Source of the DNA: Hysterangium stoloniferum | Lineage: Eukaryota; Basidiomycota; Agaricomycetes; Hysterangiales; Hysterangiaceae | DNA: 64,000 nt | Direction: 5' to 3' | Assembly (NCBI GenBank): GCA_015178975.1 | Contig: WHVD01000033.1 | Coordinates: 62,001-126,000 of the forward strand | Shown: in pieces, positions 1-64,000 of the stretch | Layout: each line of letters opens with the position of its first letter | Numbering within the stretch: position 1 is the stretch's first letter | Made by a program: the position numbers and the translations under genes | Notes under the pieces: model-generated | What the model was told of the DNA's origin: nothing | The model's database searches: none | Seen by the model: only the letters and a program-made list of their open reading frames with translations

Positions 1-54
1 CAGGAGCTTAGTCATAAAAACTTAACTTTTTCGTTATACTGTCAACATCTAACA
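1..54. mobile_element. Possible edge of an inserted LTR element
   Basis: The array sequence stops abruptly at 55 when followed leftwards through exon 1. The foreign sequence ends in CTAACA at 49-54, a common LTR terminus. Only 54 bases are visible, so the family cannot be named and no target duplication can be tested. Confidence 0.25.
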
Positions 55-390
55 AGTTCCTCAATGTCTTCAAGGTTGATCTCAGCTGTTGCCGAATTGT
101 GATTCCCCTGAGTCATCCCATTGGAAGTAGACATTGGTGGGTAGCAGTCTCACCTACACTAGAAGGGGATGCCTTGCTTTTGCACCGCCACCAGTCGGAG
201 AGTTAATTCCATGAAGGTACAGCGTTATGGCCATACTTACACTCATTCCTGCCGTCGTACACAAGGTTCCCACACCTTCCTTGAACCTCATAGGCTGCAA
301 TGTAATGACACACAAGTCGTTAAGTTACCAGAGGGCTATTGGCTGACACCATTCTTCTAAGGCATGAGCGTCGGTTTTGGTTTAGATGCC
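55..390 (-). pseudogene. Exon-1 fragment and upstream region of an array gene copy
   Basis: The minus strand from ATG at 134 encodes about the first 26 residues of the array protein (begins MSTSNGMTQGNH), then breaks off at the left junction. Positions 135-390 match the region upstream of the other copies, but the TATA-like CATAAAAG present elsewhere is changed here (CTTTTGCACC on the plus strand). This is a truncated remnant, not a gene. Confidence 0.6.
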
Positions 391-559
391 CAGATTTTGA
401 GATTAATATTTTTAGACCAGGAAGGTAACAACTAATTACAATTAATTGAAGCTGGATATTAAATAGGGATAATTAGCAAATAAATTAACTCTGTGTAGCA
501 AAATCTTGTTTTAGCGCATCTGTTGTGGCGAGAAGCTGCTCTCTAAAGGCTATTATTTT
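391..559. other. AT-rich junction, nothing recognised
   Basis: AT-rich sequence between the array fragment and the first recognisable copia coding sequence. No frame, repeat or site can be supported. It probably contains the broken 5' edge of the copia remnant. Confidence 0.3.
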
Positions 560-2941
560 CTTGGAGTTTAAGAGCGAACTTCAACAAGAGTTCAAAATAA
601 AAGACCTCAGGAACTCAAGTGGCTCTTGGGGATTGAAGTCAAATGTGATCAGGCAGCTCAAACGATATCACTTTCGCAATGCTCGTATATTGACAAAATC
701 CGAAGGGTCATTAGTATTCCATCTCCTCTTGAATGTAGTTTTATATATGTGTAGTATAGTTAACAAATCTCTTGGTGAACATTTTATCGCTGAGAGTAAG
801 TGATCTGATTATTGTCTCATTCCATAGTAAAACTCATTATATGCATTTAGTACTCAAACATCTTTAGGTATTGTATATTATAGTGAACATTTTATCACTG
901 AGATACTCAAACGTCTCTAATTTGGCCTACAAGACATGAAGCCATTATCAACCCCCCTTGACCCTCATCACCACCTTTCCTCCTCACAATCACCCAGCAG
1001 ACCCCATTGGCTCAAAGAAATGCACAATGTTCCATATCACGAGGCAATAGGATCCCTTATGTATGCAGCACTCGGTACAAGCCCAGACATAACATTCACG
1101 ATATCCTTCCTTGTGCAATTGATGCAGAACCCAGGTCAACTGCACTGGGAAGCTGTAAAAAGAGTTCTCTTCCCAGATACCTGAAAGGAACAATAGATCA
1201 GTGGTTGGTATTCAGAGATAGAAAAAATGACTCACAGAATGCACTCAAGGGTTACACCGATGCAGATTGGGGCTTGCAAGAACATAGGCACTCGATCTCG
1301 GGGTATATCTTTACCATAGATGGAGGTGCCGTCTCATGGAGCTCGAAAAAGCAACCTATCATCGCGGTATCAATGATGGAGGTGGAATATATAGCTGCGA
1401 CTCATGCTACGAAGGAGGCCCTATGGATACGAGCATTTATAGCCAAAATCGCTCAGCCGCTTACTCGCCCCATCACAATCTATTGGGATAATCAATCCAC
1501 CATACCAATTGTCAAAAATGATGAATGTACCAAAGACATTGATATTCAATACCACTTTATTCGCCCAGTTGCTAATAAGCAGGCTGGTGTCGATCCACTA
1601 TGTATCCACGGACCATAATCCTGCCGACATGCTAATGAAGTCGTTAGCCAGACTGAAGGTCGAAACATTCTACCAACAGCATTATGTAAGGGACCTTTGG
1701 TAAGCTGAAACATAGTGAGGGTCAGCTGCTGATACTAAAACAGCACATAACCAACTCCGATATTGACCATTGGTAATACCCGAAAACAGCAGTGCTGTGA
1801 CATCCTTATCCTCCCACCCTTTCATAATGCATACGCACAAAAAGAAGCAGAAAAAAAGAACAAATAAAACATTCGAAATAGACTTGGAAGTGGTGAATCA
1901 ATCACCAAACACTATGTTGCAACTTCCTTTGCCATCTATAAACATTAATATACAGGTTGTTCCACAGGACAAACTGCCTTCAGTTACAAAGAACGGCCTC
2001 ATTCATCTTCCAAACAAAAACAGAAAATAGGTTGGGAGGTATACAGCAGGTCAAAACGATGTAGGATAGAAAGCAATATTCCCATATCTCATGGTGGGCA
2101 GGATGTCCACCCTTCTAGAACCACCAGTCCAAAACCAAATATGACCATCCCAACCTCTAATTGTGATGATGAATGTACTGCACCATCTGCACCAGAATTA
2201 TATCAGGATCTGGAGGATCTATTGGAAGAAATAGATATTTACTGGAATTGCTGTATAGTGGATGAAGGGCTAATCCACCTTGATCAGTCAACCTTTGTAC
2301 TTCAAGATTGGGATAAAAAGCTAGATGGTTAATAATAAGAGAGATAAAATAAGTAGAAAGTAATTGTAGACTTACACATTTTACAGGCGCAGTGTGAGCA
2401 AGACCTACCGATCCATCCATCATTATCTTGCAAAAGGAATCACAGGTAAGTGTTGCAAAATGGTAGGATAGCCCTAACGGTGAGCCAGTCGTCTTGCGAT
2501 ACAGTAGTTGCCATTGTTGAGTCAAGTAGAGTCTTGTAGTCGTGCGTAATGAACATGTGACTGGAAACGTAGCCTACCCATATCAAGGTATGTGTGCTTA
2601 CCACAATCACCTATCAGTTTATGCCGTTTTTTCATCATCCAATACCTGAATGTATTAGGATAAACTGCAAGCCGGGGAATCACAGTTTGAGACTCTCTAT
2701 CTAGGTACTAAGTAACTTAGATAGAGCGGTGGAGAATATAAACCGGTGATATAGCTGGGCTTCCAGTTGAGGTTTCTACCCCTCAACTGGACTAACTATA
2801 TACTGTACTAGATGGTCTGTGCACTGATCTGTAAGACTATCTGCTCAGGAACTATCTAATAATAACTATCACATGATGTTAACCAGTTGAATCTATACAG
2901 TTGCAACACGAGATATGAGGTCATAGCTAATTGTATATACA
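560..2941 (+). mobile_element. Ty1/copia remnant with 3' LTR
   Basis: The plus strand holds the C-terminal part of a copia reverse transcriptase (EFKIKDL at about 588) and its RNase H: YTDADWG at about 1,254, the VSWSSKKQP-type motif near 1,330, and AATHATKEALW near 1,395. A region homologous to the solo LTR at 16,781-17,096 lies at about 2,640-2,941 and is the likely 3' LTR. Positions 1,770-2,335 are part of the element or of an older insert and were not identified. The copy is broken, with several interruptions and no 5' half. The array exon resumes directly after its last base, so it inserted into an array copy. Confidence 0.75.
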
Positions 2942-3142
2942 GGTGTATGGAGTTCAGAGCGATGGGACCAGATCATTAAGACTTGGATGAGAGAGATATT
3001 CAGGGAGAAGCTTCGAGAACGATGGGGATGTAACGAACCTGGTCATAATTTATGTTATCGGGCTCCCGATGATGAGCAGCACATACATCTGTCTGCAAAC
3101 CATATAGAGATTTGGGTTGACGAGTGGGTGAGTAAAGTATAA
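2942..3142 (+). pseudogene. Inverted exon-1 fragment of the array gene
   Basis: This stretch encodes on the plus strand what all other copies encode on the minus strand: the middle and end of exon 1 (residues around REKLRERWGCNEP and HIEIWVDEW), followed by the intron-1 donor GTGAGT. It abuts a minus-strand exon 3 of the next copy at 3,143. Its wording (MREIF preceded by an IIKTW-like stretch) is closest to the copies starting at 10,115 and 15,927. Confidence 0.7.
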
Positions 3143-4018
3143 TGAGGCCGAAGCCAAGAATGTCATAAGCCTGATAGTGTGACCTTTGCCGCTCCTGAAA
3201 GAAAATATCGGGAAACTCTCTAAAACCACTGTCACTCTTCTCCGAATTTGAGGCAGATATGTAGGTCTACGACTCAGACATGAGTATTTCCAGTATATTC
3301 AATGATTGAAGTATCCCTACCTCGCTAAATCAACACTGTCTTGAACTAGTCTTCCCAGTTTTGGCAGCGTAAGATACTTGCGTAGAAACTTGCCAAGGGC
3401 ACCATGGTCCTGTAACAAACAGGCGATTTCCCGGTATATTGTCAGCTTTGCGATCAGCGAAGCTGTCCTAGCACCGTGAAGGAATTTCATCCCAACCCTT
3501 TCCAAACCGACTCCACAGTAATACCCGGGGCCAATGTCAATACTTGACATTGTCCCCTGGCTCCGCGAGATCATTCCCCAGTCATTGGCATGACTGCAAT
3601 AGGGGCTGAGGTTGGATGTCGTGTTGGTGGATATTTTAACAACATTCGGTGGGTCATGGTAGCCAGTTTCTCCTTGACACTAAAATGCGCAGCATGTGAC
3701 ACACATCGCATAGAAATACCATTATACTTTGCTCACCCACTCGTCAACCCAAATCTCTATATGGTTTGCAGACAGCTGTATGTGGTGCCTACCATCGGGG
3801 GCCCGATAACATAAATCATGGCCGGGTTAGTTACAACCCCATCGTTCTCGAAGCTTCTCCCTGAATATTTCTCTCATCCCTTTAACGATCTCGTCCCGTT
3901 GCTCTGAACTCAATACACCAGGGGACACTAGGGGTGGGAGTTCCTCCATGTCTTCAAGGTCGATCCCAGCCCTTGCCGAATCGTGATTCCCCGGAGTCGT
4001 CTCGTTGGAAGTAGACAT
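3143..4018 (-). pseudogene. Array gene, copy I (exons 1-3, broken)
   Basis: First exons of the six-exon array gene. Exon 1 starts at 4,018 and has one in-frame stop after WGCN (near 3,827). Exon 2 is open through GYYCGVGLERVG to about 3,317. Exon 3 begins after a 54-nt-class intron and is cut at 3,143 by the inverted exon-1 fragment. Start choice: the same MSTSNE context as in other copies, with a TATA-like CATAAAAG about 40 bases upstream. Function is unknown. The premature stop and loss of exons 4-6 make it a pseudogene. Confidence 0.7.
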
Positions 4019-6600
4019 TGGTGGGTAGCAGTCTCACCTACACTAGAAGGGAGTGCCTTGCTTTTATGCCGCCACCAGTCGGAGAGTTAATTCCATGAAG
4101 GCACAGCGTTATGGCCGTACTTACACGAGATACGCAGCATTTCATTCCTGCCTTCGTCCACAAGGTTCCCTCACCTTCCTTGAACCTTATAGGCTCCACT
4201 GTAATGAGGTAACTACTTCTTACGCTTTCCACTGAAGGCCCACACAGCATACCATAATGATTCAGTCGATTGTCACCTCATCGTAGAGCATTTGTCAGCT
4301 TCAGAGTTGAAAGAAAAACTGCTTTTCTGATATCGAGAAGTGACATTACCATGTACCATATAAATGCAGTCCAAAGCGATACCCAATGGTTACTGCCTTC
4401 AAGTTGCCGCTGTCAGCCTCAGGCTTTGTCCAGAGGGATTGCACACTTACCGTTTTTAATTTTGCAAACTTTCACCAAGGAGAAACCCCGGGCCAGTGAT
4501 GACCTAGTCCCATTAATGGTAAGCAACGTGATTTTTTCATTGGCCTTCGCCATATCCTTGGTTGTGACGAATCCATCCGGGTGTGTATTAACACATTCTA
4601 AATATAATCTCGTCTCAGGCGAGACTGACAGCTAGCCTTATTATTATCTCTCTGTCTAAGTGGAATGTTTCGCCCCACGCTCACACGATTGATGGGTGGG
4701 ACATTGCTCTTCAAAGCGACGATGACAAGGTAGACCAAGCATTGTGACCCACCCGTAGTTTGACCTATTTCAGCTCTTGCGGTATGTAAAGATTCACCAT
4801 GCTGGCTATGCTAATTTACATTCCCATTTTCTGCCATCTTTCTACCCCCTTCGCTGCTGCCAATTCCACTGTGCCCTTGGAGCTCCACATAGGTCACCGT
4901 AGCAATCCCTCTTCGTTCCCACACGATAGCCATTCATCGCAGCCCTGGGTTTGTCACCACAATCGATCCTTCATTTTCTCGTTATGGCTAATTTGTCAGT
5001 CAAGGAATGGACGAGGTATCCTGAGTCTTAACATATTTCCGAGCTGATAATCGGCTATTGTCGTCAAAAAATGGGGGGAACATGCGACGCTTGCCACGGC
5101 AATACGTCATAGTGGCTCTCAGATAATCTCAAGTGCCGCAGGATAACAAAAGGATTATGTCTTGGGAATACCATTTGGATCATTCTTGACGACAATTATA
5201 CTTCGGTACGCTGGTACCGGACCGAAAACGCCAGCAATTCCTTTCAAAGACAGTGGAAATGGTCGAACCCAGTCTCAGAATGGTTCAGAAACACTCCAAG
5301 GATATTTGCTGCCGTGAGACGTATATATATAGTCTTACAATATATTTAATTATTAGTCACAAAACACAAAGTCCTACAAAGCCAAAGGTATCATCGACAC
5401 AATTCTCGTCAGCAATGAATTCCAGAGTTGCAATGAACATAAGAAGTGATTGAATGAGCTTTCAACCCGACTCAAATGATGTAAGTTTATGTAACTATTA
5501 ATGCCGCCAAAGCGAGCTGAAAAAAAAAGGAAACAGGAAAGATATTATCCTCTTCCTTGCTTGCTTTCAATATACCAGTGAAAGGTGTGGCCACCGTGCA
5601 AAGGAAGGAACGAGGGGTAGAAACTAAATTCCCAAAACATTCAAGGTTGAACCGGTTCGTTGAGCTGCGCATTGTCCCTTAATGTGGAAGGACATGAACA
5701 AGAATGGTGAGGGGAGAGCTTGAGGTGCATGCAGATTCCAGGCCAGACGATCCAGCTATTAGTTCAGTGTAACCGCAATTATTCCGTTGAGAGCCAACAC
5801 CCGTGGTCAAAATGGTCTCCGAGTGATTTGCGTCAGAAATGGACTGGGGAGGAGATCTCATGCACAAATGAAAGACAATACTAAAAGATGGTGAACATAG
5901 TGTATTACGGACTCCACAAGCAATCAAACCACCCAAGTTGATGTGAATGGAGAGCAGCACCGTGTTATCATTGGGGAAGGTTAGCAAGGCGAAAAAATTC
6001 CACGACAGTGATTGCTATGTCGAAAATGAATATGACCCCCCAAGGATGTCGTATTTATGTTTATTCCATCCACCACGATATTGAATGATTTAAAGGCCCT
6101 TGTTTATTGCGAGGGTTTGGGCTAAAAGATCGCTGACCCTGGAGATTGAACATGGATTTTGAAGAGAAGATTCGCGTGAACAAGAGAAATGTTGTCGTGG
6201 ATCAGTGATTATTCCTACTGTTCTTTGTTATTCTTCAATGGCTTCCTTCGTGTGAGCCTAGGTAAGTGACGTGGAAACTGAGGTGGCGGGGCTTCTTCGA
6301 GATTCGGTAACGGTATTCCATATGATGGGATGGTCATTAATGAATTGGATGTGGTTCTAGCCACGACTAGCACTTGATATATTCAATATATATCGGAGAA
6401 AGAGCTGTAGAGGATGCTGGGAGTGAAAAAGTGGCTGTATGCGCTCTTAAATTTACTATGTGGCTTGAAAATACGGTTACAAAGCGAGTTAGGCAAAGAT
6501 CAATAGGACTATGATCCTGCCGGTCTGGTTGAAATGTGAAGAGAGAGGGTTGAGGTGCGGCGATGATGCATCAAGAGGCATTGACAGTGAGCACTAGACC
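4019..6600 (-). repeat. Array unit II, second half, variant b
   Basis: About 2.6 kb homologous to 21,960-24,466 and 36,368-39,300. The clearest coding-like block is 5,679-5,987 on the minus strand (ELIAGSSGLESA), which matches exon 5 of the array gene (LKLIAGSSEPES). It is preceded by the remains of the exon-4/5 intron (acceptor CCCCAG) and followed near 5,590 by TVATPFTG, matching the exon-5 end VVATPST. Other blocks (4,270-4,635; 4,800-5,050; 5,100-5,330) are conserved between units but full of stops. It contains the upstream region of copy I, with TATA-like CATAAAAG at about 4,050-4,060. A decayed paralogous half-unit, with no intact gene. Confidence 0.6.
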
Positions 6601-7165
6601 TTCATAGTCGATTATGGATGTTTCGTTGGTTGCGCCGTGGATAACGTCTCAATGTACAAGGAGAGAAACAAGAATGGCGATGGCATTGAAGCTGCGCACC
6701 GTGGGACATACGAGACCGGATCAGAGTAACCCCGATTATTTCTTCGGCGCATAATGCAGCAACTCTGTTCGATGTGATGAGACGATGGCAAGGTATATTG
6801 AGGATTTTGAAGTACTGTGAGTCCTCGGCAATGTTAAAGCTGACATCTGGCGGTTTCTCCTCGGCTAGCAAGATTGCGGTGACTAACTCACCAGTATGAT
6901 TTTTGATAACACGGCCTGGAACCCTCATAGTTATGTTCCGCGGTTTTTTTTCCAGAAAATGGAGACGTAAGTCGAATTCGTCAATGCTACCGACACATCA
7001 GTGAAAGGTGTGGCGACTACGCATAGGAAGGAACAGGTGACGACAATTAACGTTCAAGAGTCCGACGTATCTTGTAGAAGAGTTCCTTAATATTAGATTG
7101 AATCAAATGATTGCTTCGTTACTCCTCTAACTGAAATAATTCAAACATGACAATTGGAATGAAAT
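6601..7165 (-). repeat. Array unit II, middle segment (truncated)
   Basis: Homologous to 39,334-39,850 and 48,950-49,540. The minus-strand open block 6,602-6,928 (VTAILLAEEKPPDVSFNIAED) is shared with 39,334-39,636 and, in part, 24,467-24,769. It ends about 7,165, where unrelated sequence begins. No gene can be closed here. Confidence 0.55.
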
Positions 7166-7770
7166 CCAGTCAACCGAACGCACTCAATTGCGGTGCTTAC
7201 CAAAATTCTGAGAGCCATAGTGTAATCGCTCAACGATATTGGAGTAGGGAACGTTTAAAAGTGTCCCTGCTTACTCTGTTCCACTAAAGGTCAAGTGGCC
7301 TAGTTACACACCTTGATATAGTTATGGACAATGCAAGATTTAAATGACTCACTCCAGAAATTTATCGAATCATCTCCACCTTGTTTGTGGTACGACGTAT
7401 CGATAAAATCCTCTAATAACCGGTCCGAACAATCAAGGGATGATTCGGACAATAGGGTCGGCGACACGGGATGAAGCTCGGGAGAAATGTATGCTATTTG
7501 GCTCGCCAATCGGGACGTTGCGCGCGAATGATGAGAGGATGCACCTAATCCCAATTGACGACTTCTCAGTTGTATCTCCAGGGGAGGTATGAAGGACTCA
7601 CCGGGAACTGTTGAAGAATTATTGTTCAGCGTTATTCACAATTTTCAGGGGAGTATCTTCTTTTGTTCTATCTAGGAACTTGGCATGGCCATGATATATA
7701 TCCAATGACAACATATCACGGAGGGCTTGAAATTCCGAATGTGGAGTGCCACGGCGGTGGCCGATGCCTT
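7166..7770 (-). other. Non-array insert with spliced-gene look
   Basis: This 0.6-kb stretch has no counterpart in the other units. On the minus strand 7,300-7,554 is open (84 codons, rich in Ser and Asp). An upstream stretch near 7,620-7,770 reads FQALRDMLSLDIYHGH and is followed by a GTGAGTCCTT donor. That suggests two pieces of a spliced host gene carried into the array. I do not recognise the protein. The edges show no clear terminal repeats. Confidence 0.4.
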
Positions 7771-8104
7771 ATCTTCGCTTATTACATGAAATTCTGACAG
7801 AGAACGGGCGATGTTTATGATAAACGTTGATGCAACCTCATCAAAGTTGGTGTGCAGCGGTGACTTGAGTAAAACGTGATGACGTAATCGCAGTTGACGC
7901 TTCTCTATCTGACCAATAAACGCCGGGGCAGAAAAGCCAAGAATGTCATAAGCTGGGTAGTGTGACCTTTTCTGCTCCCCGTTCTCAGACTTCGTGTAGT
8001 TTTATTAAAAAGACTTTAGTTTGTTTAAGAATTAAAATTTTTAATTAAGAAATAATCAGTCCTATGTGTGAAAATATCGGGAAACTCTTTAAAACTTCCG
8101 TCGC
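7771..8104 (-). pseudogene. Extra partial exon-3 copy
   Basis: Minus-strand sequence matching array exon 3 (the SPLHTNFDEVAST region near 7,840-7,890 and the PGV stretch near 7,925) occurs here a second time within unit II, after the real exon 3 at 8,675-9,359. An AT-rich block at 7,990-8,060 interrupts it. This is a local duplication; a 1-nt change disrupts its frame relative to the intact copy. Confidence 0.5.
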
Positions 8105-8197
8105 TCTTTGTAAGGTTCGGCTTTGTAGATAGCGTAATCCTTCAGTTGAGCTCTTACGAAGAGGAACGAACAGAGTAGGAATAGGCTCCAATTCGAA
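8105..8197. mobile_element. Ty3/gypsy LTR fragment
   Basis: About 90 bases match the LTRs of the element at 24,685-29,006 (shared stretch GAACAGAGTAGGAATAGGCT). The fragment sits against exon 5 of copy II and truncates it. No partner LTR is nearby, so this is a relic of the same family. Confidence 0.7.
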
Positions 8198-10115
8198 AAA
8201 GTCAATGCGATTATTCGCTCACCACACACAATGAGATCCCAATTAGGACTCATGTCAGTCAGAATAAGACTGGTAGGACAGTTTCATGGACGGATGTAAG
8301 ACGGTGCTGGAAGACAAAATATAGGGAACATACCGTACCATGGGCCCGATGAATGAAGAAACCACATTCAGCTGGTTGATGTGATCGGTGAGAAGTGTGC
8401 TGTCGTCGAAGAAGGTTTGCAAGGAGTGAATACACTGATACAGTGAAAGTGATGTCCCCAACTGAATATGAAGTGTCAATGATACTATATGCTTGTCTAC
8501 GTCGTCCAATAAAATCCTCAATACAGCTCCAGCAATATCTCGAAACCATCCATCTTGGTGGATGCAACACAAGAGAAGCCGTATAGGATGTCTATAATGG
8601 GGAGATAGTCGTAGGTGACTTTGTCTGTTATTGTTTTGGTGGGCAGGATGAAATAATGTCATGTTGCGACGCACGGGTGTAACCAGAATTTGATGTAACC
8701 TCTAATCGCCTTGAGCTCCTCTACAGATAGTTGACGAACGTGGCAGATAGCTTCCACGATATGCACAAGGCCGATAATATATTAAAAATAGTATGAGTTG
8801 ACTCTATTGCAATACACAATATACAAGGGTTTAATAAGCTTGTAATAAAAGTACTTTGTGTCTCAATATCTTGTGTCAGTTAGTGTAGCACCTCCTGACA
8901 ATATAGGTTGGATGCTCTGGGAGGTGTATAGTGGTTCTGACACACATTAACCTCCAAATGCATGGTCCACAATTAGCATCTTCATATGAAAAGTTGCAAT
9001 AATTGGTGGACTCCCCCTATAAAAAGGTGTGTTTCATCATCAAATTTAACATAATAGTCCAGGAATCACCAAATCCTGTTAGATAACAAGCAGATTGTAT
9101 GATAAATGTTGATGCAACCTCATCCAAGTTAGTGTGCAGCGGTGACTTGACTATAACGTTGTACAGTGATGACCTAATCGCAGGTGATGCGTGTCTATCT
9201 AACCAATGGACGCCGGGGCAGTAAATGAAGGCCGAAGCCAAAGATAGAAAAAGTCGGGAAGTGTAACCTTTGCTACTCAGCTGCATGTGAAGTGAAGACA
9301 TCCAGGAATCTTCTAAAACCCTTGTCGCTCTTCTGCGAATTTGAGGCGGATATGTGGGTCTATGACTCAGACATGAGTATTTCGAGTGTATCAAGTGATG
9401 GACACTGAGTTATCAACCTCACTAAATCAACGCTGTCTTGAACTAGCCTTCCCAGTCTTGGCAGGGTGAGATTCTTGTGTGGAAACTTGCTAAAGACCCC
9501 GTCGTCTTGAGACAGTTGACTCATTATTTGCTTATATATTGTCAACTTTGCCATCAGCGAGGCTTTCTTTACACTGTGCAGGGCGTTCATCCCAAACCTT
9601 TCCAAACCAACTCCACAGTAATACCCAGGGCTAATTTCAACACTTGAAGATGTCCCAAGACTCCGTGAGATCATTCCCCAGTCCTCGGCATGACTGCGAT
9701 ACGGACTGAGGTTGGATGTCGTATTGGTGGATACCGTAACAACAGTAGGTGGGTCATGGTACATCGTTTCTCCTTGACACTGAAATGTGCCGCATGTGAC
9801 ACAGATCACATGGAAATAGCATTATACTTTACTCACCAACTCGTCAACCCAGACCTCTATATTGTTTCCAGCCAGTTGTATGTGCTCCTCGTCATCGGGG
9901 GCCCGATAACATAAATCATGGCCGGGTTCATTACATCACCATCGTTCTCGAAGCTTCTCCCTGAATATCTCTCTCATCCCAGTCTTAATGATCTGCCGTC
10001 GCTCTGAACTCCATACACCTGGGGGGGCTAAGGGTGGTAGCTCAACGCCTTCAAGGTAGGTTTGAACTGTGGCTTCATCGTGATTCCCCAGAGTTGTCTC
10101 ATTGAAAGCAGACAT
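8198..10115 (-). pseudogene. Array gene, copy II (exons 1-5, broken)
   Basis: Exon 1 is 9,837-10,115 (93 codons) with one in-frame TGA near 9,936. Exon 2 is 9,418-9,779, exon 3 is 8,675-9,359 with an unrelated insert at about 8,780-9,020, exon 4 is 8,334-8,624 (fully open, same 291 nt as the intact copy), and exon 5 starts at 8,269 but is cut by an LTR fragment at 8,197. Introns 1, 3 and 4 keep GT/AG and their usual lengths. Exon 6 is absent. The protein family is unknown. In this copy intron 2 happens to be readable and gives a leucine-rich-looking tail, which is not evidence of an LRR. Confidence 0.75.
8780..9020. other. AT-rich insert within exon 3 of copy II
   Basis: About 240 bases missing from other copies interrupt exon 3. 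The insert carries a short inverted pair (CACCTCC at 8,889-8,895 and GGAGGTG at 8,920-8,926) and a TATAAAAAGG-like stretch near its right side. It could be a small non-autonomous element or solo LTR, but no clean termini or target duplication were found. Confidence 0.35.
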
Positions 10116-12780
10116 TTGGTCGTAGCAGTCGTACGTACACTAGAGGAAAGTGCCAGGCTTTTATAGCGCAATCAGTCAGAGTGTTCTACAGACTCGTGGC
10201 TGTGCTTACACAGGATTCACAGCATGTCATCCCTACCTTCGTAAGCAAAATTCCCTCACCTTCTTTGAACTATATAGGCTCCAGTGGACTTAGTTACTTT
10301 ACTACTTTCTTATGCCTTCCGCTGAAGGGTCACACAGAATCTAATAATAGTTTTGACAATTTTCACCCCATAATTTAGTATTTAGGGATTTAGGGAATTT
10401 CACGGTTGCAATACGGCGTTGTTGACGTTGACGCTGTCAACCTCAGAATTTATCCGGCGAGATTGCGCGCTTCCTGTTTAATTTTATCAAGACTTTCAAT
10501 AAGAAGAAACCCGAGTCAATGATAGTCTAGTTGATGGTAAGCAATGTAGTTGCTTCAGGCACCATTGCCACTTCACACGGCTTCGATTTTGAAGAATGTC
10601 TGAACAAGACAAACAGTAAAGTGAGACCAAGGTTTTCAGGGTAGATGTTATTGGAATATCTTCGATTGTGGCGTGTCCATCAGAATTTGTATTAATAAAC
10701 TGTGCCCATAACCCCAGGTCAGGTAATACTTGCTTACTCCAACCTCATTATTATCTGTCTTGCTGAGTGGAATGTTTCGCCCCATGCTCACACTTTTGAT
10801 GCGTGAACAGGGCTCTTCAATGCGACGATGACAATGTAGATCCATGATTGTGACCGACGCAGCTTGACTTATCGCAGGCGGAGTTCGTCTGGTATGTACA
10901 GATTCACCATGCTGGGAATTCTGATATGTCCCCTTTTTCTGCTTCTTACCGGCCCTTTTGTTGCTCGCTACTCCACTGTGCCCTTTGAGCTTCACAAAGG
11001 TGGCCATGACAGGCCCTCTTCTGTCCCACACGATGGGCATTCATCCCAGTCCTGAGTTTGAAGCCCCAATCCATCCTTCATTTTCTCGTGTTGAATGATT
11101 GTCATTTAGCAATTAATGAGGTTCTGTGAGTTGATACGAATCTCCAAGTTGATCATCGGCTATTGTCGTCACAACGTGGGCAGAAGATACGATGCTTGCC
11201 GGGGTAATGGATCATAATGTAATGACTGCGGGGATAGTCTTCAGTGCAGCAGGAAAAAAATAGAATCCCATTTAGATCACTCACGACGACAATAAAACGT
11301 CGGTATCCTAGTATCAGACCGAAAGGGACGGGAATTTCCTTCAAAGACAGTGGCAAAGGCCGCACCTGGTCTTGGACTGGTTCAAGAATTCCGAACGAAG
11401 TCGTCACGGTTCGGTTCAAAAATGGTGCGGGAATAATTATTACCTATGCGATATATATATCTAGTCCTGCAATACATTTGATTATTAGTCACAACACGAA
11501 CCCTACAAATTGAAAGGTATCATCGACCCAGTTTTCGTCACGGACGCAGCACAGAGCTGCACTAAGAATAAGAAGTGATTATATGCCCTCTGAAATTGCT
11601 TCACACGATAATCTTCAATACAGCTCCAGCAACCTGTCGAAATCATAAATTTGGTGGATGCAACCCACGAATAGCTGAACAGGATCTTGGTTAACTCAAG
11701 GTCGTTATTGGCTATTCTGGCGACAATGGTTTCGTCAACAGGATGAGGTGCGATGGCGCGATGCACCGTTATAACACCAATTCAAGTAGCTTCTGATCGC
11801 AGTAACTTCTTCTACACATTGCTGACGCACATGGTAGATGGTTTCCATGAAATACACAAGCCCGCGAATGAGTAAAGTAATTGCAATCGGGTTATTATTG
11901 TATAATAGTGCCAAACCAGCACTAAAACCAACTTTGATGATGTTGTATCGACATTTATCATACAAATCGCCCAAAATGTATCAACGTTTGATCGTCAAGA
12001 TGATCGACACCGGGGCATCATACGAAGGCAAAATCCAAAGAGGTCAGGAGCTTGGCAGTGTGATCTCGCCACTGTCTATAGAGTGAACACCACCAGAATA
12101 GGCGGAATTTCGTGGGTCTACGAAGACGTGAGTATTTCGAGTGTATTCAATGATTGACGCTGAGCTATCCCTACCTCATTCAATCAATGCTCTGTTGAAT
12201 TAGTCTACCTAGTCTTGCCAAAGTTTAATTATGGGTCAGGAACCCGTCAAGCCGAGATGCTGTGAGACCATTCCCCAGTCCGCGGTATCACTGACATGCG
12301 GGATGTGGCGTTCGTGGACTCCCTGGCATCCCAACCATACTCGAAGGGTCATGTAAGTTGTCTCTCCTTGGCAGTGAAACATCCAGTTTGTCAACAGTCG
12401 TGGACCGAGAATTACACTCAAGCAGGCTGTTGCTTGAATAATGGCCAATCCGTATTCAATTCTATCATAATCCCGACACAAGATTTCTAGCTTAAACAAT
12501 GTTATATCGCCCCAATGAGGAGTGTATTCCTCGTGTTCCCTTGTCATATCAAGGGGCTTGCATCTTCCGAAAGGTCTGAGAAAAGCAAGAAAGATGACTA
12601 TAGTTGACCCGTCCGCTGCAATATAGAGGAGTTCAGGGCAATTTTTCACGAGGTGGCTGATCGTCGAACGTGAAGATATTTTGTTCTCTGTCTTGCTCCG
12701 TGAACTGTTCGCCGCGACGCCCCAGGCTCATACTATTCATCCATTGCTGTAGCTGTTAGATGTGACGATGGCAAGGTAGA
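10116..12780 (-). repeat. Array unit III, second half, variant B
   Basis: Related to 15,928-18,400 and 42,874-45,430. Minus-strand blocks: 12,236-12,649 contains CQGETTYMTL and DWGMVSQHLG, matching exon 2 of the array gene (CQGETGYHDPP, DWGMISRSQG). The following GTAGGG intron near 12,120-12,180 is the array intron 2. 11,735-11,974 (AIRSYLNWCYNGASRHRTSSC) matches the end of exon 3. 11,153-11,419 and 10,648-11,040 are open blocks unique to the second halves. So it is a degenerate paralogue of the main gene, with multiple stops. The TATA-like CTTTTATA at about 10,159 belongs to copy II. Confidence 0.6.
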
Positions 12781-14409
12781 TTAAGGATTGTGAGGCACTG
12801 TACGTCCTTGCGAATGTCAAAGCTGACATCTAGCTGTGTCTCCTTGGCGAGCACCATTATGGCGACGAACTCACTAGCATTGTTTTGATGAAACGGTCTG
12901 GAAGCCACGTAATTATGTTCCGGGGGGTATTTTCTGGAAAACGAAGACGTAATTCGAATTCGTCAACGGTGTCGACACACCAAAGGTGTAGAGACTAACG
13001 CATAGGAAGGAAAGGGGACGACAACTAACGTTCAAGAGACCCACGGATCTAGTCGAATAGTCCTTCAATATTAAATTGAATCAAATACTTTTTTCGCTAC
13101 TGCTCGCAATGACATGATTCTACATGACAATTGGTGCAGTCAACTGACATGGAAGCAGCAGGGGAACTGTCGGGATGGGGAGTAAAATAAATCGTCATGG
13201 CGTGTAGTTTGACGCTAACCACTGAAACATTGAAACAAACCATAAACCAGAAAATCTGGGGGGATGACTGCTCCATGTGGCGAGTCGTGGGTATTCTTCA
13301 GCTCTTAGTTGATATGGGAGTTCGCCTGACATGACCACGAACTACCTTTCTCTTATACAAGATAAAAACTCACGACATGTGAAGAAATGTCGGTGTCTTG
13401 ATCATGGTGTTGTCCATTGGTTTGGCCCCGGCTTCCTGTTCTCCCAACAAAGGACACGAGAAGAATGGTGGACCGCCTACTTTGAGACGCCGTAATGGTA
13501 TTCGATTGATATTGTTACTGCTAGTATATGCGATGTGATTTCAGGGAGTAGTCATTGGAGTATATTCAATACCAGTGTAGAGAACCTCGCAGCGACCATT
13601 ACAAGTGACTATCTTTGATCGGACAAATATAATTTGCCTGGATTCTTTAGCGATCGTAGGTCTCACCTAGTGTCACTGTGTGACAATCTCCCCTTATTGT
13701 TCACTGGCGTCTTTTCCTTCTCTTCGTCTCTGTTCCTTCGTCTCCCATCTCACAGGATGCTTACAGCATCTTCAACAGTACTTTTTATTTCCCACCCACC
13801 ATCCCTCTTTTCTTTGCCACTACTGTTTTCTTCGTACCTTAGCTAGTCTCATGTAGCGGCCCGCGCCTGTTGCCATGGATGCCTGTCTGTCATCTGTGGT
13901 TGCAGCCGGCTCCCGCTTTAGACCGCAACATGATGTTGTTCACCAGACCGGAGTGAGATAAAGACCGTTTTTAAATTGTATCAAATTATGTAGCTTCGTG
14001 CAACTCTCAAGTTCGCGTCCTGTTTGAAATGATTGTCATTGATAAATGTCAGTCTAGCCGCTGGTGGTGGCCGCGAGTGTATTCAATGCATGTATGGCAT
14101 CAACGCGTGCAACATGCAGAGCGCGCGGCGTCCGGCGGGGCAAAAAGTGACTGTATGCGCTCTTATATTTTCTCGGCCTATGGCAGCTTTATTGTCAAGT
14201 TTTCAATGGAAGAGAATTAGTATAAGGAATTCGCCCAGCACATTGACTCGCACGGTGTGGAGGCCCTTGGTGGGAAGAGGATGGGTCTTGTCGATTGAAC
14301 ATTACCCTGAAGGTACGATGAGCCTGAACGAGACATCCATCTAATTGGAGATGGGGGAGACCTTTTTCAGACCTCCAGTGACATCTTACCTTAAAATGTG
14401 GATGTTAGT
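12781..14409 (-). repeat. Array unit III, middle segment
   Basis: Conserved with 18,399-19,894, 29,012-30,399, 39,301-40,864 and 48,900-50,560. It holds three diverged copies of a roughly 400-500 bp internal block, visible on the plus strand as recurring KCIQ-MYG-like and ALLSSFQWK-like phrases, and on the minus strand as pieces such as PENTPRNIITWLP near 12,880-12,950. Interrupted by the DIRS repeat at 13,617-13,964. No closed gene. Confidence 0.5.
13617..13964 (-). mobile_element. Solo A-B terminal repeat of the DIRS/Ngaro-like element
   Basis: The sequence starts GATCGGACAAAT and ends CTCC-like GAGTGAGATAAAGAC. It is colinear with the A2 plus B2 repeats of the element at 45,431-48,464 but in opposite orientation, and it retains a B portion that is shortened there. 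The flanking array sequence (ACTATCTT / TTTTTAAATTG) joins as in other units without a duplicated target, as expected for tyrosine-recombinase retroelements. No internal coding part; a fossil. Confidence 0.75.
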
Positions 14410-15927
14410 CTAGTCACGGCTAGTGCAAATGTATTCAACACATTTATGGGGACAACTGAGGAGCTCGCGGCGATAATGAAAAGTGACTATATAGTTCTTA
14501 CATAGATTCAAACCATATAGATTTATAAAATTTGCAACCCCGGCTGCAATCCTGGTTTGGTTGAGATGTGTCGGTACCATCGAAGAGAAATGATTAGAAA
14601 GTGTGTCCAATCGATGGTATAAGACCTTTGTCAGGGCAACCATGTGCCTTCAACGCTGATAGGGGGGTCTAATTAGACCTCACCGACACACAAGTGGAAG
14701 GTGTGGCGACCACGCAAAGGCAGGAACGCGCGGTGAAATCTAAGAATTTAACCGAGTAATTGAAGAATTTGTCGTTGGTCGTGCCGCGCATAATGTCACA
14801 ATGTGGAAGAAGAGAAACGAGAATGGGGATGGTATCGTGGCTGCGCACCGTGGTCAACGCAGATTCGGGCTCGGAAAATCCAGGTATCAGCTTCAGAATC
14901 AATGCGATTATTCGCTCACCATACCCAAGGAGATCCCGATTAGGAGTCGTGTGGGTTAGAATGAGACTGGTGAGACAGTTTCGTGGGTGGATGTAAGACG
15001 GTGCTGGAAGATAACATATAGTGAACGTACGGGCACGTGAATGTCCAAGCCAAACATGTCATAACCTGCGTAGTGTGACCTTTGCTACTCCGCCGCATAT
15101 CAAGTGAAGACACCGGGAACATCTCAAAAACCATCGCTGCTCGTCTCCGAATTTGAGGTGGATATGTGGGTCTACAAAGACGTTGGTATTTCGAGTGTAT
15201 TCAACATTGACGCTGGTTATCCCTATTACATTAATTCAACACTCTTGAACTAGTCTTCCCAATCTTCGCAGGGTGAGATGCTTGTGTAGAACCTGGCTAA
15301 AGGCACCGTTGTATCGACACAATAAACTCATGATTTTCCCGTATGTTGTCAGCTTTGCCATCAGCAAAGCTTTCCTTGCACTGTGCAGGACTCTCATCCC
15401 AACCCTTTCCAAACCGACTCCGCAGTAATACCCGGGGCTAATTTCAATACTCGACAATGTCCCAAAACTCCGTGAGATCATTTCCCAGTCCTCGGCATGA
15501 CTGCGCTACGGGCTGAGGTTGGATGTCGTATTGATAGATACCTTAACAAGATTCGGTTGGTCATGGTAGCCCGTTTCTCCTTGACACTAAAATGCCCAGA
15601 TGTGACACAGAACACATAGAAATAGCATTATACTTTACTCACCCACTCGTCAACCTAAATCCCTATATGGTTTACAGACAGTTGTATGTGCTGGTCGTCA
15701 TCGGGGGACAGATCACATAACTCATGGCCGGGTTCGTTACAACCCCATCGTTCTTGAAGCATCTCCCTGAATATCTCTCTCATCCCCTTCTGAATGATCT
15801 GATCCCATCGCTTTGAACTCAATACATCTGGGGAAACTAAGGGTGGTGGTTCCTCAACGTCTTCAATATAGGACTCAGCCGTTGCCAAATCGTGATTCCC
15901 CAGAGTCATCTCGGGGGCAGTAGACAT
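14410..15927 (-). pseudogene. Array gene, copy III (internal deletion)
   Basis: Exon 1 is 15,643-15,927 with a stop replacing Trp near its end (reads NHIGI then stop). Exon 2 from 15,586 has a stop and a lost donor near 15,236. Exons 3 and 4 are fused by deletion (14,940-15,134). Exon 5 is 14,684-14,966, open and the standard 283 nt. Exon 6 starts at 14,625 after an AAAG acceptor and runs open to 14,410, longer than in other copies. Upstream TATA-like CTTTTATGG at about 15,970. Unknown function, clearly broken. Confidence 0.7.
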
Positions 15928-16780
15928 TGGTGGGTCGCCGTCGTACTTACACTCCAAAGGGATGTTGAGCTTTTATGGTAATTCCACCAAGGTACAGCCT
16001 TGTGGCTGTGCTTACACAGGATTCACAGCCTGTCACCCCTACCTTTGTAAATAACATCCCTCACCCTTCATAAAGGCTCCAGTGCACTAAGTTACCTTAC
16101 TAATTTCTTACACCTTCTGCTGAAGCTCACACAACATTTAATAATTTTTTAGTCAATTGTCACCCCATAGTATAATATTTCTGGCATTATTGAGTGTCAG
16201 AGTTGCAATGCAGTTTTTCTGACATTCCAGAAGTGGTATCGCCAAGCATAATATAAATGCACTCCAGAGCGATGCTCACTGGGTGCTGCATTCAAGTTGG
16301 CACCGTCAACTTCAGACTTTCTCTGGCAAGATTGCACACTTCCCATTTAAGTTTTTCAAAACTTTCAATGAGAAGGAATCTGGATCAATAATGGTCTACT
16401 CCGGTTAATGGTCACATGAAATGGCTTGAATTTTGTGAAATGTCTGAAGAAGACAAAGAGTAAGGTAAGACCAGAGTTCTCAGTGTAGACTTTATTGAGA
16501 TACATAACAGTCAAACTTGGAATATCTTTGATTGTGGCATGTCCATCAGAATTTGTATTAATAAACAGCATACATAACCCCATGCCAGGCAATACTTACT
16601 TACATCTAGCTTTATTATTACCTGTCTTGCCCAGTGGAATATTTCGCCCCAGGCTCAGATTCTTGATGTGTGGACATGGCTCTTCAATGCGATGATGACA
16701 ATGTAATCCATTGTGCGACTCATGCAGCTTGACCGATCACAGGTGGAGTTTGTCTGGCACATGCAGATTTACCATGCTGG

Positions 16781-17096
16781 AGTTAAAATAATCTGGTAGC
16801 AAGGGGGAGCAAAGTATGAGGACTCTCTATCTAGGAGCAAATGCCACTTAAGAGTAGAACAGTGTGGAGTAAACCAATGCTATAGCTAGGCTTCCAGATG
16901 AGGATCCACTCCTCAGCTGGGGTGAACTATATACTAGAATACATGGTCTGTGCACTGGTCTGTGCAGCAAATGTGTGCAACATGGAACTAGATGAACACT
17001 AAACTAAATATAACTATCATGTGAACCGGTAGGATCTAATCAGTCACAAGACAAGGTATGAGATCATCACTAATCGGACTATCCCGTACTCTAACA
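16781..17096. mobile_element. Solo LTR, probably Ty1/copia
   Basis: A 316-bp insert is absent from the equivalent place in sister units (compare about 4,790 and 10,905). It is bounded by the 5-bp duplication GCTGG (16,776-16,780 and 17,097-17,101) and has near-inverted ends AGTTA...TAACA. A diverged second copy forms about 2,640-2,941 beside copia coding sequence, which is why copia is the likely family. Confidence 0.8.
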
Positions 17097-17452
17097 GCTG
17101 GGAATGCTTGTATGTCCCCGTTTTCTGCTTTCTAACCGGCTCCATTGGGGCTGGCCATGACAGTCCCTCTTCTGTCCCTGATATTAATTCCAAGTTGATC
17201 ATCAGCTATTCTCATCACAAAGTGGGCAGAAGATATGCTGCTTGCCGGGGTAATACATCATAATGTAATGACTCCGGGGAAAGTGTTCAGTGCAGCAGAA
17301 AAAATAGAATACCACTTGTGTCACTCTCGACGACAATAAAACTTCGGTATGCTAGCAACAGTCCGAAAAGGACATGAATTCCCTTCAAAGACAGTGGCAA
17401 AGGCCGCACGTGGTCTTGGACTGGTTCAAGAATTATTAATGAAGTCGTACTG

Positions 17453-18398
17453 TTGACAAACTGGATATTTCACTGACAAGGAGAGACAACTTACCATGAA
17501 CCTTCGAGTATAGTTGGGATGCCAGGGAGTCCACGAACGCCACATCCTGCCTCACCCCGTATCTCAGTCATACCATGGACTGGGGAATGGTCTCACAGTA
17601 TTTTGGGTTGATGGGTTTTTGATTTAGAGTTGAAATGTGGCAAGACTAGGCAGACTAATTCAACAGAGGATTGATTGAATAAGGTAGGGATAGCTTAGCG
17701 TCATTGAATATACTCGAAATCCTCACATCTTCGTAGAACCACGAATTCTGGAGGGAACGTCGATGATTTTATGCCTGTTCCGCTGGTATTCACTCTATAT
17801 ACAGCGGAGAGATCACATTGGCAAGCCGTTATTTTATAATACTGCCGCCAAGCCACCACTAAACACCAACCTTGATGATGTCGCATCGACATTTATCATG
17901 CAAATTGCCCGAAATCTATCAACATTTGATGGTCAAGATACTTCACTCATTGGTAGGTTTGCGTATATCGTGGAAACCATCTCCCACGTCCGTCAGCAGT
18001 GTGGAAGTGACTTCGATCAGAGGCTACTTGAATTCTTGTTATAACAGTGCATCGCACCATCGCACCTCATCCTGCTGACAAAAACCATTGTCATCAGAAT
18101 AGCCAGTAACGACGTTGAGTTACCCAAGATCCTAGTCAGCTATTCGGTTGCAACCACCAAGATTTATGGTTTCGACATGTTGCTGGAGCGGTATTCAAGA
18201 TTATGGTGTGAAGCAATTTCAGAGCGCATATAATCACTTCTTATTCTTAATGCAGTTCTGTGCGGAGACGAAAGCTGGATCCATGATCCCTTTGAATTTG
18301 TAGGGCTCGTGTTTTGTGACTAATAATTAAATATGTTGTAGGACTAGATATATATATATCACAGGCAATGATTATTCCCGGACCATTCTTGAACCGAA
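17453..18398 (+). other. Inverted segment of the array unit
   Basis: Here the exon-2/3-like paralogous sequence lies on the plus strand: DWGMVSQYFG near 17,576, and LNTNLDDVASTFIMQIARNL followed by AYIVETISHVRQQC at 17,850-18,005. In unit III the same segment (11,400-12,725) is on the minus strand. Both flanks continue in normal orientation (AATGAAGTCGT on the left, GGCTCACACTATTCA on the right), so this is a simple inversion of about 0.95 kb. Confidence 0.75.
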
Positions 18399-19894
18399 CC
18401 GTGGGCTCACACTATTCACCCATTGCTGTGGCTGTTCAATCTGATGATGCAAAGGTAGATTACGGATTGTGAAGTACTGTGAGTCCTTGCGAATGTCAAA
18501 GCTGACATCTGACGGTGTCTCCTCGGCGAGCACCATTATGGCGACGAACCCACTAGCATTGTTTGATGAAACGGTATGGAAGCCACATAATTATGTTCCG
18601 GGGGTTAGGCTCCGGAAAAGGAAGATGTAATTTGAATTCGTCAACGGTGTCGACACACCAGTGAAAGGTGTAGAGACTAACGAATAAGAAGGAACAGGGG
18701 ATGACAACTAACGTTCAAGAGGCCCACGGATCTAGTCGAATAGCTCTGTAATATTAGATAGAATCAAATAACCTTTTCGCTACTACTCGCAATGAAATAA
18801 TTCAAACATGACAATTGGTGGAATGAACTCCAGTCAACTGAAATTGGAGCAGCAGGAGGGGAGTGAAATAAATTATCGTGGCATGTAGTATGACGTTGAC
18901 GACTGAAACATTGAAACAGAAGACAAACGAGAAAATCTTGGGGAATGACTGCTCCACGCGGTGGGTCGTGGGTATTCTTCAGCTCTTCGTTGATATTTGA
19001 TTCCCCCTGACATGACCACGAGCTACTTTCCTCTTAACCAAAGTGAAAGCTCACGACATGTGTAGAAATGTCGGTGTCTTTATCATGGTGTTGTCCATTG
19101 GTTTGTTCCCGGCTTCCTGTTCTCCCAAACAAAGGACACGACAAGAATGTTAGGACTTGAGAGGCGCTAGTGGTGTTCAATTGACACTGTTACTGCTAGC
19201 ATATGCGATGTCATTTCAGCGAGGGGTAGTCCTCGGAATGTATTCAACACCAATCTAGAGAACCCCGCAGCGATCATTACAAGTGACTATCTTCGCTTTT
19301 AAATTGTTGCCAAATTATGTACCTTCATACAACTCTCAAGTTCGCGTTCTGTTTGAATTAATTGTAATTTATAAATAGGATGTCAGTCTAGTCACGGGTG
19401 GTGCCCGCAAGTGTATTCAATGCATATATGGCATCAACGTGTGCAACATGCAGAGCTCACCGCAAAGGTGAAAAGTGACTGTATGCGCTCTTATATTTGC
19501 TCGACGTATGGCAGCTGTATTGTCAAGTTTTCAATGGAAGAGCATTAGTTTAAGGAATTCCCCCAACATATTGACTCGCAGTGTGAAGGCCCTCGGTTTC
19601 ACGATCATGGATCTTGTTATTGAACACTGGCGAAGATATGATGAGCCTGAACAAGACATGGATCAAAATGGCGACGGGGGAGGACTTTTTCAAACATTCA
19701 GTAATATCTCATTTAAAGCATATCTTGTTCATGATTCGAATGTTATCCTGGGTACGGCTGGTGGCCCCAAATGTATTCAACACATGGAGGGGTACAACTG
19801 CAGAGCTTGCGGCGATAATACATAGTGACTATATGCGTTCTTACATAGGCTCAAATCATATAGCTTTATAACATCTACAGCCCTGGCTGCAAAG
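18399..19894 (-). repeat. Array unit IV, middle segment
   Basis: Colinear with 12,720-14,409 minus the DIRS insert. It carries the same internal block repeats, including a plus-strand frame at 19,475-19,825. Those frames are interrupted differently in each unit and no gene is supported. It lies directly 3' of the intact gene at 19,895. Confidence 0.5.
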
Positions 19895-21908
19895 TCAGTT
19901 GACGAAAAGGCGACGGTATTGGGCTACTCCTGGTTTGGTTGAGAAATGTGTCCGGATTAGCCAAGAGAAACGAATAGGAAGTGTGTCCAATTGATGGTGG
20001 AAGACCTTTTTCAGGGTAACCATGTTTTCCAAACTGTTATGGAGTTCTAATTATACCCTACCGACACACAAGTGGAAGGTGTGGCGACCACGCAAAGGAA
20101 GGAACGCGCGGTGAAATCTAAAATTTTAAGCGAGTAATTGAAGAATTTGTCGTTGGTCGTGCCGCACATAATATCACAACGTAGAAGAAGAGAAACGAGA
20201 ATGGGGATGGTATCGAGGCTGCGCACCGTGGTCAACGCAGATTCGGGCTCGGAAGATCCAGCGATCAGCTTCAGAGTCAATACGATTATTCGCTCACCAT
20301 ACCAAAGGAGATCCCGACTAGGACTCGTGTGGGTCAGAATGAGACTGGTAGGACAGTTTCGTGGGTGGATGTAAGACGGTGCTGGAAGATAAAATATAGT
20401 GAACGTACCGTATGATGGGCCCAATGAACGAAGAAAGCACTTTCAGCTGGTTGATGTGATCGGTGAAAAGCGTGCTGTCGTTGAAGAAGGTTTCCAAGGA
20501 GTCAATACTTCGATTCAGTGAGCTCGACGTGTGCCAATCAAGATGAAGTGTCGATGACGCTACATGCATGTTTATGTCGTGCAATAAAACCGTCAAAACA
20601 GCTCCAGCGATATCTCGAAACCATGCATCTTGTTGGATGCAACACACGAGAAGCCGTATAGGATATTCAAAAAATCTAAGTCGTTGTGTCTGATATTCTC
20701 TGTTATGGTTTTGGTGGGAAGGATAAAATGGTGTGATGGCACGACGCACGGTTGTAACCAGAATTCAATGCAACCTCTGATCGCCGTGAGCTCCTTTACA
20801 GATAGTGGACGCATGCGGCAGATCGCTTCCACGATAAGAACAAGGCGGAAAAGGGGCCCAGCAAATCTTGATAGAGAACGGGCGATGTGCATGATAAATG
20901 TTGATGCAACCTCATCAAAGTTGGTGTGCAGGGGTGACTTGACTAAAACGTTGTATAGTGATAACGTCATCGCAGTTGACGCGTCGGCAGGTGACGCAGC
21001 TCCATCTAACCAATAAACGCCGGGGCAGTAAAAGAAGGCCGAAGCCAAGAATGTCATAAGCTGGGTAGTGTGACCTTTGCCGCTCCCCCGTGAAAATATC
21101 GGGATACTCTTTAAAACTTTCGTCGCTCTTCTCCGAATTTGAGGTGGGTATATAGGTCTACGACTCAGATATGAGTATTTCCAGTGTATTCGATGATTGA
21201 GGTATCCCTACCTCGCTAAATCAGCACTGTCTTGAACTAGTCTTCCCAGTCTTCGCAGCATAAGATGCTTGTGTAGAAACATGGCAAAGGCACCATTGTC
21301 TTGTAACAAACGGGTGATTTCCTGGTATATTGTCAGCTTTGCGATCATGGAAGCTGTCTTAGCACTGTGAAGGACTTTCATCACAACCCTTTCCAAACCG
21401 ACTCCACAGTAATACCCGGGGCCAATGTCAATACTTGACATTGTACCCTGACTCCGCCAGATCATTCCCCAGTCATCGGCACGACTGCAATAGGGGCTGA
21501 GGTTGGATGCCGTGTTGGTGGATCTCTTAACAACGTTCGGTGGGTCATGATAGCCCGTTTCTCCTTGACACTGAATGCGCAGCATGTGACACACATCGCA
21601 TGGAAATAGCATTATACTTTACTCACCCACTCGTCAACCCAAATCTCTATATGGTTTGCAGACAGCTGTATGTGTTGCCTACCATCGGGGGCCCGATAAC
21701 ATAAATCATGGTCGGGTTCGTTACAACCCCATCGTTCTCGAAGCTTCTCCCTGAACATCTCTCTCATCCCTTTAACGATCTCGTCCTGCTTCTCTGAACT
21801 CAATACACCAGGGGAAACTAAGTGTGAGAGTTCCTCAATGTCTTCAAGGTCAATCCCAGCCGTTGCCGAATCGTGATTCCCCGGAGTCGTCTCGTTGGAA
21901 GTAGACAT
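19895..21908 (-). CDS. Array gene, copy IV: intact six-exon ORF, 577 aa, unknown function
   Basis: The only copy open from ATG to stop. Exons: 21,627-21,908; 21,212-21,570; 20,750-21,157; 20,409-20,699; 20,062-20,344; 19,895-20,005. Introns are 56, 54, 50, 64 and 56 nt, each GT...AG. The lengths sum to 1,734 nt (577 codons plus TGA). Four of the junctions shift to another raw frame and each lands in the open one, and the same sites recur in other copies; this is the main evidence for strand and structure. Residues 1-94 are acidic then basic (REKLRERWGCNEP). Residues 95-214 carry CQGETGYHDPP and GYYCGVGLERV. Exons 3-5 are helix- and leucine-rich (IVLTLKLIAGSS, FLCVVATPST). No signal peptide or known domain was recognised. 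A CATAAAAG box precedes the ATG by about 45 bases, and the start context is CACCAATG. Substitutions versus the copy at 42,873 look neutral, so function is doubtful. Confidence 0.65.
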
Positions 21909-21950
21909 TGGTGGGCAGCAGTCTCACCTACACTAGGAGGGGGTGCCTTG

Positions 21951-21958
21951 CTTTTATG
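21951..21958 (-). promoter_or_regulatory. TATA-like box of copy IV
   Basis: CATAAAAG on the minus strand, 43-50 bases upstream of the ATG at 21,908. The same element is at the same distance before the starts at 4,018 and 10,115 (variant) and, slightly changed, 15,927, 36,367 and 42,873. It is mutated before the fragment at 134. Positional conservation is the only evidence. Confidence 0.45.
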
Positions 21959-24466
21959 CCGCCACCAGTCGGAGAGTTAATTCCATGAAGGCACAGCGTT
22001 ATGGCCGTACTTACACGGGATACACAGCATTTCATCCACAAGGTTCCCTCACCTTCCTTGAACCTTATAGGCTCCACTGTCACGAGGTGACTACTTCTTA
22101 CGCCTTCCGCTGAAGGCTGACACAGCATATAATAATGGTTCAGTCGATTGTCACCTCATAGTATAGCATTTCTCAGCCTCAGAGTTGAAAGCAAAACCGC
22201 TTTTCTGATATCGAGAGGTGACATTGCCATGTACCATATAAATGCAGTCCAGAGCGATATCCAATGGTTGCTGCCTTCAGGTTGCCGCTGTTAGCCTCCG
22301 GCTTTGTCCAGAGAGATTGCACACTCCCTGTTTGATTTTGAAAACTTTCACTGAGGAGAAACCCAGGGCCAGTGATGGCCTAGGTCGCATTAATGGTAAG
22401 CAACGTACTTTTTTCATTTGCCCTCGCCATATCTTGATTGTGACGAATCCATCCGGGTGTGTATTAACACATTCTAAATATAATCTCGTCTCAGGCGACA
22501 CTGACAGCTAGCCTTATCATTGTCTGTCTGTCTGAGTGTAATGGTTCCCCCCAGGCTCACACGATTGATGCGTGGACATTGTTCTTCAAAGCGACGATGA
22601 CACGGTAGATCAAGCATTGTGACCCACTCGTAGTTTGACCCATTGCAGGCAGAGCTCTTCCGGTACGTAAAGATTCACCACGCTGGCTATGCTAATACAT
22701 TCCCCTTTTCTGCCATCTTTCTGCCCCCTTCGGTGCTGCCAATTCCACTGTGCCCTTTCAGCTCCATATGGGTCGCTGTAACAATCCTCTTCGTTCCCAC
22801 ACGATGGCCATTCATCGCAGCCCTGCCTTTGTCACCACAACCGATCCTTCATTTTCTCGTTTTGGCTAATTTGTCAGTCAAGGAATGGACGAGGGAGCCT
22901 TAGTCTTAACATACTTCCGAGATGATAATCGGCTGTTGTCGTCACAAAATGGGCGGAATATGCATCACAGTGTCCTGGCTCTCAAATAATCTCAGGTTCA
23001 GCAGGATAACAACAGAATTATGTCTTGGGAATACCATTTGGATCACTCTTGGCGACAATTATACTTCGCTATGCTGGTATCGGACCAAAAACGACAGCAA
23101 TTTCTTTCAAAGACAGTGGCAATGGTCGAACCCGGTCTCACACTGGTTCAGAAACCGTCCAGGAATATTTGCTGCCATGAGACGTATATATTATTAGTCA
23201 CAAAACACAAAGCCCTACAAAGCCAAAGGTATCATCGACACAATTCTCATCAGCAATGAATTCCAGAGTTGCAGTGAGTATAAGAAGTGATTGTATGAGC
23301 TTTCAACTCGACTCAAATGATGTAGGTTTATGCAACTATTAATGCCGCCAAAGCGAGCTGGAAAAAAAGGAAAAAGGAAAGATATTATCCTCTTCCTTGC
23401 TTGCTTTCAAAAAACCAGTGAAAGGTGTGGCCATCGTGCAAAGGAAGGAACGAGGATAGAAACTAATTCCCAAGACATTCACGTTTGAACCAGGTCGTTG
23501 AGATGCGCATTGTCCCTTAATGTGCAAGGAAACAAACAAGAATGGTGAGGGGAGAGAGCCCTGGTACATGCAGATTCTTGGTCAGATGGTCCAGCTATTA
23601 GTTCAGTATAGCCCCAATTATTCCTTTGAGAGCCGAAGCGGTCTCCAAGTCATTTACATCAGAAATAGACTGGTGAGGTAATGTCATGAAAAATTGAAAG
23701 ACAATACTGCAAGAGAAAAGATGGTAAACATAGTGTATTAAGGACTTCACAAGCAAGGAACCCACCCAAGTTGATGTGAATTGAGACCAGCACCGTGTTA
23801 TCATTGAAGAAGGTTAGCAAGGCGAAAAATTTCCACGACAGTGATTGCTATGTCGAAAAATGAATATGACCCCCCGAGGATGTCATATTTATGTTTATTC
23901 CATCCACCACGATAGTGAATATGGGTTAAAGGCCCTTGTTTATTGCAAGGGTTTGGGGTATAAGATCGCCGACCTGGAGATTGAACATGGATTTTGAAGA
24001 TAAGATTCGCGTGAACGAGAGAAATGTTGTCATGGATCAGTGATTATTCCTACTGTTCTCTGTTATTATTTAATGACTTCCTTCGTGTAATCCTAGGTAA
24101 GTGACGTGGGAACCGAGGTGGCGGGGCTTCTTCGAGATTTGGTAGTGGTATTCAATATGATGGGATGGTCGTTAATGAATCGGATGTGGTTCTAGCAACG
24201 ACTAGAACTTGCCGATATATTCAACATGAGAGAGAGAGAGAGAGTTGTGGAGCATGCTGCGAGGGAAAAAGTGGCTGTATGCGCTCTTAAAATGGATCAA
24301 ACCTCTATGTGGCTTGAAAATACGGTTACAGATATGAAGAGAAATCATTAAAATAGAGTCAAATTGATCGAGAAAGACTTTCCCCTGGGCAACTATATTT
24401 CTTCAAAACTGAGACCATGTTAGAATTAGACGATACGGCACCAGTGAAAGGTGTCGCCACGACGCA
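21959..24466 (-). repeat. Array unit V, second half, variant b
   Basis: Colinear with 4,019-6,600 and 36,368-39,300. Minus-strand open pieces: 22,277-22,501 (NTHPDGFVTIK), 23,339-23,569 (FLCTMATPFTG, like the exon-5 end), and 23,598-23,804 (exon-4/5-like with an acceptor CACCAG). Stops and frame changes interrupt every candidate exon. It is CpG-rich compared with its sister at 36.4-38 kb. Upstream of copy IV it contains the promoter region. Confidence 0.6.
24228..24244. repeat. GA microsatellite
   Basis: An uninterrupted GA run of 8-9 dinucleotides, expanded relative to the equivalent site in unit VI (about 38,970). Confidence 0.8.
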
Positions 24467-24679
24467 TCAGAAGCCATTGGCGGTGAGAACTAGACCTTCA
24501 TAGTCAATCATGGATCCTTCGTTGATTGAGTTGCGGATCGCGTCCCAATGGATTAGACTAGAAATGAGAATGGCGGTGGTATTGAAGCTGCGCACCGTGG
24601 TACACGCGAGTCCAGTCGAACACCGATTATTTCTTCGGCGCATACATAATGTAGCAACTCTGTGTTCGATGTGACGATG
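24467..24679 (-). repeat. Array unit V, middle segment, part 1
   Basis: Sequence like 39,240-39,480, reading on the minus strand VRSFNTTAILISSLIHWDAI, a diverged repeat of exon 5 (VRSLDTIPILVSLL). It is split from its continuation at 29,012 by the Ty3/gypsy element. GCAAC at 24,680-24,684 is the left target duplication. Confidence 0.6.
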
Positions 24680-24684
24680 GCAAC

Positions 24685-24920
24685 TGTAAGGTTCAGCTTT
24701 AAAGATAGCGTAATCCTTCGGTTTGAGCTTCTTAAGAAGAGGCACGAACAGAGTAGGAATAGGCTCCAATTTGAAATAACTACTCTAGTTAATGGGTGGC
24801 TTCCCTATTTATGCTAGCATTCGTAGACTAAACCCCCTAACGACAGATAATAGAAATGAAACAGTGTAATGATCGGAAAATTATCTACTCTCTCTTTACC
24901 CCCTGAGACAACGGCGGTAG
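24685..24920 (-). repeat. 3' LTR of gypsy element 1
   Basis: Matches 28,731-28,965 (shared CCCCTGAGACAA and TTTATGCTAGCATTCG). The outer end is TGTAAGG on the plus strand, next to GCAAC. Shorter than the 5' LTR. Confidence 0.8.
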
Positions 24921-27900
24921 ACCGTATGAATCAAGGTTAGCAACATCGAAATGTCGAGTACACTTTATGTTCTGATATGAAAACTCAGCAGTAGCTGAAT
25001 AATTGATTTTTGACTGTGATCCGTGAACAGCCAACTGGATAGTAAGTGGTTTTACTAGTGGATCCTTGACTACCTGCAGCTGATCAACTAACGTCGTCGA
25101 CATGAAGTCTGCAAGTGATCCACTATCAATTAGGGCTTTCACCGGTTGTTCATTGATGAATGCCTCAATGACCACAGGTTTTGGCAGGCAACGAGTAAAG
25201 TCTTTTGGTTGCATTGAGGAATTCTGGACCATTTCAACCCCATCATTTTGCAACTGACTCTTCTTCCTATGTCCTAACATCTTTTTCTTAGGCATATGAG
25301 CGGCGTTGACAAACACAACTGCCCCTGACAAGTCCTCTGTGACTTCTCCCCTGGCCACGATCTGTGGCACAGTCCATTTATCATGTTGGAGATGGTCCTT
25401 CGTAACCAAGTATGCTACTGATAACTCCCGGTCATGAATCTGATACAATCCTGCAGTGAATCGGATGATAAATCGCTGTCGCTCCACCCCATTTGTATCC
25501 GTCAAGATGCCTGTTATAATAGACTCGAAAACGAATCTCCAACAACTTACACATTGCCTCCTGGCAGTGTCGTCGAAAAGCTGGCATATCTTCGGTGAAC
25601 CCAGGTATGTGTTCTTCATACACAGCTTGTATTTTATCCTCTATGGCTTCATCAACCCTGAACACAGACCAGGGCATAAACAATGGCAAGTCAGTATTGG
25701 ACTCATCCCAAATCCGCAAGCCAGACTCTTCTGTATGTAACTGAGCTTCGGGGGAAATCCCTTCCTGCAATGCCTCCTCTGGTGTGAAATACTCTTTCAA
25801 AGCTGCCAGGAGGTACTGTCCTGGAGTGGGCCTGTTTTCTCTCCTTGGTTCGTCATCCTCTAGAGACTCCCCTTGGTCCGTCCCGCCCTCCATTAAAATA
25901 GCTGTACTTGCCATTTGAGCGATCGTCCAGTCCCCACTTAGGAGGGCCTGTTTTGAAATTGCCATATACAAGTGGGGTCGGAGACGATCTACTACTTCAT
26001 ATGTCCAGTGACAATGATCAAATATCACCTGAAACCGCTCGGTGTGACGCATCCTGGCATCACTGGACTCAACATTTGAAAAATACAGACAACACTGATG
26101 TTGTATTAGGGTTGCGACAGCAATTCGGTCAGCACAGTTATTGGTAAGTCTTTTCCCAGACCATTCAGAGTTACTTAATATACTTTGATCCACGCGATAC
26201 CCAGGTTCCCTACATTCTAGCAGCAGAGGTCCGGGTAAGACATTATCTTTAATCACAAAATCTGAAATTGACAAGGACACTTCAAATCATGTCTTTGGAT
26301 TTTGCCCCTCAGCGATGGCAGTATCCGGCCCAAAATATTCAGTAATTGATTTTTGCAGCCAAGCTGCGTAAATCCGCTCATGCAAAATATTAAACTCCTG
26401 TTGGTCTTCCATATTTCTCAACACAAAGGAGGCCATGTGGAGTGGTATCTCTGCATGCTCCTTTTTTTTCTCCAAATATGTGAGTCGTTTAACTCTGACA
26501 GATCCAGTGGACACCACAGTACCCTTTTTGGGTGCCGAAAGGAATTTTCCTTGAGGACAATTGCGGGATTCATGACCCTCCTTCTTGCAATTGAAGCATC
26601 GTCCTTCTGCTTGAAGTTGATTCATTTCTGTACAACTCAATTTCAAGCAAGGTACTTTAGTGGCGTTTTAAAACCTGGAAGATGTTGATGGATGAGATCT
26701 TTTTCCTTTTTCATCAGTTTGTCCCACTACCTGATTGGCTTGTTCATTCTTGTGTGGCCATCCTCGGTTCGATTTAACAAATGAGGTTTCCCTTCGTCCT
26801 TTGTCTATCTTACGAAACTCCTGAGCTGCTTCAAATCGAGTAGCAGTCTTGATGAGTCTCTTCCATGATGTGTTGTCAGGGTTTAACCCCTTGTCTAACC
26901 ATTTTTCCTGAAGGTAATCGTATGCGCTATCCCATACAATCTGCTTAAGTTGACACTCCTGGATGTCAGGAAACTGAATCACATTATGTTCAACATCTCA
27001 AGCACAATCCTGAAAGCACCTTCCACCCTGTTGGGATGTGGTCAATTGCTTCAGCAACTGCAATTTGTAATCGGCAGGGAAACAATAGTCGAAAAGACCA
27101 TCATACACAGCCTTTATGTCCACTTCCGCTTGCTCAATGCCACATGTTTCATATAGAATGAACTAGCCTTGCCATCCAGGAAGTACATAAATGATGAGCT
27201 TAACAGCCCATTTACGATCTAACCCATTAATTTCTGCCCAGAGATCATAGGCGTAGATGAAGGCTTCAAGTACATCAATTTCAGCTATGCTGTTATATAT
27301 TACAGCCTGCTTTGTTTTGACTCCAGCTAACAATTGTGTAGTCCACTTAGCATCGGCCTTCGACCTTTTTCACTTTTCATGTCTTATGCGCTTAGAGCTT
27401 GGTGAGTTTTTCTTTCCACACTTCTTCTTCCCGTTTCAGAATTGCTTTCTGTAAAATGTTCTGATCCCAATCCTGAATCAGGTGAGTCTGTGCTCCTTCT
27501 ACTGATTTCTGAATCGGTGGATATACTGCTGGCTGAATCATCTGATCCCTCACTACTAGATGGGCTGCTTGAGTCGGATGGTGGTCCAAACTTTCCTTGC
27601 CCTCCTACTGCAAAGTATCCACCATCAGGCACTTGTGAGGGTTCTCGTACATAATGGTTCATCACATTCTTATCCATCTGCTTTCTCAGCAACTGACGAT
27701 TTCACTTCTTGCTCTCCCCACCAGTGTTTAAACTCGGGGAAGCTTTACTAGGGTTCGTTAAGGGATGTTCACCCTCCATTCTCTCCTTTCCCTTAGGGGA
27801 CTGGGTTGACGACTTGTTTTTAGATCCAGTTACTTTTTCAGGCTCTAACCTGGAGGAGGATGGTTTGGTTGTCATGGGTTCATTTTCATCTACCTTAATG

Positions 27901-28730
27901 ACAATGGCACTTAGATTCAGGGAGACATGGGGAAAGGTAACTGGACTCTCCAACCCTCTAATCGTTCTCCTGGCTTTAGGTAAGGTCCACGTTTCTGGTA
28001 GCGGCCCCAACTGATCTTCGTCAGACTCTGAACAATCGGACCATCTAAACTGAGCAGCCTGGCTGTGCTCAAGTGCCATAGCCTTGGACCCTCCCTGGAA
28101 ATAAGAGCGACTTTGGGCAAATGAGAGGTTTCTCCTTTCGCAACATCCTCCGGAAGGTCTTTCGAGGGGCTGCTAGCTCTTTGGGATACAATAGGTTATA
28201 CTGGTATGTCCAGTTATGAAGAGTAACTGGAGTATGGAGGTATTCATTCATGAGGGGAAAAGGCTCTCTCTCTCTCCCACTTTCAGACGATTCATTCGAG
28301 GCTTCATTACTGGGAGCATGGTCATTTCCACCAGATGTGGCCATCAAGGAATCAGAGGTTATTGTCGATACCTCTTCCATCTCGGCATCGTGGTCCATCC
28401 TTCCCTCTCCCCCCTGATGTGTAGGGAGGATTGGTTCGGGGCCCGTGGCATTCAGAGGCAAAGAAGTACTACTCACCGATGCAACGGCCGGATCGTTCAA
28501 CTCATCAACTACCACCATTTTTCGAACAATTCTCTTGCTCCACATGGGGATTGCACTTCGGACTGTGCCTCGGCGAGTGACGGGTTGATTAATCTCGGAC
28601 ATTATGGCGGTATTGGTAGGTATTTGGTTTGGTAGTGTGCACACGTGTTATTGTTAAAACCTAGTGGGTGATCAGTCCACTAGTAGAAAATATAAAAGAA
28701 TACGAAATTGAAGACAAAATACTCAAAAAG

Positions 28731-29006
28731 TGTATGGTTCAGCTTTAAAGATAGCATAATCCTTCGGTTTGAGCTTCTTACGAAGAGGAATGAACAGAGT
28801 AGGAATAGGCTCCAATTTGAAATAACTACTCTAGCTAATGGGTGTCCCTATTTATGCTAGCATTCGTAGACTAAACCCCCTAACGACAGATAATAGAAAT
28901 GAAACAGTGTAATGATCGGAAAATTATCTACTCTCTCTTTACCCCCTGAGACAATGGCGGTAGACTGCTCCGTGCCAAGTCCGCCACCAGGTCCGCTCCC
29001 GTTACA
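28731..29006 (-). repeat. 5' LTR of gypsy element 1
   Basis: 276 bp, reading TGTAACGGGAGC...AACCATACA on the minus strand. The outer edge is followed by the duplicated GCAAC at 29,007-29,011. Confidence 0.8.
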
Positions 29007-29011
29007 GCAAC

Positions 29012-30399
29012 TTAGATTGATGATTTTGAAGTACTGTGAGTCTTTGTCAATGTTAAAGCTGACATCTGGCAGTCTCCTTGGCTAGCACCATTATAGCGAC
29101 TAACTCACCAGCATTATTTTTGATAAACCTGCCTGGAACCCTCATAGTTATATTGCGGGGGTTATTTTCCGAAAAATGGAGATGTAAGTCGAATTCGTTA
29201 ATGCTATCGACACATCAATGAAAGGTATGGCGACTACGCACAGGAAAGAACAGGTAACGATAACCAACGTTCAAGAGTCCGATGTATCTTGTCTTTCATA
29301 TTGGATTGAATCAAATGTCTTTTCGATACTACTCGAAATGAAACAATTCAAACATAACAATCGGTAGAATGAACCCCAATGAACAAAAATGAAAGCAGCA
29401 CGTGAAATGTCGGGATAGCCAGTAAAATACATCGTCGTGGCGTGTAGTCTGACCCTAGCAACTGAAACATTCAAACACAGCACAAACGAGATGTCTTGGC
29501 TTGGCTTGTGCACGTGGCGGGTCGCTGTGGGTCCTCTTCAGCTGATTCCCCCTAACATCACCATGAGTTACCTTTCCCTTATCTAAGGTGAATGCTCACG
29601 ACAATGTGAAGATGTGTCAGTGTCTTGATCATGGTGTTGTCCAATGGCTTGACCCGGCTATTTCACGAGAATAACGGTGGGACAGCCTTCTTTGAGACGT
29701 CCTAGTGGTATTCGATTGACATTGTTATCACTAGTATATGCGATGTGATTTCACCGAGTTGTCCTCGAAATATTTTCAACACCAGTCTAGAGAACCTCAG
29801 CAATCATTACAAGTAAATATCTTTGCTATTAAATTGCGTCAAATTATGTAGTTTCATACAACTCTCAAGTCCGCAGTCTGTTTGAAATGATTGTCATTTA
29901 TAAATAGGATCTCAGTCTAGCCACGGGTGGTCCCCAAAAGTGTATTTGACTCACGTATGGCATCAGCGCGTCCAAGCTGCAGCGCTCGTGGCAATGGTGA
30001 AAAATGACTATATGCGCTATTATATTTTCTCGACCTATGGGTGTTTGATTGTCAAGTGATCAATGGAAGAAAAATAGTTTAAGGAAATTCGCTCAACACA
30101 TTCCCCCGCATGGTGTGGAGGCCCTTGGTCTGAATATAATGGATCTTGTCGATTGAACACTGGCCTGAATGTATGGTGAGCCTGAACACGACATGTATCG
30201 AAATGGCGATGGGGGAGGCCTTTTTCAGACCTTCAATGACATCGTATTTAAAACAAATGTAGTTCATGATTCAGATGTTAGTATAGGGACGGTTAGTGCC
30301 CCAAAATGTATTCAACGCATGTGTGGGGACACTGCAGACCTCGCGGCGATAATACAAAGTGATTATATGTGTTCTTACATAGGTTCAAATAATATAGCT
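29012..30399 (-). repeat. Array unit V, middle segment, part 2
   Basis: Continuation of 24,467-24,679 after the gypsy insertion. Minus-strand piece 29,271-29,513 (LCLNVSVARVR, YFTGYPDIS) is shared with 49,459-49,746. The plus strand has a 139-codon open frame at 30,169-30,588 that overlaps exons 5 and 6 of copy V in antisense. Confidence 0.5.
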
Positions 30400-31335
30400 T
30401 TATACCATCTGGAACCCCAGCTGCAAAGTGAGTTGAATGAAGGGCGACGCTATTTGTTTCCTTGTGGTTTGGTTGAGATGTGTCAGCATTATCGAAGAGA
30501 AATGATTAGCAAGTGTGTCCAATTGATGGTGCAAGACCTTTGTCAGGGCAACCATGTTCCTCCACCACTGATATGGGGGTCTCGTTAGACCCTACTGACA
30601 CAAGTGGATGGTGTGGCGACCACGGAAAGGAAAGAACGTGCGGTCAAATATAAATGCTCAAGCGGGTAACTAATAGATTGGTCATGTCTCGAAATGTGCA
30701 TGATGTCACAATGTGGAAGAAGAGAAACGAGCAGGACGATGATATCGAGGCTTCGCACTGTGGTACACACAGATTCGGGCCTGGAAGATCCAGCTATCAG
30801 TTTCAGAGTAACCACCATTATTATCTCGGCAGAATGCAAGAGTGTGGAATTTGGACTCGCTTCCATCAGAATCAGACTGGTAGGAAAGTTGCATAGGTGG
30901 ATGTAAGATGGTGCTACAAGGTCAGATATTGTGAACACACCGTACGATGGGCCCAATGAGTGAAGAAACCACATTCAGCTGGTTGATGTAATCGGTGAGA
31001 AGCATGCCATCATCGAAGAAAGTTTGCAAGGACCGCATACTCCAATACAGTGAATATGATATTTCCGAATCAATATGACGTGTCAATGACGCTGTATGCA
31101 TATTTATGTCGTCCACTAAAGCCTTCAATGCAGCTCCAGCAATATCTCGAAACGATGCATCTTGGTGGATGCAACACACGAGAAGCCGTGTAAGATAGTC
31201 ATACGATGTCAGTCGGTGTGGGTAATTTTGTCTGTTATTGTTTGTGGATGAAATGATGTGATGTCACAACGCACGATTGTATCCAGAATTCAATGCAAGC
31301 TCTGATCACCATGAGCTCCTCTACAGATACTTGAC

Positions 31336-31640
31336 TGTTGAAATAGGCTCTTGCACTCTAATCCTATGTCAAGTCTATGTCAAGCTTACATGGCCATACC
31401 AGGATGTGTTGTCCCTGACATGTATACTAATGGTTGAAGCTTATATTAGCAACAACCTATTTAACTGCTACAGTTGCTATCCCATACCTCAGTTGAACCA
31501 TTACATGTATCAACTGAGGTATGTAACTACTGTTACTTTCATGATGTGTTATTTAACTAAAGCCTACTGTAGCATATTTCATTACAGGTAATAAATATAG
31601 TTGAACCATTACGTGTATCAACTGAGTGTATTTTGTTACA
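31336..31640 (+). repeat. 5' LTR of the copia element
   Basis: 305 bp, TGTTGAAATA...TTTTGTTACA. It contains two near-identical internal copies of a GTTGAACCATTAC...TATCAACTGAG motif. The same final ATTTTGTTACA recurs at 35,277-35,287, next to the second TTGAC. Confidence 0.8.
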
Positions 31641-34600
31641 GGTTATGGACCCCGACCCACGTTGCTGAACCAATCCGAACTCAAACCGAAAGCCGACATA
31701 TACAGCATTATTGAGAAACTATCGTCGCACCAGAAACCAACCAACAGAACTTACTGAACCTGAACCTGACAAACTGAACCAAGTAAACTTGGCCCCCAAC
31801 TGACTAAAATTGATAAGTTGATAACACGGGAACAATCATGTCCACGCAACCCTCTCTCTTTATACTCGAATCCGAAGAATGTTTCGATGGCCACAATTGG
31901 CTCACATGGCATGACACTATTTGGTCCATCGCAGGTGCATGGGGCATTCAAGGATACCTAGATGGGACGATTCAGAAACCATCCCCACTCATAACAAACA
32001 CCATACCCAAATGAACGAGTTACTGGGGCTCCAAGAACCTATTGCCCGAGGAGTAGGAAGAACATAATGCGTACACGAAAGCCATGATTGATTTAAATGT
32101 CAAGAATCCTGTTGGGCATGGCATTAAACCCACCGACACCACAGGAGAAGTGTGGTCTGCCTTAAAAGACATCCACAACACGTCATCCGATATAGGACTG
32201 CTGAATGCCAACAACAAATTGCACGCAATTAAGCATGTCAACAGCACTGATATCTTAAGCCATTTTGCATGCCTGCATGAAGGATGGGCAAAGGTTAATG
32301 CACAAGGTGGTAAAGTGGATGACTCAATGTTCCACATGATCATAATAGCATCAATGGCTAAAGAATGGGACCTAGTTATTGGCACATTGTTCTCACTAAA
32401 AACATTGAAAGAGGTAATTGCAAATCTCACCCTTTACAACATGACACTTGCCCAACACAGAAAGCAAACCCCGCAGACATCCCAAGCACTTGCAACTACA
32501 AGGCCGGGTCATTCTACAGATGTGTGCTCCAACCCCAACTGTAAATGTGTGGGGCACACAATCGACAGGTGCTTTAAACTTGGTGGGGGAATGGAAGGTC
32601 AATTCCCAGATTGGTGGAAGAAGAAAGGCACCATGACCAGTGGGAGTCAAAATGCGCAAGGAAGTCAAAATGTGCAGCAACAAAAACCACTGGTCAACAC
32701 ACCTTCAAAGCCGATCGCAAACATGGCAGTCGTGCCATTGACACCATTCACCTCCAGCTCTGGGGAGTTCCATGCTTTCATGATGCAGACAGAATCCACC
32801 ACCTCCACCGTCATAACCTATGCCGACTCGGCAGCGAGCAATCATTTTTTTATTAACATAGAAGACTTTGGGTCATACATACCTTATGCTGTAAAGGACA
32901 GGTCCACAGCCCATAGTGGTAGTACCTTCCCGATATGCGGAAAGGGGACAGTCAGTAAATGATGCATTTACGAGGGATGTGTCATCAATCTCATCTTCAA
33001 AGACGCATTGCATTACCCAACATTATCTCACAATCTTGTGTCTTCAGGAAACTTGACAACAACGGGTGCTATGCAACCTTTGGAGGGGGAGGCATTACCT
33101 GAACAATGTACAAGATCAATGTCTTCCCACCAACCGGCCCTCTTCTGAATAGTGCTCGCCAGCTCCCAAATATACAAGTATAATCAATGTGCAGATGAAC
33201 GCACTCCCAATCAAATCCCATGACCAGCCAACAGATGTGGATAACTGGCACCGATGTCTCGGCCACGTAAACTATGATACGGTTGAGTGAATGTTGAAAA
33301 ATGGCATAGTCCACGCAATGAGTATCACCACACTGACACCTCAACTGGGCACATGTGAGGGGTGCATCATGGGAAAGCACATGCACCACCCTTTCTACAC
33401 CAACAATGAATGCGAAACCACTATTGGTGAAGGTGTCTATATCGATCTCTGGGGACCATCCCGAGTACAGTCTATTGGCAGGAGAAGTTATATGGTGCCA
33501 TGTGTGGATAGGTATACCAGTCACCACAAACTGTTCTTCCTGTCAAGCAAGGAGGCCAAGACAACCCTATCTGCTTTGAAGCAATACACTGCACTTACCA
33601 AGTGCCAGACAGGGATGAAAGTGTGCAAGATACATACTGACGAAGGCACTGAGTTCTTCAATAATGCATCATGGACTACATACCTAAGTGAGCAGGGCAT
33701 AGTTCATGAATCCACCACTGCCTACTCTTCCCCATCGAACAGCATTGTCAAGTGGTGCCATCATACGATTATCAAACACATTCGGGTATACCTATACAAA
33801 AACACCCTGCCTCCATCTCTGTGGTGTGAAATAGCAGCAGCAATCGGATATGTTATGGATTTCATACCCACTGCCAGAAACCCCAATGTGACACCCTTTG
33901 AGCTATGGAATGGAAAAAAGCCTGATATCTCCCATCTCCGACCTCTTGGGTGCATAGTGTATGCCAAATTCCCATTGCTGCTGGTGGGGGACTCAGCAAG
34001 TTGGACCCGTGATCCATTAAGGGAGTACACATTGGGTACTTCAGATGCGATGCCTATTGTATCTATGACCCAGAGACCTGCTGCGTTTACATTATTTTCG
34101 AAAAGGGCCACATCCAGAAAATGCTGACCAGCCTGTCAAGTGAGGGGGAGAATATGATCGACCATGTTACAATTGACATGCTGACCAGTGAAACAGACGA
34201 TACTCACAGGGGCCTAGCGCCAGTGCACGAAAAGGCTTCCCCAACTAACACATCATAGCCACCTACCTCAGCACTGACCACTGCAGAACTCGCACCACGC
34301 CATTCATTGCGTGTACCTATACCCATGAGAGCACTCAAATACTCAATTGCATTGGAGGAAAACATACGAGATGCCCAAGCAGCTGGAGAAGCTTGGGCAT
34401 ACAATCACGACAAGAGCACCCTCCATACTATTACCAAGGCATTACCAGACCCGACAAACATGTGGCTCCCTAATACCTACAGTGAGGCGATGACACTCCC
34501 CAATACATGGGAAGAACTGATAAACAAGGAACTTGTGATGATGAGGAAATGCGGAATTTGGACAGTAGTGGACTGCCCTGAGGATGCTAGACTTGTGAAA

Positions 34601-35287
34601 ACCCGCTGGACCTTTGCAAATAAATACAACGGCAATGGCAATTTTATCACACGAAAGGCACACCTCATTGCTAAGGGGTTTATGCAAATTCCTGGCATTG
34701 ATTTCTTCGAAACCTATGTATGCCTCAGTCATACGATACGAGTCATTGCAAATGAACCTCACCATCACTGCAGCAACAGACATGGAAGCCTGGCAAGTCG
34801 ACTACGTCACAGCATATCTCAACTCTGTCCCTCAAGCTACTACATACATAGAGTTACCTGATGGGGTGAAGGAAGTGGGAAAAGTTGGATGGCTGGAGAG
34901 GACGCTGTATGGCACAATGGATGGTGCTAACAGCTGGTGGGGTACTCTGGACAGGGAAATGGGCGAGTTAGGCTATTACCACTCAAAAGCTGACCCATCA
35001 GTACACTCTAGACATGCAAACGGAAATACAACCATCACAAGCACTTACATGGATGACACCACCAGAATATCATCCTCTAAAGAGGAAGACGAACAAGCAA
35101 AAGAAGAACTAGGTCAGACCTATGAGACAAAAGACCTGGAGGATGCCAACCTTGTCTTGGGGATATGTATCGACAGGGATAAGGAGCACGGAACAATAAG
35201 AATATCACAGCATGCATACCTCAAACGCGTTCTCAAGCATTTTGGAATGATGGAATTGAACCCCCCATCCAACACCATTTTGTTACA
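31336..35287 (+). mobile_element. Ty1/copia element in exon 3 of copy V
   Basis: Flanked by the 5-bp duplication TTGAC (31,331-31,335 and 35,288-35,292), with a TG start and a CA end. Parts in order on the plus strand: 5' LTR; gag (from about 31,838; zinc knuckle CSNPNCKCVGHTIDRC near 32,530); protease (YADSAASNHFF near 32,820); integrase (CEGCIMGKH near 33,350, THTDE-like IHTDEGTEF near 33,630); reverse transcriptase (TRWTFANKYN near 34,600; DDT at YMDD near 35,050). The 3' end is marked by only about the last 11 LTR bases. Broken, with several interruptions. The insertion is younger than the array duplication it interrupts. Confidence 0.85.
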
Positions 35288-36367
35288 TTGACGCACATGG
35301 CAGATCACTTCTACAATATACACAAGGCCGATAATAAGTGAGAGACTATGATAATCGGCGATATGTATGATAAATGTTGATACAACCTCATCCAAGTTGG
35401 TGACTTCACTAAAACATTGTAGAGTGATGACATAATTGCAGATGACATGTCTCAATCGAACCAATAAATGCTGGAACAAGTGAAGGCCAAAGCCAAAGAT
35501 AGCATAAGTTGGGAAGTGTAAGCTTTGCTACTCTGCTGCATTGGAAGTGAAGAAACCAGGAAATCATCTAAAACCATCATGGCTCTTCTCCGAATTTGAG
35601 GGGGGTATGTAAGTCTACAACTCAGACATGAGTATTTGAATTGTATTCAACATTGATGCTGCATTATCCCTACCTCATTAAATCAACACTCTCTTGAACT
35701 AGCCTCCCCAGTCTTGGTAGCATAGGATGTTTGTGTAGAAACTTGCTAAAGGCACCATTGTCTCGGAACAAATGGGTGATTTCCCCATATATTATCAGCT
35801 TTGTGAACAAAGCTGTCCTAGCACTGTGAAGGACTTTCATCCCAACCCTTTCCAAACCGACTCCACAGTAATAGCCGGGGCCAATGTCAATACTTGACAT
35901 TGTCCCCTGACTCCACAAGATCATTCCCCAGTCATCGGGATGACTGAAATGGGGGCTGAGGTTAGATGTCGTGTTGGTGGATATCTTAACAACATTCAGT
36001 GGGTCATGGTAGCCTGTTTCTCCTTGACACTGAATATGCAGCATGTGACACATATCACATGGAAATAGCATGATACTTTACTCACCCACTCGTCAACCCA
36101 AATCTCTATATGGTTTGCAGACAGCTGTATGTGTTGCCTACCATCCGGGGCCTGATAACATAAATCATGGCCGGGTTCGTTACAACCCCATCATTGTCAA
36201 AGCTTCTCCCAGAATATCGCTTTCATCCCTTTAATGATCTTGTCCCATTTCTCTGAACTCAATACACCAGGGGAAACTAAGGTTGGGAGTTCCTCAATGT
36301 CTTCAAGGTTGATCTCAGCCATTGCCGAATCATGATTCCCCTGAGTCATCTCATTGGAAGTAGACAT

Positions 36368-39300
36368 TGGTGGGTAGCAGTCTCACCTACACTGGAAGGG
36401 GGTGCCTTGCCTTTATGCCGCTACCAGTCGGAGAGTTAGTTCCATGAAGGCACAGCGTTATGGCCATACTTACATGGGATACACAGCATTTCATTCCTGC
36501 CTTCATCCACAAGGTTCCCTCACCTTCCTTGAACCTTATAGACTCCATTGTAATGAGGTAACTACTTCTTTCGCCTTCCACTGAAGGCTTACACAGCATA
36601 TAATAATGGTTCAGTCGATTGTCACCTCATAGTATAGCATTTCTCAGCGTCAGAGTTGAAAGCAAAACTGCTTGTCTGATATCGAGAAGTGACATTGCCA
36701 TGTACCATATAAATGCAGTCCAGAGCGATGCCGAATGGTTACTGCCTTCAAGTTGCCACTGTCAGCCTCAGGCTTTGTCCAGAGCGATTGCACACTTCCC
36801 GTTTTTTAATTTGCAAGCTTTCACCAAGGAGAAACCCGGGGCCAGTGATGGCCTAGTTGCATTAATGGTAAGCAACATGATTTTTTCATTCACCCTTGCC
36901 ATATCCTTGGTTGTGAGGAATCCATCCAGGTGTGTATTAACACATTCTAAATATAATCTCATCTCAGGTGACACTGACAGCTAGCCTTATTATTATCTGT
37001 CTGATGGACTGGAATGTTTTGCCCCATGCTCACATGATCGATGCATGGACACTGCTCTTCAAAGTGATGATGACAAGGTAGATCAAGCATTGTGACTCAC
37101 ATTTGACCTAGTGCAGGCAGAGCTCTTGTGGTATGTAAAGATTCACCATGCTGGCTATGCTAATTTACATTCCCCTTTTCTACCATCTTTCTGCCCCCTT
37201 CCGTGTTACCAATTCCTCTGTGCCCTGTGAGCTCCACATGGGTCACTGTAACAATCCCTCTTCATTCCCACACAATGGCCATTCCTCGCAGTCCTGCATT
37301 TGTCACCACAACTGATCATTCATTTTCTCATTTTGGCTGATTTGTCAGTCAAGGAATGGAGGAGGTACCCTGAGTTTTAACATACTTCTGAGCTGATAAT
37401 CGGCTATTGTCATCAAAAAATGGGCAGAATATGCAATGCTTGCCATGGGAATGTATCATAGTGTTCTGGCTCAGATCATCTCAAGTGCAGCAGGATAATA
37501 TAAAATTATCTCTTGGGAATACCATTAGGATCACTCTTGGTTGGTGACAATTATACTTCAGTATGCTGGCACTGGACCAAAAATGACAGCAATTCCTTTC
37601 AAAGACGGTGGCAATGGTCGAGCCTGGTCTCAGACTGGTTCAGAACAGTCCAGGAATATTTGCTGCCATGAGACATATATATATAGTCTTACAATATATT
37701 TAATTATTAATCACAAAACACAAAGCCCTACAAAGCCAAAGGTATCATCGACACAATCCTCATCAGCAATGAATTCCAGAGTTGCAGTGAGTATAAGAAG
37801 TGATTGTATGAGCTTTCAACTCGACTCAAATGATGTAGGTTTATACAACTATTAATGCCACCAAAGTGACCTGAAAAAAAAATGAAAAAGGAAAGATTTG
37901 ATCCTCGGCCTTGCTTGCTTTCAATATACCAGTGAAATGAAGATTAACCAGTGTGAATAGTTCTTGTTCATTATTATTCTTTACACTAATTCTCGTATAT
38001 ATATATTGTACAGGTGGATAGAGCTTATCCACTAAGTGGATTGATACATCATCAGCCACATCATAAGTCACATCACCTATTGTAACATATGTGTGGCTCC
38101 ACTCATTCCAGTGCCTATACCTTCAATGCTGGTATCTCAATATGAAAGGTGTGGCCACCGTGCAAAGGAAGGAGTGAGGATAGGAACTAAATTCCCAAGA
38201 GGTTCAAGGTTGAACCGGTTCATTGATGAGCTGTGCATTGTCCCTTACTATGTAAGGAGACAAGCAAGAATGGTGAGGGGAGAGAGCTTGAGAGCTGTGG
38301 TATACGCAGATTCCAGGTCAGATAATCCAGCCATTAGTTCAGTATAACCGCAATGATTCCTCTGAGAGCCACCACGGGTGGTCAATATGGTCTCCCAGTC
38401 AGTTGCATCAGGAAAGGACTGGTGAGGTAATGTCATGCACAAATGAATAGCAATACTGCAAGAGAAAAGATGGTGAACATAGTGCACTAAGGACTCCACA
38501 AGCAAGGAAACCACCCAAGTTGATGTGAATGGAGAGCAGCACCATGTTATCATTGAAGAAGGTTAGCAAGGCGACAAATTTCCAATACAGTGATTACTAC
38601 GTCGAAAAATGAATATGATCCCCAAGGATGTCATATTTATGTTTATTCCATCCACCACGATATTGAATACGGGTTAAAGGCCCTTGGTTATTGTGAGGTT
38701 TTGGGCTATAAGATCACCGATCCTGGAGATTTAAAATGGATTTTGAAGATAAGATTCGCATGAACGAGAGAAATGTTGTCATGGATCAGTGATTATTCCT
38801 GCTATTCTTTGGTATTCTTCAATGACTTCCTTCGTATAATTCTGGGAAAGTGACGTGGGAACCGAGGTGGCGAGGCTTCTTCGAAATTTGGTAGCGGTAC
38901 TCTACATGATGGGATGGTCATTAATGAATTCGATGTGGTTCTAGCCACGACTAGCACTTAATATATTCAACATGTGTGTGAGAAAGAGCTGTAGAGCATA
39001 CTGCGAGGGAAAAAGTGGCTGTATGCGCTCTTAAATTTACTATGTGGCTTGAAAATACGGTTACAAAGCGAGTTAAGAAATGATCTATAGGACTATGCTC
39101 CTGCCGGTCTGGTTGAAATGTGAAGAGAGATGGTTGAAAATAGAGTGGAATTGATCGAGAAAGACCTTCCCTGGGCAACCATATTAAATCAAAACTGAGG
39201 CCACGTTAGAATTAGACGACACGGACGCACCAGTGAGAGGTGTGGCGACGATGCATTAAAAGGCATTGACAGTGAGGACTAGACCATCATAGTCGATCAT
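36368..39300 (-). repeat. Array unit VI, second half, variant b
   Basis: Colinear with the unit II and V second halves. Minus-strand pieces: 36,768-36,974, 38,248-38,553 (SLVHYVHHLFSCSIA, then ELMAGLSDLESA, exon-5-like) and 38,951-39,178. A short extra insert lies at about 37,935-38,130. The 36.4-37.9 kb part has lost most CpG dinucleotides relative to 22.0-23.3 kb. TATA-like sequence for copy V at about 36,407-36,414. No intact gene. Confidence 0.6.
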
Positions 39301-40864
39301 GGATGCTTCGTTGATTGAGCCGCGGATCACGTCCTAATGTACAAGGAGAGAAACGAGAATGGCGATGGTATTGAAGCTGCACACCGTGGGACACGCGAGA
39401 CCATGGTCAGAAGATCCAGCTATCAGGATCAGAGTAACCTCGATTATTTCTTCGGCGCATAATGCAGCAACTCTGTTCGATGTTATGAGAGCATTGCAAG
39501 GTATATTGAGGATTGTGAAGTACTGTGAGTCCTCGCCAATGTGAAAGCTGACATCTGGCGGTTTCTCCTTGGCTGGCATGATTGCGGTGACTAACTCACC
39601 AGTATTATTTTTGATAAAACGTCCTGGAACCCTCATAATTATGTTCCGGGGTTTTTTTCCGGAAAACGGAAACGTAAGTCGAATTCAATGCTACCGACAC
39701 ATCAGTGAAAGGTGTGGCGACTACGCATAGGAAGGAACAGGTGACGACAATTAACGTTCAAGAGTCCGACGTATCTTAACGAAGACTTCTTTAAATTAGA
39801 TTGAATCAAATGGGTTTTTCGCTGGTACTCGAAATAAAACAATTTAAACATGACAATTGGTGGAATAAACTTCAGTGAACACAAATGGAAGAAGTAGGGG
39901 AAATGTCGGGATAGCGAGTAAAATAAGTTGTAGTGTGGCGGGCCGTACCTGCTGAAACATTGAAACACAACACAAGCAGGATTTCTCGTGGATTGGCTGC
40001 TCCACGCGGCGGGGCGTGGGTATTCATCAGCTCTTAGTTAATAATGCCATTCCACCTGACATGACCACGAGCTACGTTTCTCTCATCCAAGGTGAAATTG
40101 TACGACAATGTGAAGAAGTGTGGGTATGGTGTTGTACAATGGCTTGGCTCGGCTTCCTGTTCTCCCAAAGAATGACACGAGAATAACGGTGGGACCGCCT
40201 TCTTTCAGATGTCCTAGTGGTATTCGATTGAAATTGTGATCGCTAGTATATGCGGGGTGATTTCAGCCTCGGAATATATTCAACACCAGTCTAGAAAACC
40301 CCGCAGCGATGATTACATGTGACTATCTTTTCTGTTAAAGTATTGCAATTGTAGCTTCATAGGACTCTGAAGTCCGCGTTCCGCTTGAAATGATTGTCAT
40401 TTATAAATAGGATGTCAATCTAGCCACGGGTAGTGCCCGCAAGTGTATTCAATGGATGTATGGCATCAACGTGTGCAACATGCATAGCTCGCGGCAATGG
40501 TGAAAGTGACGGTATGCGCTCTGATATTTTCTCGTCCTATGGCAGCTGTCTTGTCAAGGTTTCAATAGAAGAGAATTAGTTTAAGGAAATCGCCCAACAC
40601 ATTGACTTGCACGGCGTGAAGGCCCTTGGTTTTAAGATTATGGATCTTGTCGATCGAACACTGGCCTGAAGGTATGATGATCCTGAACGAGACATGCATA
40701 GAACTGGCGACAAGGGAGGCCTTTTTCAGACATTCAATTATATCTTATTTCAAACATGTACCGTTCATGATTCGTATTTTAGTCTACGCACGGCTAATGC
40801 CCCAAAATGTATTCAACACCTGTATGGGGACAACTGCAGAGCTCGCGAAGATAATACAAATTGA
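39301..40864 (-). repeat. Array unit VI, middle segment
   Basis: Free of large insertions and therefore the best reference for this segment. The minus-strand block 39,334-39,636 (PPDVSFHIGEDSQYFTILNIP, then IAGSSDHGLACPTV) includes a diverged copy of exon 5. 39,702-39,968 is a second open block. The plus strand 40,626-40,904 has a 92-codon frame shared in part with 30,169-30,588. Reading frames are not closed consistently between units. Confidence 0.5.
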
Positions 40865-42873
40865 CTATATGCGGACGCTATTGGGCTCCTCCTGGTTTGG
40901 TTGAGATCTGTCGGCATTATCAAAAGAAACATGATTAGTAATTGTGTCCAATTGATGCAAGACCTTTGTCAGGTAGCCATGTTCCTCCAACACTGATATG
41001 GGGGACTAATTAGACCCTACCGACACACGAGTGGAAGGAGTGGCGACCACGCAAAGGAAAGAACGTGCTGTCAAATGCAAACCCTCAAACAGCTCCCTGA
41101 TAAATTGGTCATGGGTCGAGCCGCGCATGGCGTTACAATGTGGAAGGAGGGAAACGAGAATGACGATGGTATTGACACTGCGCACTGTGGTACACGCAGA
41201 TTCGGGCTCGGAAGATCCAGCTATCAGTTTCAGATTCAATGTGATTATGCGCTTACCACACGCAAGGATATCCCAACTAGGACTCGTGTGGGTCAGAATG
41301 AGACTGGTAGGACAGTTTCATGGGCGGATGTAAGACGGTGCTATCAGGGAAAATCTTGTGACCGTACCTTGTGATGGGCCCAATGAGCGAAGAAACCACA
41401 TTCAGCCGGTTGATGTGATCGGTGAGAAGCGTGCTGCCGTTGAAGAAGGATTGTAAGGAGTCAATACTCCAATACAGTGAGTTGGACGTGTCCCTATCAA
41501 GATGAAGTGTCAATGAAGCTATATGCATGTTTATGTCGTCCAATAAAACCCTCAATACAGCTCCAGCAATATCTCGAAACCATGCATCTTGGTGCATGCA
41601 ACACCCGAGAAGCCCTGCAGGATAGTGATAAAAAGGAAATAGTCGCCGGTGAGTTTGTCTGTGATGGTTTTGGGAAGGCTGAAATGGTGTGATGGCACGA
41701 CGCACCGTTGTAACCAAAATTCAATGCAACCTCTGATCGCCGTGAGCTCCTTTACAGATAGTGGACGCATCTGGCAGATTGCTTCTATGATAAAAATAAG
41801 GCCGAAAAGGGGTAAGCGCCGATCAAATTCTGAGACATAATGAGATTCTGATAGATAACGGGCGATGTTTATGATAAATGTTGATGCAACTTCATCCAAG
41901 TTGGTGTGCAGCGGTGACTTGACTAAAACGTTGTACAGTGATGACGTAATCTCAGGCGACGCGTCTCTATCTAACCAATGAACACCGGGGCAGAAGCAGA
42001 AGGCCGAAGCCAAGAATGTCATAGGCTTCATAGTGTGACCTTTGCCGCTCCCGTAAGAAAATATCGGGAAACTCTCTAAAACCACTGTCGCTCTTCTCCG
42101 AATTTGAGGCGGGTATATAGGTCTATGATTCAGATATGAATATTTCCAGTGTATTCACTGACTAAGGTATACCTACCTCGCTAAATCAGCACTGTCTTGA
42201 ACTAGCCTTCCCAGTTTTGGCAGCGTAAGATGCTAGTGTAGAAACTTGCCAGAGGCACCATCATCTCTTAACAAGCGGGTGATTTCCTGGTATATTGTCA
42301 ACTTTGCGATCAGCGAAGCTGTCTTAGCACTGTGAAGGACTTTCATCCCAACCCTTTCCAAACCGACTCCACAGTAATACCCGGGGCCAATGTCAATACT
42401 TGACATTGTCCCCTGACTCCGCGAGATCATTCCCCAGTCATCGGCATGACTACAATAGGGACTGAGGTTGGATGTCGTGTTGGTGGATATCTTAACGACA
42501 TTCGGTGGGTCATGGTAGCCCGTTTCTCCTTGACACTGAATACGCAGCATGTGACACATATCACATGGAAATAGCATTATCCTTTACTCACCCATTCGTC
42601 AACCCCAATCTCTATATGGTTTGCAGACAGCTGTATGTGTTGCCTACCATCGGGGGCCCGATAACATAAATCATGGCCGGGTTCGTTACAACCCCATCGT
42701 TCTCGAAGTTTCTCCCTGAATCTCTCTCTCATCTCTTTAACGATCTCGTCCCGTTGCTCTGAACTCAATATACCGGGGGAAACTAAGGGTGGGAGTTCCT
42801 CAATGTCTTCAAGGTTGATCTCAGCCATTGCCGAATCGTGATTCCCCTGAGTCATCTCATTGGAAGTAGACAT
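40865..42873 (-). pseudogene. Array gene, copy VI (nearly intact, one stop)
   Basis: Exons: 42,592-42,873; 42,177-42,535; 41,706-42,122; 41,368-41,658; 41,021-41,303; 40,865-40,963. Introns 56, 54, 47, 64 and 57 nt, all GT...AG. Frame is kept from ATG to a TAG in exon 6 except for one in-frame TAG at 42,233-42,235 in exon 2, where the other copies read Lys (FLHKHLTL). It has three more codons than copy IV in exon 3. Exon 6 is shorter through a local deletion. Upstream TATA-like CTTTATTCC variant at about 42,917. Function unknown; a recent pseudogene or a read-through allele. Confidence 0.75.
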
Positions 42874-45430
42874 TGGTGGGTAGCAGTCTTACTTACACGA
42901 GAAGGGGGTGCCTCGCCTTTATTCCCCCATTGGTCGGAGCGTTAATTCCACCAAGGTACAGCCTTATGGCCGTGCTTACACCAGATTCACAGCATGTCAT
43001 TCCTGCCATCGGAAGCAAAATCCCTTCACATTCCTTAACCTATATAGATTCCAGTGGACGTAGTGACTTTGCTACTTTCTTATGCCTTCTGCTGAATGCT
43101 CACACAGTATCTAATAATATTTTAGACAATTGTGACCCCATGATATAGTATTTAAAAGTGTTATTGAGCGTCAGGCTTGAAAGTAAAACAGCTTTTCTCT
43201 TATTCGAGAAGTGGCATTACCTTCAATTATAAATGCAGTCCAGAGCTATGCTAATCCGCTGCTGCTTTCAAGTTGTCGTTGTTAACCTGAAACCTTTTCT
43301 TGTGAGAGTGCGGGCTGCCTGTCACAACCGTCAACGAGGAGAAACCCACGGCAAGTGATGGTCTAGTCGGGTTGATGGCAAGCAACGTCGTTTCATCCTT
43401 CACCCTTGACATATCAATCCGCTTGAATTTTGTGCAATGTCTGCGCAAAACCAATAGTGACACAAAACCAAATTTCTCATCGTAGATTTTCTTGAGGTAC
43501 ATAAGGGCCCGACTTGGAATTATTTTGATTCTGGCGTGTCCATCAGAATTTGTATTGACCGATTGTACATATAATCGCGTGTCAAGTCATACTTACTCAC
43601 AACAGGCTCTATTATTCCCCGCATGACTGAATGGAATTGATTCTTTGATACCACGATGATCACGTAGGCCAATGGTTGTGACCCACCTGTAGCTTGAACT
43701 ATTGCAGGCGGAGTTCTTCTAATATCTAAAGATTCACTATGCACGTGTCCTTTTATGCAATCGTACCTGCCCCTTCGTTGCTCCCCACTCCACTTTGAGC
43801 TCCACAAAGGTGGCCGTCACAGTCCCTCTTCTCTCCCACATGATGGTCATTCATCCCAGGTCTCAGTTTGTAACCCCAATCCATCCTTCATTTTCTCGTG
43901 TTTCATGATTGTTTGTCAGGGAAATAACGAACTCTGTGGGTCCATAGGAACTTCTTAGCTGATCAATGGCTATTGTCATCAACAAATGGGTGTAGAAGAT
44001 ACGGTGCTTGCCAAGGTAATGTATCATAATGTAATGACTCTGAGGATGATCTTCAGTGCAGCAGGATGACAACAAAAATATTCCTTCAGAATACAGTTGG
44101 GATTACTCGAGGACAGTTAAACTTCGGTATCCTGGGGCCAGACCAAAAATGACAGGAATTCCCTTTAAAGATAGTGACAATGGCCACACCCGGTCTTGGA
44201 TTGGTTTAAACATTTGTGATCAAGTCATCTCCGTTCGGTTCAACAACGGACCAGGAATAATTGTTCCCGGTGAGATGTAGACATGTAGTCCTACAATATA
44301 TATAACTATTAGTCACAACACGAATCCTACAAATTAAGAAATGATTGTACGTGCTCTGAAATTGCCCCAAACTACGCAGGTTTATTCAACTTTTATTCGC
44401 CGTCCAAAGCGAGTTAAACAAGGGGAATGATGCAACCCTCCTGTTAGTTTGTTCCTGGTATGTTGGCGTTATCTGAGTAGAAATCGTATCGAGTTATGGA
44501 GCAGCACCTTCGCCAGGTCAAACAACGTCTTTCCAAGGCTGAGATGGAGTTCGACGAAGATGCTACTGCCACACCAGAGAAACGTGTCGCCGCCACAGAA
44601 AGGAAGGAATGAGCGGTGGAAACTAAATCTTCGAGTCACCCAAGGCTGAACCACTTCTTGATGGCGTGCGCATTGTGTCATGATGTCTTATTCTGTAAGG
44701 AGACAAACAGGCATTGAGATTCCATTGAGATCTGAGCTGTGGTCCACGTGAATTCCTTTGTCAGAAGATCCAGTTACCGCCCCCAGCATGACAGCAACTA
44801 GTTTTTCCCCAGTTAACAATGAAGGTCAATATGGGCTCGTTTCAGTCAGAATTAGACTGGAGAGGTAATTTAATGGGAAAATGTAAGACAATGGTGGAAG
44901 AGAAGACATAGCGAATATAGCATAAAATGGACTCCATGAGCAAGGAACATTATTTAATGCTCTCGTGAACTAGTCTGCCTAGCCTTGCCACAGTTAAATT
45001 CTTGCGCAGGAACCTGTCAAGCCAAGATGCTTTGAGACCATTCCCCAGTCCGCCGACGGCATCGCTGCTTCTGGAGATAGAACATGCGTTTTGAAGAAAA
45101 GATCAGCTTGACCGATACTGTAACAAAGTTTGCTCAGTCGACACGTAAGAGTAATTCGACTGAGGTATGATGCTGCTACTGTGCTACCTAAATATGTTTC
45201 GGATATGCGACGGAAAAGAACTACAATAGTGGTATACGTGTCCAAGGCGCGTAACGGCTTGGTATGGTGGTGTTAACTTGACATAGAGTAAGGCGATACT
45301 ACTTAGCGTTGTCATATTGACTTGACGTAGACTTGGGCGCTCGAGTCTATCTCAACAGATACAAATATTGGCACCAGTGGATTGCTCAGTTGCAGTGTTC
45401 TTTGTTGTTCTTCAATGGCTTGCTTCGTGT
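42874..45430 (-). repeat. Array unit VII, second half, variant B
   Basis: Colinear with 10,116-12,650. Minus-strand pieces: 43,251-43,502 (GFVSLLVLRRHCTKFK), 43,520-43,807, 43,863-44,075 (CCTEDHPQSHYIMIHY, like 11,153-11,419), and 44,994-45,245, whose SADWGMVSKHLGLTG matches exon-2-like DWGMVSQHLG. Ends where the DIRS element inserted. Confidence 0.6.
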
Positions 45431-48400
45431 CTTTATCTCACTCCGGTCGGGCCACTACATGAGACTAGTTAAGGTACAAAGAAACTAAGAGTTAGCGAAT
45501 ATGAAAGAGGGGTGGTGGGTGGGAAATAAAAAGAACTATCACAGATGCTGCAAGCATCCTGTGAGATGGGAGACGAAGGAACAGAGACGAAGAGAAGGGG
45601 AGAAGCGCTAGTGAACAATAGGGGAGATTGTCACAGTGACATTGGGTGAGACCTATGATAACTAAAGAACTTGTACAAATTACATTTGTCCGATCCATCT
45701 TTATCTCACTCTGGTCTGGTGAACAACATCATGTTGTGGTCTAAAGCGGGAGCCGGCTGCGACCACAGGTGATAGACAGGCATCCATGGCAGCAGGCACG
45801 GGCCAAGCGGGGCAGACCTTAGAAAGGCCGGAGGACTGGGAGAAGTGGTCTGTGAATGCGGCCATGAAGACCCGATGTTGTTATGAGATAATGGAAACGA
45901 TAGGGCGAGGCTCAGTAGGGCTGTAGGTTGACTTGAGAGAGAGAACCTTGGGGGAGGCCTTGAGATTAAGATTGGGGGCGATGGAGAACATGAAGGTGAA
46001 TTCAAAGCGACAGGCAGCATCAGCAATGGAATTTTCCTTGGAAGGAAGCCATTTAGATTCGAAAAGGAAGTCAAGCTGGGATGCAAGCCCAAGGAATTGA
46101 CGCAAGAGTTCCATCGTGGGAGATGAGCAGATGGAAAGCTTCGAAATAGCGGAATGTACATTTTGGTTATCAGTATGAAAGATAACATGATGGCCCTGGA
46201 AATGGGGACCCCAGCATAAAATAGCATGGATAATGGCGTAAAATTCTTTAACTTGGATGTCGGCACCTGAATAACGATGAGGAATTCAACAAGAAAACCA
46301 TTGATTGCCGAATACTCCACCTGCACCCTTTGCACCACTTGCGTCAGTGAAGATGTGGAGGGTAGTTCGAGCAGGGGAGATGAAATGGACTCCATTCCAA
46401 CCGGGGGCATAAATAGCCCACCAAGTGATGTCATGACGTGCAGGGCGAGTAAGACAGTGGCGAGCAAAAGGAGAGGTGAATGACATTGCGAAATTGAACA
46501 GTGAGCGCATGAAGGCTTTGGAGAAAGGTATAATCTGAGAGCAGAATTGAAGGAACCCGGTTAGTTCCTGTAACTCGTGGAGGGTGCAATGTGTCTTGGC
46601 CTGCCATTTGATGAGAAGGTTTGACAGATATGTCAGTTTACCTGCGGGTAGACGAGCCTCCATAGCCATGGAGTCAAGTTCAATGCCTAAGTATTCGAGG
46701 CAGGTTGATGGACCCTCAATCTTAGATCCTTGGAAACGGAGACCAAGGGCATTTGCTAAGCCACAGGTCCATTCAAGAGCTGCATGGATAAGGGGAAGTG
46801 GGGTATGTGGCTTGAAAATCTGCAAAAAATCATCCAAATAATGCCGAATGAAGGCAGGAAGATGGCGGTGTAAGATCCAGTGGAGGCCCTCAGAGAATAA
46901 GTTGAAGATATATGGAGCAGAGCACAGACCAAACATAAGGAATAGCTCATAATAAAAATTTCCTGCCCAATGGAAACCCAGTAGTGGCCAATCAGCTGGT
47001 CGGATAGGAATGTGACGAAAGGCTTGTTCGAGATCCAATTTGAGCATGATCAATCCAGGGCCAGACTCAATGAGATCAGTGACGGCAGTCTGAAACATAT
47101 CATACTTAATATGTGCTTCAGAATCTGGTATACCATCATTGACGGAGGAGCCATGAGGCCAAGAGAGATGATGGATCTGGCAAAGTTTATGGGAATGCTT
47201 TCGTGCAGCGACACCCAGTGGTGAGGAGCGGAAATGAGGTAAAGGTGGGGATAGAAATGGACCTTGAAGTCGCCCACGTGTGAGCTGGGTGTCAATATCA
47301 GAAGTGATTGCATCGGGGAAGGAGGAAGCAGTAGGGAGATTAGGACATGATTGGCTACATGCCCTGTCACCTCTGAAGCCGATGTCACAGCCATGGTCAA
47401 TGATGTGCAGTAGTGCGACTACAAATGGTCAGTCCAGATAGTCTGCGAAGAAAAAGGCCCATGCATCTCGGTTGAGGGTAGAGGATACACGGGGCAGCGT
47501 GGAGGCATCACCTGGAGATGTATTGATACGGGGATCGGAGTTGGGGTGTGGCGGAGGATTCCCTTGAGGGGGGAAGAGGTGAGCATGGGGAAGTAGAAAG
47601 TCGCCATCAGCAGGGGACAATGCTAGTGCAGAGGTCCAAGATGGTTGCACCTTTGACTCGATGGAGAGGAGCAGTGGCTCAGCACTGCAAGGTAAAATAG
47701 TGGATGTGCGAACTTTGGGGGACAGAGAAGAGCTGTCAGTGGATAGACCAGAGCTATCGGGGGAGGGAAAGAAGTCCTCCAATGGGAAGCCGGGAATAAG
47801 TGGGCCGGTGATAATAGTGGGTGCTGCGGCTCGCCACAGGGGAGTGGACTTAAATGTTGTCCAAGCTCAGGAGGTGGTTGGGATGAGCGAGAGCCATCCT
47901 GGGAGGGAAAGACGTCCTCCAATGCGAAGCCGGGAAGAAGTGGGCCGGCGATAGTAATGGGTGCTGCGGACTCGTCACAGAGGAGCGGACTTAAATGTTG
48001 TCTAAGCTCGGCACCAAGGAAGTGGGTGTGGCGGCGTGTAGGCTTGAAGCGGCACGAACGCTGGCGCACACCAGCATAAAATCGAGTGAAGCTGAGTGGA
48101 TCTTGGATCACTAGCCGGGGCGGGCATGGCAAAAAGAGTTTGGAGCGCTGCCGGTTGTTGTTACTTCTGCGAGTAAATGGGCCACCCATCGAAGCCAGCA
48201 GTGGAATGTGCCGTATCGTAAGTATTGTGTGGCTAGCGAAGTGGCCCGCCGGTGGTCTTGCTCCGTCGAGTTCAGAAATTTAACGGGCGTGAAATAAAAA
48301 GAACTATCACAGATACTGCAAGCATCCTGTGAGATGGGAGACGAAGGAAAAGAGACGAAGAGAAGGGGAGAAGCACTAGTGAACAATAGGGGATATTGTC

Positions 48401-48464
48401 ACAGTGACATTGGGTGAGACCTATGATCACTAAAGAACTCGTACAAATTACATTTGTCCGATCC
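45431..48464 (-). mobile_element. DIRS/Ngaro-like retroelement with split direct repeats
   Basis: On the minus strand: repeat A1 (48,464 to 48,291), an internal region, then B1 (45,804-45,699), A2 (45,696-45,523) and B2 (45,522-45,431). This A1-ORF-B1-A2-B2 layout is diagnostic of Ngaro/VIPER-type DIRS elements. The internal region encodes a reverse transcriptase (46,286-47,098: KLDLEQAFRHIP, HYLDDFL, LEYLGIELDS) and RNase H (DASGAKGAGG near 46,310-46,340; FHTDNQNVHSA near 46,170). Upstream Pro/Ser-rich sequence to about 48,190 may be gag-like. I see no tyrosine recombinase, so it looks incomplete, with a few breaks. No target duplication, as the family predicts. Confidence 0.8.
46286..47098 (-). 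pseudogene. DIRS-type reverse transcriptase/RNase H region
   Basis: A 270-codon open stretch with the DIRS-style palm: LDLEQAFRHIPIRPADWPLLG, then LFLMFGLCSAPYIFN, then the catalytic YLDDFL, then LGIELDS, running into an RNase H start with IFTDASGAKGAGG. The wording resembles DIRS-type rather than LTR-element RTs. Part of the fossil element at 45,431-48,464. Confidence 0.8.
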
Positions 48465-50562
48465 ACCATCCCAATTGACCTGAGAATAACAATCGCGGGG
48501 TTTTCTTTGACACTTTCCAGCGGTATTCTAATTGAAGTGATTGTCGTTCATAAATCGGATGTCATTCTAGCCACCTGCCAATATATTCAACGTATACGCT
48601 TGCCATCAACGAATAGGAGGTGCGGAGAATCCGCGAAGGTAAAAAGTAGCAGTATATGCTCTTACATTGACTAAAAATATGTAGCTTTATACCACTTGGA
48701 AATCCAGGTACGAAGCGCAGAAATTAAAAATGAAATAGCACTATCCTCCTAGTGAGATGTGTCGGCATTATCGAAGAGAGACGATTATAAATCGGGCCAA
48801 ATAGATCGAGCAAGACCTTCCCCAGGCTAACGATGTTTTTTCACCACTGAGACCACGTTTGAATTAGATGATACGGATGCGCCAGTGAAAAGTGTGGTGT
48901 CGATACATAAGAAGGAATTGGCGGTGAGAACTAGACCTTCATAGTCGATCATGGATCCTTCTTTGATTGAATCGTGGATTGCGTCCCAATGTATATGGAG
49001 TAAAACTAGAATGGCGATGGTATTGAAGCTGCGTACCGTGGTACACGCGGGTCCGGGGTCGAGAGATCCACAGCTATCAGGATCAGACTAACCCCGATTA
49101 TTTCTTCGGCCCATAATGTAGCAACTCTGTTCGATGTGACAATGGCAAGGTAGATTAAAGGTGATGAAGTATTGTGTGTCCTTTCCAATGTTAAGGCTGA
49201 CATCTGGGAGTGTCTCCTTGGTTAGCACCATTATGGCGACTAACTCACCAGCATTATTTTGATAAAACGGCCTGGAAGCCTCATAGTTATGTTTGGGGCG
49301 TTATTTTGGGGAAAATGGACACGTAAGGCGAATTCGTCAATGCTACCGACACATCAGTGAAAGGTGTGGCGACTGCGCATAGGAAGGAACAGGTGACGAC
49401 AACTAACATTCAAGAGGCCCACGGGTCTAGTCAATGAGTTTTTTAATATTAGATCAGATCAAATGGCTTTTTCGCTACTACTCGAAATGAAACAATTCAA
49501 ACATGACAATTGGTGGAATAAAATCCAGTGAACATAAATGGAAGCAATAGGGGAAATGTCGGGATAGCGAGTAAAATAAACTGCCGTGGGGCGAAGTGCC
49601 ACGCTAGCGACTGAAACATTGAAAACAGAGATTTCTCGGGGGCTTAGCTTCTGCACGCGGCGGGTCGTCATTGGTATTGTATTCTTCAGCTCTGAGTTGA
49701 TAAGTGATCCCACCGCATGACCACGAGCTACGTTTCTCTTATCCAAGGTGAAAGCTCACGACAATGTGAAGAGATATCGGTGTTTTGATGATGGTGTTTT
49801 CCAATGACTTGGACCAGCTTCCTGTTCTCCTAAACAAGTGACACGAGAATAACGGTGGGACGGCCTTCTTCGAGTACCTAGTGGTATTCCATTGACATTA
49901 TTACCGCTAGTATATACGATGTGATTTCAGCGAGTAGTCCTCGGAATATATTTAACACCAGTATAGAGAACCTCGTAGTGATCATTACAAGTGAATATGT
50001 TCACTTTTAAATTGCGTTAAATTATGTAGTTTCATACAACTCTCAAGTCCGCGGTCTGTTTGACATGATTGTCATTTATAAATGGGATGTCAGTTTATCC
50101 ACGGGTGGTGCCCGCAAGGATATTCAACTCAGGTATGGCATCAACGCGACAAGCTGCAGAGCTCGGGGCAATGGTGAAAAGTGACTGTATGCGCTCTTAG
50201 ATTTGCTCGACCTATGGCAGGTTTATTGTCAAGTTGTCAATGGAAGAAACTCAGTTTAAGGAATTCGGCCAATGCATTGCCTCGCACGGTGTGATGGCAC
50301 CGGTTTGCAGATCATGGATCTTGTCAGTTGAACACTGGCCTGAACGTATGATGAGCCTGAAGGAGACATGCATCGAAATTTTGCAATTTGAGCCATGCAG
50401 TGACATCGTATTTGAAACAAGTGTCGTTCATGGTTCGGATGTTAGTGTAGGCACGGCTAGTGCCTCCAAATGTATTCAACATGTATGGGGACAACTTCAG
50501 AGCTCACGGCCATAATACAAAGCGACTATATGCGTTGTTACATCGGCTCAAATAATACAGCT
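48465..50562 (-). repeat. Array unit VII, rest of second half and middle segment
   Basis: Continues the array after the DIRS element. 49,006-49,203 and 49,459-49,746 (VASVALRPTAVYFTRYPDIS) are minus-strand pieces shared with unit V. 50,234-50,515 and 50,470-50,820 are plus-strand frames shared with 30,169-30,588. No closed gene. Confidence 0.5.
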
Positions 50563-51606
50563 TTATACCATCTGCAACCCCGGCTGCAAAGTGAGTTGAA
50601 TAAAGGGCGCTATTGGGCTCTTCGTGGTTTGGTTGAGATGTGTCGGCATTATCGAAGAGGAATGGTCAGAGAGTGTATCCAAATGATGGTGCAAGACCTT
50701 TGTCAGGGCAACAATGTTCATCCACCACCGATATGGGGGTCTACTGAAACACGAGTGGAAGGTGTGGCGACCACGGAAAGGAAAAAACGTATGTTCAACT
50801 CTAAATGCTCGATCGGGTAATTGATGGATTGGTCATTTCTCCAACCGCGCATAATGTCACAATGTGGAAACAGAGAAACGAGCACGGCGATGGTGTCGAG
50901 GCTGCGCACTGTGGTACACGCAGATTCGGGCTCGGAAGATCGAGCTATTAGCTTCAGAGTGATCAACATTATTTTCTCGGCAGACATCCAGAGCGAGTAA
51001 TCTGGACTCGCGTCCATCAGAATCAGGCTGGTGCGACAGTTTCATTGGGGGATGAAAGACGGTGCGATAAGGTAAAATATTATCAACGTACCTTGCGATG
51101 GGCCCAAAGAGTGAAGAAACCACATTCAGCTGGTTGATGTGATCGGTGAGAAGCGTGCTGTCGTCGAAGAAGATTTGCAAGGAGTAAATACTCCAATACA
51201 GTGGATGGGATGTCCACAAATCAAGATGAAGTGCCAATGACGCTATATGCACGTTTATGTCGTGCACTATACTTCAATACAGCTCCAGAAATATCTCGAA
51301 ACCATGCATCTTGGTGGATGCAACACACGAGAAGCTCTATAGGATATTCATCATGGTTAAGTCGTTGTGTCTGATATTCTCTGTTATGGTTTTGGTGGGA
51401 AGGATGAAATGGTGTGATGGCACGACGCACTGTTGTAACCAGAATTCAATGAAACCTCTGATCGCCGAGAGCTCCGCTACAGATAGTTGACGCACGTGGC
51501 AGATCGCTTCCACGATATACCAGAGGCCGATAATGATCCGGGGATTATGAGATAAGGTTAAATAACCGGCGATGTGTATGATAAGTGTTGATGCAACCTC
51601 ATCAAA
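50563..51606 (-). pseudogene. Array gene, copy VII (5' truncated)
   Basis: Retains the end of exon 3 (51,431-51,606), exon 4 (51,092-51,380; 289 nt instead of 291, so frameshifted near GAVLKYS), exon 5 (50,745-51,027) and exon 6 (50,563-50,697, ending LQMV then TAA). Exons 1-2 and the start are missing; the array ends abruptly at 51,606 inside exon 3. Splice sites are conserved. Confidence 0.7.
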
Positions 51607-52057
51607 ACAGTATCCCTTACTGGTCGTAGGAGTGAGACTGAGAGTAAGACTTAAGAGATTGTCCTTAAGAATGAGCTTCAAAATGAGATACAATGAAATT
51701 GCTTGTTCAATAGTGGGCAAAAGAGCGGCCCTTATATACATGAGAGAGCACAGGTCAAATCAAACATCTACAAACAACAACACAATAACGATGTGATATG
51801 GTGAGTCATCTCTGAGTCATCACAATAGGAGTGTTAGTAAAGCTGTGAACAATAATAGGGGGAGGCTGTGCTGAACAATAAGAGAATGACAAACAAAAGA
51901 TGAGATCAGACATGTGATATGGATAAATGGGGAAACACAATAGAACAATAGGGGAAGTGAGTCAGACAATAGGGATGATGGAGTAATTGAAGTGATGGCT
52001 GATGAAACATCGATGATATGAGTCAGAAAAACTCAAGAATCCCATGATAATGCAACA
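51607..52057 (-). mobile_element. LTR-like sequence, probably copia 3' LTR
   Basis: On the minus strand a polypurine-like GCATTTGAGGG (52,058-52,068) is followed by TGTTGCATTATC, a typical LTR start. A TATATAAG box lies at about 51,731-51,738. The other LTR edge is not clear, and no coding part of the element was recognised. Confidence 0.45.
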
Positions 52058-54929
52058 CCCTCAAATGCTATGCTTGATTTCAAAATCTTGACAATATTAC
52101 CAATCGATGAACTGAGATTGGACGTATCCTGTTCCTAGTTTTGCAGTATAAGGAGGGGACACAATCAATCACCATTTTAGAACCAAGTGGTGAGTAGGCT
52201 CCACAACCACGCAAGGAACACGAATTGACGATGACCTCGACGAGGCTCTACTTGACTTCCCTCTGGAAGTGAGGTCATGAATAACTTGGGTCCTCTGTGA
52301 TCTCATATTGGAGTGAACGTTGCCATGTAACAGATTCCTGATGACGGTGGGGAACAGTCCTGCTGGAACACTCGATCAAATTGATAGTGGAGGATTTCGG
52401 AGGAGCCATCATAGTGTTCTATATGAATGAAGGCAGGATCATCTGGAGCATATGGGAGTCGAATACCTTGTCGACGGAGGAAACAATGGTATTTCTTGGA
52501 GGAGCATGAGTGGGCTGGTAGGGGCTTGGGAATGATGTCGGAGGATGAGGAGAAATGAGATGTTATTGGCTGGAGTTCTATTTGGGAGTGAAGAGTTGGT
52601 TTTGAGTCGGAACTGAGGGTTACTTTGGAGGACGATGCAGTGTTGAACATGATGGAGTTTTTGGTTGTCTGTTTGATGAAACTGATTTGGCTGTGTAGAA
52701 GTCGTCTTGAGTGCCAAAGTATATATAGGAATTTGTGCTTGTAACGTGACTTGAAACTATTGCCATATAGGTTACTTTCTGATTGAACTCTCTACACCAC
52801 CATCCTATTATCACCTCTGAGCGAGACCTTTTTTATGTGCCAATCTGCATACTATTGCCTTTGAGTGAATTTTTAGTGTGCCATTATGCACCATCATCTA
52901 CTATTGCCTCTAAGTGCAATTTTCGCCGTCATTTTTCTGTCGGCTATATTTTCTTGGAACTGCCTGTTCCAAAGTCTACCACAACCACTCCTCAATAGGA
53001 ACTAGGTAATTTCTGAGACAAAATTTATGGCAAAGGTTTATAGAACTTAAACTACGAAATTTACGGCAATACAGCTCAATTTTTATGGAACCGCTTGTTC
53101 CAAGTCCCCCGCACCCACCTTTGTGTGGCCATTTCGGCAACAAAATTTATGGCACAATTTATTGAGTATAAAACTCATATTTCATTTCCTCGACTACGAT
53201 CCTTCTATTGTAACAGGTGTATGCATAATCAGGAAGCAACAATCTATGCCAGCTTAACGGCACATTTAACAGGGTACAAAACAAACCCAAGCTTTTTTTT
53301 TTTCAACAAGTGACCACTTTGCTTTTGCAAAGCGCATGCATAATCAAGAGGCAATACCATTATGAGGAACAAGACCTTAACACCGTAACAGGGCAGAAAA
53401 CTTCGAAATCTTGCCTTACGGATTTTTGTTAGGGCCAAATCCAACTCTGGAACACCCTCAATAACCTATTAGTATTTTTTTATTACGTGCCTAACAGTTT
53501 GTCGGTCCTTATACAAGACTATGCGAGTTGAGGAGGAGAATTTTAGCCCTACCTTACGCAACTCAGCAAATCTTTCGTGGCCAATGAAAAACTGTCACTC
53601 GCAAAATTCCCTTATCATTCTCTTGTCAGATCCCTTCTTTACCTGGCCATCTCGACATGCCCAGACCTCTCCTATGCTGTACAACAACTCTCCCCATTCC
53701 TAGTCACCACTGCCCTGTTTCTTTTGGTCTGAAATGCTCCCTCCAATTTTGGGCCAGCATCTTTGGACACATGAATCGGCGCATTTTTGCAGGTCTATAA
53801 TGTGGCATGCAGGGCAAAACAACATATGTTCAATTATTCTATACTGAGAAATGATGTACCACACACATCACTATCTCACTGACGTTGTGGGTGGTGAATG
53901 CTTAGCCACGGCCTGTTTCTATTTCTCTCCTCCCTACACGCTCACTATTGTGACCAAATGCTGCAGTTGACTTTGTGTCCCTCATCGTGTCTGTCAGCGC
54001 ACTCGTCACGCACACACTATGCAGATAACAGTGCCCACCATTCTTCCTATGATGACATCTACATGTTATCAAACACCCGTGGTCGACACCCGTTCTTGAG
54101 GTGGAGTACTGTGGTGAGGAGGAGTGTTGAAGAACAAAGGACGCCACATATGCTGCAGGGTTGACCATATCAGGAGTTGTGACACCAACACAGTAGAGAA
54201 GGGTATAAAGAGGAGACGCCTCTTGGTCTTGATTTTTTTAACATCGAACCCCAGAACCATGCGTATCGCCACCCTCGAACCTGTAAGGTATCCGGCTATT
54301 TACTCTCTCAAATAATTAACAAGCGTTGACATGGCAAGGGATTCAAGAAATAAACAAATAAAGGTCCAGTAATTTAAATACTGATAGATTAATTAGCTGT
54401 GCTATTAAGCTTAAACAACTAAAGTCAATATTTGTTTGGTCTCTTGACAAATTCAGATGAACTTGTAGTGACGTGCTCTACGAAAGTTAAGTTCTCCTTG
54501 AGAATAAAGGTTTGGGAGCTGAATGTTAGGTTGGCAGAAACTTGTCGTAAGCCTTCGCTTTCTTGTAGCCTTTAGTTTACTATTTATAAAGATTTAACAA
54601 GCTGTTAAATAATTTATAAATAGAGAGATTGTCTGAGAGTCGAATATCCAAGTGTTCGTTTAAAGATTGATTAACTGTGCTGTTAAAATGGGCTCTTGAA
54701 TAACCTAAACGGGCAGGGATTTCAGTAATGAGAATTTAGATTTACTTAGGTGATTAGTAAGCCTAAAGGTTTTCTGGGAAGCTGAGGGAACTTAGATGAA
54801 TTAGCTAAGTTCAAGAGAAAGAGTTCAAGATGCTGCAAGTATAGGTGCTTGCAGTTAGATATCAGACTAAGGCTATTTTTGTCCTTAGGATGATTAGATA
54901 AGCTTTGAGCTGGTACTGTTGATATCACA
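52058..54929. other. Non-array sequence, no recognised gene
   Basis: The longest frame is minus 52,303-52,650 (115 codons, Ser/Pro-rich, contains YHCFLRRQGIRLP and DDPAFIHIEHYDG), not recognised and without a clear partner exon. Plus 53,898-54,164 and minus 53,902-54,168 are mutually antisense short frames. The rest is AT-rich. It may be eroded element sequence; nothing firmer can be said. Confidence 0.4.
52956..53165 (+). repeat. Two diverged copies of a roughly 135-bp repeat
   Basis: GAACTGCCTGTTCCAAAGTC (about 52,958) and GAACCGCTTGTTCCAAGTCC (about 53,090) are each followed about 55-60 bases later by ACAAAATTTATGGCA. A further pair, CTATTGCCTTTGAGTG and CTATTGCCTCTAAGTG, lies just upstream (about 52,853 and 52,902). 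Confidence 0.5.
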
Positions 54930-55365
54930 CTGCCCACCAGGACCCATCGACCCTTGTCATCTACACTGATGGCTCCTGTCACAAGGGTCAAGGTAACCGC
55001 CGCCACACAGGTGCCGGCTACTCCATCCACCACCTTGGCTCCTCCATCCACAGAGGGCACTTCAGCCTTGGCAAGCGTGCAGGCATCTATGACACCAAGA
55101 TGTTTTCCCTGGGGCAAGCACCAGTGCTGCACTGACAACACTCCTTGCCGACATACCTGACACTAAGCACCACCTCCTCCTCTTCCTCTCTGACAACCAA
55201 ACTGCACTAAAATCCATTGATGACGTTTCAGACCACTCCAGCCAGTGCACCTCCATCATCTTTCGAAAGCATATTGACAATTTCCTAACCAACCCCTCCC
55301 ATGATGTCTCCCTCTCCTGGGTCCCAGGCCACAATGGCTTCCAAGGCAATGAGGAGGCTGACTCC
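54930..55365 (+). pseudogene. LINE-type RNase H fragment
   Basis: The plus strand reads VIYTDGSCHKGQG (about 54,950), then, after a frame change near 55,110-55,125, LLLFLSDNQTALKSI and LSWVPGHNGFQGNEEAD, the TDGS / DNQTA / WVPGH-GNE-AD signature of RNase H domains in fungal LINEs. No reverse transcriptase or endonuclease is present upstream. The fragment stops at the ACTCC target duplication of the following chromovirus. A decayed LINE piece. Confidence 0.75.
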
Positions 55366-55909
55366 TGTTAAGTGCCGTGTCGGGAACTTATTCCGGAACT
55401 ATTGGAAAGTCACCGGAAAGTCGGGAACTCATGGAGAGGGTCAGGATGTCGGCTTCAGCTTATGTGCTGTGCCTCTACGCAAACGCTCAATGTCCTTAAT
55501 TTCAGAAGTAAAGCTTACAATGGAAGATATGGATATTCAGAGTTCCGAAGAGTTCTGAATATTGAGCATACAGAAAGACGGGAGGAGGAATAAGAAACTA
55601 AGTCGATATCAGATCTGAGGTAAAGTACAAATTCGCAGAAACTAATATAAGTCTACTCGTTATTGTACTACAAACTAAGACCATAATAAGACGGAAACGG
55701 AAGTGTTCTTAAAATGGAAGTACAATAAGACATATTAGGGAGACAATATTCTGAAATGGGAATACAACAAACAAACAAGTGAATACTTGTCAACGGACAA
55801 ATTACCAAATGCGGAACAAGGGAAGAACGTGGATGATACGGTAACTATGATGTTCCGTAGTCGGAGATCGGAAGTCAGATATTGAAACATCTGGGAACGG
55901 GTCGTAACA
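55366..55909 (-). repeat. 3' LTR of the chromovirus
   Basis: 544 bp, TGTTAAGTGCC to GTCGTAACA on the plus strand. Left neighbour ACTCC. Equal in length to 62,600-63,143. Confidence 0.9.
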
Positions 55910-56093
55910 GTACCCCCCTGTTAGGCTGAAATCCCATAGAGGCGATTAGGTACTGAGTGATTGAAGCGACGGTTGATTATTATGTGTCGTGAAATTTACG
56001 CAATTCTGGAGGTGAGAGTTTCGGCTGATGTTCTGAGTATAAAAAGCTCCAAATATTTGAATTAACGTTTTTGTTTCTTTATCCACAACTTGT

Positions 56094-57565
56094 ATGTCAA
56101 TTCGTCGGCCTCTGTTTATCACTACCCCGGAAGATTCAGATACCGAAATTGCCGTTCTACAGAAAATGTCGAAGGTCACAGAACTTCAACAAAAACGACA
56201 AAGGATGGAGGAGTTGAAGCGACGACAAGAGGAGGAGGAGAAGGTGTTGATGCAGGAGTTGAAAGATGCGGAAGAGGTGGAAAAACAGGAGTTGGAGCAG
56301 GCGAAGGCGGAGAAAGAGGCATGGATCCGGGAAACGGCGCAGGTTCAGAAACAGAAGGAAGAGGTGGAGAAGTTACAGCGGGAGTCAGAGGCGGCGAAAA
56401 AACATGAGGAGATAAGGGAAGGAAAGGTAAGTGCCGTCCATAATTTTCCATGGTTCTAACCGATAACTATTGGATACAGCAAAAGGCCGTGTCAGTGGAG
56501 GTAGAGGGAGAAGCTGGGCCTTCGAGTCCTAAAGTAAGTGCATCTACAAAAGGCCGTTAATTGACTAACTTCCAAAACAGAAGCCAAAGGTCAAGGCTCC
56601 GGAACGGATGGAAGTGGTCCATGAAAATCCGTGTTATCGATGCTCCATACAGAGTATGACGTGTTGAAAGCAGAGGGTAAAATGGGGTGGAACTTGCTAT
56701 CCCTGTGCAGTTGTAAGGGGACAAATCATGCACACTTTATTTTCCCCAGATTAGTACCCCCCAGACTATGCCTGATTGTCTATTCCATTTTATTACCTCC
56801 CCATAACAGGACATCTTATTCTTTATAGGGTACATTGAACTGATGTAAGAGGGCGCTTAAGGCGTGGGAAAATACACTGCGTGCTGTATAGCTGACGTGT
56901 CACACCTGGTAGAGTTTCCTTAGGCTTTTCTCTTTGGATTTCCTCTACTAGGTGAGTAGATAGTTATCTTGTATTTAGTCATTTATATATACCTTTGGAT
57001 TTCCTCTACTAGTGTGATATCCACTCTTAGAGTTGCCCTTACAGTGGTTCTCAAACTTCCGTGCACTCTCGCCTCGAAGAGGGTTCTGAAAGGTGAGAAG
57101 CCTCAGGGGACTAACGACGCAGAAGGTTCAGGAGCGGCCAAAACTGCAGAAACTGAGGTACTGAAAACGGATAGTACAGGCATGGAGCTCCTCAAGGACA
57201 CCATTGACGCGTTAGTCTTTATCGGGACAGAAGTTATGAAAATGTGGGATACTCTAGATCGCCATAATGAGATCCAGGAAAAAGGTTTCCGTTCGTTGGT
57301 CCAAAATTTCCGGAGGCAAAACAAATTCCTGGAGAAGGTAATGGTTAGCATTAGTATTATCGCAGTTTCCAAAAGATTTTCCAATAAGGCAAGGGAACAG
57401 CCTAACGATCCATTGGCAGAATGTGTCGAAAAGAGGTGGGAGTCAGGGAAAAGGCTGGAAAGTGAAGATGAAGAGGTACAGGATATGGTGGAGAGTGCGG
57501 AGATTGCAGATGATACGGGAGTAGAAATGGAAGGAGGATTTGGGGTGTCAGAGACTTTAAAATAG
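56094..57565 (+). pseudogene. Antisense spliced gene inside the chromovirus
   Basis: Opposite in strand to gag-pol. Exon 1 (56,094-56,426) encodes a long charged coiled coil (MSKVTELQQKRQRMEELKRR). Two short canonical introns follow (56,427-56,479 and 56,534-56,580). A later exon carries CYRCSIQSMTC, a Cys pair pattern, and the last part (57,0xx-57,565) has MELLKDTIDALVFIGTEVMK and a second helical stretch. Basidiomycete chromoviruses are known to carry such an extra antisense reading frame of unknown role. This copy is broken like the rest of the element. Confidence 0.65.
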
Positions 57566-57650
57566 ATGAAAATAAATTTGACTTGTATGATTTCAAAAAT
57601 GAGTGTGATAGTGGAAGTGTCGGAAACTGAACAGAAGAAAAACGGAAGAG

Positions 57651-59291
57651 TCAGAGTGATGATAAAGGTCCGGGTTTGCTTGGATAAGCCGTGTGGAAAT
57701 CAGTGACAATTTCCATAGCGTGTCCGAGTTCCGTGGCCAATGTCCATGAAGTTTCCTCATCGGTACCTTCATAACCTGCCCATTTGACTAAATAGAGCAA
57801 TTTACAAGTACGTCGGCGATTGTCAATTTTAGAATCCAAAATTTCGGAAACTTCAAATTCAGGTTTTCCGTCAATGATGACCGGAGGGGACAGAGGTTGA
57901 ATACGTTCCGGGATGTTGTTAGGAACACAGGGTTCTAACATGGAAACGTGGAAAACGGGATGAACTGCTCGCATACTATCGGGAAGTCGGAGAGTCCATG
58001 AGAGAGAACTGGCTTGTGCTATAATTTCAAAGGGGCCTAAGAATTTCTCAGCGAGTTTTTTAGAAGGTCAGGTAGTACGGAAGAATTGAGCTTTTACAAA
58101 AACCTGATCACCAATTTTAAAATTAGGAGGCAGGATCCTGTTTTTGTCTGCGGAATGTTGATAATATTCCTGTGCGAAAGAAATAGCTTTCTGAAGTTCT
58201 TGATGTAATTCATGGAGGTCGGTAATAAATTCTTGAGCACGGACAGAAGCTAAATCTCATTCGGGATGTACAGTGAGATTCAGATTATAGCCGTTGTTGG
58301 TGAAGAAAGGAGATACGCCGGTAGTTGCATTCAGAGAGTTATTGTAGGCGAATTCCACGATCGGGAGAAGGGATTTCCAGTTGTCCTGTTGATAATTGCA
58401 ATAGATGTGGAGGTATTATTCCAATGTTTGATTTACACATTCCATTTGTCCATCACCTTCCAGGTGATATCCCGAGGTGAAGTGTAGTTTCATGTTGAGG
58501 GCTTTTCCGAGGGCCTGGAAGAAATGGGAGACGAACTTGGAGCCTCGATCAGAAGTTACGTGAGATGGAACTCCGTGTTTGGAAAATACATGAATAATGA
58601 AAAGTTCTGCTAATTGTAAGGACGTGATTGTATCATGAGTGGGTATGAAAATGCCTTGTTTCGAGAATCGATCCACAACAACTAGAATGGATGTAAAACC
58701 TTCGGAAGTCAGGAGTTGTTCGATAAAATCCATGGAAATTGAGTTCCAGGGTTTTTCTGGTATCGGGAGTTGCTTGAGAAGGCCATATGGCTTATGCCTC
58801 TGGGTTTTGGAGCGTAAGCAGGTGGTGCATGACTTACAGAACTGGGTTACGAAATCTCGGAGGTTGGGCCAAGTGTATTCTCTACGGATTAAACCAAGAG
58901 TATTGTTAATGCCATAATGTCTGGAGATTGGATGATCGTGTTTATACTGAAGTACATGGAGTCGGAGATTGTTGGAATCTGGAACGTAGATACGTCCATC
59001 GAGACGGATAAAACCTTGAGTGTCTTGTGACCATCAGGGTTGGTCCGGATTGTCAGGAACTTCTAGGTGTGGCTTGAGAGCCGGATCAGAAATGAGTGCA
59101 GAAAGGATATCTTGATGTAATTGCTCAATGTCCATACTCATGACGCTACACATAATTGGATAGTAGAGGGAAGTTGCTCGGATAGATGCGGAATGTTGCT
59201 GCATTGTAAAAACCAGTTTTAAGTTATGCAGATTAACAACGGCATAGTTACTTTCCCCCTCTTTAGGATAGACGTCCCATCGTCGAGTCAT
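57651..59291 (-). pseudogene. Chromovirus integrase and chromodomain region
   Basis: Integrase core words ILVVVDRFSKQGIF, HVFSKHGVPSHVTSDRGSKF and GQMECVNQTLE (about 58,416-58,700) match the D-D-E catalytic region. The chromodomain at 57,651-57,974 reads EILDSKI and LYLVKWAGYEGTDEETSW. The chromodomain places the element in the chromovirus branch, which targets heterochromatin. Confidence 0.85.
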
Positions 59292-59321
59292 GGCATCTGG
59301 TTTTCCACCAAGACGTCCGGG

Positions 59322-61196
59322 TCAGAAACGGATAATCATGTTGAAAGCAGAAAGGAATTCGGACCAGCGGGCCTGCTGGCGGGTTAAACGTTTAGTGGTA
59401 GAAAAATAGTCAAGATTTTTGTGATTGGTAACAACGTCAACGGGAGTTGCGGAACCTTCGAGATAATGGCGCCAATGTTTGAAAGCTTCAAAAATTGCCA
59501 AAAGTTCCTTGTCATGAACGTCGTAGTTGAGTTCGGATACTGAAAGTGTCCGAGAAAGGAATGCGACCGGATGAATTTCACCGTCGGAATCTTGAATGGA
59601 AAGAATCATGGCAATTGCATAATCAGAAGCATCAGTTTCCACAATAATCAGAACATCAGGTTTCCAATGGGAAAGAATCGGGGCAGAAGTGAAAGCATTT
59701 TTTAAAGTCTGGAAAGCGGAGTGGCATTTGTCGTCAAAGACCCATGGTTGAGTTTTACGGGTAAGACAAGTGAGCGGTACTGTAATATCCGAGTAGTTCC
59801 GAATAAAACGATGGTAAAAGTTGGCGAAACCTAAAAATGACTGAATATCCTTGACTTTCCGTGGTTCGGGCCAATCGCGGACAACTTGAACCTTGGTTTC
59901 ATCCATATGAAGACCATCAGGTCTGATAATGAAACCTAAGTATTCAATAGAATCCATGTCAAAGTAGCATTTTTTACCGTTGGCGAAAAGACCGTTTTTA
60001 TGGAGTCTTCGGAAGACTTCATGGACCTATTCATCGTGGAGAGTGGGATCTTCGGAAAATACCAAAATGTCGTCCAAATAGACTATAACACATACGTCAA
60101 GCATGTCGGAAAATATATCATTAACAAAACATTGAAAAGCGGAAGGGGCGTTGGTAAGGCCGAACAGCATAACCAACCATTCAAAGGATCCATAGCGAGT
60201 TCGAAAAGCAGTTTTCCATTCATCGCCCTCAGCAATTAGGACCAAATGATAGGCGTGTTTGAGGTCTATTTTGGTGTAGATCTGAGCTTTCCATGGGGCA
60301 TCGAGTAAATTGGTAACGAGTGGAAGTGGATACTTATCTTTCTGTGTGATGGAATTTAATCCTCTGAAATCGACACAGAGTCGAAGGGAGCCATCCTTCT
60401 TTCAGACGAAAAGGACGGGTGCTCCATATGGAGACTTTGAGGGACGGATAAAACCTATTAACAGATGTTCATCCAGGAACTCCCGAATAGACGAAAGTTC
60501 CGATTGGGATAATGGGTAAATAGGTCCTAACGGAGGGTTTGAATCGGGCTCAATATCGATTTTTAAGTCATAGGGCCTATGTGGTGCAAGCCTGTCAGCT
60601 TTTTGCTTACTGAAAATGTCTGCGAAATCATGGTATTTTTCGGGAACTCCTTCCAGGTCGGCTTTTAGCTCGGATAATTCTGGAGTCGCAAAACGTCCAG
60701 ATGCTTCATCAACTTTTAAGCTGATCGAAAAACACTGCAAACCATCCAGTTTACTTGCCCTAACAAATGCCGAAGCATTGATGAGAGAGATTTTTGGAGG
60801 CACGGAGGTTTCGGTAAAAGCCGGAGGTGCCGTAGATGCCGAAAAGGCGTTGGCCAGAAGAGACGCTGCAGAAGGAACCGAAGTGTCGGGAATTCAGAAA
60901 TTAATACTGCCCAATACCCAGTCAATCAACGGATTATATTGGGTGAGCCAGTTGTATCCAAGAACTACTGAACAGCTAGAGTCCAACTGTGTTACGAAAA
61001 AAGTAACCGTCTGGGACATTCCACAAGGGAACCGGATAGACATGTCGCAGGCTTGGGAAATTGCCGTATTGCTAGTGCCATCAAACAGATGCAAGGAAAT
61101 TGCAGGAACAGAATGGAGTTTCAGATTATGTTTCAAGGCAAAGGTGGTATCTACAAAACAGTGTGTGGAGCCGGAATCTATTAGAGCTCGGAACAC
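59322..61196 (-). pseudogene. Chromovirus protease, reverse transcriptase and RNase H region
   Basis: Protease [13 protein letters not shown] (near 61,180). Reverse transcriptase words PYGAPVLFV (near 60,405), [11 protein letters not shown] and catalytic YLDDILVFS (60,040-60,160). RNase H starts VETDASDYAI (near 59,630) with the ELNYDVHDKELLAI motif. Order and wording are typical of Ty3/gypsy. Confidence 0.85.
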
Positions 61197-61336
61197 TAAA
61201 TTTCCAAGAAAGTCAGAGACGAGTTTTACAAATAATGAATCGGGATTAGAGAGAGTGGATGTGTTGAGACGGATAACTTCGGAAACACAGAGAGAGTCAA
61301 CGCAACCCTCTGTCCGTGCAGATTCCGGAGGGTTGC

Positions 61337-62565
61337 TTACTCTTTTTTCGACTCTGTGGCGGGTTTTTTCTTAGACGTTGTAGTCATAGTGGAAGTTGCT
61401 GCGCAAGCCTTGGAAGAGTTAGATTTAACGGTACAGTTGGAAACCTTGTGTCCGCCTTTCCCGCAGAAAAGGCAGAGGTCATTGTCCATACGTCGTTGTT
61501 TTTCCTTTGGTGTGAGTTTACCGTCGGTGCCCAACAAATGAGAAATGTCGGGTTTGTCAGAAGTTGACTGTTTTTCCTTGTTGGATTTCTTGTCTTTTTT
61601 CCAGTCGGAATTTGATTTGCCAGTATTTGTGCCAGAGCTGCCAGTGTTATTGCCTGAGTTGTTGCCGGAAGACTTGCTAGTCGACGCCTTGTTATTCTGA
61701 GAACGTTCCATCAGGTTCTCTCGAGAGACCTCGGCTTTTCGTTCCCAATGACAGGCATCGGATGTCTGAGCTTTAATCCGCATGAGTTGGAGAGTTTTTG
61801 GCTTTCCATCTTTGCAGATCTCGTCTTTAAGGCGTGACGGAAGTCCCATATAGAAATGGTGTCTGAGGGCGGAATCGTCCCATCCACATCATGTGGCGAG
61901 GGTATTGAACTTGACGAGGTAATCAGAAACTCATTGATTATCCTTCATCTTGAGCGTCATTAATTCATTTTCCACTTCACCGGATTGATCGTAAGGTCTG
62001 AAATTAGTTTCCAGTTCTTCTACAAAAGTGTCCCAGTCGTCGAGCCATACGGGTGTCTCGTCAGATATTCCAGATAGTCCGGGTTCGAACCAATCTTGAG
62101 CGGTATCCTTGAGATAAGAGAGCGCGAAATTGACTTTTTGACTGTCGGATTTAAATGCAGAGGGTCGATCACGGAAACTGAAATGGCATTGGAGAAGGAA
62201 ATTCTTCAATTTTTTCAGATCCTTGCCGGTAAATGGTTTGGGTTCTTTGACTCGGTGCGGGATGATTCTTTACTATCCTCAGCAGATTTCAAGTAGTCAG
62301 CGAATTTCACAATGGAGTAGATAAACAACATTTCAGTCGGTTCGTCGGAAGATTTCTTTTTCGATGTCTCCGGCTAATCTTCTGCTTCGTTGTTGGAAGT
62401 GTGGGGAATATTGGGATCCTTTGTTACCTCGGTAACCTCCTCGGTAACTTCTTCGACTGAAGCTGATGTTGTCGGCTGAATTGGGGTTTCAGGTTGAGTG
62501 GTGTAAAGGTGCAATTGGGATTGAAGTTGGGATGGTCCTTCGGCAGCTTTGTGTTTGGGACCCAT
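61337..62565 (-). pseudogene. Chromovirus gag region with zinc knuckle
   Basis: Capsid-like sequence (KVNFALSYLKDTAQDWFEPG near 62,100; WDTFVEELETNFRPYD) and a CCHC knuckle CLFCGKGGHKVSNC (near 61,440-61,480), preceded by Thr/Glu-rich sequence from MGPKHKAAEGP at 62,565, just inside the 5' LTR. Confidence 0.85.
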
Positions 62566-62599
62566 GATGAGCGAGTCGCAGAGTTGAGATCTGATATAC

Positions 62600-63143
62600 T
62601 GTTAAGTGCCTTGTCGGGAACTTATTCCGGAACTATCAGAAAGTCACCGGAAAGTCGGGAACTCGTGGATAGGGTCAGGATGTCGGCTTCAGCTTATGTG
62701 CTGCGCCTCTACACAAATGCTCAATGTCCTTAATTTCAGAAGTAAAGCTTACAACGGAAGATATGGATATTCAGAGTTCCGAAGAGTTCCGAATATCGAG
62801 CGTACAGAAAGACGGGAGGAGGAATAAGAAACTAAGTTGATATCAGATCTGAGGTAAAGTACAAATTCGCGGAAACTAATATAAGTCTACTCGTTATTGT
62901 ACTACAAACTAAGACCATAATAAGACAGAAACGGAAGTGTTCTTAAAACGGAAGTACAATAAGACATATTAGGGAGACAATATTCTGAAATGGGAATACA
63001 ACAAACAAACAAGTGAATACTTGTCAACGGACAAATTACCAAATGCGGAACAAGGGAAGAACGTGGATGATACGGTAACTATGATGTTCTGTAGTCAGAG
63101 ATCGGAAGTCGGATATTGAAACATCCAGGAAAGGGTCGTAACA
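62600..63143 (-). repeat. 5' LTR of the chromovirus
   Basis: 544 bp, TGTTAAGTGCC to GTCGTAACA on the plus strand, followed by ACTCC. In element orientation this is the 5' LTR, next to gag. Confidence 0.9.
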
Positions 63144-63148
63144 ACTCC

Positions 63149-63626
63149 CTATTATGTATTTCTAAGTTTTTCCAGATTTTTAACCAATTTCCCCTAACAA
63201 ATTGCGAAAACGTATATTTAAATGTAATTATATTGCGACGATAAAATTGTACAATATTTGCTTGATTTATCTTGAATTTATACAATTTATTTTGTATTTC
63301 TATCCTATAAATTGAGTAAGTTATTGAATTTCTACTTTTTATTCTTTTTAATTAATATGTCGGTGACTCAGCGCTTATTCACAACACGCGAGTAATCATG
63401 TGATATTCACATGATATTTCAAACTCCGACGCTGACAAAACACGATGTGAAATAATCGTGCATAATCAAGGCAATATATATATTTATATTATTATAATAA
63501 AATATTATATTTATAACTAACTAAAAATAAATATAATAAATATAATAATATAAAGCCAGCGACCTGTGTTTATTATACGGCGCGCGGGAAACTCGTCACA
63601 ACAAGTGACAGTTGTCACAAGGGTGT
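63149..63626. other. AT-rich intergenic sequence
   Basis: No gene seen. 63,470-63,555 is almost pure A and T with imperfect ATATTATA repeats. It continues the pre-insertion locus beyond the chromovirus target duplication. Confidence 0.5.
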
Positions 63627-63773
63627 GGGACGGTCACAGAGGCACGGGATGGTCACAGAGGCGCGGGATGGTCACAGAGGCGCGGGACGGTCACAGAGGC
63701 ACGGGACAGTCACATAGGCACGGGACAGTCACAGAGGCGCGGGACAGTCACAGAGGCGCGGGACGGTCACAAC
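63627..63773 (+). repeat. 19-bp minisatellite
   Basis: Seven full and one partial copies of GGGACGGTCACAGAGGCAC with C/T and A/G variants (GGGAT, CAGTCAC, GGCGC). The overlapping 111-codon open frame is a by-product of the repeat and not a gene. Confidence 0.9.
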
Positions 63774-64000
63774 GTGTGATAGTCACAAGACACGAAGTGT
63801 CATGTGCACGCACAGGCGTGAGAGCATTATGTTATCATATATGCTACTACAGCAAAAACCGGAAATTCCCTGGAATATTCCAGTGGCTTCCAAAGGAATA
63901 GTAGATAGTAGGTACTAATAATAGATAGAATATTGTAGAATATTCTATAAGATTCCAGAAAGTTCTATTATGCCAAGAATATTCTATAGTGTCTTAGAAG
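63774..64000. other. AT-rich end of window
   Basis: Repeated short words (AGAATATTCTATA, TAGATAG) but no gene, LTR end or RNA was identified. Confidence 0.4.

Follow-up and report, generated by a model that had tools for sequence, protein, structure and literature searches.

A six-exon gene of Hysterangium stoloniferum and its large family of mosaic copies

The gene at positions 19895-21908 of the DNA analysed here (a stretch of 64,000 nt, called the window, which is part of contig C257 in a genome of 111 Mb and 554 contigs) is best read as a member of a very large, shuffling family of protein-coding genes that would generate diversity among intracellular products, perhaps for recognition or genetic conflict. 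We assign this reading as a whole a probability of about 0.4. Its parts differ in strength: the anatomy of the family is very probable, and the role in recognition or genetic conflict, suggested by the way in which variation is distributed along the copies, is tentative.

A six-exon gene in a tandem array

The gene lies on the minus strand, with its ATG at 21908 and a TGA stop at 19895-19897, and six exons joined across five GT-AG introns form a coding sequence of 1734 nt for a product of 577 aa (Table 1). An earlier note, made from the sequence alone, had proposed this model of six exons, five introns of 50-64 nt and a frame of 577 codons, and enumeration of the GT-AG chains in 19895-21908 bore it out: eight chains are open (four with five introns and four with six), and only one of them is 1734 nt long. 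The note had also stated that the introns stand at the same places in other copies, which was confirmed for introns 1-4 (43-45 of 45-46 copies) and more weakly for intron 5 (26/43). As a control, GT..AG was found in at least 90% of copies at just 1 of 4798 random exon position pairs. The sharing of splice sites, together with this rarity among random pairs, indicates that the six-exon observation is real and far from chance. At its 3' end the window copy is without the C-terminal tail of the family; its exon 6 is out of frame relative to that tail, and pieces resembling the tail were found in the two other frames.

Table 1. Gene, family copies and tandem period in the window. Under remarks, GT-AG counts are numbers of copies, indel counts give distinct indels that are multiples of three over all distinct indels, and pN/pS is from 23 close open copies.
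Feature	Positions	Strand	Remarks
Exon 1	21627..21908	-	282 nt; holds W60, C62, E64, H67, C70, H79; pN/pS 0.53; indels 3/5
Intron 1	21571..21626	-	56 nt, GTGAGT..CAG; GT-AG in 45/46 copies
Exon 2	21212..21570	-	359 nt; together with exon 1 the most constrained part; pN/pS 0.56; indels 3/5
Intron 2	21158..21211	-	54 nt; GT-AG in 45/46 copies
Exon 3	20750..21157	-	408 nt; variable, bulk of the length changes; pN/pS 0.91; indels 27/31
Intron 3	20700..20749	-	50 nt; GT-AG in 45/46 copies
Exon 4	20409..20699	-	291 nt; variable; pN/pS 0.89; indels 8/9
Intron 4	20345..20408	-	64 nt; GT-AG in 43/45 copies
Exon 5	20062..20344	-	283 nt; four helices in predicted model, mean pLDDT 70.8; pN/pS 0.69; indels 2/7
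Intron 5	20006..20061	-	56 nt; least conserved; GT-AG in 26/43 copies
Exon 6 with TGA stop	19895..20005	-	frame differs from the family tail
One tandem period	15928..21908	-	5981 nt; begins at the gene's ATG and stops short of the ATG of the next downstream copy
Partial family copy, exons 1-2 and start of exon 3	3134..4018	-	
Broken family copy	8194..10115	-	
Broken family copy, exon 3 cut, exon 4 missing	14515..15927	-	
Family copy split within exon 3 by a stretch with Copia-type ORFs	30472..36367	-	ORFs at about 31334-35284
Family copy, exons 1-5 present, frame broken in exon 2	41021..42873	-	
5'-truncated family copy, exons 3-5 in part	50745..51606	-	
Remnants of more distantly related paralogues, upstream of the gene	23414..24661	-	exon-4/5-like at 23414-23847, exon-5-like at 24476-24661; several matches weak (E up to 0.024)

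The seven main copies of the window all point in one direction, and follow each other at a step of 5.8-6.5 kb where no big insertion intervenes; relics of more distant paralogues also stand between them. The stretch at 17449-18403 (~955 nt) runs opposite to its surroundings, as judged against seven other loci (L051, L052, L053, L055, L056, L057 and L058) in which its relic exons have the same orientation as the main gene; in L058 both flanks are collinear. An inverted exon 1 fragment lies beside a family copy at 2930-3144, and its positions 2985-3144 are 92% complementary to 3720-3879.

Retroelement sequences were found at several places of the window. The segment at 24682-28965 (~4.3 kb) is bracketed by direct repeats of ~240 nt that are 94-99% alike and contains an aspartyl-protease ORF (RVP_2, E 7.7e-05); it is an apparently young element of LTR type. 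The ORFs that interrupt exon 3 of one family copy (Table 1) match a Copia-type gag (E 1.6e-12) and an integrase (E 5.5e-07, under the cut-off), and a scan of 30900-36000 around them revealed no direct repeats of at least 60 nt. A reverse-transcriptase ORF (RVT_1, E 1.2e-9), which we take to belong possibly to a DIRS-like element, is present at 46286-47428. A minisatellite with 7.6 copies of a 19-bp unit is located at 63627-63771.

Hundreds of places in the genome and many open frames

A search of the 111-Mb genome for a 22-mer from exon 4, allowing up to 2 mismatches, gave 514 places, and its reversed control none. A 300-base query made of exon 1 and intron 1 gave 534 first-look candidates, of which the best 40 were scored, and the exon-3 frame gave 1696, of which the best 150 were scored. 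Among the matches listed, family copies lie on at least 31 contigs and span the first 404 kb of the 754-kb contig C257 and nearly all of the 617-kb contig C388. More distant members with the same exon order and ~44-79% identity per exon are found on contigs C522, C367, C524, C539 and C157. A link between the family and telomeres was considered and set aside: an exact 24-nt telomere word is present on seven contigs and, among the 31 contigs listed with copies, C112 is the only one to carry it, this being a weak test.

The set of copies used below goes back to 71 candidates seeded on exon 2. Twelve of these had a 351-nt core identical to that of another candidate and were merged, and 13 without a match in one of exons 1-4 were dropped, which left 46 near-complete copies. 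Some of the merged candidates sit at distinct places (L021 on contig C316 versus L023; L044 versus L041). A guided spliced model, in which splice sites were allowed to move by up to 25 nt, was open from ATG to stop in 29 of the 46 copies, the window copy included, with the five introns at about the same places; no shift was needed in 18 of these open models, and in the others the shifts were mostly at intron 5. Since the copies were chosen by similarity to the window's own exons, mostly to the exon-3 frame, which favours open copies, 29/46 is an upper-biased fraction; it becomes 29/59 when the 13 dropped candidates, several of which are cut by a locus edge, are counted as not open. The earlier description of the gene as an intact copy among broken relatives thus holds within the window, where each of the six other main copies is either broken or partial (the spliced-model test shows this for two, cut or missing exons for the rest), but not genome-wide. 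One of the 17 copies without an open model, L046, loses its 5' end at the locus edge.

The products of the open models measure 541-648 aa, seven of them 615-618 aa. A shared tail with VINL or VINI is present in 11 of the 29 open models and is missing from the window copy and 17 others. Of the four C522 copies in the set, at ~50% identity to the window copy, two have kept an open frame together with the same introns 1-4.

Several individual loci deserve description. Two family genes stand head to head in L055 (5089-5928), with start codons ~840 nt apart, and L006 and L008 have exon 1-2 matches on both strands. In two distant members, L041 (2226-3224) and L044 (2262-3260), intron 2 has no in-frame stop and exons 2-3 form one frame of 332 aa; a form with a retained intron is possible in these loci. 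L059 contains an rRNA region that, as read by eye, has the order 28S-ITS2-5.8S-ITS1-18S of a fungus; this layout and the small introns point to a probable mushroom-type fungus. A match to the 5.8S family carries little weight in this respect, as the search that gave it also scored in 9 of 14 prokaryote controls.

Stops and frameshifts are selected against, amino-acid changes only weakly

Coding constraint was assessed through indels, stop variants and substitution rates. In 34 close copies, open or not, 43 of the 57 distinct exon indels are multiples of three (16/26 without exon 3) versus 3 of 25 in the introns; the window copy was the reference for this scoring, and two of the exon-5 'deletions' (275 and 315 nt) probably mark where two short loci end. 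The counts per exon (Table 1) place the multiple-of-three signal mainly on exons 3 and 4. Stop variants numbered 6, versus 36.2 expected at the missense rate (6 versus 25.4 without exon 3), the depletion not being significant in exons 1 and 2 taken singly (P 0.12 and 0.26, respectively). These data demonstrate that the family is under coding constraint, stops and frameshifts being selected against.

The constraint on amino acids is weak and is least in exons 3-4, as shown by the pN/pS values of Table 1 and by missense occupancies, relative to synonymous, of 0.70 for transitions and 0.86 for transversions. When 406 pairs of copies are binned by distance, the median dN/dS is 0.86 among the closest (9 pairs) and declines to 0.54 among the most distant (54 pairs). 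The introns have diverged by 0.07-0.12, which is close to the values for the codon positions of exons 1 and 2 (0.06-0.11). This intron-like divergence of codon positions and the dN/dS of 0.86 in the closest pairs would also fit genes that are largely relaxed.

The copies are mosaics of each other

Pairwise distances between copies in exons 1-2 are uncorrelated with those in exons 3-5 (rho -0.13 to 0.11), and correlations of 0.60 and 0.31 were obtained between exons 1 and 2 and between exons 4 and 5, respectively. In 32 copies with 254 sites, r2 is 0.189 at distances under 20 nt and drops to 0.032 at distances over 800 nt, which is about the 1/n background; in the same data, four gametes occur in a share of site pairs that grows with distance from 0.34 to 0.70, and a PHI-like permutation test gave P<=0.001. 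As equally distant copies that did not exchange sequence would not show a decay of linkage with distance, the copies are mosaics of each other; the extent of mosaicism could be inflated by assembly chimaeras.

Linkage was also compared along the locus, between site pairs less than 50 nt and more than 500 nt apart, in 29 loci, open or not, that are a different set from the 29 open models. It goes from 0.255 to 0.164 in the upstream flank and from 0.172 to 0.046 in exons 3-5; exons 1-2 (0.275 to 0.098) and the downstream flank (0.159 to 0.060) show an intermediate decay. The exchange may proceed by unequal crossing-over or gene conversion. Taken together, these results establish recombination between paralogues that keep their coding constraint, which is the property that defines a diversity-generating multigene family.

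A product without recognised domain

The statement of the earlier note that the product has no recognised domain, and with it the suggestion of a possible orphan gene family, stands after searches of Pfam, NCBIfam and PDB, which provided no usable relative: the 577-aa product had no match in Pfam to E 10 and none in NCBIfam, and neither the single protein nor an 8-member profile matched PDB. Of 8 members scanned with Pfam, one matched HAT_PRP39_C weakly (E 0.0026) and one matched Arterivirus GL (E 0.14), the window copy showing neither match; Pfam matched none of ten pieces from other members up to E 1. On the exon-2 reading frame, a hit to Zn_clus was rejected (E 0.15, under the cut-off, residues 6-21), the first 16 residues of that ORF being intron. 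With exon 2 as query, none of 10 pattern stretches was confirmed in the viral contigs of IMG/VR, and none of 199 in the prokaryotes of GTDB.

Eleven residues (W60, C62, E64, H67, C70, H79, H102, P104, P105, C370 and C531) are identical in all 29 open models; C62, H67, C70 and H79 make up an invariant C-x4-H-x2-C-x8-H pattern that may bind metal. Structure prediction yielded four helices for exon 5 in a model of modest quality, the best of five (pLDDT 70.8, versus 45.0-64 for the other four sub-models), and Foldseek found nothing better than E 0.57 for this model in PDB; a model of exons 2-3 was discarded (pLDDT 36). By hydropathy there is no signal-like N-terminal stretch, the highest 10-residue mean in the N-terminal 35 residues being 1.08. 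Segments of 19 residues with a hydropathy above 1.6 are absent from 19 of the 29 products; eight have one, L015 two weak ones and L034 four. The product is probably intracellular and mostly helical.

Alternative explanations

Three other explanations were weighed against the reading as a diversity-generating family. The gene could be the cargo or the own protein of an undescribed mobile element, its copies being the insertions of that element. The 514 places for one word and the presence of copies on at least 31 contigs, among the matches listed, are what such an element would produce; retroelements crowd the neighbourhood, many copies of the window are broken, and in L050 the gene is framed by two short imperfect inverted-repeat pairs (20 nt, 80%; 16 nt, 88%), which may be due to chance. 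However, the inverted pairs that frame the gene in L048 fall within an inverted copy of the family's own tail, no framing pair is seen among the 5 of 8 pairs listed for L049, and the retroelements sit between or inside the copies, separate from them. The repeat period differs as well, being ~4.8 kb in L045 and ~3.0 kb in L047 and L057 (22727 abuts 19776) versus 5.8-6.5 kb in the window, and such variation in period, with flanks that remain contiguous, speaks for segmental duplication rather than for an element with fixed ends. Finally, Pfam found no transposase, integrase or reverse transcriptase domain in the window product, in 8 members or in 10 pieces. The absence of a transposon domain and the variable unit sizes argue against the locus being part of a known transposon, the possibility that the earlier note had raised against its own reading; the unit may still have fixed ends. 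We consider a mobile element unlikely. A perfect 125-nt inverted repeat with a 10-nt spacer, present in L049 (162-421) upstream of a distant family member, is either a small inverted-repeat element or an assembly artefact.

The copies could also descend from a former gene that is now mostly dead and is carried passively by the duplication of repeat-rich DNA. A pN/pS of ~0.9 in exons 3-4 and the dN/dS of the closest pairs agree with such a decay, as do the 17/46 copies without an open model (one of them, L046, cut by the edge); on the other hand, stops and frameshifts are depleted in exons and not in introns, and two of the four C522 copies have stayed open, with introns 1-4 in place, at ~50% identity to the window copy. 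A dead family appears improbable. A family of killer meiotic drivers acting like the wtf genes of fission yeast, with many exons, many copies and fast change by gene conversion, would show the same population behaviour, namely a large family with mosaic copies and dead copies. The wtf genes have a many-exon structure and encode several membrane segments; consistent membrane segments are missing here, 19 of the 29 products having none at all (L034 with four and L015 with two weak ones are at the other end), and we hold drive of this kind to be very unlikely.

A family that would be selected for variety

On the reading as a diversity-generating family, new copies would arise through segmental and unequal duplication within DNA rich in retrotransposons; many of them would die, and those still alive would have their 3' half reshuffled by ectopic recombination or gene conversion. 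The product would combine a conserved N-terminal module (exons 1-2), with its candidate metal site, and a variable C-terminal helical part (exons 3-5), and allorecognition, defence or selfish drive are candidate roles. A fixed module joined to a shuffled, frame-preserving variable part fits a repertoire for recognition or conflict better than a housekeeping enzyme. A bolder version would see in these hundreds of recombining genes an intracellular recognition repertoire, with exchangeable helical 3' segments near linkage equilibrium attached to a fixed metal-binding N-terminal module, which would make it a fungal analogue of the shuffled repertoires of immune genes or antigens, drawn from a family without known domain; we regard this joint claim as doubtful.

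A family that is large, readable, barely constrained in its amino acids and freely recombining between loci has the features that characterise a system under selection for variety. If it is expressed, it would offer a new place to study fungal protein diversity and possibly self/other discrimination. For annotators there is a practical warning, as masking the family as a repeat would hide many likely genes.

Comparison with known systems

A literature search over titles and abstract openings found, among the papers listed, none on such a family. By the features that could be examined, the family is not a member of msg or wtf. According to abstract-level sources, wtf is the largest gene family of S. 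pombe and has been shaped by recombination, and the wtf drivers of Schizosaccharomyces resemble the present family in being high-copy and fast-evolving, with recombination between copies. The family described here differs in that its products are mostly soluble by hydropathy and about 540-650 aa long, and in its 514 places for one word. In the abstract-level accounts, the msg genes (major surface glycoprotein) of Pneumocystis likewise make up a large family with mosaic copies in a fungus. Their products are surface proteins and the genes are subtelomeric, whereas the present products have no signal-like N-terminal stretch by hydropathy and, in the weak telomere test, C112 alone among the 31 contigs listed with copies carries the telomere word.

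The family may resemble the helical repeats of the ARM/HEAT/HAT type, given the four-helix model of exon 5 and the HAT_PRP39_C match in 1 of 8 members (E 0.0026); 0 of 10 pieces match Pfam to E 1, and the best fold match is at E 0.57. Fungal allorecognition genes of the NLR/HET kind have a fixed N-terminal part and a variable C-terminal part. Unlike these genes, the window product contains no NACHT, NB-ARC, HET or repeat domain by Pfam, and nothing of that kind was seen in 8 members; what the family appears to share with them is the layout itself, a fixed N-terminal part followed by a variable C-terminal part under frame-preserving change.
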